DNA of 64,000 nucleotides from a virus: the IMG/VR virus record IMGVR_UViG_3300045110_000277, positions 22,080 to 86,079 of that record. One strand, written 5' to 3'. The translations under genes were made by a program, and so were the position numbers. Positions 1 through 64,000 of this stretch are shown here, one piece after another (position 1 is the first letter of the stretch; every line of letters starts with the position of its first letter). Below the pieces are notes generated by a model. It did not search any database. It saw nothing but the letters and a program-made list of their open reading frames with translations, and had not been told where the DNA came from.

Positions 1-41
1 GAGAGGGTCCCTGCCTTGTGGTCTTAGGCAGGGGCCCTCTC
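1..41 (+). terminator. Intrinsic terminator at left edge
   Basis: A 16-bp stem (1-16 with 26-41, one T-G wobble) encloses a 9-nt loop and is followed by a T-containing stretch (44-49). It would end transcription of the gene lying left of the window, probably a head gene. Confidence 0.8.
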
Positions 42-88
42 CGTTTGTTCGGGCCCCGCCCGGCCGATATCTCCCTCGGGAGGCCGGT

Positions 89-328
89 ATGAGCGGCGAG
101 GAACGTGAGTTCGACCCGGATGACCCGTCCAAGATCATGCGGGTGTACCTGAGCAAGGTCGAGAACGGCGTGGAGTCCACCGCCGAGATCTCCGTCCCGG
201 GCCCCTACCACCCCGAGATCCTCGAAGACCTGTGCCGCAAGGCGCTGATCACCCTGGGCGGCATCTTCTCCGAGGAGGAGACCGCCGACTACCTCCAGGA
301 GATGTTCGACGAAGATCCGGCGCCCTAG
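89..328 (+). CDS. Small acidic protein of the head module
   Basis: This 79-aa acidic protein starts at an ATG with a good ribosome site (GGGAGG, 76-81). I recognise no domain; Asp and Glu dominate both ends. It is the first gene after a terminator and precedes virion genes on the same strand, so a role in head or connector assembly is likely by position only. Confidence 0.75.
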   Translation: MSGEEREFDPDDPSKIMRVYLSKVENGVESTAEISVPGPYHPEILEDLCRKALITLGGIFSEEETADYLQEMFDEDPAP

Positions 329-389
329 CCGCCGAAGACCTCGGTACTGCACCTGCCGCCCCCTGCAAAGGGCACACCGAGGAGACCCG

Positions 390-920
390 ATGGCCAGCAC
401 GAAGCTGAAGCCCCGCAACGACCACGAGGAGATCTGGGAGGTCCAGATCCCCGGCACGATCTACCTGCAGGTCACCACCCACAACCGGCACGGCCAGTCG
501 ATGGACGCCGACCTGGCGCTGGGCCCGAACAAGGTCGGCCACCAGTTCCGCATCTCCGACGCCGACCGGGTGATGAACCAGGAGCGCATCCAGGACTCGA
601 TCAACGACCCGTTCACCAACGGGATGCTGATCCGCTGCGACGCCGACCAGCAGGCCGACGAGGACACCGCCTCCGACCAGGCGCTGTCGGCCGCCGACCT
701 GACGCTGATCTTCGACCAGCACGGCGCGGTGTTCGAGAACGCCATCCGCCCGCTCGGCGAGATCAACCTGCGCCGGCTGCTGGACATCGGCTCGGCGATG
801 GACGCCTCCCACAAGCAGATCGAGACCTTGGAGGAGCTGATCCGCGAGCGGTACGGCAAGGGCGGGGCGCAGGACCTCGACCAGGCCCAGCTGCTGTCAG
901 GCGGGCTGCTCCCCGGCTGA
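390..920 (+). CDS. Conserved hypothetical head-region protein
   Basis: A 176-aa protein with a ribosome site GAGGAGA just upstream of its ATG. The N-terminal half looks like beta strands and the C-terminal half (about 115-165) like a helical region with regular Leu/Ile/Glu spacing. No known motif is visible. It is followed at once by a very strong hairpin terminator, which in phages often marks the end of an abundantly expressed structural gene. Confidence 0.75.
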   Translation: MASTKLKPRNDHEEIWEVQIPGTIYLQVTTHNRHGQSMDADLALGPNKVGHQFRISDADRVMNQERIQDSINDPFTNGMLIRCDADQQADEDTASDQALSAADLTLIFDQHGAVFENAIRPLGEINLRRLLDIGSAMDASHKQIETLEELIRERYGKGGAQDLDQAQLLSGGLLPG

Positions 921-923
921 GAC

Positions 924-997
924 CTGCGGGGGGCCGCTGGCTGCCGCACCTGGGCGATGCAGGCGCCCGACCGCGACCGAGCCGCGGCCCCCCGCAG
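924..997 (+). terminator. Long hairpin after the 176-aa gene
   Basis: A perfect 14-bp inverted repeat (924-937 and 984-997, arm starting CTGCGGGGGGCC) flanks a 46-nt loop in the gap between two genes. No T-run follows, so it may act as an attenuator rather than a full stop. Confidence 0.55.
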
Positions 998-1053
998 ATA
1001 CCCCACCCCTGCAGCCGATGACCTGATCAGACCGCTCCAGGGAGGACCGCCTG

Positions 1054-1833
1054 ATGACCGAGACCGTGCCGCACATCCGCATCACCGTCGGCAACTCGTC
1101 GCCGCACGAGCTGTTCGACCACGACCCGGAGAACCTCGGGGACCAGTACCGTCTCCAGGTCCGCGGTGGCGAGGTCATCTCGACCCCGGACGGCGAGCCG
1201 GACATCCACCGGGTGCCGCTGGAGCTGGGCAACAACACGGTCATCGAGTGGCCGCACGAGTCGCCCATCGACCACCTGCTGCCGACCATCAAGCAGCTGT
1301 GGGGCAAGCACTCCGCCGACCCGGGCACCTGGGTGGTCATCGAGAACGACGGCGACGACCCGGCTCGCGCGGCCTTGGTGAAGGCGCTCCTGGAGGCGTA
1401 CTTCAACATCCGGCAGCCGGACCCGGGCGAGATCACCGCGCTGGTGACCAACGCGGGCCTGGACTTCATCGCCAAGCAGCTCTCGGGCGGCACGGCGTCG
1501 GCGACAGCGGTGGCGAAGTGGATGGCCCTGACGGCCAACGCCTCGGCGGCGTCCGCCTCGGACACCACGCTGACCGCGGAGATCGCCACCGGCGGCGGTG
1601 GCCTGATCCGCGCCGTGGCCACGTACGCACACACCGGCTCGGCGAGCACGTACACGCTGACCATCACGTACACGGCGAACGGCTCGGACTCCCTGCCGGT
1701 CACCATCGCCAAGATGGGCGTGTTCGACGCGGCCTCCACCGGCAACCTGGTCTACGAGACGCTGCTCTCGGCGACCGCCACGCTGACCGCCTCAGGTGAC
1801 CAGCTCACCGTGACGGAGACGGTCACGATCTGA
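1054..1833 (+). CDS. Virion structural protein with Thr/Ser/Ala-rich C-terminal domain
   Basis: 259 aa. The N-terminal about 110 residues are acidic and mixed alpha/beta. The C-terminal 130 residues are rich in Ala, Thr and Gly with alternating hydrophobics, typical of beta-sandwich decoration or fibre-tip domains in actinophages. The ribosome site AGGGAGG precedes the ATG. The next gene begins 2 nt after the stop. A capsid-decoration or fibre role is inferred from composition and position. Confidence 0.7.
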   Translation: MTETVPHIRITVGNSSPHELFDHDPENLGDQYRLQVRGGEVISTPDGEPDIHRVPLELGNNTVIEWPHESPIDHLLPTIKQLWGKHSADPGTWVVIENDGDDPARAALVKALLEAYFNIRQPDPGEITALVTNAGLDFIAKQLSGGTASATAVAKWMALTANASAASASDTTLTAEIATGGGGLIRAVATYAHTGSASTYTLTITYTANGSDSLPVTIAKMGVFDAASTGNLVYETLLSATATLTASGDQLTVTETVTI

Positions 1834-1835
1834 CC

Positions 1836-2192
1836 ATGGCGCTGATCCTGGCCGACCGGGTGAAGGACACGTCGACCACAACCGGGACCGGCACCCTGAC
1901 GCTGGCTAACAGCGCGCCCGCGGGCTTCCAGACCTTCGGGTCGGTGATGGCCGACGGGGACGTGTGTTGGTACGCCCTGGTCGACTCCTCGGGCGCGTGG
2001 GAGACCGGCATCGGCACGTACACGGCCAGCGGCACGCACCTGAGCAGGGACACGGTGTTCTCCAGCTCGAACGCGAACGCGCTGGTGAACATCGCGGCTG
2101 GCACCACGACCGTCTTCCTCACGATGCCGGCCAAGCAGGCCATGACCCAAGGCGTAGCCGTCGCAACCGCCCTCGGCTGGGCCGGAAACTAG
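1836..2192 (+). CDS. Conserved phage structural protein (fibre N-terminal-type domain)
   Basis: 118 aa. It matches a domain common at the start of actinophage fibre proteins: an N-terminal L-x-D-R-V-K-D-T, a central W-E-x-G-I-G-T-Y segment, then L-S-R-D-T-V and a C-terminal V-F-L-T-x-P-A-K. Here it stands alone rather than leading a long fibre. It begins 2 nt after the previous stop, so it is likely translationally coupled, and probably links a fibre or decoration to the particle. Confidence 0.7.
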   Translation: MALILADRVKDTSTTTGTGTLTLANSAPAGFQTFGSVMADGDVCWYALVDSSGAWETGIGTYTASGTHLSRDTVFSSSNANALVNIAAGTTTVFLTMPAKQAMTQGVAVATALGWAGN

Positions 2193-2201
2193 GAGCTGAG
2201 C

Positions 2202-2657
2202 ATGGCCGCCAACCAGAGCCCGATCTTCACTCTGACGCCGAAGATCGGTCGCAAGGCGTGGACCTCCTCGACGACGGCGAACACCAAGTCCGACGGCGCG
2301 GGCACCATCGGCACCGACATCCTGCTGGTGTTCACCGGCGGCACCAACGGATCGTTCCTGAACCGGGTGCGGCTGTCCCCGTACGCCTCGGCCGCGGGCA
2401 CCGCGACCACCCCGACCGTCGCGCGGCTGTACCTGTCGACGCAGACCTCCTCGACGACAACGGCCGCTGACACCTCGCTGTTCGCGGAGGCGGCCTGCCC
2501 GGCCCAGACCGCTGACCAGGCGACCACGGCGACGAACTTCATCGAGATCCCGTGCGGCTTCTACATCCCGTCCACGATCAGCCTGCTGGTGTCGATGCAC
2601 CACGCCGCAGCTGCCAACACCGGCTGGCAGTTCATCGCCTTCTACGGCGACTACTGA
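2202..2657 (+). CDS. Putative virion protein, Thr-rich
   Basis: 151 aa, Ser/Thr/Ala-rich and predicted mostly beta. It contains N-x-V-R-L-S-P-Y and a hydrophobic C-terminus ending F-I-A-F-Y-G-D-Y. It lies inside the structural cluster with a short gap on each side. Similar lone beta proteins neighbour fibre genes in actinophages, but I cannot name a family. Confidence 0.65.
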   Translation: MAANQSPIFTLTPKIGRKAWTSSTTANTKSDGAGTIGTDILLVFTGGTNGSFLNRVRLSPYASAAGTATTPTVARLYLSTQTSSTTTAADTSLFAEAACPAQTADQATTATNFIEIPCGFYIPSTISLLVSMHHAAAANTGWQFIAFYGDY

Positions 2658-2663
2658 GCCGCC

Positions 2664-3584
2664 GTGTTCGAGGACTACCTGGACGTTCTCGGCCAGTCCC
2701 GGGCGGACGTGCAGCTGTTCAAGGCCGGGGCCAACGCGCAGACGTGGCGCAAGCCCCGCGGCGCGCAGATGCTGCACATCGTGCTGTTCACCGCTGGTGG
2801 CGGTGGCGGCGGTGGGATGACCGGCCTGACGGCGACGGTGCGCGGTGGTGGCGGTGGCGGCGGCGGCGGCGCGATCATCCAGGCGATCATCCCGCTGTAC
2901 TACCTGCCTGACGTGCTGTACCTGTCGGTGCCCCGTGGTGGCGCGGGTGGCGCGGCGACGGTGAACGGCTCGGCAGGCAGCATCCAGTCGCTGGTGTTGA
3001 CCAACAACGTGACGCCCGCGGCTCCGGCGGGAAGCGACATCGTGCTCGGTGGCCAGGCCGGCTTCCTCGGCGCCGGGGGTACGGCCGGCTCTACGGGCGG
3101 CTCGGCGTCCGGTGGCTCGGGTGCGGGCGCTTCCAACGCCAACGGCGGCTGGGCGGTGATGGGCATCCGCAGCTTCCTGGCTGGCGGGAACGGCGGCGCG
3201 GGCGGTGTGGTCGGTGGCGGTGCGGGCACGGGCCTCACCATCGCCGGTGCGTCGCCGTACCGGATCTTCGGCGGCGCTGGCGGGGCGACAACGCCCGCTG
3301 GCAACAACGACTTCGCCGGCGGCGGCTTCACCGGCGCGGGCCTGTTCCCCAGCACGGCAGGCGGCACGGCCGGTGGCGGCAAGGGCGACGGGTCCCCGGC
3401 CTACTTCAACGGCTCCCTGGTCGTCTACGGCGGCACGGGTGGCGGCTCAGCGGGCGCTGGGACCGGCGGCGACGGTCAGGACGGTGGGTACCCGGGCGGC
3501 GGTGGTGGCGGCGGTGGCGGCGGCATCACGGGCGGCAAGGGCGGCAAGGGCGGCGACGGGCTCACGATAATGATTGCCTGGTGA
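2664..3584 (+). CDS. Glycine-rich fibre-like protein (copy 1 of 3)
   Basis: 306 aa from a GTG. The N-terminal about 45 residues contain V-Q-L-F-K-A-G and W-R-K-P-R-G-A-Q-M-L; the rest is dominated by Gly with poly-Gly runs at about 48, 66 and 285. The other two copies follow directly and share the same plan: V-F-x-A anchor, W-x-x-x-R-R-G-D-like segment, V-R-G(n), a L-I-P-x-x-x-L-P-D hydrophobic strand and a final G-D-G-L. Such proteins usually form flexible fibre or decoration domains in actinophages. Confidence 0.75.
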   Translation: MFEDYLDVLGQSRADVQLFKAGANAQTWRKPRGAQMLHIVLFTAGGGGGGGMTGLTATVRGGGGGGGGGAIIQAIIPLYYLPDVLYLSVPRGGAGGAATVNGSAGSIQSLVLTNNVTPAAPAGSDIVLGGQAGFLGAGGTAGSTGGSASGGSGAGASNANGGWAVMGIRSFLAGGNGGAGGVVGGGAGTGLTIAGASPYRIFGGAGGATTPAGNNDFAGGGFTGAGLFPSTAGGTAGGGKGDGSPAYFNGSLVVYGGTGGGSAGAGTGGDGQDGGYPGGGGGGGGGGITGGKGGKGGDGLTIMIAW

Positions 3585-3588
3585 GCTG

Positions 3589-4527
3589 ATGTTCCTCGAC
3601 GCGATGGACGCACCGCCGTTCAACCTCGGCGCCAGCGACCTGCAGGTGTTCAAGGCGCAGGCGCCGGGCACCCAGGTCTGGCAACAGTGGCAGCGCCGAC
3701 GCGGCGACACCATGTGCATGATCACCTGCCTGGGCGCGGGCGGCTCTGGTGCGGGCGGCATGACCGGTGCGACCGGCTCGGTCCGCGGTGGCGGTGGCGG
3801 TGGTGGCAGCGGAGCGGTCGCCCGGCTGCTCATCCCGGTCTTCTTCCTGCCCGACACGCTGTTCATCAACGTGGGCAAGGGCGGGGCCGCGGTCGCCGCG
3901 GTTGCCGCGGGGAACCCGGGCAGTCTCAGCTACGTCAGCGTGGCCCCGAACACCACCGCGACCAACATCCTGCTGCAGTCCGGCGCGGCGGCAGCTACGG
4001 CGGCCACGGCGGGCTCCACGGGCGGCTCGGCGGCTGGCGGGGCGGCGGAGACCATCTCCACCATCGCGCTGTGCCTGCTGGCGAACCTGGGCATCGTGGA
4101 GTTCGCGGCCGGGCGGGCGGGGGCCATCGGCGGGGTGGTCGGCGGCGGGGCGGGCACCGCGATCACGTGGAACGCGGCGACGTACCCGATCCAGTCCGGC
4201 TCGGGTGGCGGGACCACGCCGGCGGCCAACAGCCAGTTCGCCGGCGGGGCCCAGACCGGCTCCGGCTTCACGCTGCCAACGGTCGCTGGCGGCGCGTCTG
4301 GTGGCAACCCGGGCGACGGCACCATGGGCCCGCCGAACAACGGGGTCGGTGGGTGGGCCTCCTACGGCGGCGTCGGTGGTGGCACCGGCGGGGCCGCCGG
4401 TCAGGTCGGTGGCAAGGGTGCAGACGCCGCGGGGTACGGCGGTGGCGGTGGCGGTGGAGGCGGTGGCGTGACCGGCGGTGGCGGTGGGGCCGGAGGCGAC
4501 GGCCTGGTCACCATCGTCAGCTGGTAG
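3589..4527 (+). CDS. Glycine-rich fibre-like protein (copy 2 of 3)
   Basis: 312 aa. I start it at ATG 3589, four bases after the stop of copy 1, because copies 1 and 3 also begin M-[FY]-x-D. An in-frame TTG at 3574 would add five residues. It has the shared plan of the family: V-F-K-A-Q near residue 21, R-R-R-G-D, V-R-G followed by Gly runs, L-L-I-P-V-F-F-L-P-D, and a C-terminal Gly block ending G-D-G-L-V. Confidence 0.75.
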   Translation: MFLDAMDAPPFNLGASDLQVFKAQAPGTQVWQQWQRRRGDTMCMITCLGAGGSGAGGMTGATGSVRGGGGGGGSGAVARLLIPVFFLPDTLFINVGKGGAAVAAVAAGNPGSLSYVSVAPNTTATNILLQSGAAAATAATAGSTGGSAAGGAAETISTIALCLLANLGIVEFAAGRAGAIGGVVGGGAGTAITWNAATYPIQSGSGGGTTPAANSQFAGGAQTGSGFTLPTVAGGASGGNPGDGTMGPPNNGVGGWASYGGVGGGTGGAAGQVGGKGADAAGYGGGGGGGGGGVTGGGGGAGGDGLVTIVSW

Positions 4528-4562
4528 CCAGATGACCCTTCCGCCGAGCCGATAGGACGAGC

Positions 4563-5462
4563 ATGTACCAGGACCACTTCGGCTTCCCGCCGCCAGCTCC
4601 TGGGGACACGCAGGTCTTCCGCGCCGGACCGATCTGGGACACCTGGCACAAGCGTCGCGGCGACACGATGCTGTACATCGTCGCCTTCGGCTCGGCCGGC
4701 GGCGGGGGCGGCGGCAAGACCAACGCCATCGGCAACGCGCGAGGCGGCGGCGGCGGGGGCGGCTCGGGCGCCATCATGCGCCTGCTCATCCCGCTCTACC
4801 TGGTGCCCGACATCCTGTACGTCTTCGTCGGCCGGGGCGGCGCCGGTGGCACGCCGGGTAACCCGGGCTCCTCGGGCGACTTCAGCCTGGTCAGCTTCCA
4901 GCCGTCCACCTCGCTCGACGTGCTGGTCAAGACCGGGAACGCGGTGGCCGGCGGCGGGGCGGCCGGCACGACCGGCTCCAACGCTGGTGGCTCGGCCGGC
5001 ACCATCGCCACGCTGGCGAACTGCCCGATGGCCGCCTTCGGCATGGCCAACTTCATCGCCGGGAAGATCGGTGCGGCGTCCGGCGCGAGCACCGGTGCGG
5101 CCGGGCTCAACAACACCATCGCCACCACGCACCAGCTGAACGGCGGTGCGGGCGGCGGCACCACGCCCACCGGCAACACCGAGTTCGCGGGCGGCGACCA
5201 GACCGGGGCGGGCATCTTCCCGACGGTCACCGGCGGCGCGGGTGGCGGCAACCCTGGGCCCGGGGCGGGCGGACTGCTGCTGGACCGCCCGTTCATGTCC
5301 TACGGCGGCTCAGGCGGTGGCACGGGCGGCGCGGCAGCGACCGTTGGCGGCCGTGGTGGAAACGGTGCCGTCGGCTCCGGCGGTGGCGGCGGTGGCGGGG
5401 GTGTCACCGGCGGGACCGGTGGCTCCGGCGGCGACGGCCTCGTGCTGATGACGAGCTGGTGA
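4563..5462 (+). CDS. Glycine-rich fibre-like protein (copy 3 of 3)
   Basis: 299 aa, ATG start after a 35-nt gap. Same architecture as the two upstream paralogs (Q-V-F-R-A-G, K-R-R-G-D-T-M-L, L-L-I-P-L-Y-L-V-P-D, terminal G-D-G-L-V-L). The middle regions of the three differ more than the ends, as expected for duplicated display proteins under diversifying selection. It ends four bases before the repeat-rich fibre gene. Confidence 0.75.
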   Translation: MYQDHFGFPPPAPGDTQVFRAGPIWDTWHKRRGDTMLYIVAFGSAGGGGGGKTNAIGNARGGGGGGGSGAIMRLLIPLYLVPDILYVFVGRGGAGGTPGNPGSSGDFSLVSFQPSTSLDVLVKTGNAVAGGGAAGTTGSNAGGSAGTIATLANCPMAAFGMANFIAGKIGAASGASTGAAGLNNTIATTHQLNGGAGGGTTPTGNTEFAGGDQTGAGIFPTVTGGAGGGNPGPGAGGLLLDRPFMSYGGSGGGTGGAAATVGGRGGNGAVGSGGGGGGGGVTGGTGGSGGDGLVLMTSW

Positions 5463-5465
5463 GCC

Positions 5466-7355
5466 GTGGCCTTCGGCGGCGATAGCGCCTTCTCCGAGTA
5501 CCCGTTCGCCGCACAGGCGGCCGGGCAGCAGCTCACGCGCACCACTTCTGACGACGCGACGGTCAGCGACTCGGTGGCGCGCTCTGTGGTCCTCGCGCGC
5601 ACTACGTCGGACGCGGTGGGCTCCATCGCGGCCGTTCCAGCCAACGCGACGATCATCATGGGCGCGGCTGGCTGGATTACCAGCGGCACCGGCAACAGCC
5701 ACCCCATCGTGATGACCATTCCGGCCGGGGCCCGGGTCAACGACCGGGTGTACATGGCGTTCGGCGAGAACGGTGGCGTCGCCATTCCCGTTCCGACCGG
5801 GTGGCGGCCGATCCTGGTTCCCGCTGCGTACAACGGCAACATCCTCAGCTGCGCCATCTTCGAGCGGGACGCGCTGCTCGGGGTGGGCGAGGCTGGCTCC
5901 ACGGTCACCGTCGACATCGGCCAGAGCCGGGTGCAGATCGGCGTGATCTTCACCAGCGACGGCGACCTGGACGCGGTGAGCGCGGTCAGCAACCAGACCT
6001 CGCTGCAGTCCACGAACACGGTGCCCGCGGTCACCCCGGTCACTGACAACGCGCTGCTGCTGGAGATCGCGTTCCTGGTCTCCACCACGAACGCCCAGAC
6101 GTACACGAGCACGCCACCGACCGGCTACAGCACGCTGTTCGACCAATGCACCTCGAACGCGGGCGCGAACAAGAACATCGAGATCTTCATCGCCAGCAAG
6201 CAGCTGTCCGGCCAGAAGACGATCTCGCAGGGTCCGACCTTCTCCACCCCGTCGGTGCAGACAGAATCGGTGGTGGTGTCGCTGACGTTGACCCAGGCCG
6301 CCAAGGAGCGGGCGGTCGCCAACGTCGGCCGGTTCGCCTCGACCAGCGACAACGCCACGGTCAGCGAGACGGCGGTGCGCTCCGCCGAGGTGTACGCCCG
6401 CACGACCGCCGACAGCGTGCCCGTCAGCGAGAGCCTGGCCCGTACTGCACAGGTGTTCAGCCGCACCACGAGTGACTCGGTGGTGGTCTCCGAGGCGCTG
6501 TCCAGCCACGTCACGGTGGCCCGCACCACGGCCGACTCCGTGGTGGTCAGCGAGGCCGCGGTCCGCTCCGCTGACAACTACTCGCGCACGGCCTCCGAGA
6601 CTGCCACGGTCTCCGAGACGGTTGCCCGGTCGCTGCTGCAGGCTCGCGCCCCGTCGGACGCCGTGTCCGTCTCGGACACCACCACCCGCGTGGTCGCCCA
6701 GTCCCGTACTACCTCGGACAACGCCACGGTCTCCGACGTGGCCTCCGGCGTCATCGGCGGCAACCTGCACCTCACGCGCACCGCGTCGGACTCGATCAGC
6801 ACCAGCGAGTCGGTGGCCCGGATCGTCGTCCTGCCCCGCGCGGTGGCCGCTTCGGTGCCCGTCAGCGAGAGCCTGGCCCGCACCGCGCAGGTCTTCGCCC
6901 GGTCCACCTCGGACAGCGTGGCCGTCGTCGAGTCGGCGACCCGCTCGGCCGAGGTCTTCGCTCGCACGAGCTCGGACAGCGTGCCGGTCTCGGATGCCAA
7001 CGCTCGTTCGCAGCATGACTTCAGGTCGACTGGGGAGTCGGTCCCGGTCAGTGAGGCGGCGACTCGGGCTTCCCAGGCGTTCGCCCGGACGACGGCCGAC
7101 ACCGCCGTGGGAGCCGCCTCGGTCTCCTCGCACACCGCCGCGTCGCGCACCACGTCGGACTCGTTCGCGGTCGGCACCAGCACGCCCACCCCGGTGTACG
7201 TGCCGTCCATCAAGGATCCGGAGATCGAGGAGGCCGGCGCCCTGGTTGGCGTCACCACCACGGGCGTGGTGCTCGGCGTGACCACCACGAGCGTGCTGCT
7301 CGCATCGCCCACGCTCGGCGCCGATATCGACCCCATCGACACGATGACTCGCTGA
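5466..7355 (+). CDS. Repeat-rich fibre protein
   Basis: 629 aa from a GTG that follows the upstream stop by three bases. Two copies of a Thr-Ser-Asp-rich repeat open the protein. Residues about 55-280 form a mixed domain of lectin or beta-sandwich type (my inference). About 14 further repeats of roughly 20 residues follow (pattern R-T-T-[SA]-D-S-V-x-V-S-E-x-x-x-R), then a short tail with repeated G-V-x-T-T-x-V-x-L. The regular repeats suggest an elongated stalk. Three copies of the same unit begin the tail protein at 18427. Confidence 0.8.
   Translation: MAFGGDSAFSEYPFAAQAAGQQLTRTTSDDATVSDSVARSVVLARTTSDAVGSIAAVPANATIIMGAAGWITSGTGNSHPIVMTIPAGARVNDRVYMAFGENGGVAIPVPTGWRPILVPAAYNGNILSCAIFERDALLGVGEAGSTVTVDIGQSRVQIGVIFTSDGDLDAVSAVSNQTSLQSTNTVPAVTPVTDNALLLEIAFLVSTTNAQTYTSTPPTGYSTLFDQCTSNAGANKNIEIFIASKQLSGQKTISQGPTFSTPSVQTESVVVSLTLTQAAKERAVANVGRFASTSDNATVSETAVRSAEVYARTTADSVPVSESLARTAQVFSRTTSDSVVVSEALSSHVTVARTTADSVVVSEAAVRSADNYSRTASETATVSETVARSLLQARAPSDAVSVSDTTTRVVAQSRTTSDNATVSDVASGVIGGNLHLTRTASDSISTSESVARIVVLPRAVAASVPVSESLARTAQVFARSTSDSVAVVESATRSAEVFARTSSDSVPVSDANARSQHDFRSTGESVPVSEAATRASQAFARTTADTAVGAASVSSHTAASRTTSDSFAVGTSTPTPVYVPSIKDPEIEEAGALVGVTTTGVVLGVTTTSVLLASPTLGADIDPIDTMTR
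6333..7195 (+). repeat. About 14 tandem degenerate 60-nt coding repeats
   Basis: Each unit encodes about 20 residues built around T-[ST]-[SA]-D-x-[VA]-x-V-S-[ED]. The repeat is clear at protein level and diverged at DNA level, so it is old or under purifying selection. Copy-number change by recombination could alter fibre length. Confidence 0.75.
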
Positions 7356-7364
7356 GAGGCTGCG

Positions 7365-7727
7365 ATGACCGTCCAGACCGTCCACATGAAGCAGAACGAC
7401 CTGCTTCCGCAGCTCCAGGCGACCCTGACCAGCACCGACCCGATCACGGGCGTGGTGTCCAACGTCGACCTGACCACGGCCACGTTGATCCACTTCTACA
7501 TGAAGAACGCGATCAGCGGACTGAAGGTCTCGGCGCTGGCGGTGCGCGCGGTGGACCAGTCGGTCGACACCGGGCAGGTCACGTACACCTGGCAGGGCAC
7601 CGACACCGACACGGCCGGGAAGTTCCAGGGCGAGTTCGAGGTGGTCTGGGCGAGCGGTAAGCGGGAGACGTTCCCGAACGACAGCTACTTCATCATCAAC
7701 ATCCACGCCGACCTCGGGAACGCCTGA
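7365..7727 (+). CDS. BppU-like baseplate/fibre anchor domain protein
   Basis: 120 aa, ATG with GAGAGG upstream. The pattern V-H-M-K-Q-N-D near the start, a central hydrophobic I-H-F-Y-M-K strand, then Y-T-W-Q-G-T-D-T-D-T-A-G-x-F-x-G-E-F-E-V and F-P-N-D is that of the small Ig-like proteins annotated as BppU-family baseplate upper protein in actinophages. It follows the fibre genes and may attach one of them. Confidence 0.65.
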   Translation: MTVQTVHMKQNDLLPQLQATLTSTDPITGVVSNVDLTTATLIHFYMKNAISGLKVSALAVRAVDQSVDTGQVTYTWQGTDTDTAGKFQGEFEVVWASGKRETFPNDSYFIINIHADLGNA

Positions 7728-7746
7728 TGGCGCAGAACTTGCGCCA
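7728..7746 (+). terminator. Short perfect hairpin between fibre and connector genes
   Basis: A 7-bp perfect stem (TGGCGCA / TGCGCCA) with a 5-nt loop begins two bases after the BppU-like gene's coding end. There is no T-run, so it may be an attenuator or RNA-stability element. Confidence 0.4.
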
Positions 7747-7781
7747 CCAGTTCCCTGCCGTCCCGAGCCGATGAGGAAGCC

Positions 7782-8330
7782 ATGACCACACTCGCTCCGC
7801 TGATCCCGGCGCTCAAGCGCGAGGTGTCAGGACCCGGTGAGTTCGACGCCGACTTCCCGTCCTCCGACGACGGCGAGCTGCTCGGCGGACTCGCGGATGC
7901 CTTCGGCCAGGCCCAGCTCGACGGCTTCTTCGGCACGGTCACTCTCGACCTGGTGACGGTGGAGACCGACAAGGACCTGAGCATCGCCGCACAGCAGCTG
8001 GTGGTCATCTACGCGGGCGAGCGCATCCTGCGCAGCAAGCTCCGCAACCTGAACACCAAGACGCTGTACAAGGCTGGCGGCGTGGAGTACGCGACGGAGA
8101 ACAGCGCCGGCGCGATCACCCAGCTGCTCAAGGACATCCAGGCGCGCAAGCAGCAGCTGCTCGACCAGATCCTGCGGATCGGCCGGGCGCAGAACGCGGT
8201 CCACGTCACCGACGGCTACCTGATCCGCAGCCAGGGCTACTTCCCGCTGGGGATGTGGGGCGAGTTCGGCGGGTTCTTCGGCTACGAGATCGGCGGCCTC
8301 GGCGGCTCGATGACTGGCCTTCTGTTCTGA
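7782..8330 (+). CDS. Head-to-tail adaptor-like protein
   Basis: 182 aa. The N-terminus (L-x-P-A-L-K-R-E-V...G-E-F...F-P...L-L-G-G-L-A-D-A-F) and the central A-Q-L-D-G-F-F segment match the head-to-tail adaptor proteins that precede the stopper and tail terminator in actinobacterial siphoviruses. A long helix follows at about 75-125. Position just upstream of the connector and terminator genes supports the call. Confidence 0.65.
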   Translation: MTTLAPLIPALKREVSGPGEFDADFPSSDDGELLGGLADAFGQAQLDGFFGTVTLDLVTVETDKDLSIAAQQLVVIYAGERILRSKLRNLNTKTLYKAGGVEYATENSAGAITQLLKDIQARKQQLLDQILRIGRAQNAVHVTDGYLIRSQGYFPLGMWGEFGGFFGYEIGGLGGSMTGLLF

Positions 8331-8360
8331 GACGTGCGACGACGCGAGGCGGTGAGGTAG

Positions 8361-8807
8361 ATGGCGAACCCTGGGATCTCGGGCTTCGACGCTGCTGCCG
8401 TGCGCGCTGGGCTCCGTCTGGCCATGCAGGTGGGGCTGCCCATCACGGCGTCCGAGCGGCCGACCTTCTTCATGCCGCAGACCGTCACCGCCACCGGCCA
8501 CAACCTGGACGGCTCCAAGGTGCCGTTCGACCCGACGGTGCAGCCCACCAGGTCCGCGCGCCAGACGCACCAGGTGCCGTGCGCCATCGAGTACGCCGAT
8601 GGCACCGGGAAGATTGCGGCGCTCGGGATCATCGACCCGGCGACCGTGGTGCTGACGCTGCTCGACGAGGACTACGCGACCGTGCGGGGCTTCGAGTTCG
8701 TCGTCATCACCGGCCAGAAGTTCTTCTACCGCAGCACGGAGCCGGGCCAGGGCCTGGTGGATGTGGGCATCTGGCGCGTCCGCTGCGTCTCGGAGGATGA
8801 GGGATGA
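8361..8807 (+). CDS. Head-tail connector (stopper-like)
   Basis: 148 aa, mostly beta by pattern, in the slot where siphoviruses encode the head-closure or stopper protein. The stop overlaps the tail-terminator start (ATGA), so the two are coupled. The family is inferred from order and size; no catalytic motif is expected. Confidence 0.6.
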   Translation: MANPGISGFDAAAVRAGLRLAMQVGLPITASERPTFFMPQTVTATGHNLDGSKVPFDPTVQPTRSARQTHQVPCAIEYADGTGKIAALGIIDPATVVLTLLDEDYATVRGFEFVVITGQKFFYRSTEPGQGLVDVGIWRVRCVSEDEG

Positions 8808-9343
8808 GCTACATCCGCGGCCAGGAGCGCATGGTCATCCAGACGACCATCGACTACGTGACGGCCAGCCTGACCACGCTGGGCTGGTTCCTGACGGCCG
8901 GCTCGCTGCCGTACGGCGCGCAGTACCCGGTGCAGATCGTCGACGACCTGCCCGACCTGGAGAAGGCCATCGCGCCGAACACCGTGTCCATCGTGGAGGG
9001 CAAGACCCTCGACGACGAGCCTGGCGAGCTGGGTGCGTCCGGTGGCGGTCTACACCTGACCAAGCAGGTCATCTTCGTGGACGTGTTCGGCGAGAACATC
9101 GGCATGGCCAAGGCCATCGCCGCCGACGTGCGCGCGATCCTGACCGGCAAGCTGGACAGCCCGGTGACCAGCCGCTTCCAGGTGCTCAAGGACTACTCGG
9201 TCAACCCCGCGGTGGGCACGACCGCGCTGATCGAGTACCAGGACATCGAGATGGACCGCCCGCTCAACCAGGAGTTCCAGAAGACCTGGATGACGCTGCA
9301 CGTCACCGCGGAGCTCCAGTGGACGGGGCACGAGCACTCGTGA
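8804..9343 (+). CDS. Tail terminator-like protein
   Basis: 179 aa, coupled to the gene before (ATGA) and the gene after (GTGA). The central V-I-F-V-D-V-F-G-E followed by A-K-A-I-A-A-D-V-R-A-I-L is typical of the tail terminators that cap the tail tube at the neck. It sits directly before the short neck genes and the major tail protein. Confidence 0.65.
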   Translation: MSYIRGQERMVIQTTIDYVTASLTTLGWFLTAGSLPYGAQYPVQIVDDLPDLEKAIAPNTVSIVEGKTLDDEPGELGASGGGLHLTKQVIFVDVFGENIGMAKAIAADVRAILTGKLDSPVTSRFQVLKDYSVNPAVGTTALIEYQDIEMDRPLNQEFQKTWMTLHVTAELQWTGHEHS

Positions 9344-9630
9344 GCGCAGGCAGCTACGCGCAGAAGGTGGCGGTCGAGCAGCGCAAGCGGCTCGTCGGCT
9401 CGGTCATGGCCATGGTCGAGCGGGACGTGTACCCGCACCTGCCAGCGGACGTTCGCACCGCCTTCAGGAACAAGCTGCTGCAGTCCGTCGGGGTCTACCA
9501 CGACTTCGTGCTGGACAGCCTGAAGGCCGCCATCGAGGACAGCGACACCACGCTGAACGAGGCGGTCATCGAGGCCCTCGGTGAGCTGGCCAACGAGACC
9601 CGGATGCTGCGCGAGCTGAGGGAGGGCTGA
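9340..9630 (+). CDS. Small helical neck protein
   Basis: 96 aa from GTG 9340, which overlaps the tail-terminator stop, to a stop shared with the next ATG (TGATG). It is charged and helical throughout, with many Glu, Arg and Leu. No family recognised. The tight coupling on both sides is the main support for expression. A divergent relative of the dispersed palindrome (AGCGGACGTTCGC) lies at about 9447. Confidence 0.7.
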   Translation: MSAGSYAQKVAVEQRKRLVGSVMAMVERDVYPHLPADVRTAFRNKLLQSVGVYHDFVLDSLKAAIEDSDTTLNEAVIEALGELANETRMLRELREG

Positions 9631-10445
9631 TGGCGAACGCTGGGTCGTTCACCACCGGCACCGGCCCGCGCTCGGGCTCGGCCAACCGGGCCAAGCAGCT
9701 GAGCTGGGGCGTCGGCAACTACGAGTTCCTGGACTCCGAGGCGTCCAAGGTCAACCTGTACTGGCGGGCCATCGAGTACGGCTCCGACGTGATGGTCGGC
9801 CGGTTCCTGGGCGGTGGCTGGGCCGGGGCCGGCGGCGGTCGGGGCGCTCGGCACGGCCAGGAGCTGACCGCCTTCGGCGAGGGCTCCGGCCAGCAGTTCA
9901 TCCCGTACTCGGCCACGATGCGGACCTTCGAGGATGCCCTGCACTCGGCGCGGGCCGCTCGTGAGGTGATGCGCGCCCAGGGCGCCCACTTCGGCGGCCG
10001 CACCGGCAAGGTCGGTAAGGGCAACCCGGGCCCCTCGACGCTGGGCCTCATCACCAAGCCCATCGAGGCCCACGAGGCGTACGCCAAGGCGTTCAAGGAG
10101 TTCGACGTGGTGGCCCAGGAGCGGGAGGCCATCTACGCGGTCTTCGGGACCATCGTCCGGCAGGCCCAGACCCGCAGCGCCCCGCAGTACAAGGTCGGGG
10201 TCGCCAACATCCCGAACTTCATGACCGTCTCGGTGCTGTCCAGCATCAACCTGAAGAAGCTGGCCAACGACATGACCAGCGACGCCATCGGGTCCTTCTC
10301 CGAGCGGCTCACCGCGGTCCATCGGGAGCTGGCCATCCGGCTCCAGGAGCTGGTGGCCTCCAACCTCGTGCTCGTCCGACCGGGCGTGTCCAGCGGCCAG
10401 CTGAGGAGGGCGGTCCTCGACCCGCGAAACCGCTTCCCGCAGTAG
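9630..10445 (+). CDS. Hypothetical neck/tail protein
   Basis: 271 aa. A glycine-rich segment lies at about 60-75, a helical middle (about 100-180) is rich in Ala and Glu, and the C-terminus ends P-R-N-R-F-P-Q. No motif is recognised. The location between tail terminator and major tail protein suggests a minor neck component. Confidence 0.65.
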   Translation: MANAGSFTTGTGPRSGSANRAKQLSWGVGNYEFLDSEASKVNLYWRAIEYGSDVMVGRFLGGGWAGAGGGRGARHGQELTAFGEGSGQQFIPYSATMRTFEDALHSARAAREVMRAQGAHFGGRTGKVGKGNPGPSTLGLITKPIEAHEAYAKAFKEFDVVAQEREAIYAVFGTIVRQAQTRSAPQYKVGVANIPNFMTVSVLSSINLKKLANDMTSDAIGSFSERLTAVHRELAIRLQELVASNLVLVRPGVSSGQLRRAVLDPRNRFPQ

Positions 10446-10499
10446 CCGGGCCAAGTTCGATCCCCGACTCCGCCGAAACCCCCTCCAAGGAGGCCACAG

Positions 10500-12158
10500 A
10501 TGGCGATCAAGGCTGGCAACATCGTCCACGTCGGTAACGACACGTACCTGATCAACCGCATCCAGACGGGCGGTCCCGGCCAGGTCAACATCAAGCGCGA
10601 GACGGTCCGAGAGGTCGGCAACTACCTCTCGGTCGGTCAGGTCGTGGACACTCCCGACCTGTCCTTCTCGCTGGAGTCCTACGACGTGAGCTGCGCCCTG
10701 GAGGCGCTGATGCTCGACGAGGACCCGACGATCACCCACACGTACGACCTCTCCGCCGCCGTGCCCCTGAACATCAAGGGCGCGTTCAAGGGCGGGCTGA
10801 CGGCGACCTCCCCGTACGCCACGGTCGACTCGGTGGCCATCCCGTACCTCCTGCTGGAGTCGATGGCCTACAAGTTCGGGCTCAAGACCGACGCCAGCCA
10901 GACGGCCACCCTGAAGGGTGACTCGATCTACTACAACCCGGGCTCGACGTACATCGAGTCTGCGGCCGGTCTCGGCCAGCCCGCGGTGGCCACGGTCACC
11001 AACAAGGCGCTGACCTCCAACGTCGCCACGCTGACGGTGGGCTCCTCGCACGGCATCGCGGTCGGCCACGTCATCACGGTGGCCGGCGTCGACTCCACGT
11101 TCAACGGGACCAACCTGGTCGTGACCGCGGTGGCCTCCACCACGATCAGCTACGCGGTCGTCCACGCGAACGTCGGCTCGACGGGCGCCTCGGGCACGGT
11201 CACCACGACCGGCCAGGAGATCGTCACGGCGCACGCGGCCTACGCGGTCACCGAGGGCGGCGTCGTCCGGCGCACGCTGTCGGTGGGCACCAAGACCCGC
11301 CGGCTGAACCTGGGCACCGACTACACCGAGACCTACGGCGGCGTCACCGCCGAGGCCGCGGTGACCACGGTCCACACCATCGGGGCTCTGGCGGCCACCG
11401 ACCGGCTGCGCATCATGTACGCCTCGCCCACGGTCGAGTCGTTCCTGCAGACGGTCCACGCGGTTGTCACGGGCACGGCGGGCACCATCACCGGGGCCAC
11501 CTCGGTGTCGGGCACCAGCCTCCTGGTCAACGCGACCGCGCTGTACGCCGTCGGCGACGTGATCATCATCGACGACGGGCTGGGCACGGTCGAGCTGGTC
11601 AAGGTGTCGGCCATCTCCGGGACGGTGGGTGCGCAGACGCTGACCGTCTCCGCGCTGACCCAGAACCACCTCGACGGGGCGGCCATCGCCACGTACGTGC
11701 CGACCGTCCGCCCGGCCGCGATCCGTGGGCGCGACATCGACGTGTACATCAACAGCGTCAAGAAGATCAGCGTCCAGAGCGTGGACCTGACCTGGAAGGT
11801 GACGCTGGAGCCGGACGAGGAGTTCGGCAACTACCACTACGTCGACCAGGACTTCGAGGTCCCCGACGTGTCCGGCACCATCGACTTCAAGCCGCGTGAC
11901 GCCGCGGAGATGCTGGCCCTGATGCAGCAGCTCGCGGGTGTCACCGACGCGCTGCAGTCGGCGCCGGCCACCTCGGCCCCCGCGATCCGCGTGGACATCT
12001 GCCTGAAGAACCCGGTCGACGGCCGGATCCTCAAGCGGCTGATGGTGCCGGACGCACGGTTCGACATGCCCGGCTACTCCGCGAAGGTCCTGCAGAAGCT
12101 GGACTTCTCGGCGAAGTTCACGTCCGACACCGGAGCCCTGACGGTCTCCGACAGCTGA
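10500..12158 (+). CDS. Major tail protein with inserted Ig-like module
   Basis: 552 aa, long for a siphovirus tail-tube protein. The first about 150 residues (I-K-A-G-N-I-V-H-V-G, S-Y-D-V-S-C-A-L-E-A-L) and the last about 130 (I-D-V-Y-I-N-S-V-K-K-I, D-F-E-V-P-D-V-S-G) look like a split tube domain. The middle holds a module starting V-T-N-K-A-L-T-S-N-V-A-T-L-T-V that recurs in actinophage surface proteins and probably protrudes. A ribosome site (CAAGGAGG) precedes the ATG and strong hairpins follow, as expected for a highly expressed gene. Confidence 0.75.
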   Translation: MAIKAGNIVHVGNDTYLINRIQTGGPGQVNIKRETVREVGNYLSVGQVVDTPDLSFSLESYDVSCALEALMLDEDPTITHTYDLSAAVPLNIKGAFKGGLTATSPYATVDSVAIPYLLLESMAYKFGLKTDASQTATLKGDSIYYNPGSTYIESAAGLGQPAVATVTNKALTSNVATLTVGSSHGIAVGHVITVAGVDSTFNGTNLVVTAVASTTISYAVVHANVGSTGASGTVTTTGQEIVTAHAAYAVTEGGVVRRTLSVGTKTRRLNLGTDYTETYGGVTAEAAVTTVHTIGALAATDRLRIMYASPTVESFLQTVHAVVTGTAGTITGATSVSGTSLLVNATALYAVGDVIIIDDGLGTVELVKVSAISGTVGAQTLTVSALTQNHLDGAAIATYVPTVRPAAIRGRDIDVYINSVKKISVQSVDLTWKVTLEPDEEFGNYHYVDQDFEVPDVSGTIDFKPRDAAEMLALMQQLAGVTDALQSAPATSAPAIRVDICLKNPVDGRILKRLMVPDARFDMPGYSAKVLQKLDFSAKFTSDTGALTVSDS

Positions 12159-12167
12159 TCTCGACGA

Positions 12168-12250
12168 CGGCCGGGTGCGACCGGCCGTTGGCACCACCAC
12201 TGGAACTGGATGAGCGGCCGGGCCCCTTTGAAGCTGGGGGCTCGGCCGCT
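12168..12250 (+). terminator. Two hairpins after the major tail gene
   Basis: The first hairpin pairs CGGCCGG (12168-12174) with CCGGCCG (12181-12187). The second pairs AGCGGCCG (12213-12220) with CGGCCGCT (12243-12250), with a further inner GC stem. They fill the gap between the major tail protein and the assembly chaperone and probably lower downstream expression. Confidence 0.6.
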
Positions 12251-12283
12251 GCCCTAAGGGGCTGGACCCGAGACAGGAGAGCC

Positions 12284-13156
12284 ATGAGCACAGACTTCGC
12301 CCGGCTGACCGACCTCTTTCAGGAGGGCACGGTCCTGGAGCTGTCCAAGGGCGAGCAGACCATCACGGTCTGGATCAACAAGCTGAGCCCCTTCGAGATG
12401 GAGGAGGCCCGCCAGGACGGCCGCGTGGCGCGAGCCCGGCTGGTGCTGGCGCTGAAGGAGATCGGCTCCCCGGAGTACGTGCTGTTCCGGTCCTCGATGG
12501 ACGACATCTCCGACGAGGCGCTGATCCACACGCTGCTGGAGGCCCGCTCCAACGAGTGGGTCGCGCAGGCGGTCCGCGACATCCGCTCCGACAAGGACTG
12601 GACCGAGCGAGTCGAGGTGATCGAGCAGTCCAGCGAGCTGGTGGGGCGCCCGGCCGACGACCCCGAGGTCAAGCTGATGTCGAAGTTGGCCGTGGAGTAC
12701 ACCGAGCACGTCCAGCAGATGGCTGCGGACTCCCGCGAGGAGGAGAGGGCGGTGCTGCTGGGCGCCTCCCGGGCCCAGCTGGAAGCCAAGTACGAGGAGT
12801 CGTACCTGGAACAGCGCGGGCTGACTGCGTTCACCGTCGAGTACCAGCGCACCGAGGTCTTCCACGCCGTCCGCGAGTGCAAGGCGACCAGGCGCGACGA
12901 CACGTGGGACCACGACCTGTGCAACCACAACCAGCGGGTGTGCGCGAACCGGGAGGCGGTGGCGCAGCTGCCCGAGCGGGTCTGGCAGCTGATCCGGCAG
13001 GCCATCGTCGAGCTGAACATGCCCGTGGACGTTGCCCGTTTCATGGCCGCTCCGGCGAGTTCCTCCGCCTCGTTGGAGCAGCCAAGCGAAGCGGTGGAGG
13101 AGTCCACAGCCTCTATCCCGGAGGAGACCCCCGTCGAGCCGGCTGGGATCTCGTAA
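12284..13156 (+). CDS. Tail assembly chaperone, short form
   Basis: 290 aa from ATG 12284, preceded by ACAGGAGAG; an upstream in-frame ATG at 12188 runs through a hairpin and lacks a ribosome site. The protein is acidic and helical, and the last about 25 residues are Ser/Pro/Glu-rich linker. Its place between major tail protein and tape measure, together with the overlapping second frame, identifies it as the first of the pair of tail assembly chaperones. Confidence 0.8.
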   Translation: MSTDFARLTDLFQEGTVLELSKGEQTITVWINKLSPFEMEEARQDGRVARARLVLALKEIGSPEYVLFRSSMDDISDEALIHTLLEARSNEWVAQAVRDIRSDKDWTERVEVIEQSSELVGRPADDPEVKLMSKLAVEYTEHVQQMAADSREEERAVLLGASRAQLEAKYEESYLEQRGLTAFTVEYQRTEVFHAVRECKATRRDDTWDHDLCNHNQRVCANREAVAQLPERVWQLIRQAIVELNMPVDVARFMAAPASSSASLEQPSEAVEESTASIPEETPVEPAGIS

Positions 13157-13371
13157 CCGCCGCCAACGAAGCACTTCTGATCTTGGGGTACTGGGAGGTC
13201 CCCGAAGACGAGCAGCCACCGATGGAGCTGTACGGCAACGACGACCGGCTAGCCCAGTGGTGGGAGGACGTGAAGGCGATCCGGGCCGAGAAGTACAAGA
13301 CGCCGGGCAAGGAACCGCTCGAAGAAGTGCCCCTGATGCAGAACGAGCTGGAACTGCCGAAGTTCTGGTAG
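12284..13371 (+). CDS. Tail assembly chaperone, long form via -1 frameshift
   Basis: The -1 frame is open through the end of the short form and continues to 13371, adding a C-terminal domain beginning near A-A-N-E-A-L-L-I-L-G-Y-W and ending E-L-P-K-F-W. No ribosome site or start codon fits a separate gene. A -1 shift at the ACC-CCC-G run (13127-13133) would join the two. Fused chaperones of this kind are conserved in long-tailed phages and coat the tape measure during tail assembly. Confidence 0.65.
13127..13133 (+). promoter_or_regulatory. Candidate -1 ribosomal slippery site
   Basis: ACCCCCG occurs 21 nt before the zero-frame stop. The tRNA on CCC can re-pair perfectly one base back, while the preceding ACC cannot, so this is not a canonical double-slip heptamer. 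It is the best slip point I can see near the end of the frame. Confidence 0.4.
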
Positions 13372-13419
13372 CGGAGCAGACGCCAACGACCGTTGGCACC
13401 GAGACGAGGAGGTGACTGG

Positions 13420-16400
13420 GTGGCCGAGAACGTCGAAATCAACGTAACCGCCAACGCCTCGTCGCTCGGCACGGCTGCCGCGGACATCGAGCGCCTCGAC
13501 GCCGCGCTCGCGCTGCTGGGCAGCCGGTCGTCCGCCGGGGCCGCGGTCGCCGCCACCCTCGGTGAGATCGCCAGCGGGGCGGTCACCGCCACCGGCTTCC
13601 TGGAGGAGTTCCTCGCCACCGCCGAGAGCGGGTCCGCTGGGGCAGCCTCGGCGCTGCGCAGCCTCATCACCCAGGTCGAGGCGTACGTGGGCGCCCAGGA
13701 GGCCGCAGCGGTCGCCCAGCAGGCTGCCAATGGCGAGGCGGCGACCGCCTACGAGCGGGTCGTGCTGGGCGCTGGGGCGGCCGTACAGGCCACGGAGGCC
13801 CAGACCGCAGCGGTGACCCTGCTGACGGCCGCGAACGCGGAGCTGGCCAAGGTCGAGGCGCAGGTCTCCATCGAGCGCGAGCGGGCCGCGGCCAAGGCGT
13901 CCATCGCGGCGGCCCCGAACATCGGCACGAACGTCGCCGGCAACGCGGTCGGCTCTGCGGCCGGCATCGGCGGGTTCGTCGCCGGCCAGGACAGCCGCTT
14001 GAAGGACGCCGAGGCCCGCGCGATCCAGCTGCTCAACGAGCGCGGCGTCGCGGACGCCCAGCTGATCCTCTACACCACGGCGCTGGGCAAGGCCGCCCTG
14101 GCGGCGGTGGCCACCGAGGAAGCCTTCGTCGACATCCAGTCCAAGGACAACGCGGCCACCCAGACGCTGATCCGGTCCAAGAGCGCGGCGGTCGCAGCCC
14201 AGGACAAGCTGAACATCCTGGCCGCCGAGGACGTGTCCAGCGGCGGGCGCGGCCGGGGCGGCGGCAACTTCTCTGGGCTGTCGGACAGCTCCGGTGGCAG
14301 CTTCCTGGGCCAGCTCGGGACCACGTTCAAGTACATCGCCTTCTACCAGGTGTTCCAGCTGCTGCTGACCACGTTCAAGGACAGCGTGGAGGCGTCGGCC
14401 AACTACGACCGCGCGGTCACGAACCTGGGCATCGCGCTCGCGGGCACCGACGTGGACGCGGGCAACCTGGCGAACAGCCTGGGCCAGATCGGCACCCGGG
14501 CCGGCATCGCGGCGTCCGAGGCGGTCGCGGCCGGCACGCAGTACCGCCGGGCGTTCCCCTCCGCCGACCCGACGCAGGCGGCGCTGGCCGGCGCGAGCAC
14601 CATCTCGACGCTGGCCGTGATCGGTGACCCGAAGACGGCGCAGGCCAACAGCGCCGACGTGCTCGCGGTGCTGGCCAACTACAACCTCGGGATCGAGGGC
14701 ACCACCCGGGTGCTGGACGCGGCCACCGCTGCCGCGCAGGCGTTCGGGCTGTCCGGCCCCAACGACGTGCTGCCGGGCCTGGCCCAGATCTCCGACGTGG
14801 GCGCCGCGCAGGGCTTCTCGCCCGAGGAGCTGGCCGCCACCGTCGCCACCATCGTGCAGCGCACGTCGGAGACCAGTCAGGCCGCGGCCGGGGAGCTGCA
14901 GCGATTCCTGGGCCGTGAGGGCGGCAACGCCGTCCAGCAGGTCTTCGCCAGCTTCGGGGTCGACACGACCAAGAAGTTCGCCGACGAGCTGCGCCAGTTC
15001 GAGCCCATCTTCGAGCAGCTGACCGCGGCCCAGCAGCAGGCGGTCGTCTCCGAGCTGGGCGGTGGCCGGGCGGCCCCGGCCGTGCAGGCCGTGCTCGACA
15101 CGTACAAGCAGATCGAGCAGGTCGCCACCGCCGACAACGCGGGCAAGGCGCAGGAGCAGGAGATCGCCCGCCTGGCCGACCTGAAGGGCCTGCTGACCCA
15201 GATCGGCGGTGACTTCCAGGAGCTGTACAAGGACATCGGCTCGTCCGGCATCGGGGTCATCTTCGGGGTTGCCCTGCAGGAGCTGGACCCGCTGCTCAAG
15301 GGCGTCGATGACCTGCTCCAGCTGTGGAACGAGATGCCCGGCCCGATCAAGCAGATCACCGCGGCGGTCGTCGAGCTGTCGGTGGCGCTGGCGCTGCTCG
15401 GCAAGGGTGAGGGCGTCGGCCTGCTTGGGTCCATCGGCGCCGGTGGCTCCAAGGTGCTCGGCAAGCTCGGGCTGGGTGGGCTGCTCGGCGGCGGTGGCGA
15501 GGCGGCGGGACTCGCTGGAGCTGCGGGCGGCGACCTGTCAACGGTCATTGGCACCTCCGAGATCGGCGCTGCCACCGGTGGCCTGGAGGGCGTGGCGGCC
15601 GGTGGCGGGGCGGTGGCCACGCTGGTGCCGTACATCGCCCCGGCCATCGTCGGGCTGATCGCGCTCGGCGCGTGGAAGGACATCAACGACAAGACGAACA
15701 AGGCGATTGCCGACGCGGGCACCGCCAAGCAGCTGGACTCGGCGGACTCCGCTGCGGCGTACAAGGACCTGGCGTCGAAGTTCGCCACCGCCAAGACCGA
15801 GGTGCCGACCGGCTTCGTCACGTCGCTGTTCGGCAAGGGCGTCGAGAACGACCAGCTGATCGCCGACCTCGACAAGCTGCAGAAGTTCGCCGAGGCGCAG
15901 TCCAAGGCGTACTCCGACGCGGCAGCCGCACGGGGCACCGGCACGGCGTTCACCAACAACGGCGAGGTCGACTTCCAGGGCCTGTTCACCTCGCTGCACG
16001 GCTCGGGCCAGTCCAGCGCGGAGATGCTGAAGCAGCTCACCGACGCGATCTTCGGGCTGGGCGGTGCGGCGGGCACCACGGCGCAGCGACTGGTCAACGA
16101 CAAGGGCACCATCGACGCGCTCGCTCGCGGTGCGACGGCGACCGGTTTCGACAAGCTGTTCAATGAGCGGCTGCCGATCCCCGGTGGCCCGGTGGTCGCC
16201 TTCGACGGCATCGGCAACCCGGCCATCCCCGGCTCGCAGTCGGTGCAGTCGCCCAGCCTGAACGACCAGAACTCCCAGGCGCAGAAGCTGTTCGAGGCTG
16301 GCGTCAACGAGTCGATCACCAAGGCTGCCTCGACGCTGCCGGCCGGTGCGCCGCTGAACGCCAGCACCATCGCGGCGATGAAGGCGGCGGCCGACAAGTT

Positions 16401-17985
16401 CGCCGAGTCGACGTTCCCGAAGGCGCAGCTGCCGACGGCCATCAAGACGATCAACGACAACATCGACAAGACGTACGCGACCCTGCAGGCCGGGCTCGCC
16501 GCGCTCGCCAGCGGCAAGGGCATCAGCGACACCCAGCTCGCGTCGCTGTTCGGTGGCGGCGGCTACGTGCAGGCCGTGCAGGACACGATCTCCGGCATCG
16601 GCTCCCTGACCAACTTCGTGGAGCAGACCCGGCAGGGCAACCAGCTGCTGCTGACCGCCCAGCACGCCCTGCAGATCGCGCTGGCCAGCGGGAAGGCCGC
16701 CGACATCGACCAGGCCCGTGCCGGGCTGGCGCTGGCCCAGGCACAGGTCGACCAGCAGGCGGTGTCCAACGCGCAGCAGCTGATCGCGCACATCAAGGCG
16801 ACGCAGGGCAACACGGCGCGGGCGCGGGCGGCCATCGTTCAGGTCGAGCGCCAGCTGGTGGGAACGCTCGCTGGTAACCAGGACGTAAACGGTCTCATCG
16901 CCGCGTTCGCCAACATGGACAAGGCGACCATCGCCTCGGTGGTGCGCTCCGCGGAGGCCGCGGTGCAGGCGGCGAAGGCGGCCGACGACGCGGCGAAGGA
17001 CATCATCGCCAAGAGCGCGGAGGCGGCCCAGCTTGCGGCCAACTACGCGGCCGGCTTCGGCGTCGCGCCGGCTACCGCTGCGGCGAACACCCCGGGCGCG
17101 AAGGCTGCGGACAAGGCGTACAACGATGCGCTGGCCCGGCTGGCGGCCATCAAGACCGCGGCCGGGGTGGCCTCTCCGAGCGGGTCGGACCTGAAGTTCC
17201 CGAAGCCCAGCGGTGGCGGCGACACGGCGGCGCAGATCGCTGCGGCCAAGGCGTCGGCTGCGGCCATCGCCGGGGACGCGATCTCCGAGGCGCAGGCCGC
17301 GGTGAGGGCCGCGCAGATCAACCTCGGTGCGGCCAAGAAGGGCAGCGTCGAGTTCTACAACGACCTGAAGGCGCTGCACGACGCGCAGTACCAACTGGCC
17401 ACCGCCGAGCAGACCCTGGCCAACCAGGCGCTGGCGCTGCGCGGCGACGTGACGGACCCGCTCGTGCAGGCCCGGGACAAGGTGATCGCCGACCGCAACA
17501 AGCTGGCGTACGACCGGGCGCGCGGGGCGAACACGACCGCGGATGCCTTGCAGCTCAAGCAGGATCAGGCCGCGCAGGAGAAGACGGCGTTCGAGCAGAA
17601 GTTCTCCGACGAGCAGACCGCGTACCAGCTGAACCAGATCAGCTACCAGAGCTACATCAACTACCTGGAGGCCCAGCACAACCTGCTGACGGCCGTTCAC
17701 AAGAAGACCCGCGACCAGATCGACGAGCTCAACCAGGTCGACTCGGCGTTGCAGGCCGCGCAGCAGCAGCTGTCCGGCCAGTTCAACATCGGCGCGATCC
17801 AGCTGCCGACCATCTACGAGGTGCGTCGGTCCATCGCGGCAACGGCCGCTGGCACCACGTACCAGGGCTCGACGCAGAACACGATCTACATCACCGGCAC
17901 GGACACCGCTGCCGTCAAGAAGGTCATCCAGGACGTGCTGGGCCCCACCGCCTCGCAGACGCGCACCGTCGCCGGAAGGAAGTAA
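13420..17985 (+). CDS. Tape measure protein
   Basis: 1521 aa from GTG 13420, chosen because AGGAGGTGA ends six bases upstream; an in-frame codon at 13393 is inside the palindromic repeat. It sets tail length and passes through the tube at DNA ejection. Long Ala-rich helical stretches cover most of the protein, with hydrophobic segments at about 300-315, 640-660 and 731-753, and coiled-coil-like repeats in the last third (about 1100-1450). It is the longest gene in the window, placed after the frameshifted chaperones as usual. Confidence 0.93.
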   Translation: MAENVEINVTANASSLGTAAADIERLDAALALLGSRSSAGAAVAATLGEIASGAVTATGFLEEFLATAESGSAGAASALRSLITQVEAYVGAQEAAAVAQQAANGEAATAYERVVLGAGAAVQATEAQTAAVTLLTAANAELAKVEAQVSIERERAAAKASIAAAPNIGTNVAGNAVGSAAGIGGFVAGQDSRLKDAEARAIQLLNERGVADAQLILYTTALGKAALAAVATEEAFVDIQSKDNAATQTLIRSKSAAVAAQDKLNILAAEDVSSGGRGRGGGNFSGLSDSSGGSFLGQLGTTFKYIAFYQVFQLLLTTFKDSVEASANYDRAVTNLGIALAGTDVDAGNLANSLGQIGTRAGIAASEAVAAGTQYRRAFPSADPTQAALAGASTISTLAVIGDPKTAQANSADVLAVLANYNLGIEGTTRVLDAATAAAQAFGLSGPNDVLPGLAQISDVGAAQGFSPEELAATVATIVQRTSETSQAAAGELQRFLGREGGNAVQQVFASFGVDTTKKFADELRQFEPIFEQLTAAQQQAVVSELGGGRAAPAVQAVLDTYKQIEQVATADNAGKAQEQEIARLADLKGLLTQIGGDFQELYKDIGSSGIGVIFGVALQELDPLLKGVDDLLQLWNEMPGPIKQITAAVVELSVALALLGKGEGVGLLGSIGAGGSKVLGKLGLGGLLGGGGEAAGLAGAAGGDLSTVIGTSEIGAATGGLEGVAAGGGAVATLVPYIAPAIVGLIALGAWKDINDKTNKAIADAGTAKQLDSADSAAAYKDLASKFATAKTEVPTGFVTSLFGKGVENDQLIADLDKLQKFAEAQSKAYSDAAAARGTGTAFTNNGEVDFQGLFTSLHGSGQSSAEMLKQLTDAIFGLGGAAGTTAQRLVNDKGTIDALARGATATGFDKLFNERLPIPGGPVVAFDGIGNPAIPGSQSVQSPSLNDQNSQAQKLFEAGVNESITKAASTLPAGAPLNASTIAAMKAAADKFAESTFPKAQLPTAIKTINDNIDKTYATLQAGLAALASGKGISDTQLASLFGGGGYVQAVQDTISGIGSLTNFVEQTRQGNQLLLTAQHALQIALASGKAADIDQARAGLALAQAQVDQQAVSNAQQLIAHIKATQGNTARARAAIVQVERQLVGTLAGNQDVNGLIAAFANMDKATIASVVRSAEAAVQAAKAADDAAKDIIAKSAEAAQLAANYAAGFGVAPATAAANTPGAKAADKAYNDALARLAAIKTAAGVASPSGSDLKFPKPSGGGDTAAQIAAAKASAAAIAGDAISEAQAAVRAAQINLGAAKKGSVEFYNDLKALHDAQYQLATAEQTLANQALALRGDVTDPLVQARDKVIADRNKLAYDRARGANTTADALQLKQDQAAQEKTAFEQKFSDEQTAYQLNQISYQSYINYLEAQHNLLTAVHKKTRDQIDELNQVDSALQAAQQQLSGQFNIGAIQLPTIYEVRRSIAATAAGTTYQGSTQNTIYITGTDTAAVKKVIQDVLGPTASQTRTVAGRK

Positions 17986-17988
17986 CCC

Positions 17989-18420
17989 ATGATCCACAAG
18001 GTGTATGGCAGCTCGCTGATCACCATGGTGAACGGCGAGTGGGCCTTCATCGGCGGCTCCGTCAAGGCGCTGCTGTGCTCCGCCTCGTACACGCCGAACC
18101 AGGACACGCACAAGTACCGCAGCGACCTCACCAACGAGCTGAGCACCGCTGGTGGCTACACCGCGGGCGGCGTCGTGCTGGGCACCAAGAGCACGCCGTA
18201 CACGGCGCTGACCAAGACGATGGCGTTGCTGTGCGCCAACATCGTCTACTCGGCGGTCACCCTGTCGGCGCGGTACTGCATCATCTACCTCGACACCGGG
18301 GTGAGCGGCACGAGTCCGCTGATCAGCTACATCGACTTCGGGTCCACGCAGTCACCGTCGAGCCAGAACCTCCAGCTGACCATCAACGCCGCCGGGCTGA
18401 TCACCTACCAGGTGGCGTAG
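17989..18420 (+). CDS. Minor tail protein, small beta protein
   Basis: 143 aa, ribosome site GGAAGGAAG. Contains S-x-K-A-L-L-C-S-A-S-Y-T-P-N-Q-D and Y-T-A-G-G-V-V-L, a pattern common in small actinophage virion proteins that sit just after the tape measure. Four cysteine residues are spread along the chain. Confidence 0.65.
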   Translation: MIHKVYGSSLITMVNGEWAFIGGSVKALLCSASYTPNQDTHKYRSDLTNELSTAGGYTAGGVVLGTKSTPYTALTKTMALLCANIVYSAVTLSARYCIIYLDTGVSGTSPLISYIDFGSTQSPSSQNLQLTINAAGLITYQVA

Positions 18421-18426
18421 CCGCCG

Positions 18427-20886
18427 ATGACTCTGTTCACGCGCACCGCCTCGGACAGCGCCGCTGTCTCCGAGTCGGTTGCGCGCGTGTGCAGGCACCC
18501 GCGCAGCACGTCGGACAGCGTGCCCGTCGCCGAGGCGCACACCCGGTCTGTCCACCGGTTCAAGACGACCTCGGACTCGGCGGTGGTGTCCGAGTCGAAC
18601 ATCATCCTGGGTCCGCTGATCAACCTGAGCGTGCCGGTCGGTGGGGTGAACGCGGCGACCGGCCAGCTGCCGACGGAGGTGCTCGGCGCGTACTACGAGG
18701 TGGCCCTGGCAGCGGCCGTTGGCGCCTACGCTTCCGGCCAGCCGGTCGGGATCTACCTGGGCGCGCTGAGCTACATCTTCGACTTCGACTGCCCCGAGGT
18801 GCAGGTCGGTGGCCGGCTGCCGTCGCTGTTCGTCGGCACCCCCGGGGTGGACGGGGACTTCTTCGGCCTGCCGATCATCTTGTCCGGGCTCAGTGGCACC
18901 GGGACGTTCAGTCTGCAGGGTGCCACGGTGGAGACCGGCGAGCAGGACGCGCTGAACGCCCTGGAGCCCACCGGCGGCCGGGTGGTGGTGCCGACCGCGA
19001 TCCAGATCGGCGCGACGGTCAACGTGCCGGACGCGACCCCGGCCAGCTTCACCGCGGTGCAGGCCACCATCGGCCCGCTGACGGTGCGCCGGGTGTTCTC
19101 CTCCAGCCTGCCCACGCACATGCCCGCGGGCATCGCGGGCATCGTCGCGTTCTACTCGTTCAAGTCGAACACGACCATCCAGGACCTCATCAACGGCGTG
19201 CATGACGCGGCGGTGCGAACGCTCGTTCAGAGCCTGCCCAACGGCACGTACCTGACCAGCTACCACGAGCCCGAGAACGACATGGACGGCGACACCTTCG
19301 TCGCGCTCATGGACCACCTGTATCCGCTGGTGAAGTCGATCAACCCGACGATCCAGTTCGGCCCGGTCTACATGACGTACTGGTGGCGCCCGTCGCTGTC
19401 GGGCGTGGGCAAGCCGGGCAACGGTCACAACCCGCAGCCGAAGGACTCGTGGGAGCCGCACGACTACGACTTCCTGGGGTGTGACAACTACGCGCAGCCG
19501 CCGCAGACCCCGCTGGAGCTGGCCTCCGACACGACGTTCCAGAACTGGTACACCTGGGCGAAGGCGAAGGCGAACGCGGCCAACGTGCCGGTGTGCATCG
19601 TGGAGTACGGCGCGGGCGCGATCACCTCGGGCATGACCGGGGGCGAGCGGGCCACCATGGAGGCTGCTCGCGCGGTCGTCATCGCCAACGACGGCACGTA
19701 CGTGGCCAGCGAGCCCACCATCGGCATGTGGCTGCTGTGGGACGGCACCGGCGCTGCTGGTGACTGGTTCCTGCACGACAGCGCCAGCCAGGCCGCGTGG
19801 GCGGCCATCGCCTCGGGCGGCAGCACCACCGGCACGGCGTTCGCGGGCATCGGCGACAAGAGCATCTGGATGCAGTTCACCGCGCCGCTGGACGGCACCT
19901 TCACCTTCACGGTGGACGACGCCTCGACGCCGGACTACCGGCTGGCCATCTACCACGGCGAGGCCATCGACGACCCGGCGATGGTGCTGCTCGGCGAGGT
20001 GTTCGCCAACGGCTCGACGGACCCGACGCTCTCGGTGGAGTTCAGCCGGGGCGAGTCGTACTACGTCTACGTCAACAAGGTCGACGGCACGAGCACCACG
20101 TACCCGCTGCAGAGCTACACCTGGTCGTTCGGCCCGGCCGTGCTCGGCCCGGTGCTGACCATCGACCCGAACATCCTGGACCGGGTGCCAACGGGCCTTG
20201 TCGTCTCGTTGGTGAACATGCTCGACGGCGGTGAGGCGGTCGACTTCACCCTGGTCGGCAACGCCAGCGTGCTGGCCACCTTGCAGGCCGACGAGCAGGG
20301 CACCATCGTCGGCGTCACGGTGCCGCTGGGTCTGCCGCTGTCGGCGGGCACGTACACCCTGCAGGCCACCGGCGAGTCCTCCGGCCGCGTCGGCTCCTGC
20401 ACCTTCCAGCTGCTCAACGACCCGATGACTCGGCCGGCGCCGCCGCCCGACGACGTGCCGGTCTCGCCGCCAACGCAGGTTGGCATCCAGCGGTGGGTGT
20501 TCCAGGACCCGATGCCCGGCGGCCTGGCCACGCTGGTGTTCCCGGCGAACCCGGAGAAGGCGAGCAGCTTCTACGCCCCGGTGCCGGTCACGGTCGAGCA
20601 CACCGTCGCGCAGGACGGCACCGCGGTGGTCTGGGAGGGCGCACCCACGGCGCTGGCCGCGCAGTTCAGCGGCTACACCACCGACGAGACGTTCTACCTG
20701 GCGGTCGAGGCGTACGCCGCGCTGAACCGCAAGTTCTACCTGATCGACCACCGCAGCAAGGTGTGGGTGGTCGCGCTGACCAGCTTCGGCCCGGACCGGC
20801 GCATCGTGCAGCCGGTGCATCAGACCGACTCGTCGTGGGCGTGCAACTACACCGCGACCGTGATGATCTTTGCGGGGCCGATGTGA
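18427..20886 (+). CDS. Tail protein with glycosidase-like domain and C-terminal Dit-like domain
   Basis: 819 aa. Three copies of the Thr-Ser-Asp repeat shared with the fibre at 5466 open the protein. A central region (about 225-460) looks like a TIM-barrel glycoside hydrolase: Y-H-E-P-E-N-D near 280 would hold the acid/base Glu and I-V-E-Y-G-A-G near 391 the nucleophile. Beta modules follow. The C-terminal about 140 residues (from I-Q-R-W-V-F-Q-D-P) resemble the N-terminus of the next protein. It probably degrades a host-surface glycan; substrate unknown. Confidence 0.7.
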   Translation: MTLFTRTASDSAAVSESVARVCRHPRSTSDSVPVAEAHTRSVHRFKTTSDSAVVSESNIILGPLINLSVPVGGVNAATGQLPTEVLGAYYEVALAAAVGAYASGQPVGIYLGALSYIFDFDCPEVQVGGRLPSLFVGTPGVDGDFFGLPIILSGLSGTGTFSLQGATVETGEQDALNALEPTGGRVVVPTAIQIGATVNVPDATPASFTAVQATIGPLTVRRVFSSSLPTHMPAGIAGIVAFYSFKSNTTIQDLINGVHDAAVRTLVQSLPNGTYLTSYHEPENDMDGDTFVALMDHLYPLVKSINPTIQFGPVYMTYWWRPSLSGVGKPGNGHNPQPKDSWEPHDYDFLGCDNYAQPPQTPLELASDTTFQNWYTWAKAKANAANVPVCIVEYGAGAITSGMTGGERATMEAARAVVIANDGTYVASEPTIGMWLLWDGTGAAGDWFLHDSASQAAWAAIASGGSTTGTAFAGIGDKSIWMQFTAPLDGTFTFTVDDASTPDYRLAIYHGEAIDDPAMVLLGEVFANGSTDPTLSVEFSRGESYYVYVNKVDGTSTTYPLQSYTWSFGPAVLGPVLTIDPNILDRVPTGLVVSLVNMLDGGEAVDFTLVGNASVLATLQADEQGTIVGVTVPLGLPLSAGTYTLQATGESSGRVGSCTFQLLNDPMTRPAPPPDDVPVSPPTQVGIQRWVFQDPMPGGLATLVFPANPEKASSFYAPVPVTVEHTVAQDGTAVVWEGAPTALAAQFSGYTTDETFYLAVEAYAALNRKFYLIDHRSKVWVVALTSFGPDRRIVQPVHQTDSSWACNYTATVMIFAGPM

Positions 20887-22181
20887 CGCAGCGGTGGACG
20901 TTCCTGGACCCCGACAACGGCGTCGTGGAGTACGTGTTCGAGCGCAACCCGAAGCAGGTCGGCTCGCCGTACCCGAACAAGAAGCTCGACACGTTGAGCA
21001 CCGGTGCCACCGCGACGCCGAACATCCGCGGGTTGAAGCAGCCGGACACCCCGGTCGAGTGGTCGTTCACCGGCACCCTGGCCAGCCAGGCGATGTACGA
21101 CCAGCTGCTGTCGTGGTCGGCGGTGCGCAAGCTCGTGCAGGTCATCGACGACCTGGGCCGCACGTACAACATCCTGCCGACCGGCGTGGAGTTCTCCGAC
21201 CGCGCGCCGACTCCGCGGCACCCGGTGCGCTACGAGTACACCTTCAAGGCGTTGCTGTTCCCGACGCTGGTCACGCCCAACCCGGTAGCCATCGACCAGC
21301 CGGTGTTTGTCGGGCGCCCCATCCTCGACCCGCCGTCGTACGTGCCGTCCGACCCGAGCCTGCCGACCCCGCCGGAGACCACGCCGGGCACGCCGGTGCC
21401 GCCCGTCACGCCGCCGACGCCGCCCGGAGCGGACGCCACGATCAAGTGGGGCTCGGCCTTCGGCTCGAACCTGTCCTGGCAGCTGACCAACTTCCCGGCA
21501 GCCAAGAGCGCGCGGCACTTCACCACGCCGATCACGCTGTACAGCAGCAGCTCGGCCAGTCACCGGATGCCGACGCCCGCGGAGATCTGGGAGTCGGCCA
21601 AGCCCGACCCGGCGTCGGTGATCAACGGCTCGATGAACAGCCTCATCGACGCCTGGATCGCCAGCTGGACCCGCGACGTGGTGCTCACCTTCTGGCACGA
21701 GCCCGAGCAGGGCCAGCCCAACTACCGGGTACCGCCGGCCACCTGGGTACCGATGCAGCGGGTGCTGCTCGCTCGCGTCGCCGCGGTGGGCAACTCGCAC
21801 GTGAAGACCGCGGGCATCCTGATGAGCTACACGCTGAGCTTTGGCAACAGCCGGGTCGACTCGTACTTCAAGCCCAGCGGCACGCTGATCGGCTTCGACT
21901 ACTACGCCTTCGACTGCTACAAGCCGGCGCACACGATCCTGGCGATGAACTGGGCGCAGAGCAACGGCGTCGCCTGGGCCATCCCGGAGTGGGGCACCAG
22001 CACCGGCCCTGGTGGGGACGCGGACACCAAGGCGCAGCTGATCCAGATGGTCTCCGACGTGTCGGGTTACAAGCCGCACGCAGTCATGTACTTCGACGCC
22101 CCGGTCGGCCCGCACCTGAGCCCCCTGCTGATCAACGCTCCGCTGACCGACTCGTACCTGAAGGGACTGGCCGGCCCATGA
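20883..22181 (+). CDS. Tail-tip protein: Dit-like domain fused to glycosidase-like domain
   Basis: 432 aa from GTG 20883, overlapping the previous stop. The N-terminal about 140 residues (T-Q-R-W-T-F-L-D-P, P-V-E-W-S-F-T-G-T-L) look like a distal-tail scaffold domain. A Pro/Thr-rich linker (about 155-180) leads to a second putative glycosidase: F-W-H-E-P-E-Q-G near 270 and A-I-P-E-W-G-T-S near 368 are candidate catalytic Glu positions, about 100 residues apart as in the preceding protein. Confidence 0.72.
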   Translation: MTQRWTFLDPDNGVVEYVFERNPKQVGSPYPNKKLDTLSTGATATPNIRGLKQPDTPVEWSFTGTLASQAMYDQLLSWSAVRKLVQVIDDLGRTYNILPTGVEFSDRAPTPRHPVRYEYTFKALLFPTLVTPNPVAIDQPVFVGRPILDPPSYVPSDPSLPTPPETTPGTPVPPVTPPTPPGADATIKWGSAFGSNLSWQLTNFPAAKSARHFTTPITLYSSSSASHRMPTPAEIWESAKPDPASVINGSMNSLIDAWIASWTRDVVLTFWHEPEQGQPNYRVPPATWVPMQRVLLARVAAVGNSHVKTAGILMSYTLSFGNSRVDSYFKPSGTLIGFDYYAFDCYKPAHTILAMNWAQSNGVAWAIPEWGTSTGPGGDADTKAQLIQMVSDVSGYKPHAVMYFDAPVGPHLSPLLINAPLTDSYLKGLAGP

Positions 22182-24355
22182 GGCTCGTGACCGACGACAC
22201 CAACGCCGCGTGGCAGGCCGCTTTCAAGGGCGGTGACACGCGACCGGTCGTTCGCGCGACCATCCAGAAGATGGACGTGAAGCTGTGCCCGTACAAGCGG
22301 CCCACGCAGAACGGGGTCGCGGGCAACAGCGGTGTCTTCGCCAGCGCCATCTTCGGCCAGGACTTCCAGCCGGTCGAGCTACCCAACCTGGCCAGCGTGA
22401 AGTGGACGCGCTCGGTGGACCAGGACGTGGCCCAATGCGACATCGTGATCTGGAACACCGAGCGCCTGGCGGTCGGCGAGGTGCCACCCGACGACGTGAG
22501 CTTCGACAAGCCCGGCTACATGACGTTCAACCGCGGCGTGGACCCGGCCGCCGTCAGCCGGTGGGGGTACGCGGCCAATGGCTGGCGTGACCTGCTGGTG
22601 CCCGACCGGATCATCCGCACCTTTGAGGGCTACGGCTTCGACCCGTCAGTCACCCCGGAGGCCGACCCGAACCTGTACCCCTCCGGTGTGTGGCTGATCG
22701 ACGACGTGGAGTACAGCGCCGACGGCACGATCAAGGTGTCCTGCCGCGACATGGGCCGGGTGCTGCTCGACCAAATCTTCTTCCCGCCGGTCGTGCCGTT
22801 CAGCGAGTACCCGTTCACCTGGATCCCGGACCAGACGGTGCCCGGCCCGCCGAAGCTGACCACCTCCAGCGGGTGGAAGCGCCCGGTGTACGAGACCGAC
22901 TCGGGCATCCCGTACATCGGCAAGGGCTTCACCGACGGGTCGTTCCCCTACGTCGACTCCACCGGTGCGGTGCTGGGCCACCATGGGCGCTACGCCTTCG
23001 ACACCAACGTGGCGAGCTACTGGCTCTCGGTCGGCAACGAGGCCAGCTGGAGCTCGGCGTTCGAGTACGTGCAGGGTGCCATCAGCGGCGCTGTCCACGC
23101 GGTGCAGCTGAAGACCTGGGGCGGTCCGTACCTGGTCTACGTCAGCCTGTGGGATGGCAGCAAGTGGCTGGGCAGCCGCAAGATCCCTTACCGCGCAAGG
23201 GTTGTGGACACCAACGCCGATATCCCGTTCGTCGACTCGTTCACCGCGGGCAAGTCGACAACGACCGTTCGCGCCCTGCCCAAGGCGTACGCCGGCATCA
23301 CCAAGATCCGGCTCACCTTCACCGACCTCTACAACAGCGGCATCGGCGAGTTCAAGTACCGCGCGGGCTGCTACGACATCCAGGTCAACGAGTCGGTGGT
23401 CACCAGCACGCCCACCACGATGGTCATCGGGAACATGGCCGACTACACCGACATCGTGAAGTGGGTCTGCGCGTGGGGCGGGTTCTTCTGGCCCGACGAG
23501 TCCACCGGCTTCGACTATCTGACCAACGCGGACGGGACGACAACGAACGTTGTCGCCTCCACCCCGGATCCCGTGCTGCCCACTGGGCGGGTGTGGGGCG
23601 ACTTCGAGGGGACGGGCACCAACAGCCTGATCCCGCTCACCCCGGACATCTGGGACAAGAAGCCGCTGATGGACTCGATCACGTACGTGCGCAACATCGT
23701 CAACTTCATCTTCTTCATCGACGAGACCGGCGGCGTGGTCTGGCGGAGCCCGAACATCTGGCAGGAGGGCAACTACATCGGCGGTGGGCTCAACGACGCC
23801 GATATCGGCCGGACCACCGAGGGCCGCACGTCCACGGTGTACGTCATCGACGAGCAGGACACCATCCTGGGGCTGCGGCCCAAGCTGAGCAGCCGGGCGA
23901 TGCGCGAGCGGTACTTCGTGGCCAACACCGACGGCGCGTTCGGCGCGGTGTCACCGCCCATCGGCAGCGTCAGCTACAACCCGTACCCGTCGGGGCTGCG
24001 CCGGGTGGCCGGCTGGACTGACCAGCACTTCTCCACGCAGGCGGAGTGCCAGATCATGGCCGACCTGATCGCGGTCCGCTCGATGTTCGAGTACCGCACC
24101 AACGTGGTCACCGTGCCCGGCAACCCGGGCCTGCAGGTGGACGACCAGGTGCGGATCATGGAGCGGGTCACCGGCGAGACGTACCTGCACTACGTCCGGG
24201 GCATCACCAGCGACTGGGACGCCAAGAGCGGCAAGTGGACGTACGAGATCGAGACCCACTGGCTGGGCCTGACGCCGTTCAGCAACTGGGCGTTCGACCC
24301 GTCGCTGCTGTCGGCTGAGACCAAGCAGTACCTCACGGCATTGGGGAAGATCTGA
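22178..24355 (+). CDS. Minor tail protein, tail-tip hub candidate
   Basis: 725 aa, ATG overlapping the previous stop. Contains W-T-R-S-V-D-Q-D-V-A-Q-C-D-I near residue 70, a domain with D-V-E-Y-S-A-D-G-T-I-K-V-S-C-R-D and a C-terminal region with V-P-G-N-P-G-L-Q-V-D-D-Q-V-R-I. These strand patterns are usual in the tail-associated (Tal or gp27-like) proteins of actinophages. Order after the Dit-like protein supports a hub role. Confidence 0.7.
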   Translation: MRLVTDDTNAAWQAAFKGGDTRPVVRATIQKMDVKLCPYKRPTQNGVAGNSGVFASAIFGQDFQPVELPNLASVKWTRSVDQDVAQCDIVIWNTERLAVGEVPPDDVSFDKPGYMTFNRGVDPAAVSRWGYAANGWRDLLVPDRIIRTFEGYGFDPSVTPEADPNLYPSGVWLIDDVEYSADGTIKVSCRDMGRVLLDQIFFPPVVPFSEYPFTWIPDQTVPGPPKLTTSSGWKRPVYETDSGIPYIGKGFTDGSFPYVDSTGAVLGHHGRYAFDTNVASYWLSVGNEASWSSAFEYVQGAISGAVHAVQLKTWGGPYLVYVSLWDGSKWLGSRKIPYRARVVDTNADIPFVDSFTAGKSTTTVRALPKAYAGITKIRLTFTDLYNSGIGEFKYRAGCYDIQVNESVVTSTPTTMVIGNMADYTDIVKWVCAWGGFFWPDESTGFDYLTNADGTTTNVVASTPDPVLPTGRVWGDFEGTGTNSLIPLTPDIWDKKPLMDSITYVRNIVNFIFFIDETGGVVWRSPNIWQEGNYIGGGLNDADIGRTTEGRTSTVYVIDEQDTILGLRPKLSSRAMRERYFVANTDGAFGAVSPPIGSVSYNPYPSGLRRVAGWTDQHFSTQAECQIMADLIAVRSMFEYRTNVVTVPGNPGLQVDDQVRIMERVTGETYLHYVRGITSDWDAKSGKWTYEIETHWLGLTPFSNWAFDPSLLSAETKQYLTALGKI

Positions 24356-24783
24356 TGGCCTTCGACGCTTGGCGTCACCTCAAGGACGTGGGTGACAGCG
24401 ACGACCGGCACCGGGAGAACAGCTCGCGGCTGGCGCACGCCTACATCCGCACCGACTCCACCGGGTGGGGCGAGGTCACCTACGACAACCCGTTCGTGTT
24501 CGGCGTGCGGTTCATCGACAAGCCGTACGTGGCCTACAGCTTCGACGTGGACGACACCACCGACGTGGTGGACACCCGGTACCCGCGGGCGTGCGGGTTC
24601 ATCTACCGCTGGCAGATCGACTCCCGCGGCTTCTACACCGGGGCGTACATGGCGGTCACTGTGGACGACCAGTCCACGTTCATCACCGCGGTCGGCGACA
24701 GCCCGAACTACCTGCTGCACCACCACTTCTCCTTCTCGGGCATCGCCATGAAGTCGGTGCCCGACTACCTGGCGCAGGGCTAG
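24355..24783 (+). CDS. Minor tail protein
   Basis: 142 aa, TGATG overlap with the hub gene. Aromatic-rich beta protein (F-V-F-G-V-R-F-I-D-K-P-Y-V-A-Y-S-F-D) of a type that follows the hub in actinophage tail-tip operons. No enzymatic motif. Confidence 0.65.
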   Translation: MAFDAWRHLKDVGDSDDRHRENSSRLAHAYIRTDSTGWGEVTYDNPFVFGVRFIDKPYVAYSFDVDDTTDVVDTRYPRACGFIYRWQIDSRGFYTGAYMAVTVDDQSTFITAVGDSPNYLLHHHFSFSGIAMKSVPDYLAQG

Positions 24784-24785
24784 CC

Positions 24786-25604
24786 GTGGTCTGGGGGCCG
24801 TGGCTTCCGTCGCCGCAGATCGTGGTGACGGCGACCATGCCGTGGGAGCAGGTGCAGGGCGCGGAGTCGTTCGTCCACCACGGCGACACCACCGTCGACC
24901 CGTTGCAGATCGGGTCGACGCAGGCTTCCGTGCAGGCGACCGGCGGGTCGGACGCGGCCTTTGAGTCGCCCAACTCGATGCCCGGCCTGGCCGTACCGTG
25001 GACCGCCACGATGTTGCAGGACTTCAGCTTCTTCACCATGTCGGTGACGTACTCGGTGGCCTACAACCGGGCCATCATCGACTGCTCGCCGACGTTGAAC
25101 AGCTACCCGACGCCGGACGACAACGCGGTCGGGGTGCTCGGCGACATCCAGATGCACGGGGGCACCGACACGTTCGTGGCGTGGCAGACCGGCTCGATGG
25201 ACTGGACCCCGCTGGTCGACTTCGGCGCGACGTTCGGGCTGCGGCTGCGCCAGACGCCCTACGTCAACGCCAGCTCGTTCTTCTGGGACCCCTACGACGA
25301 CACCGGTCGCTTCGCCGAGCTGACCGCCGCCGACGTGGTGGACATCCCGCCGTACCCCGCCGCCGACTTCTCGATCTGGTGCCAGCCCGCGTTCGACTAC
25401 TCCGCCATCAGCGAGTCCGACCTGGTGACCGTGTTCTCCGGGCTGGACGAGGCCGGCGGCTCGTGGGCGCTGAACAGCATCACCTTGCAGGCCGTGGTCC
25501 AGCCGCCCGACTACCGTCAATGGCTGGACCTGGTGCCCAACCTCAGCGGCGGCATCCAGCAGCCGGTCGTCCACTTCATCACCACGCGGAGGCGGCTCGG
25601 ATGA
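24786..25604 (+). CDS. Minor tail protein
   Basis: 272 aa from GTG 24786, two bases after the preceding stop. Rich in aromatic residues and Asp, predicted beta, with paired W-G-P-W and W-Q-T-G-S-M-D-W segments. Unknown family. It is coupled to the next gene by an ATGA overlap and so belongs to the tail-tip transcript. Confidence 0.65.
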   Translation: MVWGPWLPSPQIVVTATMPWEQVQGAESFVHHGDTTVDPLQIGSTQASVQATGGSDAAFESPNSMPGLAVPWTATMLQDFSFFTMSVTYSVAYNRAIIDCSPTLNSYPTPDDNAVGVLGDIQMHGGTDTFVAWQTGSMDWTPLVDFGATFGLRLRQTPYVNASSFFWDPYDDTGRFAELTAADVVDIPPYPAADFSIWCQPAFDYSAISESDLVTVFSGLDEAGGSWALNSITLQAVVQPPDYRQWLDLVPNLSGGIQQPVVHFITTRRRLG

Positions 25605-26149
25605 CGTACGACTGGTTCGACAACAGCACCTCTGGCGGCTTCGGCGACTACGGCATCTGCAGCGAGGGCGTCATCGAGCGCGGCTCGGGCGGTGCGCACA
25701 TCGGGCAGTTCACCGAGGGCATCTTCTTCGGGAACGGGACGCCAACGGCCCTTGTCGGCGGGGAGCGCGTCTGCCGGCCGCCGACCGGGACGGGGCACTT
25801 CCTGCGCCACCTGGTCGTGTGGTGGACCGACGCCTCGATGACCACCAGCGTGGACGGCACCCATGACCTGTACGACACCGACTACCTGAAGACGGTGGAC
25901 CCGGCGTACCCCACGGGTTACAGCGGCGACGACATCACCGCCAGCCTGACCGCGCCAGCCGGGGCCACGTACTGGTCGTGGGCCATCCTCGACGAGGGCC
26001 CGTACGACGGCAGCGGGACGACCAGCTCCGACCCGGGCTCGTACTCGCCGTACACCGCTGCTGATACCGCGGTGGCCCTCCTGAGCGCCTGCTCCGCGGC
26101 TCCCGATCTGTCGGGGTTCGTCCATGCGGGTGAAGTCCACTTCTCGTAG
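25601..26149 (+). CDS. Tail-tip protein, paralog of the secreted protein at 42821
   Basis: 182 aa. Ends the virion cluster. The C-terminal half aligns by eye with the secreted protein encoded at 42821-43351: T-A-P-x-G-A-T, then G-P-Y-D, G-S-Y-x-x-x-Y and A-x-x-A-L-L-x-A. This copy has no signal peptide. Its last-in-order position suggests an exposed tip or receptor-contact protein. Both functional statements are inference. Confidence 0.65.
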   Translation: MTYDWFDNSTSGGFGDYGICSEGVIERGSGGAHIGQFTEGIFFGNGTPTALVGGERVCRPPTGTGHFLRHLVVWWTDASMTTSVDGTHDLYDTDYLKTVDPAYPTGYSGDDITASLTAPAGATYWSWAILDEGPYDGSGTTSSDPGSYSPYTAADTAVALLSACSAAPDLSGFVHAGEVHFS

Positions 26150-26235
26150 GACCTCTGGCCGGTGTCAGATTCGCCCCGGCTGGGGACGATGGACACATGA
26201 GATGCGAACGCTCGTTGGCGGGGAGGAACTGGGTC

Positions 26236-26748
26236 GTGACGATGCTGGGCTTGGGGCTTCCCGATCTGCCTCCACACCCGGCCACGGCCGGAGCGTCCCT
26301 GGTCGTTAGCGGGGTCGGCACCGTCGTCGCGGTCCTCAGCTCCACCATCGAGGAGAATGCAGCCGTTCGCAGCATCCTGTTCATCGGTGGCATCTGCGCC
26401 GCCCTGGCCGGCATCGCGGTACTGGCCCGCACGGTGGCCAAGGGCGCGTTCTGGGGCGTCCGGGCAGCGGACGGCATGGGGGACTTGATGGGTGACCCGA
26501 AGGCGAATCCGCCCGTCCCTGGTCTGGGCGACCGGATGGAGCGGATGGAGGCCACGGTCGACGACGTGCAGCGAACGCTCAAGGGCAAGGTGGAGCAGGA
26601 CGCTGCGCGAGCCGAGCAGGACGACGAGCGGTGGCGCAAGGTCGACCAGATGCACGACCGACAGACCGAGATCCACGACTTGCTCAGCAAGCTCGCAGGG
26701 AACGCCGGACCGGCTGACCGCGAGCCCCCCGATGAGGAGCTTGCCTGA
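26236..26748 (+). CDS. Membrane protein with coiled-coil tail (holin or lysis accessory candidate)
   Basis: 170 aa. I start at GTG 26236, eight bases after GGGAGGA; ATG 26197 would place a palindromic repeat inside the coding sequence. Two hydrophobic segments (about 18-39 and 46-70) are followed by a highly charged helix (about 100-155) with heptad-like spacing. Position after the tail genes and before another two-helix membrane protein fits a lysis role. Confidence 0.6.
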   Translation: MTMLGLGLPDLPPHPATAGASLVVSGVGTVVAVLSSTIEENAAVRSILFIGGICAALAGIAVLARTVAKGAFWGVRAADGMGDLMGDPKANPPVPGLGDRMERMEATVDDVQRTLKGKVEQDAARAEQDDERWRKVDQMHDRQTEIHDLLSKLAGNAGPADREPPDEELA

Positions 26749-27110
26749 TGGCTGACCACGCAGCGCCCGGCACCGGATGGCTGAACCTGCTCGACAAGGT
26801 ACCTCCGGCCGTGCGGCACGCCCTCATCCTGCTCATCGGTGCTGGCCTGAGCTACGCCTCGGCGCACCTGCCGGACCTGCACCTCCAGCAGCCGTACCCG
26901 AACTTGCTCGGCGGCGCGCTGGCGATGCTCCTGCTGATCGTCACCCCGCTCACCTCGCAGTACGGCGTGGGCAAGAAGGTGGACGACGCGGCCCAGGCCC
27001 AGGCGGACCTGGACGCAGCCGTACAGCTCGTGCTGGGGGCGGCCAAGGACGCTGCAGCTGCCAAGCTGGGCGCGCCAACGGACGTTGCCGTCCAGCCTCC
27101 TGTGGCATAG
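26748..27110 (+). CDS. Holin-like membrane protein
   Basis: 120 aa, TGATG overlap with the preceding membrane protein. Hydrophobic helices at about 21-40 and 53-72 are followed by an Ala-rich soluble tail with V-G-K-K-V-D-D-A. Size and topology match the two-helix holins of actinophages. No endolysin is visible nearby, so it may be encoded elsewhere in the genome. A dispersed palindrome lies inside the C-terminal codons (27077-27086). Confidence 0.6.
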   Translation: MADHAAPGTGWLNLLDKVPPAVRHALILLIGAGLSYASAHLPDLHLQQPYPNLLGGALAMLLLIVTPLTSQYGVGKKVDDAAQAQADLDAAVQLVLGAAKDAAAAKLGAPTDVAVQPPVA

Positions 27111-27315
27111 CCCACGGAACCGAATGGCTCTTGTGTGCGTCGCCTGTGGACGACGAACGGGAGCGTGTCCACAGATTCTGCTGATCCGGTAACAAACTCG
27201 GCGCGGCGGCTTGTAACCGTGTCCAAAGGGGTTATGGTCTCCTTCGCGCCAGACCCTGCGTGATCGACCGATCACCTTTCCCTGGGAGCTGGCTGTCTAA
27301 ACAGGGGAGGCTCGG
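27111..27315 (+). promoter_or_regulatory. Late/early boundary: promoter, operator-like palindrome and DnaA-box-like pair
   Basis: A plausible promoter has TTGTAA (27211-27216), a 16-nt spacer and TATGGT (27233-27238). A 6-2-6 inverted repeat TGATCGACCGATCA (27261-27274) lies just downstream, where an operator would sit. Upstream, CTGTGGAC (27144-27151) and GTCCACAG (27167-27174) form a perfect inverted pair resembling DnaA boxes. An 18-nt sequence (27128-27145) recurs exactly at 60944. This region separates virion from replication genes. Confidence 0.55.
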
Positions 27316-27540
27316 GTGCTGGAAGCGGTACCCGAGTTGATCGGGGACGGGGCCGAGTCGCTACAGGCGGCGCTCAGCTACCTACTGGCTGCTATCGGTC
27401 CTGCCTCCCTGTTCAACCTCAAGACCGCCGTCGAGGCCGCTCGGGTCGACGGTGTAAGCGGTGAGCTGACGATCCACGTGCCCCGCAAGGTCGGAGAGCG
27501 CGTCGAGGTCGACTGGCAGTCCAACGCCCGGCCCCGCTGA
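27316..27540 (+). CDS. Small early protein, unknown function
   Basis: 74 aa from a GTG with GGGGAGG upstream. A hydrophobic helix (about 19-35) is followed by beta-like charged sequence ending in P-R-K-V-G-E-R-V-E-V-D-W. It is the first gene after the main promoter candidate, a place where phages put early regulators or host-takeover proteins, but there is no motif to support a function. Confidence 0.6.
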   Translation: MLEAVPELIGDGAESLQAALSYLLAAIGPASLFNLKTAVEAARVDGVSGELTIHVPRKVGERVEVDWQSNARPR

Positions 27541-27906
27541 CTCACATCGTGGACAATCTTGAGCCCGAGTCTGGGTCCATTTGAGCGTAGACGGGCTGCC
27601 AACGCTCGTTGACATAGGTACTTTGGGCTAGGACCTTGCGCTCTGTCGGACCCTGTGGTTAGAGTCCGGGTCACTCGTTCGGCCGGTTCGCATCCCCCGT
27701 CGTTCCGGCTGGATGGGGCTCCTCCCGGGAGAGCGGGTCTCGCTTCACCCCGGGAGGGGCATCAACTTCACAGGTCGGTGACGACCACCAGGCACGCGGC
27801 AAGAGCCGGTGCGTGGGCCATCCCCGAGAAGACTCGGAGGGCGGCGATCAAGGTAGGGCTTCGGCCCTGTCCTGGTCGTCGCCCTTTGCGTTACTCGGGA
27901 GCGGCC
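27541..27906 (+). promoter_or_regulatory. Second promoter region and structured leader
   Basis: A dispersed palindrome (27598-27613) overlaps a perfect TTGACA (27609-27614). A second weak promoter is TTGCGC (27636-27641), 17 nt, TTAGAG (27659-27664). Downstream, two strong hairpins form a leader: 27718-27729 with 27749-27760, and 27839-27847 with 27876-27884. The second contains an inner AGGGC-TTCG-GCCCT tetraloop and is followed by TTT. This looks like an attenuator ahead of the Cas4-like operon. Confidence 0.5.
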
Positions 27907-27972
27907 ATGCACACGCTCGGCGTCATTGCGTTCGTCATCACATGCCTGTTCATTGCGGCCCTCGCGCTGTGA
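27907..27972 (+). CDS. 21-aa transmembrane leader peptide
   Basis: M-H-T-L-G-V-I-A-F-V-I-T-C-L-F-I-A-A-L-A-L, almost entirely one hydrophobic helix, with GGGAG 10 nt upstream. Its stop overlaps the GTG start of the Cas4-like gene (GTGA), so it may be a coupling peptide or a tiny membrane protein. Confidence 0.5.
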   Translation: MHTLGVIAFVITCLFIAALAL

Positions 27973-28847
27973 TCATCCGGCAGTCCGATCTTGCGGCGTA
28001 CGCCAGGTGCGCACGCCAGAGCAAGCTCGGCAAGGACTCTGCTGCGGGCATCATCGAGCCCGAGCGGCAGCTGAGCGCCACCGTCTACGGCACGGTGATG
28101 CACCACGCCCTGCAGGTCATGGAGACCCGGCACCACAACGGCGACTCTGACGCGGGCGACGTGGCGGTGGCCACCTTCGAGCACTACTGGCACCCGGACC
28201 ACATGGCCGACCTGACCCAGCCCGGTGATCAGACGCTGCGCGTGGACGAGTGGATCGCCCGGCAGACCTACGGCGGGATGCTGACCAAGGGCCGCCTGGC
28301 CCTGCGCGCGCACTACGAGTACCTCAAGGGCGACGTGGGCGAGCTGCTGGCCTTGGAGCTGCCCTTCCTGCTGCCGCTGGGTGACCTCGGGCTGCCGTAC
28401 GGCGAGCACCAGCTGCGCGGCATGGTCGACCGGCTGTCCCTGCGCAAGGTGAGCGGCAAGAAGTTCCTCAACCTGGAGGACTTCAAGACCGGCAAGCAGC
28501 CCACCTACCTGCGGTACAGCGTGCAGTTCACCTCGTACGCCTGGGCGTCCCTCCAGCCAGCCTTCTGGGACCCGTGGGGCGCCGACGCCGAGGACATGCG
28601 GGCGAGGACCCAGGCGCTGCCCCGGCGCGGCACGTGGATCGACATGAAGGTCGGCAAGCGAGTGGACGCCGGCTGGCGTGGACCCCAGGACTACGACCGC
28701 CTCATGGTCGCCCTGGCCGAGTACGTCCGGGCCGTCGAGCTGGGTGTCTACCCGCTCTCGATGACCGGCGAGAACTGCACGTACTGCCCCTTCCGTGACG
28801 CCTGTGCTGGCGTCCCCGTGCCCGATGAGGACCACGGTCGGCCATGA
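27969..28847 (+). CDS. Cas4/RecB-like PD-(D/E)XK exonuclease
   Basis: 292 aa from GTG 27969. The RecB-nuclease motifs are in order: Y-G-T-V-M-H-H (metal-site His) near 40-46, G-M-V-D-R-L near 155, L-E-D-F-K-T-G-K near 173 with the catalytic Asp/Lys, and Q-F-T-S-Y near 190. A Cys at 14 and the C-terminal C-x2-C-x5-C are the four ligands of a Cas4-type iron-sulfur cluster. Such phage nucleases resect DNA ends for recombination. Sak4 and SSB-like genes downstream fit that role. Confidence 0.85.
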   Translation: MIIRQSDLAAYARCARQSKLGKDSAAGIIEPERQLSATVYGTVMHHALQVMETRHHNGDSDAGDVAVATFEHYWHPDHMADLTQPGDQTLRVDEWIARQTYGGMLTKGRLALRAHYEYLKGDVGELLALELPFLLPLGDLGLPYGEHQLRGMVDRLSLRKVSGKKFLNLEDFKTGKQPTYLRYSVQFTSYAWASLQPAFWDPWGADAEDMRARTQALPRRGTWIDMKVGKRVDAGWRGPQDYDRLMVALAEYVRAVELGVYPLSMTGENCTYCPFRDACAGVPVPDEDHGRP

Positions 28848-28870
28848 GATTCGATTGGAGAACCTGCCTC

Positions 28871-29512
28871 ATGTCCCTCAAGAGCGAGCTCTACAAGGAG
28901 CTCGGTGAGCTGGAGGACGCCAACGGGCGTCTGCGTGCTGCGATGGCTTCCTGCGAGCAGGAGCTGACCGAGACCCGGCTCGGTCGGGACGAGGCGCTGG
29001 CCCGTGAGTCCGACGCCAACGCCCACAACACCGCGCTGCAGGAGTCGCTGGAGCGGGCACGCCTGCAGCGCACCGACCTGCGTGAGCTGCTGCTGGCGGC
29101 GCGAACGACCATCAGCGAGCAGAAGCGTGACAACGAGCGTTTGACACTGGAGGGCAAGCTCCTCCTCGACCGCATCCAGGCGGTCCACACGCTGACCTGC
29201 CCGGACTGCTGGCCGGACGGCGTGATGTTCACCGGCCTGGGCCCGACCGGCTACGAGACGGAGACCGGCAGGGAGGTCCAGCAGGCCACCCCGTGGAGCC
29301 CGTGCGACAGGCACACCGCGGAGGTGCGCCACGCGGAGTTCCAGAGCCGCATCCTCGTGATGCCGTTCGAGCCGGCGCCGGGCCAGGCCGAGGACGGGTC
29401 CATCGACGACGCCGAGACGTACTTCGGCGAGGGCACCCACCTGGGCCTGGCCGAGCAGGCGGGCAAGGCGTTCCGTGACGCGGCGAACGCCGAGGGGATG
29501 CCGCAGCCGTGA
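28871..29512 (+). CDS. Coiled-coil protein with C-terminal zinc-type motif
   Basis: 213 aa from ATG 28871, chosen for the GGAGAA nine bases upstream; ATG 28844, overlapping the nuclease stop, would add nine residues. The N-terminal 110 residues are a long coiled coil. C-P-D-C-W-P-D-G follows and then a C-D-R-H, which could bind zinc. Such recombination-operon proteins can be nuclease partners, but this is inference. Confidence 0.65.
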   Translation: MSLKSELYKELGELEDANGRLRAAMASCEQELTETRLGRDEALARESDANAHNTALQESLERARLQRTDLRELLLAARTTISEQKRDNERLTLEGKLLLDRIQAVHTLTCPDCWPDGVMFTGLGPTGYETETGREVQQATPWSPCDRHTAEVRHAEFQSRILVMPFEPAPGQAEDGSIDDAETYFGEGTHLGLAEQAGKAFRDAANAEGMPQP

Positions 29513-29937
29513 CGTACGCCGCTGAGACGACGGTGACGGTGGGCCGGTCGCAGGAGGAGATCGTCAAGACCCTCATGCGGTACCGCGTCGACCAGTACAG
29601 CTTCGGCGCTGGCCGTACGTCGGCCATGGTCGAGTTCCTCATCAGCGGCTACCCCGTGCGCATCGCCGTGCCGGTCCCAGCCCGGCCCGAGCACCCGAAG
29701 ATGAAGTCGCCAACGACCGGTCGCATGGTCGACGCCGAGAAGGCGTGGGACCAGGTGGTGCGCCAGCGGTGGCGTGCGCTGCTGCTGCTCATCAAGGCGA
29801 ACCTCGAAGCCGTCGAGATGAACCTGCTCACGGTGGACCAGGCGTTCATGGCCTACCTCGTGACCGGCGACGGCAAGGTCCTCGGCGACACGGTGCTCCC
29901 GCAGTACGGCCGCGCGCTGAAGCAGCTGGAGGCGTGA
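29509..29937 (+). CDS. Conserved phage protein, unknown function
   Basis: 142 aa, GTG overlapping the upstream stop. The pattern G-R-S-Q-E-E-I...L-M-R-Y...Y-S-F-G...V-E-F...G-Y-P-V-R-I-A-V-P-V-P, then W-D-Q-V-V-R-Q-R-W-R-A-L-L-L-L-I-K-A-N-L-E, is widespread in phage genomes next to recombination genes and has no assigned function that I know. Confidence 0.75.
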   Translation: MTYAAETTVTVGRSQEEIVKTLMRYRVDQYSFGAGRTSAMVEFLISGYPVRIAVPVPARPEHPKMKSPTTGRMVDAEKAWDQVVRQRWRALLLLIKANLEAVEMNLLTVDQAFMAYLVTGDGKVLGDTVLPQYGRALKQLEA

Positions 29938-30200
29938 TGGACCTCCCGTTCCCGTACGACTCCTCGCTGAGCCTGGCCACAACGATGGGCAGCAAGTGGG
30001 GCGTGGGCACCACGCACGCCACGTACACCGGCCTCAAGGACGACATCTGGGGTCGCCAGCAGCACCTGCTGTGCAGCGACAAGCCGCTGCGCGGTCGGGT
30101 CGTCAAGAGCCGCACCTCCCTGAAGGTGCTGCGCGAACGAGTCCTGTGTGCCAAGTGCCGTCAACGCCTGTTGGCGCCAGCAAGCCGGAGATCCGCATGA
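29937..30200 (+). CDS. Small basic protein with C-x2-C motif
   Basis: 87 aa, TGATG overlap. It contains H-L-L-C-S-D-K-P-L near the middle and V-L-C-A-K-C-R-Q-R-L near the C-terminus, together a possible four-ligand zinc site. The C-terminal quarter is strongly basic. Unknown family. Confidence 0.7.
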   Translation: MDLPFPYDSSLSLATTMGSKWGVGTTHATYTGLKDDIWGRQQHLLCSDKPLRGRVVKSRTSLKVLRERVLCAKCRQRLLAPASRRSA

Positions 30201-30221
30201 CGATCATGGATGGAGATACCC

Positions 30222-30467
30222 ATGCCCGGACAGACCTCGGCAGCCCGGGACGCGATGCGGTCGCTGGTCCACCGCTTCGCGTACCACCCGCCGACGAGCC
30301 CACAGAGGGTGAAGGAGCACGAGCAGGCGAGGCAGAAGGTGCGCCTGCTGGCTCAGCACTTCCAGCGTTCGTTGCCGGAGGGCCGGGAGAAGGCCCTGGT
30401 GATGACGAAGCTGGAGGAGGCCCTGTTCTGGGCGAACGCAGCCGTGGCAAGGCAGTCCGACGACTGA
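30222..30467 (+). CDS. acb2: Acb2-like anti-CBASS cyclic-nucleotide sponge
   Basis: 81 aa from ATG 30222 (GGAG at 30212-30215). The family signature is clear: R-F-A-Y-H-P-P near the start, then a helical hairpin ending L-P-E-G-R-E-K-A-L-V-M-T-K-L-E-E-A and F-W-A-N-A-A-V-A-R. Acb2 proteins (Pseudomonas phage PaMx33 and T4 relatives) bind signalling cyclic oligonucleotides and block the CBASS defence. Sequestration here is inferred from family membership. Confidence 0.75.
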   Translation: MPGQTSAARDAMRSLVHRFAYHPPTSPQRVKEHEQARQKVRLLAQHFQRSLPEGREKALVMTKLEEALFWANAAVARQSDD

Positions 30468-30514
30468 GCGCCGTCCCGGTCATCCGGGCGTCGCGCCAGG
30501 CCCTCCAAGCGGAG

Positions 30515-30664
30515 GTGCTCCTCGACTACCTGGGCCACGGCCAGGTGTCGCTGAACGTCCGCATCAGCCGGGGTGACCCGGAGCTGGTCAAGGCGCTCAA
30601 ACCGTTGCAGGCGCTGCTCGTTGCCCGCGCCAAGGCGGCCGTCTCACACATCGCTGACAGCTAA
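30515..30664 (+). CDS. Short protein after the Acb2-like gene, start uncertain
   Basis: 49 aa if it starts at GTG 30515. The open frame extends upstream without another standard start to a CTG (30464-30466) that overlaps the Acb2 stop, which would give 66 aa. The sequence (V-R-I-S-R-G-D-P-E-L-V-K-A-L-K-P-L) looks genuinely coding. Unknown function. Confidence 0.4.
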   Translation: MLLDYLGHGQVSLNVRISRGDPELVKALKPLQALLVARAKAAVSHIADS

Positions 30665-30699
30665 CGGCTGACGGCTGACGGATCGAGAGAGAAGGAACC

Positions 30700-32139
30700 A
30701 TGCTGTTGATCAAGACGACCGGCATCGAGGACTACCTCGATGGCGGCGAGGGTCGGGTGAAGGCTCTGATCCAGGGCCAGCCCGGCTCGGGCAAGACGCG
30801 CTCGGCGTCGTTCTGGCCCAAGCCGCTGCTGCTCGACTGCGAGGACGGCCGCATGTCGGTCGCTGACCGGGGCATCGACTACGCCCGGATCGAGTCCTCG
30901 GAGGACATGAAGGCCGCGCTGAAGCTGGCGTGGATGGAGACCCAGAAGCCGGTCGAGGAGCGGCGCTGGATGACCCTGATCATCGACACGCTGGACTCGT
31001 ACCAGCGGATCGTGATCCAGGAGCGGCTCAAGGTCACCGGCAACGAGGGCCTGTCGGGCTGGGCGGACTGGGGCTACCTCGACGGGAAGATGCAGACGCT
31101 CGTCAGCGCGCTCCAGGCGCTGCGCATGAACGTCGTCGTCAACCTCCACGTCAAGGAGACCAAGGTCGGCGAGGACGAGGAGGGCAAGGGCGGCTACCTC
31201 GTCCAGGGCCCGAAGCTGAAGGGCGACCTGCGCGAGCAGATCGGTGCCGAGTTCGACCTGGTGGGCCACATGGGCACCACCTTCGAGAGCAACGGCGAGG
31301 AGCGCACGCAGGTCCGAGGCGTCCAGTGGCACGCCACGCCGGATCGGCCGGGCCTGAAGGACCGCTCGGGCACGTTGCCGAAGTGGACCCCGGTCACCTT
31401 CACCGACGACGACTACTACGGGCTGTTCTCCCGGCTGATCGAGAAGGCTGAGACGCTCCAGGAGTCCCGGGTGGTGCAGGAGGTCGAGACCGAGGCGCTG
31501 CCTCAGCCGGTGGGCCCGATGGCCGGGGGCCCGGTGGCGGCCAAGAAGGCTGCGGCTGCTCCGCCGGCGAAGAAGGCCGCAGCGGCACAGGTGCCAACGC
31601 CCGTTGACACCCCGCCCGCAGCTGCAGCTGTGCCGGCGGCACCTGCAGCTCGGGCTGTTCCGGCTGCAGCCAAGCCGGTCATCGGTGGCGCGAGTTCTGC
31701 GCCAGCCGCTGCACCCGTCGAGGCCCCAGCAGTTGTGGCCGAACCGGTGGCGGAGCCCCAGCCTGAGCCTGAGCCGACGGTCGAGGAAGCCGTCGCAACG
31801 GTGGAGGAGGCGCTCGGAGGCACGGTTATCTCCGAGCCCGCACCTGCCGATGGGCCAACGGTGACACCTGCCGAGGCACCTGCTGCCCCGGCCCCGGTCG
31901 CACCGGCTGCTGAGTCCACCGACTTCCCCGCCTGCGGTCAGGGCCGGGACGCCGACGTGGAGAACCCCGTACCCGGCTGCGGCAAGGTGCTGCGGATCGG
32001 CAAGGGACCTGACGGGTCGCTCGTCATCGACGACCCCGACGAGAACCCGGACCTCATCGAGATCGCCGGGCTGAAGACGCGGACGTGGCTGTGCAACAGC
32101 GACTTCGCTACCTACCGCGCCAACGCGAAGAAGGGCTGA
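30700..32139 (+). CDS. Sak4-like RecA-fold ATPase with Ala/Pro linker and zinc-type tail
   Basis: 479 aa. The Walker A motif G-Q-P-G-S-G-K-T is at 26-33 and a Walker B-like strand L-I-I-D-T-L-D near 97, typical of the phage Sak4/RAD51-like annealing ATPases. Residues about 285-400 are a low-complexity Ala-Pro-Lys-Glu linker. The C-terminal about 80 residues contain two C-G pairs and a late Cys that could bind zinc. It sits directly before an SSB-like gene, as Sak4 often does. Confidence 0.8.
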   Translation: MLLIKTTGIEDYLDGGEGRVKALIQGQPGSGKTRSASFWPKPLLLDCEDGRMSVADRGIDYARIESSEDMKAALKLAWMETQKPVEERRWMTLIIDTLDSYQRIVIQERLKVTGNEGLSGWADWGYLDGKMQTLVSALQALRMNVVVNLHVKETKVGEDEEGKGGYLVQGPKLKGDLREQIGAEFDLVGHMGTTFESNGEERTQVRGVQWHATPDRPGLKDRSGTLPKWTPVTFTDDDYYGLFSRLIEKAETLQESRVVQEVETEALPQPVGPMAGGPVAAKKAAAAPPAKKAAAAQVPTPVDTPPAAAAVPAAPAARAVPAAAKPVIGGASSAPAAAPVEAPAVVAEPVAEPQPEPEPTVEEAVATVEEALGGTVISEPAPADGPTVTPAEAPAAPAPVAPAAESTDFPACGQGRDADVENPVPGCGKVLRIGKGPDGSLVIDDPDENPDLIEIAGLKTRTWLCNSDFATYRANAKKG

Positions 32140-32145
32140 CCTGCC

Positions 32146-32631
32146 ATGCCGAAGGGCACCGTTACCGAAGCCGTCAACTACCCGATCCCGACCGAGACCC
32201 TCTGCCCGGCCAAGCTCCAGAGCGTGGACGAGGTGACCGTCCCCTTCACGTACAAGAAGGGCGACAAGGTGGGTCAGCAGGGCTCGTTCAACAAGTGGAC
32301 GTGGACCTTCAAGATCTACGAGGGCCCGTACGCAGGCATGACCGTCGAGGGCTCGTCCGAGCCCAACGTCACCAACGCGGACACCCCGAGCGGCTTCCTC
32401 GCTCTGGCCCGGCCGTGGTACGAGACCCTGCTCGGCCGCGAGCTGCGCCTGGGTGAGGCCGTGGACACCGACGTGCTGCTCGGCCTGCCGTGCCAGATCA
32501 CGGTGAAGCACCTGGATCCCCGGCCGAAGCGTGACGGCGACGGCTTCTGGTTCAACACCGAGGTCGAGGACGTGCTGCCCGCGAAGAAGAACGCGGACGG
32601 CACCGTGGCGTACGACGAGCCGCCCTTCTAG
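32146..32631 (+). CDS. Probable single-stranded-DNA-binding protein
   Basis: 161 aa. Predicted mostly beta (OB-like) with conserved W-T-W-T-F-K-I-Y-E-G-P-Y. It ends with the acidic tip Y-D-E-P-P-F, much like the SSB C-terminal tail that recruits partner proteins. Phage Sak4 ATPases commonly pair with an SSB encoded next to them. The fold call is inference from these two features. Confidence 0.6.
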   Translation: MPKGTVTEAVNYPIPTETLCPAKLQSVDEVTVPFTYKKGDKVGQQGSFNKWTWTFKIYEGPYAGMTVEGSSEPNVTNADTPSGFLALARPWYETLLGRELRLGEAVDTDVLLGLPCQITVKHLDPRPKRDGDGFWFNTEVEDVLPAKKNADGTVAYDEPPF

Positions 32632-32640
32632 CAAGACTCC

Positions 32641-32677
32641 GTTGCGGCCCTCTGGTCCCGAGTCGGAGGGCCGCAAC
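32641..32677 (+). terminator. Hairpin between SSB-like and primase genes
   Basis: A perfect 12-bp stem (32641-32652 with 32666-32677, arm GTTGCGGCCCTC) encloses a 13-nt loop. A diverged copy of the dispersed palindrome (GCAACGGTCCTTGGC) overlaps the 3' arm. No T-run follows. Confidence 0.6.
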
Positions 32678-32720
32678 GGTCCTTGGCATCCGCAAGTCCA
32701 TCCCCAGCCGAGGAGTGTTC

Positions 32721-34622
32721 GTGGAAGACGCCATCGCCTATCTCGCCAGCAAGGCCATCCGTGTGGCCCGCGGTCCTGGTGAGGAGGTCATCGTCCACTG
32801 TCTGTTCTGCCCGGACGGTGACCCCAAGGGCAAGGGCAAGATGTACGTCAACGCCGACACCTGGCTGTACGACTGCAAGCGGTGCGGCACTCGGGGCAAC
32901 CGCAAGACCCTCATGCGCCACTTCGGCGACGAGGACGTGGTGGAGTACATGCCGGGGCTGAACCCGGCGATGCGGCGCAAGGCTCTGTCGGAGGCCACCG
33001 ACATCGCAGCCGAGATGCTGCTGGAGAACCAGCCGATCCTGGACCAGCTCAAGGCCCGCGGCCTGTCCATGCGAACCATCGTTGACGCCCGGCTGGGCTA
33101 CGTGCCCACCGGCTGGAGCCTGTGCGGCTCGTTGAAGTCGACGAACGTGGTCGCCGACCTGATCGCCTCGGGCCTGATGACCGAGAAGGGCCAGGACTTC
33201 CTGGCCAACCGGATCACCATCCCGTACCAGTCGCACGGCGACGTGGTGCAGCTCCGGGGCAAGGACCCACAGCCTGGCGGCAAGTACCTGACGCCCACGG
33301 GTGACGCGGTGCGGCTATACAACGCCGACCGGCTCCAGGACGCGCTCGACGTGATCATCGTGGAGGGGGAGTTCGATGCGCTCGTCCTCCAGCAACACCT
33401 CCAGCTGAGTGGCGACTCGAAGCTGATGGCGACAGCGGTCGTTGGCATCCCTGGCGCTGAAGCACTTCCGACGGGCTTCCTCTCCTACTTCGAGGGCGCC
33501 CGTCGGGTGTACGTGGCGCTGGACCCCGACGACACGGGGATGCGGGCGGCGATCCGCATCAAGGACCTGCTGGGTAGCAAGGCCCGTATCGTCCACCTGC
33601 CCGAGGACCTGCCCAAGTGCGACTGGTCAGAGTTCTTCTCGGCCCGGGGCAAGACCTGGCGTGACGTGGTGCCGCTGCTGGCTGCTGCTGACTCCGAGGG
33701 CCGCAGGCTGTGGACCATCGGTGACGCGGAGACCTCGTGGCGCTACGTCGAGGACGAGGTGGGCGGCGTCAAGCTGGGCTTCCCAGAGCTGGACGACTGG
33801 ATGGACCCAGGCATGAAGCCGGGCCAGGTGTTGATCCCGCTGGCGAAGACGGGCGTTGGCAAGACCAACTTCCTGTGCAACGTGGCCTGGTACACCCGCA
33901 CCCGCCCGCTGCTGTACGTCACGTTGGAGATGACGCGCGCCGAGATCTACGAGCGGCTGCGGCGCATCGCGTTCTTCTGGAACCCGCTCTACACCGACGA
34001 GCAGATCCGCGAGGAGTTCAAGCTCCTGCGCATCGTGGACCAGAACAGGCTCAAGGAGGGCGACCTGGCCCGGCTGTGCGAGGAGTACGCCGAGGAGGTC
34101 GGCATCGCCCCGCAGCTGGCGTTCGTGGACTACCTGGGCTACTACGCCAAGGGCGTCAAGGGCACCGGGCTGTACGAGAAGACCACCAACGCGGCGATGA
34201 GCTTGAAGGAGGACGCCAAGGGTGCGTTCGTCTCGCTGATCACCCCGCACCAGGTGAACCGTTCGGCGGACGACGGCAAGCCGCTGGACATGGACGACGC
34301 GCGTGACTCCGGTGCGGTCGAGGAGACGGCCGACATGATCATCAGCCTGTACGCGCCGGCGGACTCGGTGAAGGCGGTCGACGGGCGCCCCACGTCAGCG
34401 ACCGTTCGCACCCAGATCCTGAAGAACCGCAACGGGCCCAAGGGGATGGCGGCGTCGTTCACGTTCAGCAACGCCTCGCTGGTGCTGGTCCCGGCGAACA
34501 CTCCAGCCGCACAGCTCTGCGAGGAGGAGAACCGGATGATCTGGCGCGGTGCCAAGTACCCGGAGGTCCGGGCCTTCCGTCGTGGCGGCGAGCACGCCGA
34601 CCGACAGCTGCGGCTGGCGTGA
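32721..34622 (+). CDS. Primase-helicase (T7 gp4-like)
   Basis: 633 aa from GTG 32721, five bases after AGGAG; an in-frame GTG at 32715 overlaps that site. Domains in order: zinc finger (C-x2-C near 28 and C-x2-C near 52), TOPRIM (V-E-G-E-F-D-A-L near 215, L-D-P-D-D-T-G near 270), and a DnaB-like helicase with Walker A K-T-G-V-G-K-T near 375. It would unwind the fork and prime lagging-strand synthesis. All expected motifs are present. Confidence 0.88.
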   Translation: MEDAIAYLASKAIRVARGPGEEVIVHCLFCPDGDPKGKGKMYVNADTWLYDCKRCGTRGNRKTLMRHFGDEDVVEYMPGLNPAMRRKALSEATDIAAEMLLENQPILDQLKARGLSMRTIVDARLGYVPTGWSLCGSLKSTNVVADLIASGLMTEKGQDFLANRITIPYQSHGDVVQLRGKDPQPGGKYLTPTGDAVRLYNADRLQDALDVIIVEGEFDALVLQQHLQLSGDSKLMATAVVGIPGAEALPTGFLSYFEGARRVYVALDPDDTGMRAAIRIKDLLGSKARIVHLPEDLPKCDWSEFFSARGKTWRDVVPLLAAADSEGRRLWTIGDAETSWRYVEDEVGGVKLGFPELDDWMDPGMKPGQVLIPLAKTGVGKTNFLCNVAWYTRTRPLLYVTLEMTRAEIYERLRRIAFFWNPLYTDEQIREEFKLLRIVDQNRLKEGDLARLCEEYAEEVGIAPQLAFVDYLGYYAKGVKGTGLYEKTTNAAMSLKEDAKGAFVSLITPHQVNRSADDGKPLDMDDARDSGAVEETADMIISLYAPADSVKAVDGRPTSATVRTQILKNRNGPKGMAASFTFSNASLVLVPANTPAAQLCEEENRMIWRGAKYPEVRAFRRGGEHADRQLRLA

Positions 34623-34623
34623 C

Positions 34624-34851
34624 ATGGCCTACGTCCGGCCGCCGACGCCCGTTGGCACCGCACCCACAGAGCGGGAGATCGAGGTCGCCCAGCTCGTAGC
34701 GATGGGCCACAGCAACAAGGTGATCGGCAAGCGGTTGTACCTGTCCGAGGACACCGTGAAGACCCACCTGCGGCACCTGTCCGCACGGCTGGGCACCAAG
34801 AGCAGGGCGCACACGGTGATGGTGCTGCTGCGACGGGGGCTGATCCGGTGA
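34624..34851 (+). CDS. Stand-alone LuxR-type HTH protein (first of pair)
   Basis: 75 aa. Nearly the whole protein is a LuxR/GerE helix-turn-helix: T-E-R-E-I-E-V-A-Q-L-V-A-M-G then L-S-E-D-T-V-K-T-H-L-R-H-L. There is no receiver or ligand domain. It starts one base after the primase stop and overlaps a paralog, so the pair is probably co-translated and could form a heterodimer. Confidence 0.8.
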   Translation: MAYVRPPTPVGTAPTEREIEVAQLVAMGHSNKVIGKRLYLSEDTVKTHLRHLSARLGTKSRAHTVMVLLRRGLIR

Positions 34852-35063
34852 GAGCCTCGCTGATCGAGAAGCCGCTGACGGCCCGGGAGATCGAGGTCAT
34901 CCAGCTGATCGCGGACGGCCATGGCAACCGGGAGGTCGCCGAGCGGCTGCACTTGTCCCCGCTGACGATCAAGAGCCACCTGGCCCGCATCGCGTTCAAG
35001 CTGGGCAACGGCTCGCGCGCAGCCCAGGTCGCCATCGCTTGGCGGAGGGGGCTGCTGCGATGA
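34848..35063 (+). CDS. Stand-alone LuxR-type HTH protein (second of pair)
   Basis: 71 aa, GTGA overlap with its paralog. Same fold: T-A-R-E-I-E-V-I-Q-L-I-A-D-G, L-S-P-L-T-I-K-S-H-L-A-R-I. The recognition helices of the two differ, so a heterodimer could read an asymmetric site. They are candidate binders of the dispersed palindrome, but nothing proves it. Confidence 0.8.
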   Translation: MRASLIEKPLTAREIEVIQLIADGHGNREVAERLHLSPLTIKSHLARIAFKLGNGSRAAQVAIAWRRGLLR

Positions 35064-35527
35064 ACGACTACACCCGTTGGCAGCACCACGACCCGACGAC
35101 CCACGGCGAGCTGTACGACATGCTCCGCTGGATGTTCGGGCTCGGCTCGTGGGATGAGGTCACCGCCGAGGAGCCGTACTTCAAGGCGCGCGGCACCGAG
35201 ATGGGCAAGCTGAAGCGGACGATGACCGCCCGCCAGGTGGGCATCCCCGAGGCCGTGCTGGCCGCCCGGTACTGCTACCGGCACCGCATCCCGGTGCTGT
35301 GGACCACGGAGATCTTCAAGCACCTGGCTGCTGCGCGCCGCGAGGCCGCTGAGTTCGCCCGCGGTGACATCCAGCGGGAGATGGAGGCCGCCATCAGGTG
35401 CGAACGCTCGTTGGCACGTGCTTCGAGCGACGACTGGGTGAGCCGGCTGACCCGGGCCCAGGGCGACTACCGAAGGGAGGTGCTCGACTCATGGCGGCTC
35501 AGCCAGCAGACGCAGGCGGTGTCCTGA
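35060..35527 (+). CDS. Hypothetical helical protein
   Basis: 155 aa, ATGA overlap with the HTH gene. Charged and helical, with W-T-T-E-I-F-K-H-L-A-A-A-R-R-E near 90 and a basic/acidic C-terminal helix. The dispersed palindrome at 35403-35412 encodes C-E-R-S-L-A in this protein. No family recognised. Confidence 0.65.
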   Translation: MNDYTRWQHHDPTTHGELYDMLRWMFGLGSWDEVTAEEPYFKARGTEMGKLKRTMTARQVGIPEAVLAARYCYRHRIPVLWTTEIFKHLAAARREAAEFARGDIQREMEAAIRCERSLARASSDDWVSRLTRAQGDYRREVLDSWRLSQQTQAVS

Positions 35528-35709
35528 TCCCGTTCCCGGGCCCGGAGCGCACGTGCTTCGTGTGCCCCCACCACGAGGACACGACAGACGAGGACAACGG
35601 GCTGGCGTCGTGGTGCTCCGCATGGGAGCAGCCCATCGACAGCGAGACGTACGAGGCAGAGGACTGCTCCCTGTTCGAGATCGACCGAGAGAAGGTGCTC
35701 CCGATATGA
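35491..35709 (+). CDS. Small acidic Cys-containing protein
   Basis: 72 aa, starting at ATG 35491 inside the previous gene (37-nt overlap) with AAGGGAGG ten bases upstream. Contains C-F-V-C-P-H-H-E near 23 and two later Cys, a possible zinc site, and is strongly acidic. Confidence 0.6.
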   Translation: MAAQPADAGGVLIPFPGPERTCFVCPHHEDTTDEDNGLASWCSAWEQPIDSETYEAEDCSLFEIDREKVLPI

Positions 35710-36254
35710 GAGCGAAACTGCTCGACCCGACAGAGCACTACCCGATCCCGATCATGCACCGCCAGCGGTTCCGGGGCTCCGGCATCACGCTGGGCTGCAC
35801 CCACGCGGACTGCCGCTGGGTGCTGGACCGGCAGCTCATCCTGGGCGAGGACCTGAAGGAGCTGTTCGCCCTGTTCCACCCGCACGAGCCAACGGACGTT
35901 CGCAACGTGGGCATCCTCGGACATCCAGGGGCCGCCGACGGCCTGGACCTGCCGCAGCGCAGCGAGGACGCGCCGATCCCGTACGAGCCGGTGGTCATCG
36001 AGCAGCCGGTGGTCACGGTGCGTGAGCCGTTCGTCGAGGCGGTCGAGGCGCTGAACGACCGGTACCCAGCGAAGAAGCAGAAGACCGCGAAGGCCCCGTG
36101 TCACAACGACCGTTGCAGCCTGGGCTACAACCATCTCGGCCGCTGCGACGCCAGCACGACCAAGGTTAGCGACTGCCCGTGTCCAGCGACGATGCGGTAC
36201 TCGCTTCGGAAGATCTACTACCCGGAGTGCCCGGTGCATGGGGCCGACTCGTGA
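35706..36254 (+). CDS. Zinc-binding hypothetical protein
   Basis: 182 aa, ATGA overlap. Paired Cys motifs G-C-T-H-A-D-C-R-W near 39 and P-C-H-N-D-R-C near 136, then C-P-C-P and a C-terminal C-P-V-H. This gives two probable zinc sites separated by an acidic linker. The middle linker contains dispersed-palindrome codons (35891-35900). Confidence 0.7.
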   Translation: MRAKLLDPTEHYPIPIMHRQRFRGSGITLGCTHADCRWVLDRQLILGEDLKELFALFHPHEPTDVRNVGILGHPGAADGLDLPQRSEDAPIPYEPVVIEQPVVTVREPFVEAVEALNDRYPAKKQKTAKAPCHNDRCSLGYNHLGRCDASTTKVSDCPCPATMRYSLRKIYYPECPVHGADS

Positions 36255-36445
36255 GCGCCGAGCGGTGCGAGAAGACGGACCTGCTCGTGGACCAGTGTGG
36301 CTGCGACATCCACCGGCCGCCCGTCAACGTGCCCTTCATGGCCCGCTACCCGGGCTACTGCTACACGTGCGACAAGCCGTTCGTGGCTGGCGACAAGATC
36401 CGCGAGAACGAGCTGGGCCAGTACGCCCATGCGAGCCACCGATGA
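36251..36445 (+). CDS. Small zinc-finger protein
   Basis: 64 aa from GTG 36251. C-E-K-T near 6, C-G-C-D-I-H near 16 and Y-C-Y-T-C-D-K near 38, then a His-rich end. The Y-C-x2-C-D-x3-x-x-G-D-x-I pattern resembles small zinc ribbons common in actinophages. Confidence 0.65.
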   Translation: MSAERCEKTDLLVDQCGCDIHRPPVNVPFMARYPGYCYTCDKPFVAGDKIRENELGQYAHASHR

Positions 36446-36591
36446 CCCGCGCTGGGGTCAGCGACATCATCCTCGGCGTCCTGCTCGTGGCCGGTGTCGT
36501 CTGGGTGTGGCGGGACGCGACCAGGGAAGCCCGTGAGCACAAGTTCGTGGAGGAGGTGGAGGCATGGCGACGCACGTACAGCCAGGGGTGA
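36442..36591 (+). CDS. Small single-helix membrane protein
   Basis: 49 aa, ATGA overlap. A hydrophobic helix (about 5-23, D-I-I-L-G-V-L-L-V-A-G-V-V-W-V-W) is followed by a charged cytoplasmic-type tail. Unknown role. Confidence 0.65.
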   Translation: MTRAGVSDIILGVLLVAGVVWVWRDATREAREHKFVEEVEAWRRTYSQG

Positions 36592-36737
36592 CCCCGAGCA
36601 TGATCCACGAGTGGCGGACCAGCGTGATGGCGGTCGGCCCCGAGCACTACGAGGTCACCTGGTGCATCCGGCACGGCGAGGTGGCCAAGACGGCGATCTT
36701 GGTGGCGAGTCACCCGATCCTGGCGGGCTACCGGTGA
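36564..36737 (+). CDS. 57-aa hypothetical protein
   Basis: Starts at ATG 36564 within the end of the membrane-protein gene, with AGGAGG upstream, and stops by overlapping the next GTG. The middle reads S-V-M-A-V-G-P-E-H-Y-E-V-T-W-C-I-R-H-G-E, a compact beta pattern. Unknown family. Confidence 0.65.
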   Translation: MATHVQPGVTPSMIHEWRTSVMAVGPEHYEVTWCIRHGEVAKTAILVASHPILAGYR

Positions 36738-36829
36738 AGCTCCTGTGCTGGCTGCTGCGCGGCCACGACTACAAGCTGCGGTGGGCCCTCATGGAGATCC
36801 GCTGCACCCGCTGCGGGGCCAAGCTCTGA
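36734..36829 (+). CDS. 31-aa peptide with C-x2-C
   Basis: GTG 36734 overlaps the upstream stop and its own stop overlaps the next ATG (TGATG). It is basic, with a leading hydrophobic stretch and C-T-R-C-G-A-K-L at the end. The overlaps on both sides argue that it is translated. Confidence 0.5.
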   Translation: MKLLCWLLRGHDYKLRWALMEIRCTRCGAKL

Positions 36830-37146
36830 TGCCAGCAAAGCAAACGCTGGAGACCCGGCGTGTCCCGACGTTCCACGCCCACGGTTGCTGCAACTGTGGC
36901 CGTAGGTACCAGGACGCCTGCGCGACACCCCTGCACAACGGCCATTGCAACACCTGCTCTCTGGGGCACCCGCCCTCGCTCACGGACAACAACTACCTGC
37001 CCAAAGCCTGCTGCCGAGTGGCCAGCCGCCTGATGACGACGGTCGATGACCACAAGCGGTGGGCCCTGGGTGGCGAGGGGCCCTGGTACCGCTGCTTCAC
37101 CTGCTCACGCACGCACCCGTTCAACCCAGCCGAGAGGAAGCCATGA
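36829..37146 (+). CDS. Cys-rich zinc-binding protein
   Basis: 105 aa. H-G-C-C-N-C-G-R near 24, C-N-T-C-S near 45, C-C-R near 63 and Y-R-C-F-T-C-S-R near 90, so one or two zinc sites. It ends over the start of the next gene. Unknown function, probably nucleic-acid binding by analogy only. Confidence 0.7.
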   Translation: MPAKQTLETRRVPTFHAHGCCNCGRRYQDACATPLHNGHCNTCSLGHPPSLTDNNYLPKACCRVASRLMTTVDDHKRWALGGEGPWYRCFTCSRTHPFNPAERKP

Positions 37147-37613
37147 GTGCCCAGCCCGAGGAGGTCGCGGCCGCCCTGGCTTCGGTCCCGACCGACCCGT
37201 TCCAGCCCGTCGTCGTCCCGACGATCCCAGCCCCGGCTGTCGCCGGCGCCCCAGTCGCGGCACCTCCCGTGGCGCCAACGCCCGCTGCCATCCCCACGGC
37301 CGCAGCTGCCCTCCCGACTTTCGAGGGCGCCAAGGTCGAGCGGGTCGCGCTCAAGATCAGCGGCGCGGCGACCGTGGAGATGTACGACCGGCAGCTTCCC
37401 AACGCTGACCCGCGTGATGTGCAGGGCCTGGTGTCCCTGGACGACCGGGTACGCCTGGTCGGGGACTACCGCGTCGTCGGCGTCCACTTCGTGGTGGACC
37501 CCAAGACGGGTGACGCCGTGCGGATGCAGATCTTGAAGCCGCTGGAGCTGGAGATCTGCCCGTGGGACCCGTCCGACCCGACGGACACGGGGATCGTGCG
37601 AGCCCGGCCATGA
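37143..37613 (+). CDS. Hypothetical protein with Ala/Pro-rich N-terminal half
   Basis: 156 aa. Residues about 10-65 are a low-complexity Ala-Pro-Val-Thr linker like that in the Sak4-like protein; the C-terminal half is beta (V-E-R-V-A-L-K-I-S-G, R-V-R-L-V-G-D-Y-R-V-V-G-V). The C-terminal domain looks like a small binding domain of unknown target. Confidence 0.65.
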   Translation: MSAQPEEVAAALASVPTDPFQPVVVPTIPAPAVAGAPVAAPPVAPTPAAIPTAAAALPTFEGAKVERVALKISGAATVEMYDRQLPNADPRDVQGLVSLDDRVRLVGDYRVVGVHFVVDPKTGDAVRMQILKPLELEICPWDPSDPTDTGIVRARP

Positions 37614-37813
37614 CGCCGGAGGGCGTCCGCAGCAAGGAGAACGCGCGAACGCTCGTTCGTGAGGCAGCCGTGGAGCTGGAGCTGGCCATCCACTACGCCG
37701 AGCGGCACCCGTCAGACCCGTCCGGGTCGCATGACCTGGACTACCGCCAGGACAACTTCGGTGAGGCGCTCGACTGCTACGTGCGCTTCGTGACGCAGGG
37801 AGTAACCACGTGA
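37610..37813 (+). CDS. Small helical protein
   Basis: 67 aa, ATGA overlap. Acidic and helical, with A-A-V-E-L-E-L-A-I-H-Y-A-E-R. The dispersed palindrome (37648-37657) encodes residues near 13-18. Unknown family. Confidence 0.6.
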   Translation: MTPEGVRSKENARTLVREAAVELELAIHYAERHPSDPSGSHDLDYRQDNFGEALDCYVRFVTQGVTT

Positions 37814-38139
37814 GCAACGCCCGGCACGCCCACCCGCTCGGCCCAGGGGTCGAGGCGGCCATCGCCCAGGCTGAGGCCCAGCAGAAGAACGCGGACGTGA
37901 TGGCCCAGCTGCCCGAGATGGTCCGACCGCAGCCGTACCCGAAGGCCATCGGTATCGGCATCGAGGAGTGGGGCGGCGAACGAGTGTTCGCACTCCAGGT
38001 CTTCTCAGCTCACGGGATCCGGGTGCTGCACTTCACCCCGGACGAGTGGGACGGGCTCAACCAACAGGTGCAGGCCCGCATGGTCGAGTGCCGTACCGGC
38101 CTGCAGGTCGCGCACGGCGGCATCCCGCTGCTCGGCTGA
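37810..38139 (+). CDS. Hypothetical protein
   Basis: 109 aa, GTGA overlap with the gene before. A helical N-terminal half is followed by an alpha/beta C-terminal half (R-V-F-A-L-Q-V-F-S, L-H-F-T-P-D-E-W). No motif recognised. Confidence 0.65.
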   Translation: MSNARHAHPLGPGVEAAIAQAEAQQKNADVMAQLPEMVRPQPYPKAIGIGIEEWGGERVFALQVFSAHGIRVLHFTPDEWDGLNQQVQARMVECRTGLQVAHGGIPLLG

Positions 38140-38396
38140 TGAACCGGGCGGACATCCTGGCCGAGGCGGCTCGTCTGACCACCGAGGACCGGGACAAGGA
38201 CTACGGGGACCCGCTGACCAACCACAAGCGGATCGCCAAGCTGTGGTCGGTGGTGCTGGGGCACAAGGTGACCCCGGCCCAGGTGGCGCTGTGCATGGTG
38301 CAGGTCAAGGTGGCCCGGCTGATCGTGACGCCTGACCACACCGACAGCAACGTGGACGGCGCCGCGTACCTGGCCATCGCAGGGGAGATCGTCTGA
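38139..38396 (+). CDS. DUF6378-like phage protein
   Basis: 85 aa, TGATG overlap. The pattern Y-G-D-P-L-x-N-H-K-R-I-A-K-L-W, then T-P-x-Q-V-A-L-C-M-V-Q-V-K-V-A-R-L and D-S-N-V-D-G-A-A-Y, matches the small phage family annotated DUF6378. Function unknown; it is common near replication genes. Confidence 0.7.
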   Translation: MNRADILAEAARLTTEDRDKDYGDPLTNHKRIAKLWSVVLGHKVTPAQVALCMVQVKVARLIVTPDHTDSNVDGAAYLAIAGEIV

Positions 38397-38737
38397 TGGC
38401 CAAGGTGATCGCCGGGGTCTGCGACGAGTGCGGTGCCGCGGCGCCTCACCCGCAGGTCCACGAGGGCTGGCACGCACAGCTGGAGCGGCTCCTTCGGGTG
38501 CCAACGAGCGTTGGCGCCAAGGTTGCGCCAGATCTCGCCGGCGGGATGCGGTCCGGCTTCGGCCAGGGCAGGTACCCGATCCCGCAGGAGGAGCACGAGG
38601 TACCGACCGACTTCATCGCCCCGCACCCGACCGAGCCCGCTCGGGCACCGTTCGAGGACAGCAGCCCGGAGGGCATCCACGCCGCACAGGAGGCGCTCGC
38701 GCACCTGGCACCGCGGGGCGAGGGGATGGACCGGTGA
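38396..38737 (+). CDS. Hypothetical protein with N-terminal C-x2-C
   Basis: 113 aa, TGATG overlap. V-C-D-E-C-G near residue 8 suggests a half zinc site; the rest is Pro/Glu-rich and probably disordered. The dispersed palindrome at 38503-38512 encodes V-P-T-S-V-G. Confidence 0.6.
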   Translation: MAKVIAGVCDECGAAAPHPQVHEGWHAQLERLLRVPTSVGAKVAPDLAGGMRSGFGQGRYPIPQEEHEVPTDFIAPHPTEPARAPFEDSSPEGIHAAQEALAHLAPRGEGMDR

Positions 38738-38895
38738 GCCCGATGGGCAGGGACCGCGCTCTGTGCAACGGCCCCGGGTGCGACAGGACGTACCGCGTGG
38801 CGGCCCGCCCAGGCCCCGACCCGCTGCACCACTTCTGCTCGCAGGAGTGCCTCGACCGGTACAACGCGCTGTACAAGCGGAAGGTGCTGCGGTGA
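38734..38895 (+). CDS. Small zinc-finger protein (FCS/MYM-like)
   Basis: 53 aa from GTG 38734. C-N-G-P-G-C-D near 11 and F-C-S-Q-E-C near 36 give a four-Cys zinc knuckle. Coupled on both sides by GTGA overlaps. Confidence 0.65.
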   Translation: MSPMGRDRALCNGPGCDRTYRVAARPGPDPLHHFCSQECLDRYNALYKRKVLR

Positions 38896-39131
38896 GCCAG
38901 GTGATCCGGTCCATCTTCTTCGGCGATGGGCTCGTCGAGATCGTCTACATGGACCTGCCAGCGGACGTTCGCGCCAACGGCACCCTGGCCCAGTCGCACA
39001 CGCTGTCCATCGACACCGAGCACGGGGACTACGACACCGAGCGGGAGGCCGTGGAGGAGGCCGCGCTCGCCTTGCTGCGGGACGCGCTGGAGGACTTCCA
39101 CGCCCCGCCCGCCGTCTTGCCTGGGGAGTGA
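38892..39131 (+). CDS. Small acidic protein
   Basis: 79 aa, GTGA overlap. A beta N-terminus (V-I-R-S-I-F-F-G-D-G-L-V-E-I-V-Y-M-D-L) and an acidic C-terminal helix. Unknown family. A diverged palindrome (GCCAGCGGACGTTCGCGCC) lies inside it. Confidence 0.6.
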   Translation: MSQVIRSIFFGDGLVEIVYMDLPADVRANGTLAQSHTLSIDTEHGDYDTEREAVEEAALALLRDALEDFHAPPAVLPGE

Positions 39132-39592
39132 TCGTGTCTACCGAGTTGGAGACCGAGACCGTCCGATACCTCCGTGGGGAGGTGGACGCTGTGGCCGAGA
39201 AGCTCGTGGACATCACGATCAGGTGCGCGAAGTGCTTGAAGGCCGGGCAGTACGCGCCCACGGGCGTTCGCGTCACGGTGCTCAGCAACCTGGGCTGCTA
39301 CTACGAGTTCTTCTGCCAGTCCACAGCCTGCCGGGCCTACAACAAGGCGTGGCTGGACCTGGAGCCGGCGACGAAGCTGCACGACGCCGGGGTGCCAACG
39401 AGGGTCATCGACGTGCCCGCTGAGGTCGGCGAGCACCCGCACCCGGACGCCCCCGGCCTGTCCGAAGACGACTTGCACGTGTTCCTGCGGTACCTCAAGC
39501 ACATCGAGGACGTTGCGGAGGGGGAAGCTGATGAAGCTGGAGCGGTTCATCGAGTGCCTCGAAAGCATCGGCGAGCGGACCCGAAAGGCTGA
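39128..39592 (+). CDS. Zinc-binding hypothetical protein
   Basis: 154 aa. C-A-K-C-L-K near 33 and a later pair of Cys near 64 and 70 form a probable zinc ribbon. The last about 20 codons overlap a small downstream frame in another phase and look less gene-like than the rest. Confidence 0.6.
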   Translation: MIVSTELETETVRYLRGEVDAVAEKLVDITIRCAKCLKAGQYAPTGVRVTVLSNLGCYYEFFCQSTACRAYNKAWLDLEPATKLHDAGVPTRVIDVPAEVGEHPHPDAPGLSEDDLHVFLRYLKHIEDVAEGEADEAGAVHRVPRKHRRADPKG

Positions 39593-39608
39593 CGAGGCCG
39601 ATGAGTAG
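39531..39608 (+). CDS. 25-aa charged peptide
   Basis: ATG 39531 with GGAGGGGGA upstream, inside the end of the previous gene, and its stop overlaps the next ATG. M-K-L-E-R-F-I-E-C-L-E-S-I-G-E-R is helical and amphipathic. The good ribosome site is the main support. Confidence 0.4.
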   Translation: MKLERFIECLESIGERTRKADEADE

Positions 39609-39714
39609 GTGCGTCCACGTCTGGCTGGGTCACATCTGCCTGGCGTGCGGCGCGTGGGACGGCAAGGACATGGAGGGCAGCTCTGAAGAACCTGCCGGCG
39701 GCCCAGGTGGCTGA
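39601..39714 (+). CDS. 37-aa peptide with Cys/His pairs
   Basis: ATG 39601 overlaps the preceding stop. C-V-H-V-W near 4 and C-L-A-C-G near 13 could hold zinc; the C-terminus is Gly/Pro-rich. Its stop overlaps the next GTG region. Confidence 0.45.
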   Translation: MSRCVHVWLGHICLACGAWDGKDMEGSSEEPAGGPGG

Positions 39715-39880
39715 CCTAGACGCCAACGACCGTTCGCAGGGGCCGACATGCCTGGAGGTGTTGGTCTTCAGGGCTGGCGAGGTCTTCCCGGAGGACCACG
39801 GCGACATCGTGATCGGCTGCGATCTGCTCATCGACGGGCACGTGGAGCACGCGGGCGACGGCTGGAGGTGGACCGGGTGA
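39707..39880 (+). CDS. 57-aa hypothetical protein
   Basis: From GTG 39707 to a stop shared with the HNH gene start. Compact alpha/beta sequence with L-E-V-L-V-F-R-A-G-E and I-V-I-G-C-D-L-L. A dispersed palindrome (39725-39734) encodes A-N-D-R-S near its start. Overlaps on both sides support translation. Confidence 0.55.
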   Translation: MADLDANDRSQGPTCLEVLVFRAGEVFPEDHGDIVIGCDLLIDGHVEHAGDGWRWTG

Positions 39881-40251
39881 GTCACCTGCGCCTGGTCCAG
39901 CCGTACTCGAAGGACGAGCAGACCGGCGACGGTGACGCTCAAGCAGAGACGAAGGCGGTGCCAGCGGCCGTTCGTGCCGCGGTGCTGGAGCGAGATGGCC
40001 ACAGCTGCCGGGTATGCGGGTCGTACGCGAAGGAGCCCGCGGTCCACCACATCAGCTACCGCTCGGAGGGCGGGCTGCACGTGGTGGAGAACCTGGTCAC
40101 GGTCCACTGGATGTACGAGCCCCGGTGCCACGAGAGGGCACACGCAGACAAGGGCCTGTGGCAGCCGCTGCTGGCCGAGGTCGTGAAGCACGACGGGATG
40201 ACCGCCATGGGCCTGCTGAGGCGCTACCGGGCAGCACAGGGGTGCTCGTGA
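39877..40251 (+). CDS. HNH endonuclease
   Basis: 124 aa from GTG 39877. Contains L-E-R-D-G-H-S-C-R-V-C-G, then V-H-H-I-S near 73 with the general-base His, N-L-V-T-V-H near 91 and a final C-H-E-R-A-H. That is a complete HNH nuclease fold with its zinc Cys. It is embedded in the gene chain rather than inserted, so it may act in DNA processing rather than homing. Confidence 0.8.
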   Translation: MSHLRLVQPYSKDEQTGDGDAQAETKAVPAAVRAAVLERDGHSCRVCGSYAKEPAVHHISYRSEGGLHVVENLVTVHWMYEPRCHERAHADKGLWQPLLAEVVKHDGMTAMGLLRRYRAAQGCS

Positions 40252-40472
40252 CGTACCGCGAGCCTCCCGAGGGCTGGTTGCAGTTCGGCACGCACGCCGT
40301 GCTGCCCATCGTCCCGCCGCTGCTGTTCAGCGAGGAGCGGGATGAGGTGGGAGATCCGCTCTGGGAACGGGCGTTGACACCCAAGGATGTCGCCGACTTC
40401 CTCTGGAGCATCGGCCACGTGACCTCGTTCACCGCCGTGCGCGACCACTACAAGCTGAAGTGGACCTCGTGA
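40248..40472 (+). CDS. Hypothetical protein
   Basis: 74 aa from GTG 40248, which overlaps the HNH stop; GTG 40242 would add two residues. Contains P-P-E-G-W-L-Q-F-G near the start and a helical C-terminus ending W-T-S. Unknown family. Confidence 0.6.
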   Translation: MTYREPPEGWLQFGTHAVLPIVPPLLFSEERDEVGDPLWERALTPKDVADFLWSIGHVTSFTAVRDHYKLKWTS

Positions 40473-40636
40473 GCCGGCACGCGCGGGACGCCAGCGACCA
40501 TCCGTACGCGGAGGCGTTGGAGTGCCTCGACGAGCTGACCCAGATGCTGCTGGACACCGCGCGGGACGTGGAGTGGGCCAGGCAGGGCGGCTGTTACCCG
40601 TGGGAGTACCCGAAGCCTGGAGGTAGGCACGCATGA
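40469..40636 (+). CDS. 55-aa hypothetical protein
   Basis: GTG 40469 overlaps the upstream stop and the stop overlaps the sigma-factor ATG. Helical core A-E-A-L-E-C-L-D-E-L-T-Q-M-L-L-D. Direct coupling to the sigma gene makes it a candidate regulator such as an anti-sigma peptide, but this is positional inference only. Confidence 0.6.
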   Translation: MSRHARDASDHPYAEALECLDELTQMLLDTARDVEWARQGGCYPWEYPKPGGRHA

Positions 40637-41379
40637 CAGACCTGGCCGAGACGTGGGCCGAGTACGGAGCCACCCGCAGCCCGGTGGCGAGGGACGCCCT
40701 GATCTTGGCGTACCGCCCGCTGGTCAGGTACGTGGCGGCCCGGCTGGCCCAGGGCCTGCCAGCGTCCGTTGAGGTCCAGGATCTCGCCAGCTACGGGGTC
40801 TTCGGGCTGATCGACGCCATCGAGAAGTACGAGATCGGGCGGGTGAAGTTCGAGACGTACGCGATCCAGCGGATCCGAGGAGCCATCCTCGACGAGCTTC
40901 GAGCCCTGGACTGGGCGCCAAGGTCCGTTCGCAGCAAGGCTCGTGCCATCGAGCGTGAGCTCAGCCGGCTGGAGCACGAGCTCGGGCGCACCCCGTCGGA
41001 GGAGGAGCTGGCAACGGCCGTTGGCGTTTCGGCGCAAGACCTGCGCCGCAGCTTGAGCCAGCTCCGCCTGGCCCAGACGGACAGCCTGGACCGCAGCGTG
41101 GCCGGGCCGGACGACACGGGCTCGACGCTGGCCGACCGGGTGGAGGACCGTTCGGACATCACGTTGACTCCGCAGATGGAGGAGGCCGGACGCCTGCTTT
41201 CTGAGGGTATTGCTCGACTTCCGGACCGCGAACGCACGTTCATGGCCCTGTACTACTTCGAGGGCCTGACGCTGGCGGACATCGGCGTCACCCTGCGGGT
41301 CTCGGAGTCGCGGGTCTGCCAGCTCCATACCCGGGCGGCGGTGGCGCTCCAGCGGATCCTCGCTGGGCAACTGGTCTGA
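40633..41379 (+). CDS. WhiG/FliA-type sigma factor
   Basis: 248 aa. Region 2 has Y-R-P-L-V-R-Y-V-A-A-R-L then G-V-F-G-L-I-D-A-I-E-K-Y and K-F-E-T-Y-A-I-Q-R-I-R-G-A; region 2.4 reads D-E-L-R-A-L-D-W-x-P-R-S-V-R. Region 3 (R-T-P-S-E-E-E) and region 4 (L-P-D-R-E-R-T, Y-Y-F-E-G-L-T-L-A-D-I-G) follow. This is closest to WhiG, which drives sporulation in Streptomyces. It may redirect host RNA polymerase to phage genes or alter host development. Confidence 0.88.
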   Translation: MTDLAETWAEYGATRSPVARDALILAYRPLVRYVAARLAQGLPASVEVQDLASYGVFGLIDAIEKYEIGRVKFETYAIQRIRGAILDELRALDWAPRSVRSKARAIERELSRLEHELGRTPSEEELATAVGVSAQDLRRSLSQLRLAQTDSLDRSVAGPDDTGSTLADRVEDRSDITLTPQMEEAGRLLSEGIARLPDRERTFMALYYFEGLTLADIGVTLRVSESRVCQLHTRAAVALQRILAGQLV

Positions 41380-41444
41380 GTTCATCGCCCGTTTGGCCGA
41401 TGACCCTGGCGTTGACTCGGGCCACCCGTATGAGGGGGCAAGCC

Positions 41445-41693
41445 GTGGGGTTCGCAGCAAGCATCGAGAAGGCCAAGGCTAAGCAGGACACCAGGAACCG
41501 GAAGTGCTCAGTCCTTCTGGCGCTGGAGAGCATGACTCCGAAGGACCGGGCGGCGCTGACCGCCAGCCTGCTGGACGACGAGATCCGACACGCGACCATC
41601 GAGACGGCGCTGCGGGAGTCGGGGATCACCTACTGCAAGGCCGGGACCATCTCCCGGCATCGTTCCGGTGGCTGCTCGTGTGGTGACTCCTGA
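41445..41693 (+). CDS. Small basic helical protein
   Basis: 82 aa. I start at GTG 41445 with GAGGGGG upstream; ATG 41400 is in frame but has no ribosome site. Helical, with D-R-A-A-L-T-A-S-L-L-D-D-E-I-R-H and C-K-A-G-T-I-S-R-H-R, an arrangement like a small winged or HTH DNA-binding domain. Inference only. Confidence 0.6.
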   Translation: MGFAASIEKAKAKQDTRNRKCSVLLALESMTPKDRAALTASLLDDEIRHATIETALRESGITYCKAGTISRHRSGGCSCGDS

Positions 41694-42721
41694 TGGACCT
41701 CACCCCGGAAGCGATGGCGGCCCGGCAGCTGATCGCGGAGCTGCGCACGGCGCTCGTTGGCACCCAGCGGGAGCTGCGCAAGCAGAAGGACCGCACCGAC
41801 CTGCTGGTCGAGGCCGTGATCCAGGGCTGCCGCGAGGCCATCCTCGCTCAAGGCCCGCTGCCAACGGTCGTTCGCACCAAGACGGCTCGCCGACCTGCAG
41901 CTGCCGGCAAGCCGGAGGTCGCGCTCTGGGCGCTGACCGACTGGCAGGGCTACAAGGTCACCCCGTCGTACGACAGCGCGGTCATGCGCGAGCGCGTGAT
42001 GCTGTACTGCGACAAGGCCGAGGCCATCACGAACATCCAGCGCAACGACCACCCGGTGGACGAGTGCGTGGTCACGTTCGGCGGCGACATGGTGGAGGGG
42101 CTGTTCAACTTCCCGAGCCAGGTCCACGAGATTGAGGCCACCCTGTTCACGCAGTACGTCGGGGTGTCCAGGCTGATCGTGGACACGGTGCGCAGGGCGC
42201 TGGCGATCTACGACAAGGTGACCGTGGTCGCGGAGTGGGGCAACCATGGGCGCATCGGCAGCAAGCGGGATGCGGTCCCGCGCAGCGACAACGTGGACCG
42301 CATGTGCTACGAGCTTGCCCGGCAGCTACTGGACGGCGAGCCGAGGCTGGTGTGGCAGGACTGCCCGGAGGACATCCAGCGCATCGAGGTCGGGAACTAC
42401 CGGGCGCTGCTCATCCACGGTGACGAGATCGGGCGCAACGGCTTCGCCTCGCCAATGACCATTGTCGCCCATTGCAACCGCTGGAGGAGCGGGGCGTACC
42501 CGTGGGACTTCCGCGACGTGTACGTGGGTCACTACCACACGCACGCCGAGTGGCCCATGGCCAACGGCCTGGGCTCGGTCTACCAAACGGGCAGCACGGA
42601 GTCGGAGAACAGGTACGCCGGGGTGATGCTGGCCGCGCAGGCGATCCCGTCGCAGCGGCTGCACTTCATCGACCCGGAGCGGGGCAGAGTCACCGCTGGG
42701 TACAAGGTCTGGCTGGCGTAG
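41693..42721 (+). CDS. Calcineurin-like metallophosphoesterase
   Basis: 342 aa, TGATG overlap. An N-terminal coiled coil (about 8-45) precedes the enzyme. Metal-binding motifs are in order: T-D-W-Q-G near 83, G-G-D-M-V-E near 123, E-W-G-N-H-G-R near 180, I-H-G-D-E near 243 and G-H-Y-H-T-H near 281. The family includes SbcD/Mre11 nucleases and phage phosphatases; no SbcC partner is visible. Last gene before the convergent terminator. Confidence 0.78.
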   Translation: MDLTPEAMAARQLIAELRTALVGTQRELRKQKDRTDLLVEAVIQGCREAILAQGPLPTVVRTKTARRPAAAGKPEVALWALTDWQGYKVTPSYDSAVMRERVMLYCDKAEAITNIQRNDHPVDECVVTFGGDMVEGLFNFPSQVHEIEATLFTQYVGVSRLIVDTVRRALAIYDKVTVVAEWGNHGRIGSKRDAVPRSDNVDRMCYELARQLLDGEPRLVWQDCPEDIQRIEVGNYRALLIHGDEIGRNGFASPMTIVAHCNRWRSGAYPWDFRDVYVGHYHTHAEWPMANGLGSVYQTGSTESENRYAGVMLAAQAIPSQRLHFIDPERGRVTAGYKVWLA

Positions 42722-42745
42722 GTCGCCAGAAATATTCAGCACGCC

Positions 42746-42779
42746 AAGAGCCCGGCCTCCCTAGAGAGACCGGGCTCTT
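42746..42779. terminator. Bidirectional terminator between convergent operons
   Basis: A perfect 10-bp stem, AAGAGCCCGG (42746-42755) with CCGGGCTCTT (42770-42779), encloses a 14-nt loop and can extend one more C-G pair. It has T-runs or A-runs at the outer ends, so it works on both strands. It lies exactly between the last + strand gene and the last - strand gene. Confidence 0.85.
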
Positions 42780-42820
42780 GCGCCCTTCCTATGGTGAACG
42801 GACCGGCAGGATCGTGCCGA

Positions 42821-43351
42821 TCAGCAGGACGTGACGGCCGCGAGCAGCGCGTCGGGGTCGGCGTACTGCGAGTTGTACGAGCCGTTGTCGTAGGACGTGT
42901 TGCCGTACTGGTCGTACGGGCCGAAGTCGTACACCGCGTAGGCGTACTTGGTGGCTCCGGTCGGTGCCGTGAAGTAGGCCGGGTTGGGGTCGATGTCCCC
43001 GTCGAACGCGGTCCACCACGCGGCGTTGTAGAGGTCGTTGCGGACACCCTGCGGGCCGTACACGACGTTGTTGCTGTTGTCGAACCACACGACCTCGACG
43101 AGGATCGCGTCGGGGTTCAGACCGGCCGGGTCGGCGGGCTTGCAGACCTTCCCGCCACCGGGGACCGACGCGAGGCCGGTGGTGTACGAGTCGAGCGTGT
43201 CGCCCGAGCCGCCCATGTTGTCCGCGCCCCACCAACCACCCGAGCCGCCGTCCTGCCAGGTGTAGGTACTGGCGAAGGCGGGCGACCCGCCGAACAGGGC
43301 GGCGACACCGATGATGGCGCCGACCATCAACATCTTGCTGCGAAGCCTCAC
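42821..43351 (-). CDS. Secreted protein, paralog of the tail-tip protein at 25601
   Basis: 176 aa from a GTG with GGAGGA upstream. A clear signal peptide (basic M-R-L-R-S-K, hydrophobic core V-G-A-I-I-G-V-A-A-L-F-G-G, cleavage after A-F-A near 27) is followed by an aromatic Gly/Asp-rich domain. Its C-terminal half resembles the virion protein at 25601 (T-A-P-x-G-A-T, F-G-P-Y-D, N-G-S-Y, L-L-A-A). A secreted tail-protein relative could block receptors against superinfection; this is inference. Confidence 0.75.
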   Translation of the reverse strand: MRLRSKMLMVGAIIGVAALFGGSPAFASTYTWQDGGSGGWWGADNMGGSGDTLDSYTTGLASVPGGGKVCKPADPAGLNPDAILVEVVWFDNSNNVVYGPQGVRNDLYNAAWWTAFDGDIDPNPAYFTAPTGATKYAYAVYDFGPYDQYGNTSYDNGSYNSQYADPDALLAAVTSC

Positions 43352-43401
43352 GGGCTTCCTCCTTGCTTCCCGAGTACGTGCGGCGAGTACCGCACACCCA
43401 A

Positions 43402-43430
43402 CTGTAACGTGTCCGTTTGGACTACGACAA
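43402..43430 (-). promoter_or_regulatory. Candidate promoter for the secreted protein
   Basis: On the - strand, TTGTCG (43430-43425), a 17-nt spacer and TTACAG (43407-43402). The spacer contains GTCCAAACGGAC, related to the element found upstream of the - strand genes at 52849 and 59327. An AAATATT island (43438-43448) lies just upstream. Confidence 0.45.
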
Positions 43431-43439
43431 GACCCTAGA

Positions 43440-43788
43440 AATATTTGGTACTGACCGACGGGGCGGTGCCTAGAAGGGTGGCCAAATGACCACCTGCACA
43501 GGCCGTAGAGCGGGTGCGCCCGCTCATGCTGGGGAAGGTTAGAGCCCTATACCACCGTCAACCCACGGGTCCTCTTTGCGGAGGTTCACCGCTCCCACCA
43601 CCATCCGTCGGCCTTGGGCACAACTCCCCGGCTGGGTTCGACGCCAGCCTCAGGCGGGGGAGCCAGATTTCCCGGGACAGCTACTCACCTTGGGCTCAGG
43701 GTCGGTGCGCACCGACCCATGGCTTCCGACGAGGTTCCGTTCCCGACCACCCTGCGCACACACCGCCACGCAGGGAAGCTCGCGCACT
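43440..43788. other. Non-coding region dense in hairpins
   Basis: No convincing gene. It holds a 7-bp hairpin at 43508-43525, a nested hairpin around GGCTGG/CCAGCC near 43630-43655, and a perfect 20-bp palindrome GGGTCGGTGCGCACCGACCC at 43699-43718. It may be a structured RNA, an operator region or both. Confidence 0.5.
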
Positions 43789-43961
43789 CTAGTAGACCTC
43801 TCGCCCGGTCGACGGGCCAGCGGTGAGCATGTAGTCGAGCAGCATGATCAGCGCGGCGGTGCCCAGCCCGATAGCCACGGCCAGGCCCAGCACGATGAGC
43901 ACGTACTGCCACCAGCGGAACGGTCCATCGGGTCGTCCCGCTTCTTGCGGCGGCGCCTCAC
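43789..43961 (-). CDS. Small membrane protein, reading frame uncertain
   Basis: GTG 43961 overlaps the upstream stop and begins a basic run (R-R-R-R-K-K-R-D-D-P-M), but that frame stops at 43848. The -1 frame holds the hydrophobic helix V-L-I-V-L-G-L-A-V-A-I-G-L-G-T-A-A-L-I-M and stops at 43789, with no good start of its own. A basic head joined to this helix would be a normal small membrane protein, so a frameshift (programmed or error) is likely. Confidence 0.35.
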
Positions 43962-45073
43962 CGGAGCAGGGCGTTCACGCGGTCGCGCATGATGAGCGGC
44001 TTGTCCTCGGGACCCTTGACGTACGGGTCGATCCAGATGACGCGGTGCGACCACTCGCCCTCCACCTTGCACGGCTGCTTGCGCCAGTGACCCCGGACGA
44101 TCCAGCGGTGCTGCCAGTCCACGCCCTCACCCTCGGGGTGCGGCACGCCCTCCCGGCGACGCAGCTCGATGACGGTGACCCGCTGGTCAGGTAGCCCAGC
44201 ACGCCGCAGCTGACGACGCAGCGGGCGCGGGGTGTCGAGCACACTCAGGTCCACGATGGGCTGCTGCATCAGCCGCCACAGGGCCAGCAGGGTGGCGCTT
44301 GTCGGGTCCCTGCCGGTGGAGTGGACCGGGACGGTGCTCTCGCCCTTGTCGTTGGTGGTGGCGCCCTTGGCGATGCCGTGCAGGTCGACCGCCTCGGGCG
44401 AGAACATCGAGAGGTTGCCCTCCGAGTCGCGGAAGTAGCTCACCAAATCGGGCCTGTCAACGAGCGTTGCCATCGTCACCCCGCGGGGCAGCGGCTGGCC
44501 GAACTGGAACGCGGCCAGGTGGGACATGGAGAACTTGGGCAGCCGGGCGAAGGCGTCACCCAGGTCCTCGCGCAGCAGGACGTTCATCATGTCGGTCTTG
44601 TCGTCCTTGTCGGTGAGCATGTAGACCTCGACGATCCCGCCGACTGCGGCCCACACCAGGGCGTTGGTGGTCAGGAACCGGCCGCGAATGTCCATGTACC
44701 CCAACGGCTTCGGCAGCCACATGAAGCCGGCCATCGTTGGCAGGTCTTCGATGACGATGGCCTCATCGGGCATCGACTCGCCTGCACCGCGGGCCAGGTC
44801 GAGCATGTGCGGTGCGACGTAGAACGTCTCGCCGACCTCCAGGTAGCGGCGCATCCGGGCTGCCAGGGCCTGCCCGTCGCCTTTCAGGTAGCTGGGCAGC
44901 TGGCCGATGGCGGGCATCGGGACCGGCGTCATCTCCCCGTTGGGCCGCCGGTACTGCGACAGGTCCTCGCCGCGCTGGCTGCGCAAGAACCCGTCGAGGT
45001 AGTCCTGGCTGTAGCCGGCGTCGAGGTCCTCGCGCAGCAGGCGCTTGGCGTGCAGCGCGTCAAGCGGTGGCAT
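43958..45073 (-). CDS. Conserved actinophage protein, unknown function
   Basis: 371 aa from ATG 45073, with AAGGGGGG upstream. It begins P-P-L-D-A-L-H-A-K-R-L-L-R-E-D-L-D-A-G-Y-S. A helical N-terminal third is followed by a domain with E-T-F-Y-V-A-P-H-M and A-I-V-I-E-D-L-P-T-M-A-G-F-M-W, and a basic C-terminus (H-R-W-I-V-R-G-H-W). Such proteins recur in actinophages without assigned role. Confidence 0.7.
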   Translation of the reverse strand: MPPLDALHAKRLLREDLDAGYSQDYLDGFLRSQRGEDLSQYRRPNGEMTPVPMPAIGQLPSYLKGDGQALAARMRRYLEVGETFYVAPHMLDLARGAGESMPDEAIVIEDLPTMAGFMWLPKPLGYMDIRGRFLTTNALVWAAVGGIVEVYMLTDKDDKTDMMNVLLREDLGDAFARLPKFSMSHLAAFQFGQPLPRGVTMATLVDRPDLVSYFRDSEGNLSMFSPEAVDLHGIAKGATTNDKGESTVPVHSTGRDPTSATLLALWRLMQQPIVDLSVLDTPRPLRRQLRRAGLPDQRVTVIELRRREGVPHPEGEGVDWQHRWIVRGHWRKQPCKVEGEWSHRVIWIDPYVKGPEDKPLIMRDRVNALLR

Positions 45074-45522
45074 CCCAGACCCCCCTTGACCGGCTGGATG
45101 ACCGAGCCCGACAGGCGAGCGGCGTCCCACGGGTACAGCCCGAAGGCGTCGGGCCACACCAGCTGCAACGCCTCGACCTCCTTCTCCCAGCACACGTGGG
45201 CGATGCGCAGGTCGGACACGTCCTCCATGCGAACGACCATCAGCGGGTGGCTGGCGACGCCCTGCACCGGCTGGTTGACGACCAGCAGGCCCTCGCGCAG
45301 CTTCTCGGCCGCGTTGTTCAGCAGCAGGCCAGCGAGCCGGGAGTCCAGCCCGTAGATGGCCAGCTCCGGCAGGTCGGCCAGCCCGAGGCCCACGGTGTAG
45401 GCGAAGGGCACGTTGGCACCTTCGCCGAACACCGCGACGTTCATGTGCCCGGACTTCTCGACGGCCTCGGCGACCCGCACCATCACGTCCAGCTGGTTGT
45501 CCACGGGGAAGCGGTCAGTCAT
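44929..45522 (-). CDS. DUF4262 protein with a run-on 3' end
   Basis: Start ATG 45522 overlaps the upstream stop. The first about 150 residues match DUF4262: F-A-Y-T-V-G-L near 41, P-E-L-A-I-Y-G-L, and L-V-W-P-D-A-F-G-L-Y-P-W-D near 119. The zero frame then runs 145 nt into the next gene and encodes sequence that is clearly a shadow of it. A +1 shift at the G6 run (45080-45085) would stop at 45060-45062; a -1 shift would fuse the two genes. See the finding on this site. Confidence 0.65.
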   Translation of the reverse strand: MTDRFPVDNQLDVMVRVAEAVEKSGHMNVAVFGEGANVPFAYTVGLGLADLPELAIYGLDSRLAGLLLNNAAEKLREGLLVVNQPVQGVASHPLMVVRMEDVSDLRIAHVCWEKEVEALQLVWPDAFGLYPWDAARLSGSVIQPVKGGLGCHRLTRCTPSACCARTSTPATARTTSTGSCAASAARTCRSTGGPTGR

Positions 45523-46036
45523 CCTTGCCACCCCACCCTCCGGGGATGCGGTCGGTGGCGTACCCGTCGCGCGGGTCGCGGGTCGGCGGCACCTCGTCGA
45601 GGTTCACGTACTCCAGCGACGGCCAGTGGGCCATGCCGATGAACGCCTCCTGGTCGTCCTCGGTGAGCATCACCCGCTCGACGGGCGGCGTGGCGCTGCG
45701 GTCGCCGGGGCTCCACTGGCGGTGCCCTGCCGGGTAGCCGACCAGTCGCATGTCGTCGTTGTGCAGGATGGCGACGCCGATGTCGGTCACGCGAACGACC
45801 GTTGCCGTCCCCTCGTACGGCGGCCGCTGGATCTTGAGCACGTCCCCGACCACGGGCAGCCGGTTGGTGGGCGGCGCGAACTCGGTGGGCGGAACGTCTG
45901 GCCCGGCGACCGCGCCGGTGGCGGTGTGGACCCATGTCGGGCCGCTGCCGCCGGGCACCTTCTTGACCTCCAGCTTGCACGTCGCGCAGACCAGCCCGTC
46001 GTGCGTCTCGATGGGTGCTGCCTTGTGGATGCTCAC
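45515..46036 (-). CDS. Hypothetical protein with N-terminal C-x2-C
   Basis: 173 aa from GTG 46036 with GGAGG upstream, overlapping the Lsr2 stop. C-A-T-C-K near 18 is followed by a beta-rich middle (V-V-G-D-V-L-K-I, A-T-V-V-R-V-T-D-I-G-V-A-I-L) and an acidic C-terminus. A dispersed palindrome (45794-45803) lies in the middle strand region. Unknown family. Confidence 0.65.
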   Translation of the reverse strand: MSIHKAAPIETHDGLVCATCKLEVKKVPGGSGPTWVHTATGAVAGPDVPPTEFAPPTNRLPVVGDVLKIQRPPYEGTATVVRVTDIGVAILHNDDMRLVGYPAGHRQWSPGDRSATPPVERVMLTEDDQEAFIGMAHWPSLEYVNLDEVPPTRDPRDGYATDRIPGGWGGKDD

Positions 46037-46398
46037 GCTGCTGCCTCCTTGTGTGCGTCGTTGTAGGCAGCGCGGACGGCCTCGGGGATCTTGCCCCGCG
46101 GTCCGACCTCGAAGCCCCGGCTGAGAGCCCACGTGCGGATCTCCTTGTTGTGCTGGGCGGTGGCCCGACTGTTGTCCCGCTTGCCGCTGTCCGGGATCGG
46201 CGCCGTGGCCTTGCGCGCCTTGCCCTTGGCGACCAGCCTGCCCGCCCGCAGGTACGGGTCCAGCGCAACGGTGAAGTCGCGCAGGTGCTCGGCGGACAGG
46301 TCGATCTGGTAGGTGTCGCCGGACACTGACAGGAACGTCAGCGTCTGCACCGCCTCCGCGCTGCCGTCGATGTCGTCGATCAACATGATCTTCTGCAT
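46033..46398 (-). CDS. lsr2: Lsr2-like nucleoid-associated protein
   Basis: 121 aa. The N-terminal dimerisation domain (Q-K-I-M-L-I-D-D-I-D-G, Y-Q-I-D-L-S) and C-terminal DNA-binding domain (I-R-T-W-A-L-S-R-G-F-E-V, P-R-G-K-I-P) are full length; the minor-groove R-G-R of host Lsr2 is R-G-K here. Lsr2 silences AT-rich foreign DNA in actinobacteria. A phage copy could compete with or poison host silencing, or regulate phage genes. Confidence 0.88.
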   Translation of the reverse strand: MQKIMLIDDIDGSAEAVQTLTFLSVSGDTYQIDLSAEHLRDFTVALDPYLRAGRLVAKGKARKATAPIPDSGKRDNSRATAQHNKEIRTWALSRGFEVGPRGKIPEAVRAAYNDAHKEAAA

Positions 46399-46748
46399 CA
46401 GCGTGTCCTCTCCCAATGCTCCTTGCGCACGTCCACCGGGTGGATGCGCTGCCCGTCGATCCCGTGGGTCAGATACCCGTCGGGGTAGGCGATGCGAGCG
46501 TGCGTGGCCGGCTCCATCGACGGCAGCCGGAACACCTGCGTCTTGACGGCGCTGCACCTGATGCACTCGAACACCCGGGTCGCCTCGATCAGCGTGCCCC
46601 GAGTGTTCTCCACCAGGTCGTAGTCGCCGGACCAGTCCCACTGGTGCCCGGTCATCCCGCGTCGGCAGAGCAGGAAGTCGGTGTTCACGTCGGCCAACGG
46701 GATCTTGGCCCGACTCCGCGTCCGCCTCTGTGCCAGCTTGGTAGCCAC
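46398..46748 (-). CDS. Zinc-binding hypothetical protein coupled to lsr2
   Basis: 116 aa from GTG 46748 with GAGAGGAG upstream; its stop overlaps the lsr2 start (TGATG). Contains L-L-C-R-R-G-M-T-G-H-Q-W-D-W near 27 and C-I-R-C near 62, a likely zinc site. The G-H-x-W pattern is common in small actinophage zinc proteins. Confidence 0.65.
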   Translation of the reverse strand: MATKLAQRRTRSRAKIPLADVNTDFLLCRRGMTGHQWDWSGDYDLVENTRGTLIEATRVFECIRCSAVKTQVFRLPSMEPATHARIAYPDGYLTHGIDGQRIHPVDVRKEHWERTR

Positions 46749-46749
46749 G

Positions 46750-47460
46750 TCAGCTCCTCTCTGCCGCCTGGGCCTGGTCCGCGAAGCAGGTCCAGGTGCC
46801 GTCGTCGTTCTGATCTGCGTTCTCGGTGGTGACGGCGATGCCGCACACCTTGCACACGTCGTCGGTGCCCTCCCCGCCCGTATCCGCATCCTGCACGGCC
46901 GAAGCGGTGAGGTCGGAGTCTTGGGCGGGGAGGGAGTCCTCGGCGGGCTGGGCTGGAGCTGACCGGTCGAACCTGTCAACGACCGTTGGCGGCAGGTCCT
47001 TCTTCGGCGCTACGTGGCCAGACTCCTCGCGCCACTGTTGCACCGAGTGCGGCTCGGTCGGCCCTTCCGGGCAGCGGCAGAGCCTGATGTGCATCATGCA
47101 CTTCTCGCACGTCGTCCAGCCGATGACCAGCGGGGCCTTGTGGCCGGGCACGTCGTACAGGATCGAGAGCATTGTGTTCGCGTCCCGGAAGGTGTACGAG
47201 CTCTTGAGCTGCTCGCGCAGGTCGATGCGCACCGACTCCTCGACCTGAGGGTCCATCGACGCCCGCTCCGCGGACAGCCGGGATGCACCGACCAGTGGGT
47301 CTCGGATGTCCGCGTGCGTCACGGTGGCGAGCACGTCGTCCATCTCCTTGGCCATGGCGCGCAGCTTGCCCATCACCTTGGACTGGTTCAGGTCGACCTG
47401 CCCTGCCTTGAAGTCGTACATCTCCAGCTGGTCGAGCAGCTCCGTGAGCTGACCTGCCAT
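46750..47460 (-). CDS. Hypothetical protein with two Cys pairs
   Basis: 236 aa from ATG 47460, eight bases after GGAGG. A helical N-terminal half carries a conserved A-x-M-D-P-Q-V-E-E region. C-E-K-C near 118 and a C-terminal C-K-V-C near 206 suggest zinc sites separated by a Pro/Asp-rich linker. It begins the transcript segment that leads into lsr2. Confidence 0.65.
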   Translation of the reverse strand: MAGQLTELLDQLEMYDFKAGQVDLNQSKVMGKLRAMAKEMDDVLATVTHADIRDPLVGASRLSAERASMDPQVEESVRIDLREQLKSSYTFRDANTMLSILYDVPGHKAPLVIGWTTCEKCMMHIRLCRCPEGPTEPHSVQQWREESGHVAPKKDLPPTVVDRFDRSAPAQPAEDSLPAQDSDLTASAVQDADTGGEGTDDVCKVCGIAVTTENADQNDDGTWTCFADQAQAAERS

Positions 47461-47502
47461 GCGTTCCTCCAAATATTTGTGGCGGGGTAAGGGATTCTGG
47501 CC

Positions 47503-48360
47503 CTAGCCAGCCAGCTGCTTGCGCTCGGTCCGCTCCAACGCGGCGCCTGCCATCAGCTCCTGGGCGGACGGGATGCTGTTGAGCAGGGTGAGCCCTTCGG
47601 GGCCGATCCCGGACATGAGCACGGTGCGCTGAGCGGACAGCCGCTGGCGCTCCAAGGTGAGCAGCGCCCGCTCCAGGTCAGCCTGGCACTCCCGGGCGAC
47701 CTCGTTCAGCGCCTCCTGCAACCCGACCACCTTCACGGTGACCGAGACGGCCAGCGAGGCGATGCCCAGCTCGACGCCAGCAGCGAGCGCGTCGCCGCGC
47801 ATCTTGGCCACGTCGGAGTTGATCCGCTCGGCGTACCGGGACCACTTGGTGGTCCACGTCTCGACCTGCTTGGTCTTGTCTGCCCACTCGGAGCGCACCG
47901 CGTCCTGCCGCTCGGTGAGCACCTCGCTGGCGAACTGCTTGATCTGGGCCTTGAGGCCGGCGAAGTCGTTGTTTACCAGCTGCTCCAGGCTCTTGCGCTC
48001 GCTGGCGGACAGCACCTTGCCGAGCGGGTTGCCCTCGCGCATCTGATCGAGCAGCGCCTGTTGGTCCTCGCTGGGCTCCAGGGTGACGTGCTGGTGCCGC
48101 ATGTAGCTGGTGACGTAGAGCTTCCCGTCGGGCGTGCGGGTTCCGGTGTCGAGCTGCGGCTGGGTGGCGGCTGCCTCGAAGTCACGGTTGTCGTGGTCGG
48201 CCGTGTGGTACTCGATCATCCGGTCCTTGTTCCACTTGCTGAGCTGCCACGGGTGGCCGTGGTACTGCTGGATGTGCGACCGCAGGTCCTTCGCGGTCAT
48301 CCCCTCCCACGGGGCCACCGGGTGCGGCGGCAGTGGCGTCTCGGTCACAGTCTCGGTCAC
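47503..48360 (-). CDS. Coiled-coil hypothetical protein
   Basis: 285 aa from GTG 48360 with GAGGAG upstream. The N-terminal third has an H-x-x-Y-H-G-H-P-W motif; residues about 125-270 form a long helical region with repeated Ala/Glu/Leu. No enzyme motif. It may be a structural or scaffold protein in the host takeover set. Confidence 0.6.
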   Translation of the reverse strand: MTETVTETPLPPHPVAPWEGMTAKDLRSHIQQYHGHPWQLSKWNKDRMIEYHTADHDNRDFEAAATQPQLDTGTRTPDGKLYVTSYMRHQHVTLEPSEDQQALLDQMREGNPLGKVLSASERKSLEQLVNNDFAGLKAQIKQFASEVLTERQDAVRSEWADKTKQVETWTTKWSRYAERINSDVAKMRGDALAAGVELGIASLAVSVTVKVVGLQEALNEVARECQADLERALLTLERQRLSAQRTVLMSGIGPEGLTLLNSIPSAQELMAGAALERTERKQLAG

Positions 48361-48653
48361 AGGTGCTCCTCGGGTGGGTCCTGGTAGGTGATCAGGTCCA
48401 TCGCCATCGCCAGTCGCAGCGGGGTGATGTCGGTGCCGTAGGCGTCGAAGTAGCCACGGCAGACGGCGCGGTCGCCGTCGAGCGTCGCGTGGCAGGTGAG
48501 CGCCGTGTCCTTGCTGTGGTTCTCATGCACCAGGTCTGCCAACCTGCCGGGCATGAGCTGCATCAGGTTGCCGGGTCGGAACACGCACGTCCTGCACCGG
48601 TCGGCGAGCACGTGGACGGTGCCCGAGTGGTAAGGGCCGCGGACCCTACTCAT
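48357..48653 (-). CDS. Conserved small phage protein with C-x2-C
   Basis: 98 aa, ATG overlapping the upstream stop. C-R-T-C-V-F-R-P-G-N-L-M near 19 followed by A-L-T-C-H and A-V-C-R-G is a family found very widely in actinophages; the Cys/His set suggests one zinc. Function unknown. Confidence 0.75.
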   Translation of the reverse strand: MSRVRGPYHSGTVHVLADRCRTCVFRPGNLMQLMPGRLADLVHENHSKDTALTCHATLDGDRAVCRGYFDAYGTDITPLRLAMAMDLITYQDPPEEHL

Positions 48654-48891
48654 CGAACGGGAACAGCGGCGCGATGGAGATCTCGATGCCGGTCTCACCC
48701 TCGAACTCCTTCTGCAGGGTGGCCTGGCGGTGCAGCGCCTCCGGTGCCGTGGTCGGTCCATACGCGGTGCGGTGGGCCATGTCGGCCACGATGACCACGT
48801 ACGGCTGGTTCAGCTCCTCAGCGGCGGCCTGGGTCTCCAGGTCGGTGAGTAGCTGCCCGGCAGCCTCCAGTACCTCTCTGGGCACGCTCAT
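48646..48891 (-). CDS. Small hypothetical protein
   Basis: 81 aa, ATGA overlap with the RuvB-like gene. Helical start, then a strand V-V-I-V-A-D-M-A-H-R-T and an acidic end P-L-F-P-F-D-E. Unknown. Confidence 0.6.
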   Translation of the reverse strand: MSVPREVLEAAGQLLTDLETQAAAEELNQPYVVIVADMAHRTAYGPTTAPEALHRQATLQKEFEGETGIEISIAPLFPFDE

Positions 48892-49952
48892 GCGCTCATC
48901 GCCTCCTCGACCAGGGCCTGCGCCCTCTCGAAGCCCATGCCGGTCAGTTCCCGGCCCTTGCTGGTCACCTGCACCATGCCCTTCTGGATCAGCAGCTTCT
49001 CGGTGATCCTCAGCTGCTCCTCGTCCAGCAGGGCCCGCAGCGTGCCGATGCCCGCGTGGCCGCCGTAGCCGTACAGCCCGGTCAGGTAGCCCTGGGCCAG
49101 CTGGTCGAGCCCGTCGTCGGTGAGCCGGCCCCACTCCAGGGCCATCGACAGGTCGTAGCCCTCCGGGCCGAGCGACGGGCCGTCGGTCAGGGTGATGTTG
49201 CGGACGCTGATCAGCAGCATCCCCATCCGCCGCGGGTTGTTGTTGCAGGCCATGGCGATGCGGGTCAGCCAGTCCTGCTCCTCGGGTAGCGGCAGGCCGT
49301 CGGTGGTGCCGAAGCCGAGCCGCCTGGCGTGCGCCAGGGCGATCAGCGCGGCCTCCTCGTCGGTGTACGGGTCGAGCACCGGTCGCAGCACGAACCGGTC
49401 GAGGATGGTCTCGGGCAGCTTCTGCGCGTCGGTGGTGGCGCCGATGATCGTGATGCCGGGCGAGGTGACAACGCCCGTTGGCGTCACCAGTTCGCCGTCC
49501 TGCATCAGCTGGAGCAGCCACTCGCCGCGAGCCTTGCCGCGGTTGAAGATGCGGTGGATCTCGTCCAGGAACAGCACGTCGCCGCGTCGCATCGCGTGCA
49601 GCGCAGCCTTGACTTCCCGGTCACCGACGAGCCCGCCAAGCTCCACCATGCCGACTCCGAGCCGGTGTGCGGTGAGCTTGGCGAGTGTGGTCTTGCCGAT
49701 GCCGGGCGTACCGGACGAGAGCAGCATGTGGTCCATCACCGTGCCGGTCTTGCGTGCGGCGGTGATCGCGGTGAGGATCTGCAACCGCGCCGTCTCCTGG
49801 CCCACGAAGTCGGGGAAGGACTGCGGGTAAGGGCCGTCGCCGAATATTTCTGCGCCGACTTTGCGCTTGGGCCCTAGCCCCGCCTTACCGTTCGCCATGT
49901 CGCCACGGGCCAGCCGCCACGCGGCCATCTGCATCCCGGGGATGTACGTCAT
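48888..49952 (-). CDS. RuvB-like AAA+ ATPase
   Basis: 354 aa. Walker A G-T-P-G-I-G-K-T-T at 81-89, Walker B V-L-F-L-D-E-I-H at 126-133, sensor-1 G-A-T-T-D near 173 and an arginine finger region D-R-F-V-L-R near 184. The C-terminal winged helix (Q-K-G-M-V-Q-V-T-S-K-G-R) is like RuvB. RuvB drives branch migration with RuvA; neither RuvA nor RuvC is visible nearby, so the partner may be host or absent. Confidence 0.8.
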   Translation of the reverse strand: MTYIPGMQMAAWRLARGDMANGKAGLGPKRKVGAEIFGDGPYPQSFPDFVGQETARLQILTAITAARKTGTVMDHMLLSSGTPGIGKTTLAKLTAHRLGVGMVELGGLVGDREVKAALHAMRRGDVLFLDEIHRIFNRGKARGEWLLQLMQDGELVTPTGVVTSPGITIIGATTDAQKLPETILDRFVLRPVLDPYTDEEAALIALAHARRLGFGTTDGLPLPEEQDWLTRIAMACNNNPRRMGMLLISVRNITLTDGPSLGPEGYDLSMALEWGRLTDDGLDQLAQGYLTGLYGYGGHAGIGTLRALLDEEQLRITEKLLIQKGMVQVTSKGRELTGMGFERAQALVEEAMSA

Positions 49953-50254
49953 TCGTCCTCACCTCCCAGCAGATCCGACACGTTGTCGGGGATCTCGATT
50001 GCGGACACGATGGTCTCTGCGGCCTCCTCGGACAGCCGGTGGTCCGGCTTTGGCATGATCGTGTTGTTCGGCGCATCACAGGTGAGCACCGCGTCGATGA
50101 TGCCTCTCAGCGACATTAGGTTGACCTTGACCAAGATGAGCGGGCAGTCGTCCAGGCACAGGTCGTAGACGGTGGTCACCGACGCCATCAGCTCGCTGAT
50201 AGCGACCTGGGACGCAGCGTCGATCTTCTCGAACGGAGTGCCGCCCTCACTCAC
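49949..50254 (-). CDS. Hypothetical helical protein
   Basis: 101 aa from GTG 50254, GTGA overlap. Acidic, helical, with V-Y-D-L-C-L-D-D-C-P-L-I-L-V-K-V-N-L near the middle. Coupled to the RuvB-like gene (ATGA). Unknown partner role. Confidence 0.6.
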   Translation of the reverse strand: MSEGGTPFEKIDAASQVAISELMASVTTVYDLCLDDCPLILVKVNLMSLRGIIDAVLTCDAPNNTIMPKPDHRLSEEAAETIVSAIEIPDNVSDLLGGEDE

Positions 50255-50652
50255 GGGCTCGCCTCCACTAGCTCGGCCCACGGGTCTTCGCCGTTTGGGC
50301 TGTTGTTCCATGAGCAGTTGTTGCACGACACCCACATCACGTCAGTCTGGGTGTCGGGCTGCTCATCGGCTGCGTGCTCGATGTAGGCGTGATCCATCTT
50401 CTTGTTGCGCCACACCTGGTCTACCGCCAGCGTGCTGGTGGAGCGCATGATCAGGTGCTCGCCGCTCTTGCAGACAGGGCAGGCCATGCGCGTGTACTCC
50501 GCCTCGAAGGCGGTCTGGTCGTCGATGTCGACCTCGCCACCCTGGGACAGCAGGTCGAGCATCACGCCCCGTGCGTCGTTCTGCATCTCCTCCTCGGTGG
50601 CGTCGTCCTCCACGTCCACGTTGATCGTCAGGGTCGCGTCGACCGACTTCAT
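50251..50652 (-). CDS. Zinc-ribbon hypothetical protein
   Basis: 133 aa, ATGA overlap with the WGR gene. The N-terminal half is acidic beta; C-P-V-C-K near 58 and C-N-N-C-S near 109 give a four-Cys zinc ribbon. Unknown function. Confidence 0.65.
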   Translation of the reverse strand: MKSVDATLTINVDVEDDATEEEMQNDARGVMLDLLSQGGEVDIDDQTAFEAEYTRMACPVCKSGEHLIMRSTSTLAVDQVWRNKKMDHAYIEHAADEQPDTQTDVMWVSCNNCSWNNSPNGEDPWAELVEASP

Positions 50653-51206
50653 CGGGCGCCCTCCATGGCCATGTGCAGCACGTCCTCGACGAACTCCAGC
50701 TGACCGTCCGCCTTGAGAACGGACGTTCGCAGCGTCTCCAGCTGCTCCCGGAGGCCGTTGCGGACCTGGAACGCCTGCGCCTGCTCCTCCTGGGTGCCGT
50801 ACGCCAGCCGGCGCACCCGGTCCACCTCGCCGGAGAAGTCGAGGAACACGTTGGCGACGGCCTGCTCGCGGGTGACGCTGATCGGCTTGGCACCGGCGTT
50901 GATCCCGGCGCTCTCCAGCAGGTCACGGGCGAACGAGTCGATCTTCTGCTTGCCGTCCCCGGCCCGCTCCGAGTAGCCCTTGTGCCGCTTCTCGTACAGC
51001 TTCCGGTCGATGGCGGCCTGCGCCTCGATCTCGTTGCCGAACACGGCCACCTGGTTCTGGCCCTTGGAGCCGCGCCGTCCCCACTGGAACAGGACGCGCA
51101 CGTCGGTGCTCTCGTCGTCCTCGATCAGGTAGGCCCGGTAGAACTTGTCGCTGTTGACGCCGGGGTCCTGGTAGCTGACCTGCTCGACGGTGCCGTGGTA
51201 CGTCAT
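50649..51206 (-). CDS. WGR-domain protein
   Basis: 185 aa. Residues about 18-80 form a WGR domain (F-Y-R-A-Y-L-I, F-Q-W-G-R-R-G, E-A-Q-A-A-I-D-R-K-L-Y-E-K-R), a nucleic-acid-binding fold found in PARPs and MolR-type regulators. The rest is helical. Phage WGR proteins may sense DNA ends or breaks; the location in a block with Ku, ligase and RuvB fits, but is not proof. Confidence 0.7.
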   Translation of the reverse strand: MTYHGTVEQVSYQDPGVNSDKFYRAYLIEDDESTDVRVLFQWGRRGSKGQNQVAVFGNEIEAQAAIDRKLYEKRHKGYSERAGDGKQKIDSFARDLLESAGINAGAKPISVTREQAVANVFLDFSGEVDRVRRLAYGTQEEQAQAFQVRNGLREQLETLRTSVLKADGQLEFVEDVLHMAMEGAR

Positions 51207-51613
51207 GCGTCCCTCTCTCTCACGTCCTGGAAGGTGATCTCGTCCTCGATCATGTTCAGGGACTCGACCTCGTTCTCGTCCTTGGCGATGGCCTCACGGG
51301 CTGCTCGCCTGGCCGACGCCTCGTCCGGCCCCTCCACGTCGATGCGGATGGTGTCGACCTGCCGGCGGGTGCCGTAGACGGACCACCTGCGAACGACCGT
51401 TGGCGTCTCGACCAGCCCGGCCTCCCGCAGCTTCTCGATGCTCGCTGCGGGCTCCGCGTCGTGGTCGCCACCCCACCACCACTCGGCCACCTCGTGCTGC
51501 CAGCCGTCGGGCGTCAGCGTGATCGGGTAGCCGCAGCCGCAGAACGTGCGCGGGAAGGTGTCGGGGTCCGCCTCGGGCTCGGGCGTCACCCACGCCTCGG
51601 CCTCAGATGTCAT
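51203..51613 (-). CDS. Hypothetical protein
   Basis: 136 aa. C-G-C-G near 25, an acidic middle (E-W-W-W-G-G-D-H-D) and a ferredoxin-like C-terminal half (T-I-R-I-D-V-E-G-P-D-E-A-S-A). A dispersed palindrome (51392-51401) encodes T-P-T-V-V-R near the centre. Confidence 0.6.
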   Translation of the reverse strand: MTSEAEAWVTPEPEADPDTFPRTFCGCGYPITLTPDGWQHEVAEWWWGGDHDAEPAASIEKLREAGLVETPTVVRRWSVYGTRRQVDTIRIDVEGPDEASARRAAREAIAKDENEVESLNMIEDEITFQDVRERDA

Positions 51614-51842
51614 AGCTCAGCAGCCCCCGTCCCTGCCAATACTCGTTGCGCACCAAGGCGGATGCCAGGGCGAGCTGGTCGGCCAGGTTCAGCAGCCGGC
51701 GGTTGACCTCGGCCGCTCCCGGCTTGCGCTCCAACGACTTGTCGTCGATGGTCGAGCCGTCCAGGCGCCGCGTCTCGTTCACGCAGTCGCCGAGGATCTC
51801 CTGGACGCGCTCCAGGTCGACGATCTCCTTCGTGCTGGCCAT
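51603..51842 (-). CDS. Small helical protein
   Basis: 79 aa from ATG 51842, TGATG overlap; GTG 51845 would add one residue. Helical with E-R-V-Q-E-I-L-G-D-C-V-N-E-T. It overlaps the next gene's start by 11 nt. Unknown. Confidence 0.6.
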   Translation of the reverse strand: MASTKEIVDLERVQEILGDCVNETRRLDGSTIDDKSLERKPGAAEVNRRLLNLADQLALASALVRNEYWQGRGLLSYDI

Positions 51843-52849
51843 CACGACTCCATCTGCTTGCGGAGGTCGGCTTCCAGCGACAGCAGGGCGTCGGACGCCA
51901 GCTCTGCTGCCCCAGCGGTCCGCTCCTGGGTGACCCGCAGCGTCCGGCCGTACTCGGTGGCCTTGCGCATCACGGTGTTGTACTGCTCCTTGAGCTTGCG
52001 GTGCATCTCCGGCGTGAGCGTCTTGCGGGTGCCCCGGACCTTCTGGATCGCGGCCACGACCTCGCCCAGCTCCTTAGCCGCCTCGGCCTGGAACGCCTCG
52101 ATGACCTCCTCGCGCATGGCCTTGAGCTCCGGCAGCGGGAACAGGGTCATCGAGCCGCCGTCGAGGCCACGAGCGAACTTCTGGAGTGCCTCCAGCTCCG
52201 TCGTGCGGGTGCTGTGGACGAAGTAGACGCCCGAGCGCATCATCACGCCGTTGAGGTAGCCCACGTAGTCCCGCAGGATGCCCCGGACCTTGTTGCCGTC
52301 CCAGGTGTCCCGGTAGAGCGGGAAGCACGTCTCGACCTCCTCCAGGGCCTTGAGCAGCTCCACGCGCTCGCCGGCTTCGATGGTCGCGCTGCCGGGGCCG
52401 AAGGGGACGAGGGACGTGCGCAGCCGGCTGGTGCCCTTCTGCACCTTGCCGCCACGGGTCACGTCCCGGTAGAACACCAGCTCGCCCACCTTGTCGTAGC
52501 CCAGCTCCTTCTGCTTGGCGTCCCGCACCTTGCGGGTGACCTGGCGCAGGACGGTCTCCTCGTCCCGGCTGACCTCGTGGATCAGCAGCTCCGCCTCCAG
52601 GTCGCCGGGCAGCGGGTACTTGCGCCCGTGAATCTCCTGGCTGGCCTTCTCGAAGGCGTTGATCGACTTGTTGTCCGGCGGCAGCACGGACGGGTTCAGG
52701 TTGAGCAGGTCGAACGACTGCTTCACGTGGTCCACGTCGTACGGCTTGTCTTCGACGCCGTACCACAGGATGTTGCCCAGCACGCAGTCGGCCGGGAGCG
52801 CCTGGGTGGTGTCGATGTACTTGCGCAGGTCGCTCTTGGGAGCGGTCAC
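51842..52849 (-). CDS. DUF6744-like conserved phage protein
   Basis: 335 aa from GTG 52849 with GGAGGTGA upstream. It begins T-A-P-K-S-D-L-R-K-Y-I and has a mixed N-terminal half (Y-D-V-D-H-V, F-Y-R-D-V-T-R-G-G-K-V-Q) and a long helical C-terminal half. Family call from overall pattern; function unknown. The first gene of a transcript with its own upstream element. Confidence 0.65.
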   Translation of the reverse strand: MTAPKSDLRKYIDTTQALPADCVLGNILWYGVEDKPYDVDHVKQSFDLLNLNPSVLPPDNKSINAFEKASQEIHGRKYPLPGDLEAELLIHEVSRDEETVLRQVTRKVRDAKQKELGYDKVGELVFYRDVTRGGKVQKGTSRLRTSLVPFGPGSATIEAGERVELLKALEEVETCFPLYRDTWDGNKVRGILRDYVGYLNGVMMRSGVYFVHSTRTTELEALQKFARGLDGGSMTLFPLPELKAMREEVIEAFQAEAAKELGEVVAAIQKVRGTRKTLTPEMHRKLKEQYNTVMRKATEYGRTLRVTQERTAGAAELASDALLSLEADLRKQMES

Positions 52850-52873
52850 TCTCTCACCTCCGTTAGGTGAATC

Positions 52874-52887
52874 GTGTCCAAACGTAC
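52874..52887 (-). promoter_or_regulatory. Shared upstream element GTGTCCAAACGTAC
   Basis: The - strand reads GTACGTTTGGACAC, 25 bases upstream of the 52849 start. Nearly the same 14-mer occurs at 59348-59361 upstream of the Ku gene (one change). GTGTCCAAA also occurs at 27219 and a rearranged form at 43411. It is probably a promoter element or operator for early transcripts. Confidence 0.5.
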
Positions 52888-52903
52888 ACGGACAGACGGT
52901 GGG

Positions 52904-53302
52904 TCACAACAGGATCGGCGCCCGGACCCGGTGGGCGAGCTTGTTGCCGTGCCGGTCATTGCCGTCGGCGTCGACCGTGAACGTCAGCCCACCGACGGTG
53001 AGGGTCTGCTGGCCCCGGTAGCCGGGCGCCTCGACCACCTTGTCGATGACCTGCACTCCCATGGAGCCGACGACCCTGATCTCCATGCCCTCCTCCCACG
53101 GCGGCGTCTCCAGCGGCCTCGGCGTGTCCGCCTTGATCACCCACCATTGGGTGTCGGCGTAGTGCAGCTCGGCGTAGTTCGAGGCGTCCTCGGAGTCATC
53201 GAACGGCCCGGTGAAGTTCAGGCCGCCCTCCCCGTCCCGGTTGCTGAACGGGTCGCCGGTGACCAGCAGCCAGCACTCCGGGATGTCGTAGTCCCCGGTC
53301 AC
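52904..53302 (-). CDS. Hypothetical protein
   Basis: 132 aa from GTG 53302, overlapping the lipoprotein stop. Beta-rich with W-L-L-V-T-G-D-P-F near 10 and W-E-E-G-M-E-I-R-V near 69. It is last in the MoxR-VWA-lipoprotein gene chain before the next transcript. Unknown. Confidence 0.6.
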   Translation of the reverse strand: MTGDYDIPECWLLVTGDPFSNRDGEGGLNFTGPFDDSEDASNYAELHYADTQWWVIKADTPRPLETPPWEEGMEIRVVGSMGVQVIDKVVEAPGYRGQQTLTVGGLTFTVDADGNDRHGNKLAHRVRAPILL

Positions 53303-53745
53303 GGCTGCGTCGCCAGCAGGGTCCAGGAGCACTCGCTGTTGACGCTCAGCTTCACCAGCCCGGCGCTGCCCTGCGTGGTGTCCTTGCCGGCCTTGCCCAG
53401 CTCATTGGCCAGGATGTTGAAGTTGTCGCCCTCGTCGGTGACGATGAAGTTGCCGGACCCGCCGAACGCCTTGCAGTTGTACGTGTAGTGCAGCGTCCAG
53501 TCGTCGGTCGCGGTGAACGACTTGAGGTTCTTGATCCCGTTGCCGTGGACCGACAGCAGGTTCACGATCTTGGTCGCCGGGACGATGGACGTGGCCGGGG
53601 TGCTGGCCTGGGTGCTGGCCGGCGTTGGTGCGTCGACCGGTGAACTGGCCGGGATCGGAGCGCCGGTTGGCGCCGAGGCGACCGTGCAGCCGGTGATGCC
53701 AACGAGCGTTGACACGACCACCGCTGCGAGCTTGAGCTTGTGCAT
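53299..53745 (-). CDS. Secreted lipoprotein
   Basis: 148 aa from ATG 53745. N-terminus M-H-K-L-K-L, a hydrophobic core and lipobox V-G-I-T-G-C (Cys 20) predict lipid attachment. Residues 21-60 are a Pro/Ala/Ser/Thr linker, then a small beta domain with Cys at 91 and 139 that could form a disulfide. It follows the VWA gene. Phage-encoded lipoproteins often exclude superinfection; here this is inferred. Confidence 0.75.
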   Translation of the reverse strand: MHKLKLAAVVVSTLVGITGCTVASAPTGAPIPASSPVDAPTPASTQASTPATSIVPATKIVNLLSVHGNGIKNLKSFTATDDWTLHYTYNCKAFGGSGNFIVTDEGDNFNILANELGKAGKDTTQGSAGLVKLSVNSECSWTLLATQP

Positions 53746-53758
53746 GAACCCTCCCGAG

Positions 53759-55357
53759 TTAGATGGTGCGGAACACGTCGGCCATGACCCGCGGGTCGCT
53801 GGCCAACTCTGTGATCTCCCGTACGTTGTCGCTGATCTGCTCCATCGCCCCGGAGTACGAGCACCCAATGGCGATTCCGTAACACTGGAGCGAGGTCTTG
53901 TCCTTGAGCCCGTTCCAGCGGTGCATGAACTCCTCGTCCATCGCCCCGTAGGCGTCATCGGACATGAACACGATGTCCGGCTTGGGCAGGTCCTGGTCGG
54001 CGTACTCCTGCACGATGTCGAGCGCCAGGGTGAGTGGCCTCTCGTAGTTGGTCCCGCCCCCCCAGAAGTGCTCGGTCATCTCCAACACCTGGGTGAGCAC
54101 GTTGGTGCCCTTCGGGAACCGGAGCGTGATCTGCTGGCCGCTGGACGAGAAGCCGATGTAGATGAAGTCCCGGTTGCGGTGCCGGGCCTGGTCGAGCATG
54201 GCCAGGGCGAGCGCCTTGGACCACGCCTCCCGGGTGCCACCGGCCACGTCTGGCGTGCCCATCGAGCCGGACTCATCGACCACGCAGATGATCGGGCCCT
54301 GGCCGAGCCGCTCGATGCCACGCACGTCGTACGTGAGCAGCTGCTGCTCCGTGTACCGCAGCCAGAACAGGGTCTCCAGCTCCGGGCTGGCCAGGTTCAG
54401 GTACTCGCCAGCGGTCAGCCGCTCCAGGTTGTCGGAGAAGGTGACGCCGTGGACCTCGGTCGCCGCGTTGATGACCCGCTTGCGGCTCTCCGCCTGCTGG
54501 ACCATCTTGAACTGGCCGAGCAGCTTGAGGAAGGACGCGAGCCGGTTGTTCTTGAGCCGCTGAGCCAGCTTGGCCCGCTCCTCGAACGGCATCTTCTTGA
54601 GCTCGCCGTCCTCCACGCCGAACGCTGAGGCCAGGGCCTGCTCCTCGTCGAGGTCTGCGGTGGTCTCCGCAGCCTTGGCCCGCAGGGCAGCCTTCATACC
54701 CGCTGCGGCCTGTGCTGCGCCGTCAGCGGTGGCCTGGGCCAGCTGCTGGAGCTTCTGCCTGTCCCCGGCGAACTGGTCGAGCTTGGCCTGTAGCTCACCC
54801 TGGGCCTTGGACGGCGGCCCGTTCGGGTCGGTCATCGGACCCATGCCGAGCAGGTCGATCAGGTCCTGGATCTCCTGGCCGAGCTGGTCGAGCGCGTCCT
54901 GGGCTGCCTGCTGCTCCCCAGCCGCCTCCTCGGTTAGCCGCTGCGCCTGACCCAGCGCCTCCTCGATCACGTCCTTCATCGAGATCATGGCCATGGCCGA
55001 GCCGTAGTTGTCGCCCTGGGCGTGCTGGCGCAGGGCCATGAACTCGGCCATGTCGCCGATCTCCACGATCACCGCGTTGAGCCCCTGGTGCGACGGCTTC
55101 ATCTCGTCGCTTGGGGTGATGTTGGGCACCGCCTTGAACAGCAGGCCGAACAGGTCCTGCATGAACTGAGCCACGTAGTCGTGCTTGCGGCCCATGTCGA
55201 CCTCGATGCGCTTGATCGCGGGCACGTTGTCCCGCAGCTCCTCGAAGTCGCGCAGGTCGAACCGGTCCATGGACACCGAGTCCTCGCGGACCGGGACCTT
55301 GACCTCGCCGATCAGGTCCTTGCCCTCGGCGATCAGCTTGGCCAGGAAGTCACTCAT
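53759..55357 (-). CDS. VWA-domain protein (ViaA-like), partner of MoxR
   Basis: 532 aa. An N-terminal domain is followed by a long coiled coil (about 130-240) and a VWA domain whose metal site D-E-S-G-S (361-365) is intact, with T-N-Y near 428 and S-D-D near 457. VWA proteins pair with MoxR ATPases (RavA-ViaA, MoxR-CoxE types) to remodel or load metals into targets. The MoxR gene lies three genes upstream in the same chain. Confidence 0.8.
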   Translation of the reverse strand: MSDFLAKLIAEGKDLIGEVKVPVREDSVSMDRFDLRDFEELRDNVPAIKRIEVDMGRKHDYVAQFMQDLFGLLFKAVPNITPSDEMKPSHQGLNAVIVEIGDMAEFMALRQHAQGDNYGSAMAMISMKDVIEEALGQAQRLTEEAAGEQQAAQDALDQLGQEIQDLIDLLGMGPMTDPNGPPSKAQGELQAKLDQFAGDRQKLQQLAQATADGAAQAAAGMKAALRAKAAETTADLDEEQALASAFGVEDGELKKMPFEERAKLAQRLKNNRLASFLKLLGQFKMVQQAESRKRVINAATEVHGVTFSDNLERLTAGEYLNLASPELETLFWLRYTEQQLLTYDVRGIERLGQGPIICVVDESGSMGTPDVAGGTREAWSKALALAMLDQARHRNRDFIYIGFSSSGQQITLRFPKGTNVLTQVLEMTEHFWGGGTNYERPLTLALDIVQEYADQDLPKPDIVFMSDDAYGAMDEEFMHRWNGLKDKTSLQCYGIAIGCSYSGAMEQISDNVREITELASDPRVMADVFRTI

Positions 55358-55715
55358 CGTTGCTCACCTCCTCATCGTGTACCGGGCATGGGACGAGCGC
55401 GTCGCACAAGCAGTCCTCGTCCTTGTTGCAGGTGCAGGAGCCGTCGATCCAGTCGCCACCACAGTCGAGGCAGCAGGCTGCGTCCGGTCCGCTGTGGCCC
55501 GCCATGAGCGAGCAGATGGTGCCGGCCATGAAGTCCTGGCCGCACAGCACCCGGTTGCGGTAGTCCTCGTAGTGCATCGCCCCGCAGTTGTCGCCGACCT
55601 TGTGCTCGATGCCGTCCTCGCCGAAGTGCCGGTAGCCACGCATGGCCTGCAAACGCCCGTTGGCGTCCAGCCAGGCGTCCGCCTCAGCCTGCGAGCTGAA
55701 CGCCGGGATGCTCAC
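55350..55715 (-). CDS. Cys-rich protein of the MoxR-VWA cassette
   Basis: 121 aa from GTG 55715. Eleven Cys in the last 80 residues (C-G-A-M-H, A-C-C-L-D-C-G-G-D, C-T-C-N-K, C-L-C-D, C-P-V-H) suggest several metal sites. The start region reads F-S-S-Q-A-E-A-D-A-W-L-D-A-N. It overlaps the VWA start and could be the metal-bearing substrate or adaptor; that is inference. Confidence 0.65.
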   Translation of the reverse strand: MSIPAFSSQAEADAWLDANGRLQAMRGYRHFGEDGIEHKVGDNCGAMHYEDYRNRVLCGQDFMAGTICSLMAGHSGPDAACCLDCGGDWIDGSCTCNKDEDCLCDALVPCPVHDEEVSNDE

Positions 55716-55816
55716 GAGAGCACCTTGACCACGACGACGGCGGCGACAGCCCAGACGGCTGCGCAGCCCGCGAGGGTGGCGACCCAGACGAGCAAGCCCT
55801 TGGTGACGCGCTTCAT
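55712..55816 (-). CDS. 34-aa membrane peptide in the MoxR-VWA cassette
   Basis: ATG 55816 overlaps the upstream stop (ATGA) and its stop overlaps the next GTG (GTGA). M-K-R-V-T-K-G then a single hydrophobic helix of about 24 residues rich in Val and Ala. Overlaps on both sides make translation likely. It would tie the cassette to the membrane. Confidence 0.6.
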   Translation of the reverse strand: MKRVTKGLLVWVATLAGCAAVWAVAAVVVVKVLS

Positions 55817-56310
55817 GCGTCACCTGCCACGAGCCGCTCGAAGCAGTCGAACAGCCCGTTCTCATGCTCCTCGGGCACGCCCCAGCTGGCCTCGCCGGTG
55901 TCCTTGTCGATGGTGATCGACTCGGCACCACGATCCCGGCTGAACCAGGCCACCATGCGCACGTCGGCGTGCCGGTGACCCTCGCAGGTCTGTGTCACGC
56001 CGTCCTCGGTCAGAATCGCCTCGCCTGTCGCCTCCGGGTCCTCGATGATCCGGTGGACCTTGAAGGAGACGATCAGGCTGGCGGCCAGGTCGATCACGGC
56101 TCCGTACACGCGCTGGTAGTTGGCCACCCAGAACTGCGGCGACCGCTGACCGTCGGTCAGCACGTGCATCTCGATCACCTCGAAGTCGCTGTCCAGCAGG
56201 ACGACGACGGGCTCCATGTCGTCCCACGCCGTCCTGCTGTTCAGCTCCGCGACCTGCTCCAAAGCGATGCAGGCGCGCAGGTCGAGGTGCTCCGGCGCGC
56301 CCGGGATCAC
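55813..56310 (-). CDS. Hypothetical protein of the MoxR-VWA cassette
   Basis: 165 aa from GTG 56310, GTGA overlap with MoxR. Alpha/beta sequence with V-V-V-L-L-D-S-D-F-E-V-I and an acidic end. Contains C-E-G-H-R-H-A-D near 110. No family recognised; position between MoxR and the membrane peptide suggests an adaptor. Confidence 0.65.
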   Translation of the reverse strand: MIPGAPEHLDLRACIALEQVAELNSRTAWDDMEPVVVLLDSDFEVIEMHVLTDGQRSPQFWVANYQRVYGAVIDLAASLIVSFKVHRIIEDPEATGEAILTEDGVTQTCEGHRHADVRMVAWFSRDRGAESITIDKDTGEASWGVPEEHENGLFDCFERLVAGDA

Positions 56311-57506
56311 TTGAGGACCGACGGGTCCATGTCCAGCAGGTCCACGTACAGGGACCGCTTGACCGCCGCGAGCTTGTCGGCCACCTCATCGAGCTTGGTG
56401 GTGGAGCGACCGGCCGCGATCATCTCCTGCCGCTTCTGCTGCAGGTCGGTGAGGATCAGCTTGAGCTTGCCGTTGGCCTCGGTGCCGTACGCACCGCGCG
56501 CCTCCGACGACTGGCCCTTCACGTCGCGGATGCCACGGGCGATCTCCTCGATGTCGTCCAGGAGCGCCATGGCCGCCTCGGCTGCCGGGTTGGCCACCGA
56601 CAGCGTGGCCCGCTCGACCTGCTGCACCTGCACCGGGGTGTCCCACAGCGCGTAGCGCAGCACCTGGATGTCGTCCTCCTCCACCTGGTCGCGGCCCTGG
56701 AGGAACGCGCTGGCCTGGAGCAGGCTCATCGACTGCTTCCACCGCCTGTCCGACGGGACGATCTCCAGCGCGTGCAGGTTGTCGCGCAGCCGCAGGATGG
56801 CCTCCTGCACGTCCAGCGGGATGCCGATGCCGGGCACCACGTTGTCGATCACGTCGGCCAGGTCCTTGAAGTCCACCGTGGCCTCGCCGGGCACCGGGGA
56901 CAGGTCGCCCGTCAGCATCGCAGCGAAGTTGCCGGACTCCTGCAGGTAGTCGACGATCACCCGGACGAGCACCCGGTCGTACAGCGCCGCAGCGTCGTCG
57001 CCTTCGGGCAGCTCATTGGTGCCACCGATGCAGGAGTACAGCGGGCAGTCGATCCACGACCGACCACCGTTGACCTGGTGCAGCCTGCGCTCCAGCAGGA
57101 CCGAGAGCAGGTCGTGGCCCAGCGTCGGGCTCATCTTGAACCACTCGTCCAGCATGGCGAAGTTGACGCTGGGCAGGAAGCCCGCGTACTTGCGGTGCAG
57201 GTCGCCGTGGTCCCTCAGCTGCGGGATGTCGTACGGGCCGAGGATGGCCTCTGCCGGCCTGGTCTTGGACAGCAGCGCCTCGAAGTAGAGCGCGTCGATG
57301 AACCGGCGGAAGATCTCCCGGCACAGCGCCGACTTGGCGGTCCCGGGCGGGCCGAGCAGCGAGACGTGCTGCTTGGCCAGGACGCCGAGGATGATGGCGA
57401 CGATCACGTGGCGGCGCTCCAGGAACTTCGCGCTCACCTCGTCGATCATCGTGTTCAGCGTGACGGCCACCGGGTGAGCGGTGGACGGCAGGGTCTGTAC
57501 GGTCAT
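56307..57506 (-). CDS. MoxR/RavA-type AAA+ ATPase
   Basis: 399 aa from ATG 57506 with GGAGGTG upstream. Walker A G-P-P-G-T-A-K-S at 52-59, Walker B F-A-M-L-D-E at 116-121, and A-L-Y-D-R-V-L-V-R-V near 174 with the arginine finger. A C-terminal helical extension follows the lid. MoxR ATPases act with VWA proteins; here the VWA gene is in the same operon, so a complete pair is encoded. Confidence 0.85.
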   Translation of the reverse strand: MTVQTLPSTAHPVAVTLNTMIDEVSAKFLERRHVIVAIILGVLAKQHVSLLGPPGTAKSALCREIFRRFIDALYFEALLSKTRPAEAILGPYDIPQLRDHGDLHRKYAGFLPSVNFAMLDEWFKMSPTLGHDLLSVLLERRLHQVNGGRSWIDCPLYSCIGGTNELPEGDDAAALYDRVLVRVIVDYLQESGNFAAMLTGDLSPVPGEATVDFKDLADVIDNVVPGIGIPLDVQEAILRLRDNLHALEIVPSDRRWKQSMSLLQASAFLQGRDQVEEDDIQVLRYALWDTPVQVQQVERATLSVANPAAEAAMALLDDIEEIARGIRDVKGQSSEARGAYGTEANGKLKLILTDLQQKRQEMIAAGRSTTKLDEVADKLAAVKRSLYVDLLDMDPSVLK

Positions 57507-57555
57507 GCAAGCACCTCCGTTGAGTGCGGTGTTGATGCGAACGCCCGTTGGCGTC

Positions 57556-58485
57556 TCACATCGTGGGGATCTGGTCGAGCTGGTCCATCGTTGCGTCCGT
57601 CACCGACAGGTCGGTGCGGAGTCCCTTGTAGACGGGGAACCGGAGCTGCCCGTCCTTGGACTTGTTCAGGCACTCGATCTCACAGACCACCGGCCTGCCC
57701 TCATCCAGCTCCTTCTTGAGGTAGTCGATCTCGGCGCCCTTCATGCCGGTGCCGACCCGACCGATCTTGACCGGCTGGTTGGCCGAGTCGAGGAGCACCA
57801 GGAACATCGCACCGAAGTGCGCCCTGGCGCCCTCGCCGGGCTCATAGCCAACGCCGATGGCCGTGATCGAGCGCAGCGCCTTGAACTTGGTCCAGTCGCT
57901 GAACCGGCCACCGCGGTACTGCGAGCGAGGGTGCTTGGCGATCACACCCTCCATGCCCATCTCCTTCACGGTGTCGAAGAAGCCGGGGTCACGGCTGACC
58001 ACGCTGGACTGCAAGATGCCAGTGATCGGCACCTGCTCCAACAGTTGGCGACGGTCCCGGTAGGGCAGGTGGCGCGTGTCCATGCCGTCCACGTAGAGCA
58101 CGTCGAAGGCGATGAAGAACACCGGCACCTGGCGCATCGCTGCGGCCACGTCGGCTGGCTTGGTCTGCTTGTCCCGCTTGGCCGTGTCCTGGAACGATCC
58201 GGACTGCGCGACGATCTCGCCGTCGAGGATCACCGGGTCGGGCCCCAGGCACTCGAACGCAGCGCACAGGTCGGGGTAGCGGTGTGTCACGTCGCGGCCG
58301 GAGCGGTTGCGGAGCGTGAGCCCGGCACCGTCCCAGAACGCCAGCGTGCGCACGCCGTCCAGCTTGATGTCGAAGATCCAGTCCCGCAGGTCGGTGATCT
58401 TGACACCGGGCTTGGGTGGTGCGGCCAGCATCGGGATGATCGTCTTGCCGAAGCTGGCGAACGCCACCGGGTCCATCACTGTCAT
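57556..58485 (-). CDS. ATP-dependent DNA ligase
   Basis: 309 aa, ATGA overlap with the Ku-like gene. Adenylation motif K-L-D-G (Lys 41), F-D-V-L-Y-V near 127, E-G-V-I-A-K near 180 and F-K-A-L near 203 are all present; the C-terminal 90 residues fit an OB domain. No polymerase or nuclease domain as in LigD. It seals nicks or ends; the neighbouring Ku suggests end joining. Confidence 0.87.
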   Translation of the reverse strand: MTVMDPVAFASFGKTIIPMLAAPPKPGVKITDLRDWIFDIKLDGVRTLAFWDGAGLTLRNRSGRDVTHRYPDLCAAFECLGPDPVILDGEIVAQSGSFQDTAKRDKQTKPADVAAAMRQVPVFFIAFDVLYVDGMDTRHLPYRDRRQLLEQVPITGILQSSVVSRDPGFFDTVKEMGMEGVIAKHPRSQYRGGRFSDWTKFKALRSITAIGVGYEPGEGARAHFGAMFLVLLDSANQPVKIGRVGTGMKGAEIDYLKKELDEGRPVVCEIECLNKSKDGQLRFPVYKGLRTDLSVTDATMDQLDQIPTM

Positions 58486-59327
58486 GCACTCACCTTGGCC
58501 TTCCTGGCCGGTTTGGCCTGCGCTGCCTGGGCCTGCTCGACGGCTGCTGCCAGCTGGGCCATGAGGTCCACGCCGCCAGCGGGCGTTGGCGTCCTGCCCT
58601 CGGACTTGGGACGCTCGCCGACGATGCCCGCGACCGCCTCCTTGCTGGCGATCAGGTCAGCCAGCGCAGCGGCGTAGGTGTCGGCGTACGTGGCCGGGTC
58701 GAACGGCTGCATCATCATCGGCAGCAGCAGGTCCACCTGGGCCTGCATCGGCGCCGGGATGGGTGGGATCATCGGCTCGACGATGGCGATGTCCTCGGTG
58801 CGGTACTGCTGCTCCATCACCAGCGCGTCGCCGAACGTGCCGAACCGGAACAGGCTGGCACGGCTGGTCGGCGTCCACAGGCCCAGCAGCACGATCTCCG
58901 GGTGCCGGGTGATGGTGTCGTGGAGCATCGCGTACGCCTGGGTCTGCGCCGGGTCGCTGGGCTGGAGCGCGTAGATCGAGCCGCCGGGCAGGATCTTGCC
59001 CTCGACGCCCTCGACCGGGTGCGGAGTGAGGCCGATGACCTTCTTGGTGGCGCCGAGCGTCGCGCTCTTGGCCTCGGCCACCTCGTCCTGCTCGACCACC
59101 ACGAACTGCTCGCCGACCAGCTTGGCCTTCTTGATGCTGGTGTAGGGCACCTCGTCGCCGGACGACTGGCACACGCGCTTCTGGTTGATGGTGGCCGGTG
59201 CGTGCTCGTGGCCACAGCCGCCCGTGCAGACCTGCTTGAGCGACTCCTCCTTGCGTACTGCGGTGTCCACGTCGGCGATCATGGTGACCATGCCGAGCTG
59301 GACGACGATGCCCTTGCGGAACGCCAT
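58482..59327 (-). CDS. ku: Ku-like DNA end-binding protein
   Basis: 281 aa from ATG 59327 with GGGAGG upstream. The bacterial Ku pattern is visible: K-R-V-C-Q-S-S-G-D-E-V-P-Y near 50, F-V-V-V-E-Q-D-E-V near 74, I-Y-A-L-Q-P near 118 and a C-terminal Lys/Ala-rich tail. An N-terminal C-x3-C-G-H-E-H insertion is unusual and might bind metal. Ku rings hold DNA ends; mycobacteriophages Corndog and Omega carry Ku for genome circularisation. Confidence 0.78.
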   Translation of the reverse strand: MAFRKGIVVQLGMVTMIADVDTAVRKEESLKQVCTGGCGHEHAPATINQKRVCQSSGDEVPYTSIKKAKLVGEQFVVVEQDEVAEAKSATLGATKKVIGLTPHPVEGVEGKILPGGSIYALQPSDPAQTQAYAMLHDTITRHPEIVLLGLWTPTSRASLFRFGTFGDALVMEQQYRTEDIAIVEPMIPPIPAPMQAQVDLLLPMMMQPFDPATYADTYAAALADLIASKEAVAGIVGERPKSEGRTPTPAGGVDLMAQLAAAVEQAQAAQAKPARKAKVSA

Positions 59328-59347
59328 GCCAACCTCCCGAGTTGGTT

Positions 59348-59361
59348 GTGCCCAAACGTAC
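59348..59361 (-). promoter_or_regulatory. Shared upstream element at the Ku gene
   Basis: The 14-mer GTGCCCAAACGTAC differs by one base from that at 52874. It overlaps the stop of the preceding gene and lies 21 bases upstream of the Ku start. TAGTAC on the - strand beside it could be a -10 element. Confidence 0.45.
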
Positions 59362-59534
59362 TATGTCTGACTGACCAGTACGGCCTCTCCGTCCATCTCG
59401 GCCACCGTGGCACCGGCTGCGACCAGCGCGCTGGCGTGCTCGGCACCGTGGTGACCACAGAGCGTGAGCGTCTGTCCGTTGCTGAGCGTGACCACGAACA
59501 GCGCCCGGAACCCGCAGCGGTCACATGCCTCCAC
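59361..59534 (-). CDS. DUF7455-like small zinc protein
   Basis: 57 aa from GTG 59534 with GGGGAGG upstream. C-D-R-C-G-F-R-A near 4 and L-C-G-H-H-G near 26 form a likely zinc site; the pattern is that of DUF7455, a short actinobacterial family of unknown function. Confidence 0.65.
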   Translation of the reverse strand: MEACDRCGFRALFVVTLSNGQTLTLCGHHGAEHASALVAAGATVAEMDGEAVLVSQT

Positions 59535-59760
59535 TGGTTGCCTCCCCCGGGTGTCGGAGCACGATGACCTGGAAGCGTCGGCCGATGTGCTCGGCCTCCG
59601 ATGCCCAGTCTGCGGCCTCCGCGCTGTTGCGGAACGGGCCGTACAGGCCCTGCCTGGTGCGCACGGCGTACAGCACGCTGCTGTGTCGCCAGTTGCCCTT
59701 GGGTAGCTGGCAGATCGAGCAGTACAGTCCGCTGTCGTCTGGGTTGAACTCATGCCTCAT
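59521..59760 (-). CDS. Small hypothetical protein with C-x2-C
   Basis: 79 aa from ATG 59760, ATGA overlap. Y-C-S-I-C-Q near 13, then R-N-S-A-E-A-A-D-W-A, and a beta end. Unknown family. Confidence 0.6.
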   Translation of the reverse strand: MRHEFNPDDSGLYCSICQLPKGNWRHSSVLYAVRTRQGLYGPFRNSAEAADWASEAEHIGRRFQVIVLRHPGEATSGGM

Positions 59761-60614
59761 GCGTCGGCCTCCTTCTTGGCCTTGCGGGTCTCGTGGTCGA
59801 CGCGCAGCACCACGCGCCACGCGGTTGTGCCCAGCGGTCGCCGGCCACCCTTGGTCGCCACCGGCCCGGTGATGAGGCGCTGGCGGAAGTAGTCACGCAG
59901 CGCACGCCTCTCGGCGTCCAGCCCCACGCCCATCCGGGCGTACCCAGCGTCGTAGACCGCAGCCTGCACCAGCCCCACGACCCACTCCCGGTTGATCAGG
60001 TGGTTGATCAGGTGCTGGGTGCTGCCCAGCTGGTCACCGACCGTGGTGGTGTGATTCACCGGCCTCACGCACATCACACAGTCGGTGGTCACGGGCGCCA
60101 CTCCGAGCCGAGCGTCGAACGCGCCGTACTCCTTGACGTAGGCCGTGATCAGCTTGGTGATCTTGGCGTTGTGGATGTCCTGCATCTTGCGGAGGGGGTC
60201 CGACAGCCCGCCCGACTTGACCTGCCAACGACCGTTGGCGTCCCGCTCGAACGTGATCCCCTCGTCGAAGCACATCGGCTCATGCCAGTCCGCGCCGGTC
60301 TCGGGCGAGTAGGTGAAGTAGTGGACCACCCACCGTCCGCGGTCGCTGTTGAGCCGCAGGTCCTGCGGGGTGTGGCCGTTGATCCGCTCAGCGGTGGTCT
60401 GGGTGTACCAGCCACCGGCGCGCAGCATGATCGAGCCGTCGGGGAAGTAGGACACGATGGCCGTGTCGTGCAGCCTGACCACAATGATGTCCTCGGCCAG
60501 CCGCTCGACGTAGGTGTTGTTGGCCACCTTGCGGCTGGTGCGCGCCAGCAGCTGTGACGCAGGGCCGTCAGCGAGGAACGCCTCGGCCTCTTGGTACGTG
60601 CGGATCACGTGCAT
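59757..60614 (-). CDS. Conserved actinophage protein
   Basis: 285 aa from ATG 60614 with GGGAGGTGA upstream. It contains N-N-T-Y-V-E-R-L, I-V-V-R-L-H-D-T-A-I-V-S-Y and M-L-R-A-G-G-W-Y-T, a set seen widely in actinophages without assigned function. A dispersed palindrome (60227-60236) encodes D-A-N-G-R-W. It opens a transcript running leftward to the Ku gene. Confidence 0.7.
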   Translation of the reverse strand: MHVIRTYQEAEAFLADGPASQLLARTSRKVANNTYVERLAEDIIVVRLHDTAIVSYFPDGSIMLRAGGWYTQTTAERINGHTPQDLRLNSDRGRWVVHYFTYSPETGADWHEPMCFDEGITFERDANGRWQVKSGGLSDPLRKMQDIHNAKITKLITAYVKEYGAFDARLGVAPVTTDCVMCVRPVNHTTTVGDQLGSTQHLINHLINREWVVGLVQAAVYDAGYARMGVGLDAERRALRDYFRQRLITGPVATKGGRRPLGTTAWRVVLRVDHETRKAKKEADA

Positions 60615-60920
60615 GGTCACCTCCCGTTGAAGTGTGGTGCCGGCCTCGTCAACGCCAGACATCTCGGCCGGGTCGATGATCCCTCTGCTTCACTACCTCC
60701 ACCTGTCGCCTACCGTGTCCTGGGCATCGTCGAGTGGAGGCAGGATGCCAGCGCGCCCTTTCCACCCCGAGCGTGATTGCTTGCTCAGCGGCTTCTCAGA
60801 CGACCTCCACCAAGGTCTTCGGCCTGGACCGAGGCTGAGACGTTGACGGGATCAGGCCAGGGAACGCATCTGGGAATGACCGGCGTACGTCCGGTGCTAC
60901 CACGCTGCGATGTAACCCGT
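60615..60920. other. Intergenic region, promoter for leftward genes not resolved
   Basis: About 300 bases without a convincing gene on either strand. It must contain a leftward promoter for the 60614 gene, but I find no clear -35/-10 pair. CTACCTCC and CACCTGTCG stretches occur but do not make a motif. Confidence 0.4.
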
Positions 60921-60991
60921 TCCTGCTCGCTGATCGAGCAGGACTCTTGTGTGCGTCGCCTCACCCCCACCCGTCGAGGGTGGGGCGACGC
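60921..60991. terminator. Double hairpin terminator with a repeated sequence
   Basis: First hairpin TCCTGCTCG-CTGAT-CGAGCAGGA (60921-60943, 9 bp). Second hairpin pairs GCGTCGC (60953-60959) with GCGACGC (60985-60991) and CCCACCC (60966-60972) with GGGTGGG (60978-60984). Between and across them lie the 18-mer also at 27128 and the 17-mer also at 63938. They end the leftward transcript just after the gene at 61000. Confidence 0.6.
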
Positions 60992-60999
60992 GCGACAGG

Positions 61000-61194
61000 T
61001 CAGCCGCGAGGGATGCCCTCGTGGAACAGCCAGTCGGTCGGCAGGTCGCCGCCGTGCGACAGGTGGGCGTCGAGCGCGGTGAACGTTTCGAGCCCGCGCT
61101 CCATGAGCAGGCCCAACGGCTGCCCGCTCTGCAATGCCACGTTGGCTTCCAGCACCAGCTGGCGTAGCTCAGCTAGTGCCTCATCAGGGTCCAT
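61000..61194 (-). CDS. Small helical protein
   Basis: 64 aa from ATG 61194, TGATG overlap; GTG 61197 would add one residue. L-A-E-L-R-Q-L-V-L-E-A-N and W-L-F-H-E-G-I. Pattern of a small conserved actinophage family, unknown role. Confidence 0.6.
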   Translation of the reverse strand: MDPDEALAELRQLVLEANVALQSGQPLGLLMERGLETFTALDAHLSHGGDLPTDWLFHEGIPRG

Positions 61195-61550
61195 CACTCC
61201 TCCTCGGCGAGCCTGTCTTCGATGTCCTCACCCTGAGCGATGGCCCACTCGCGCACCTTGGTGAGCATGTGGATCAGCCGGTCAGCGTCGGCCTCCAGCG
61301 AGGCCACGTCCTCGGCTGTGCTGGCGCTTGGCTCCATGATCGTGTTGATGGCGAAGATGCCAGCCGAGATGGCCTCGACCGCAGTCACCGGCTCGCCTGG
61401 TGCGTGCTCATCGCCGGTCACCGGGCACACCCAGCCGAACATGGAGGTCCAGACGATCTGCACCTCACCGCTCAGGGCCTTCTCGGGTACCTGGGCGATG
61501 GGGCAGCCGCAGTCCTTGCACCGGGTGCCGCTGGCCGGGTGGCTGCTCAT
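61194..61550 (-). CDS. Zinc-ribbon hypothetical protein
   Basis: 118 aa. C-K-D-C-G-C near 11 and W-V-C-P-V-T-G-D near 40 suggest a zinc site; a helical acidic C-terminus follows. Coupled to both neighbours. Confidence 0.65.
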   Translation of the reverse strand: MSSHPASGTRCKDCGCPIAQVPEKALSGEVQIVWTSMFGWVCPVTGDEHAPGEPVTAVEAISAGIFAINTIMEPSASTAEDVASLEADADRLIHMLTKVREWAIAQGEDIEDRLAEEE

Positions 61551-61915
61551 GCGCCCTCCGTCTCCACGTGCAGGAAGTCCCGGCCGAACTGCCGTTCGTA
61601 GGCCACAGCCGCAGCAACGAGTGTTGGCGCGATGTCGCTCATCCGCTCAACGGCCGTTGGCAACATCGCCACGTACCGCTGGCAGATCACCTCGAACAGC
61701 CTGAGCCGCTCGGTGAACGACAGCAGGGTGCCGTCGTCGCGTGGCCCAGGGATGCTGGCGACGGACTGCTCGCCGTAGCCTCCGTGGGCGATGCTGATGC
61801 GTCCACCCAGCCACTCGCCGTTGTAGTTGAACGACAGCAGGTAGGTGGCGTCGTAGTAGGTGACGTGGGCGTGGAAGTCCGCGTCCGGGTGGTCGGTGGG
61901 GTCTTCGAGGCTCAT
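61547..61915 (-). CDS. Hypothetical protein
   Basis: 122 aa, ATGA overlap. Begins S-L-E-D-P-T-D-H-P-D-A-D-F and has a beta N-terminal half and helical C-terminal half. A dispersed palindrome (61649-61658) encodes P-T-A-V-E-R in the C-terminal part. Confidence 0.6.
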   Translation of the reverse strand: MSLEDPTDHPDADFHAHVTYYDATYLLSFNYNGEWLGGRISIAHGGYGEQSVASIPGPRDDGTLLSFTERLRLFEVICQRYVAMLPTAVERMSDIAPTLVAAAVAYERQFGRDFLHVETEGA

Positions 61916-62079
61916 GCGGGCATCACCTGAACCTCCAGCACGTGCGGGTCCTTGGCGACCTTGCGGGCCTCACGCTGGGCGATCCGCTCACCCAGGTAGG
62001 TCAGGCTGTCCCAGCGGACCAGGAGCCCGTCGCTCGTGCGCGTCCGGCAGTACAGCCGGAACCTCGCTTCGGCGCTCAC
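61912..62079 (-). CDS. 55-aa hypothetical protein
   Basis: From GTG 62079, overlapping the upstream stop. Basic, with L-Y-C-R-T-R-T-S-D near 9 and a helical end. Unknown. Confidence 0.55.
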   Translation of the reverse strand: MSAEARFRLYCRTRTSDGLLVRWDSLTYLGERIAQREARKVAKDPHVLEVQVMPA

Positions 62080-62195
62080 GGGAGCGGTCGGTAGGAGACG
62101 ATCTCGCCCGGGTGGCGCTTGCAGATGGCCAGGACGGTGGACTGCTTGGCGACGATGGGCTTGCGCCGACCGACGAGGTACAGCTCGGCGTTCAT
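62076..62195 (-). CDS. 39-aa basic peptide
   Basis: ATG 62195 with GGAGG upstream. Reads N-A-E-L-Y-L-V-G-R-R-K-P then I-C-K-R-H-P-G-E. Its stop overlaps the next GTG. First gene of the leftward transcript ending at 61000. Confidence 0.55.
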   Translation of the reverse strand: MNAELYLVGRRKPIVAKQSTVLAICKRHPGEIVSYRPLP

Positions 62196-62467
62196 GGGGG
62201 CCTCCAGTGGTCCCGTTGACCGTGGATGGATGGTAGTACCTTTGAGCAGATAGATCGAGGGTCCCGATAGCCGTCAGGCGAGGTGGTACCCACAGCATCC
62301 GAGGTTGTGCCGCATTGAGTCGGGTCAGCCCTCAGGCTGGTGGTCGGCGCGCGGCAGAGGCTGGCGGCCTCTTGTCGGAAACGAGTCCGTGCATCCTGCG
62401 TGGTGCTAGTTGGTGCGGTACAGCATTGGAGTGCCCTTCTGTGCTGCCCCGTTGGCAGACGGGAGCG
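62196..62467. other. Intergenic region, probable promoter zone
   Basis: 272 bases without a supported gene. It probably holds the promoter for the leftward genes at 62195, but I see no clear -35/-10 pair. Confidence 0.35.
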
Positions 62468-62533
62468 TGCCCGGCCCAGGACTCGAACCTGGAGAACCCA
62501 CATCCGGGCTGCGAACGGCCGTTCGCGTCAGGC
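62468..62533 (-). other. tRNA-like element with palindrome in the D-arm position
   Basis: On the - strand a canonical T-arm (CCAGG-TTCGAGT-CCTGG) is followed by GCCGGGC-A, as at a tRNA 3' end. The 5' side could be GCCTGAC (six of seven pairs) with the palindrome GCGAACGGCCGTTCGC where the D-arm should be, or GCCCGG (six perfect pairs) giving only an acceptor/T-arm minihelix. No good anticodon loop is visible. It may be a degraded tRNA or a tRNA-derived attachment remnant. Confidence 0.4.
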
Positions 62534-62587
62534 CATGTGCCGGCCGACGTACCACTCGGCGAGCCGGCACAGGTAGAACGCGATCAC
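62528..62587 (-). CDS. 19-aa peptide
   Basis: GTG 62587 overlaps the stop of the membrane-protein gene. M-I-A-F-Y-L-C-R-L-A-E-W-Y-V-G-R-H-M-A would be a short amphipathic helix. Support is only the overlap, and the tRNA-like element begins over its stop. Confidence 0.3.
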   Translation of the reverse strand: MIAFYLCRLAEWYVGRHMA

Positions 62588-62757
62588 TGGTCGGCGTTGG
62601 TGTAGACGGCCAGCAGGGCCAGGCCCCGCTCGACGCGCTGGCGGTCGGCCTGCTCGTCACGGCCGACCTTGCGACCACGGGTGAAGCACAGGCTGTGGCT
62701 GATGACCAGCACCACGACCAGGAGAGCCCACAGGCCGCTGATCTCGTGTCCGTGCAT
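62584..62757 (-). CDS. 57-aa single-helix membrane protein
   Basis: ATG 62757 with GGAAG upstream. A hydrophobic helix (about 9-24, L-W-A-L-L-V-V-V-L-V-I-S) is followed by a basic charged tail. Orientation predicted with the tail in the cytoplasm. Unknown role. Confidence 0.6.
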   Translation of the reverse strand: MHGHEISGLWALLVVVLVISHSLCFTRGRKVGRDEQADRQRVERGLALLAVYTNADQ

Positions 62758-62798
62758 GGCTTCCGTCCCTTCGTCAGTCGAGCCCCGTTGGCTCGCAT

Positions 62799-62902
62799 GG
62801 CTGCACGAACGCTGGCACCTCGCTGATGATGATGGGTGTCTCAGCGGGCAGGGCTCGTGCAGCCGTGCCAGCCCAGGGCTACCCGTCGCAGGGCAGCCCT
62901 GG
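62799..62902 (-). terminator. Pseudoknot-like repeats and hairpin after the gene at 62929
   Basis: CCAGGGCT (62873-62880) pairs perfectly with AGCCCTGG (62895-62902), a likely terminator for the 62929 gene. Beyond it two further inverted repeats interleave: 62799-62808 with 62855-62864, and 62811-62818 with 62865-62872, an order that could form an H-type pseudoknot. Confidence 0.5.
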
Positions 62903-62928
62903 GGGCTTGTTGCTCGTGCAGGTGCGGG

Positions 62929-63381
62929 CTACTGCCGGACGCTGGCGAGCAGGGCGTCGAGGTCGACCACCTTGCGGGTGGAGGACCCAGAACCGACCTC
63001 GGGCACGGTCGTGAGACCGACCTTGAGGTTCCAGTCGCCGCTCTTGGTGATGGAGATGCTCGCCGAGAGGTTGCGCACCTCACCGGTGGTCGGGTCGAAC
63101 GTGACGGGACCAGTGCCGTAGACGCGCGGACGCTGGTCCTCGGGCTTCACGCCGTCGGCCAGCACGCCGTCCTTGGTCATGCCGGTGAGGCCGTGGGTCA
63201 GGATGAAGTCCTGGCCCTCGTACTGGATGACGCTGGGCAGGGTGTCCGCCAGCGCCGGGATCGCCGATCCGAAGCCGGGGTTCGTGCCGAAGGCGAACCA
63301 GGTCTTGTCCTTGCCCTTGACCTGGCGCTCCTGCAGCGGGATGTCCTGGCCGCAGACCGTGATGATGCGGTATCCGAGCAT
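62929..63381 (-). CDS. Hypothetical protein
   Basis: 150 aa from ATG 63381 with AGGAGA upstream; ATG 63474 is in frame but lacks a ribosome site. Beta-rich N-terminus (I-I-T-V-C-G-Q-D-I-P-L-Q), W-F-A-F-G-T-N-P-G-F-G, and a C-terminal strand set. No family recognised. A dispersed palindrome (63437-63446) lies in its upstream region. Confidence 0.65.
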   Translation of the reverse strand: MLGYRIITVCGQDIPLQERQVKGKDKTWFAFGTNPGFGSAIPALADTLPSVIQYEGQDFILTHGLTGMTKDGVLADGVKPEDQRPRVYGTGPVTFDPTTGEVRNLSASISITKSGDWNLKVGLTTVPEVGSGSSTRKVVDLDALLASVRQ

Positions 63382-63600
63382 GGCTGTCTCCTGACAGCTC
63401 GTGCCGTCGGCCCGTTGCCGATGGCCCACCGACACCAACGCTCGTTGGCATCGGAAGGTCGTCATCTCCAGCATCGGGCACCGCTCGTGCGGATGGCAGT
63501 CCGCGCGGGTACTCGTGAATCGTGATGGCTGTGCCACTAGCAGCTGGCTAGGCCATCTTCATGCTCGTGGAGTCGGGCTGCCACCCTCGTCCACCACTGA

Positions 63601-63750
63601 CTACCTACCTTCGGCAGTCAGAAGCCTGTTGCGCTCAAGGAGTCGCTCGTAGTTCGCGCGCTCCTGCTTGGTCATTCGGACACGTACACCCCTGCGCTGG
63701 GCTCGTGCAGCCTTGCGCATGTGGCGCACGAAAGATCCCTGGGAGACCAT
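63601..63750 (-). CDS. 49-aa basic protein
   Basis: ATG 63750 with AGGTGAG upstream. Sequence includes F-V-R-H-M-R-K-A-A-R-A-Q-R-R-G-V-R-V-R-M and a helical E-R-L-L-E-R-N-R-L-L. Strongly basic and probably nucleic-acid binding. First gene of the leftward block. Confidence 0.5.
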   Translation of the reverse strand: MVSQGSFVRHMRKAARAQRRGVRVRMTKQERANYERLLERNRLLTAEGR

Positions 63751-64000
63751 CGGTCTCACCTCGCTCGTGTCGCTCGTGCTCGTTTGCGCTGAAGTTAGCG
63801 CGCGCTAAGCATTGTGACGCTGGGTCACCGGGCCGCTACGGCGGGTGACCGTTACCCTCCGCGCCCGCGTGGGCGCCGTGCGTGCGCGCCCGCACCCGTT
63901 GGGGCGCGTGCGTGCTCTCACCCTCACCCGCGCCCCGTGGGGCGACGCGCGACACCCTGGCGCCGTGCGCCGTGTCCGTTGCGTGGGGGAAGCGGGGCGC
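63751..64000. other. Right-edge region: likely promoter/operator, no gene seen
   Basis: A perfect 14-bp palindrome TTAGCGCGCGCTAA (63795-63808) and a 7-bp inverted repeat GGTCACC/GGTGACC (about 63824-63850) lie upstream of the first leftward gene. The last 150 bases are extremely G+C rich with repeated GCGTGCGTGC-like runs and a 17-mer shared with 60981. I see no gene. Confidence 0.4.

Follow-up and report, generated by a model that had tools for sequence, protein, structure and literature searches.

In phage genomes, one normally looks for fibre genes behind the tape measure gene. In the window analysed here (64,000 nucleotides of the IMG/VR virus record IMGVR_UViG_3300045110_000277, positions 22,080 to 86,079), a block of fibre-like genes is located in front of the head-tail connector genes. 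The initial annotation suggested that their products may be head fibres or decorations, which would be unusual in number. What does this block represent, and where on the virion would its products sit?

Gene content of the block and its flanks

The block (1054-7727) consists of eight genes, all on one strand, with a third-position GC of 0.86-0.97 indicating real coding frames. The first encodes a 259-aa protein and is followed by genes for two small proteins and three paralogues rich in glycine; the last two encode a 629-aa repeat fibre and a predicted BppU-type beta-sandwich of 120 aa. In strand and spacing they match the structural operon. The major capsid gene (L003:6081-7055; phrog_2522, major head protein, 1e-4) is located just upstream of the window. 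Hereafter, the slot is the interval between the post176-like gene and the adaptor gene.

390-920, plus strand: conserved gene "post176", left boundary of the slot; its profile is found in the relatives that reach this region
1054-1833, plus strand: 259-aa protein with a fibre-like C-terminal half (PF23140, PDB chain 8jou_a)
1836-2192, plus strand: 118-aa protein
2202-2657, plus strand: 151-aa protein
2664-3584, plus strand: glycine-rich paralogue 1 (by paralogy; PF21722 Gly_rich_2, 5.2e-4, below cut-off)
3589-4527, plus strand (longest frame from 3574): glycine-rich paralogue 2 (by paralogy; phrog_863 "tail fiber assembly", 4.7e-6; phrog_12500, minor tail, 2.5e-4)
4563-5462, plus strand: glycine-rich paralogue 3 (by paralogy; phrog_863, 1.5e-6; phrog_754, minor tail, 8.4e-5)
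5466-7355, plus strand: 629-aa repeat fibre, with repeats common to the tail protein at 18427-20886
7365-7727, plus strand: 120-aa protein, predicted BppU/T5-p132-type beta-sandwich and putative fibre-anchoring collar subunit (profile, tblastn, predicted fold)
7782-8330, plus strand: head-tail adaptor of the P22 gp4 / Sf6 gp7 type by predicted fold, right boundary of the slot
8361-8807, plus strand: putative stopper, by position

The paralogues, the repeat fibre and the BppU-like protein named in the initial annotation are therefore real genes preceding the adaptor and stopper, the former assigned by predicted fold and the latter a positional guess. Sequence searches with the adaptor gave no match outside its own phage group. 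In the VIA-align list for its AlphaFold model (mean pLDDT 67), ranks 1-17 are taken up entirely by neck, connector, adaptor or portal-tail entries of phages, the best being P22 gp4, Sf6 gp7, the phage 812 neck, the T1 adaptor and Douge connector chains, with Z of 6.0-9.5 over 103-130 residues, values which alone can mean a common helical arrangement. The model thus has the predicted fold of a P22 gp4 / Sf6 gp7 type adaptor. The putative stopper had no match in PHROG and PDB sequence searches, and post176 matched only weak, unrelated PDB chains. In a scan for sigma-70 promoters and terminators, 0 and 2 turned up where 0.4 and 2.6 are expected, which is uninformative.

The C-terminal half of the 259-aa protein scores 24.3 bits (4.3e-5) with PF23140 (podophage GP4 fibre I gp80); as the cut-off is 27, this is a resemblance to fibre I only. 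It also matches PDB chain 8jou_a (E 0.0045), and L004:13455-14132, itself a slot gene, is 40% identical to the protein over 118 aa. For the N-terminal half no homologue was found. A search for close relatives gave 13 candidate stretches in viral contigs, none of them confirmed, and none in phage records. The 118-aa and 151-aa proteins have no relatives in PHROG, in Pfam or among the relatives' loci.

The glycine-rich proteins contain 33.3, 27.9 and 30.1% glycine (paralogues 1, 2 and 3) and are 43-48% identical to each other (E 1e-15 to 2e-26); a PDB sequence search with paralogue 3 found no match. The 629-aa fibre shows a period of 20-21 residues across about residues 290-550. Its repeats match those of the 819-aa tail protein described below (E 8e-8; main matches 45-52% identical over 51-78 aa) with 52 bits, compared with 23.1 bits for the best of 200 shuffles. 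At the DNA level the tandem repeats are short.

The pre-adaptor slot in relatives

Relatives were collected as IMG/VR loci found through the capsid protein. Both flanks of the slot were present in 22 of the 31 loci scanned; the other nine lacked one or both at first scan, and two of these (L008 and L018) were completed from a second locus. After loci with the same capsid identity and gap had been merged into lineages, without use of a tree, the slot is filled in 10 lineages (4.4-9.4 kb, window included) and empty in six (31-217 bp), with nothing in between. The block is the window's occupant of a slot seen across relatives and hence not an accident of one genome. Bacillus megaterium phage Slash, a distant capsid relative (25.5%), has a gene annotated as tailspike between its capsid and tape measure genes; no slot homologue was found in Slash, and its adaptor was not identified. 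Of 105 candidates found in genome contigs with the capsid profile none was confirmed, so no host was identified.

Slot contents differ strongly. Genes were called with a home-made codon scorer, which overlooked genes in part of the loci (L037 has no call, L045 few). Fourteen slots were compared, four of them cut by contig ends (L004, L010, L011 and L017), using plus-strand proteins of at least 50 aa, which leaves aside minus-strand calls such as one of 516 aa in L016. Only 15 of the 91 genome pairs have slot proteins in common. Of the eight proteins of the block, only the two encoded at its ends are related to a protein of another slot, and in this comparison the interior genes were found in this genome only. 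The other slots hold 3-9 called genes each, of quite different kinds, so that the number of genes in the block is not unusual. Their products include a tail-collar fibre (PF07484, 1.7e-18, L013), a polysaccharide deacetylase (1.6e-5), an LtfC-like protein (2e-6) and members of the phrog_240 "head protein" family (L008, L009 and L015; up to 1e-16). Seven of the nine proteins in one PHROG scan had no match. A 906-aa slot protein of L021 has nothing above the Pfam cut-off and looks by eye like a pectate-lyase fibre.

Such optional, hypervariable genes, those of the interior unique to one genome, could be chance acquisitions or morons without a place in the virion. We consider this most improbable, as the genes keep the strand and spacing of a structural operon, collar, deacetylase and fibre-type domains occur in the slots and one repeat unit is common to a tail protein. 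The claim that fibre or adhesin genes lie between head and connector genes, away from the usual post-tape-measure site, is supported by these data.

Another possibility is that the products are head fibres or capsid decorations, anchored on capsid subunits and serving early host capture. The cassette follows the capsid gene, and phrog_240 "head protein" members occur in three slots. Among published systems, RcGTA head fibres are reported to bind capsule and HFTV1 turrets to carry a deacetylase-like domain (PMC7296036, PMC12494034). However, with the slot empty in six of 16 lineages, its contents look like an accessory module and not like part of the capsid lattice, and Pfam and PHROG searches showed no capsid-binding base domain of the phi29 gp8.5 or RcGTA type in the cassette, of which only the 120-aa protein was folded. 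Judged from sequence comparison, the pre-adaptor region is a swappable, hypervariable slot for adhesin-like genes, and its products are probably no capsid decorations.

A second slot after the tape measure gene

Further downstream, the window contains the following tail genes:

10500-12158, plus strand: probable major tail protein, matching annotated Microbacterium phage major tail proteins over 53-61 aa (e.g., E 2e-7 for A3Wally)
13420-17985, plus strand: probable tape measure protein, 1521 aa, by size and position
17989-18420, plus strand: 143-aa phrog_644 protein (1.8e-26), first gene of the second (post-tape-measure) slot
18427-20886, plus strand: 819-aa tail protein, N-terminal repeats common to 5466-7355 followed by a long middle part
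20883-22181, plus strand: 432-aa protein, whose N-terminal approximately 130 aa (distal-tail-like by position) bound the second slot, as judged by comparison of relatives

The C-terminal domain of the 819-aa protein is related to the N-terminus of the next protein. The 143-aa protein is 40-43% identical to the products of Gordonia phage and phiCbK genes and 39% identical to MiniFlayer g6. Both slots, pre-adaptor and post-tape-measure, contain phrog_644 proteins and the repeat unit. As the repeat unit recurs in a tail protein and phrog_644 and phrog_240 proteins also occur in tail and baseplate gene sets, these modules do not fix the location of the products.

In nine genomes both slots could be read. 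Both are filled in three (the window, G003 and G008), only the pre-adaptor slot in two (G007 and G011), only the post-tape-measure slot in two (G001 and G014) and neither in two (G010 and L031). The two slots therefore fill independently. The idea that the cassette replaces missing tail fibres was rejected, there being no anticorrelation between the slots in these genomes.

These data bear on a further reading, which we regard as rather unlikely: the products could be tail-tip receptor fibres with genes in an unusual place, and the BppU-like protein a distal-tail collar of the T5 p132 or BppU kind. The repeat unit common to the 629-aa fibre and the post-tape-measure 819-aa protein agrees with this reading, as does the classic tail-collar fibre domain in the L013 slot. 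On the other hand, the separate slot lies directly after the tape measure gene, and its independent filling speaks against a tail-tip cassette. Since related post-tape-measure genes (17989-22181) are also present, the cassette is not simply a set of displaced tail fibres.

The 143-aa protein also gives the head-fibre reading some support. Its relative phiCbK gp75 precedes gp76, a 2,799-aa glycine-rich protein that is encoded closer to the head than to the tail genes and is a proposed head filament (PMC3556154). As in phiCbK, glycine-rich proteins are encoded near head genes in the window, but the phiCbK filament is a single protein leaving the top capsid vertex, and the phrog_644 gene of the window lies in the other slot.

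The BppU-type protein and the neck

A Pfam search with the 120-aa protein gave no match of its own; with phrog_1627 it scores 6.6e-9. In tblastn, HRTV-25 gp8 (E 2e-6) and CRP-6 gp56 (E 3e-11) show 33-39% identity to it, and both of these pass the PF10651 BppU_N cut-off of 23.1 (35.2 and 28.1). A 44% relative, L025:18537-18869, stays just under it with 21.4 bits. By sequence, the protein can thus be linked to BppU_N indirectly, through its relatives. A profile of the protein and four relatives, run against 395 short proteins, ranked L018:9352-9738, MiniFlayer g9 and L013:14869-15240 after its own members, with a clear drop thereafter; the L018 and L013 proteins are slot genes, and g9 reaches only 37% probability. 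Among 14 slots, filled or partial, collar-type proteins were recognised in only five, those of the window, L025, L013, L018 and L021. Two further proteins that looked BppU-like by eye (L004:12167-12496 and L012:18482-18850) failed the profile comparison. Against PDB sequences the collar profile had one significant non-phage match, the LPXTG-anchored surface protein 8yke_A (2.8e-4).

The predicted model, which is of low confidence, is nearly all-beta and its top matches are concordant, with a mean pLDDT of 60, a best Foldseek E of 0.04 and a best Z of 7.2. The two best VIA-align matches, 9C39_J (Z 7.2) and 9MT4_H (6.7), belong to structures of the Sf14 and Bas63 necks. We deduce from the number of chains and the residue numbering that 9C39 chain J is Sf14 gp30; a search with gp30 returned two chains of each neck entry (9c39_I and 9mt4_G shown, the latter named "Collar protein"). 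Sf14 gp30 is described as a whisker protein bound by the adaptor (PMC11821841). The Sf14 whisker proteins gp30/gp31 and the Bas63 "Collar protein", the probable best fold match, are likewise encoded among head genes, but sequence similarity is undetectable (probability of 0.1% for the 120-aa profile with gp30), and whiskers, with no large fibres, are described there.

The same VIA-align list contains T5 p132 (7QG9_J, Z 5.5) and the phage 80alpha and NF5 baseplates, matches which favour the tail tip. The best-known BppU/p132 proteins anchor fibres at tail tips, and p132 is an Ig-like collar protein, structural kin of BppU, which anchors the L-shaped fibres (PMC10038345). Its tail-tip place differs from the neck collar proposed here. 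The Streptomyces satellite phage MiniFlayer weighs against a tail-tip place: its genes 6-9 show the same capsid-to-adaptor layout with a giant fibre and a small BppU-like protein (capsid, phrog_644 protein, small protein, 1376-aa LamG protein, 111-aa BppU-like "tail fiber", adaptor). In TEM it has podovirus-like short tail fibres, which bind the neck of its helper (PMC10690885). Unlike the window, MiniFlayer is a podovirus-like satellite with a LamG-type fibre and no glycine-rich trio, and no relationship between the two adaptors was detectable.

A close precedent for optional neck fibres is the neck passage structure (NPS) found in lactococcal phages of the 936 and P335 groups. The nps gene of 936 phages is optional and precedes the major tail gene, and immunogold TEM with antibodies to NPS is listed in a figure legend (PMC4759559); NPS N-termini have the BppU fold (PMC6669499). 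Our slot, too, is filled optionally and precedes the major tail gene. In NPS a single chain carries an N-terminal BppU domain, whereas here the fibre (5466-7355) and the BppU-type protein (7365-7727) are separate genes, the latter following the former, and the cassette adds several adhesin candidates in a pre-adaptor slot. For NPS, the sources describe a neck location by EM and variable tips (sugar-binding, beta-helix or esterase-like).

The BppU-type protein, with its gene beside that of the adaptor, favours the neck over the capsid surface. As the sole anchoring-type protein recognised in the cassette is of this collar kind, we consider head fibres or decorations unlikely, and the initial annotation is not supported on this point. 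We hold it somewhat better than an even chance that the cassette is an accessory adhesion module in a fixed hypervariable slot, encoding accessory fibres on a neck collar. The 120-aa protein would form a collar ring round the neck, attached at or close to the adaptor, whose gene is adjacent. This collar would hold flexible fibres made of the 629-aa repeat fibre, the glycine-rich proteins and the 259-aa fibre-domain protein, and through these the virion may first engage surface glycans reversibly, ahead of commitment by the tail tip. We infer that the products are present in the virion, with the collar at the neck and the fibres binding glycans; the fibres probably ring the neck as extra grappling hooks. 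More tentatively, we speculate that members of this phage family have two separate interchangeable adhesin sites, neck collar and tail tip, drawn from a common pool of fibre modules and swapped or lost independently.

The slot offers a fixed second place to seek fibre genes, lying between two conserved genes which profiles can locate and containing, in some genomes, recognisable collar-type anchors. Receptor-binding candidates could thereby be predicted in environmental phages, and a comparison of relatives whose slot is filled with those whose slot is empty would put the role of neck fibres to the test.

Gene order around the adhesin-like cassette

The source virus record is linear (86,079 bases); the window occupies 22,080-86,079, has a GC content of 68% and contains no detectable tRNA genes. 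The structural genes are arranged as follows (window coordinates, except for the capsid gene):

upstream of window: terminase (weak phrog_5909 match, 1.9e-4)
upstream of window: probable portal and MuF/protease genes (by position; no PHROG name)
L003:6081-7055: major capsid gene of the window phage (phrog_16565, 3e-16; phrog_2522 major head protein, 1e-4)
in window, before post176: 79-aa gene
390-920: post176, conserved gene
1054-7727: adhesin-like cassette between post176 and the adaptor gene
7782-8330: head-tail adaptor, followed by small connector genes
10500-12158: probable major tail protein
13420-17985: probable tape measure gene, followed by tail genes

About 60 residues of the probable major tail protein form a conserved segment that also occurs in otherwise unrelated Microbacterium phage tail proteins.

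Sequence searches gave nothing on the identity of the adaptor. Its AlphaFold model, built from 11 relatives, groups with the neck proteins P22 gp4, Sf6 gp7, phage 812, T1 and Douge (Z 6.0-9.5). Every entry at ranks 1-17 is a phage neck, connector, adaptor or portal-tail entry, and the best three Foldseek matches are likewise neck or connector entries. Therefore, a head-tail connector gene does follow the cassette. The initial annotation placed the fibre-like genes before adaptor and stopper genes; the predicted fold agrees with the former, while the stopper label is positional.

A pre-adaptor slot in related phages

Searching with the capsid protein yielded 27 loci in viral contigs (61-84% identity) and a single annotated phage, GX15bay (41%). 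Profiles of post176 and the adaptor, run against six-frame translations of 31 loci, located both flanks of the slot in 22 of them; two more, L008 and L018, were completed from neighbouring stretches.

Length of the slot between post176 and the adaptor gene
Filled (kb): window 6.9; L008 8.3; L009 4.4; L012 5.1; L013 5.1; L015 5.7; L016 6.9; L018 9.4; L021 6.2; L025 7.4
Empty (bp): L006/L007 150; L019 217; L020 173; L022-L024 141; L027-L029 122; GX15bay 31

The lengths are bimodal, with none intermediate between 31-217 bp and 4.4-9.4 kb. The flanking genes are homologous throughout; a slot protein is shared by just 15 of 91 pairs (14 filled or partly seen slots), and only the first and last of the eight window cassette proteins have a relative in another slot. 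In other genomes, the slot codes for, among others, a polysaccharide deacetylase, a fibre with a tail-collar domain, LtfC/phrog_1084 beta-sandwiches and members of phrog_240 ('head protein').

Several relatives have a further variable stretch between the capsid gene and post176, coding for a glycoside-hydrolase-like protein in one (L012:12234-13166, PF08924 3.2e-12) and a 581-aa protein in another (L021:12079-13824). Upstream of the capsid gene, L015:2591-8613 codes for three large proteins (376, 693 and 905 aa) that have no Pfam match, possibly a third fibre slot.

Cassette proteins and their likely location

All eight cassette genes lie on one strand and show strong codon bias. The glycine-rich trio (28-33% Gly) is truly paralogous; its weak similarity to minor tail families and to phrog_863 ('tail fiber assembly') should be discounted because of composition. 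The C-terminal half of the 259-aa protein weakly resembles GP4 fibre I. The 629-aa protein (5466-7355) contains repeats of 20-21 residues, and its repeat unit also opens the 819-aa tail protein (18427-20886) encoded directly after the tape measure gene. The main repeat matches between the two have 45-52% identity (E 8e-8, 52 bits; best shuffle 23.1 bits), and the unit was found in no further protein among 1,074 of the window phage and related genomes.

The last, 120-aa protein (7365-7727) is a predicted BppU-type domain by linked homology and the best clue to fibre location. Among 395 short proteins, the top non-self matches of its profile were gene 9 of the satellite phage MiniFlayer and one protein each from the slots of L018 and L013. 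MiniFlayer has the order capsid, phrog_644 protein, 68-aa protein, 1,376-aa LamG protein, gene 9, adaptor; like the window phage, it has a fibre and a BppU-type gene between capsid and adaptor genes. This putative adsorption module is reported to be missing from a sister satellite, and the fibres are described as podovirus-like and binding the neck of the helper (PMC10690885).

The model of the 120-aa protein is weak (pLDDT 60). Its two best VIA-align matches come from the neck structures of Sf14 and Bas63; judging by residue numbers and the number of chains, the matched chains are most likely the whisker/collar protein. Whisker genes of Sf14 come after the portal gene, and its adaptor is reported to bind the whiskers (PMC11821841). 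Next in the list are T5 p132 and baseplate proteins, so the fold indicates a 'fibre-anchoring collar' rather than a 'neck', and the fibres could belong to the tail tip, which we consider unlikely. The balance tips to the neck because the gene adjoins the adaptor gene, MiniFlayer offers a parallel and 936 phages have an optional neck-fibre gene (PMC4759559, PMC6669499). We therefore somewhat favour the neck as the probable location of the cassette fibres.

By eye, fibre proteins encoded directly before BppU-type genes have a strand-rich, valine/leucine/threonine-rich C-terminus (window 7248-7355; L050 gene 8); in L013, L018 and L021, a comparable stretch begins the protein encoded directly after. 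Such a stretch may thread into the collar, in the way suggested for pb1 and p132 of T5.

Precedents and the post-tape-measure slot

The gene position has parallels in other viruses. The head-fibre gene 8.5 of phi29 lies between capsid and connector genes. BppU-type genes adjoin terminase, portal or capsid genes in the haloarchaeal viruses HRTV-25 (L046:2605-7645) and HGTV-1 (L047:3250-3603) and in Roseobacter phage CRP-6 (L048:2221-9315); in HRTV-25 and CRP-6, their neighbours include large fibre-like genes. A published head-filament candidate, phiCbK gp76, has a comparable gene position (PMC3556154). We regard fibres on the head as improbable, even more so than at the tail tip. With HRTV-25, HGTV-1, CRP-6 and phiCbK gp76 as precedents, this kind of arrangement is already known.

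Extra genes separate the tape measure gene from a conserved distal-tail-like gene in 5/9 genomes (window, G001, G003, G008, G014) and are lacking in the other four (G007, G010, G011, GX15bay). They include genes for phrog_644 proteins, proteins ending in a domain of the window 819-aa protein and, in G001, a 1,670-aa protein with LamG and F5/8 type C domains. A phrog_644 protein is also present in the pre-adaptor slot of L018. The 819-aa and 432-aa tail proteins (18427-22181) each contain a stretch resembling a glycosidase barrel by eye, with a HEPE motif and no Pfam match.

Across the nine genomes the two slots fill independently: both are filled in three, only the pre-adaptor slot in two, only the post-tape-measure slot in two and neither in two. 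What is added here is a fixed pre-adaptor slot, filled all-or-none across a phage family, independent of the post-tape-measure slot and having modules in common with it.
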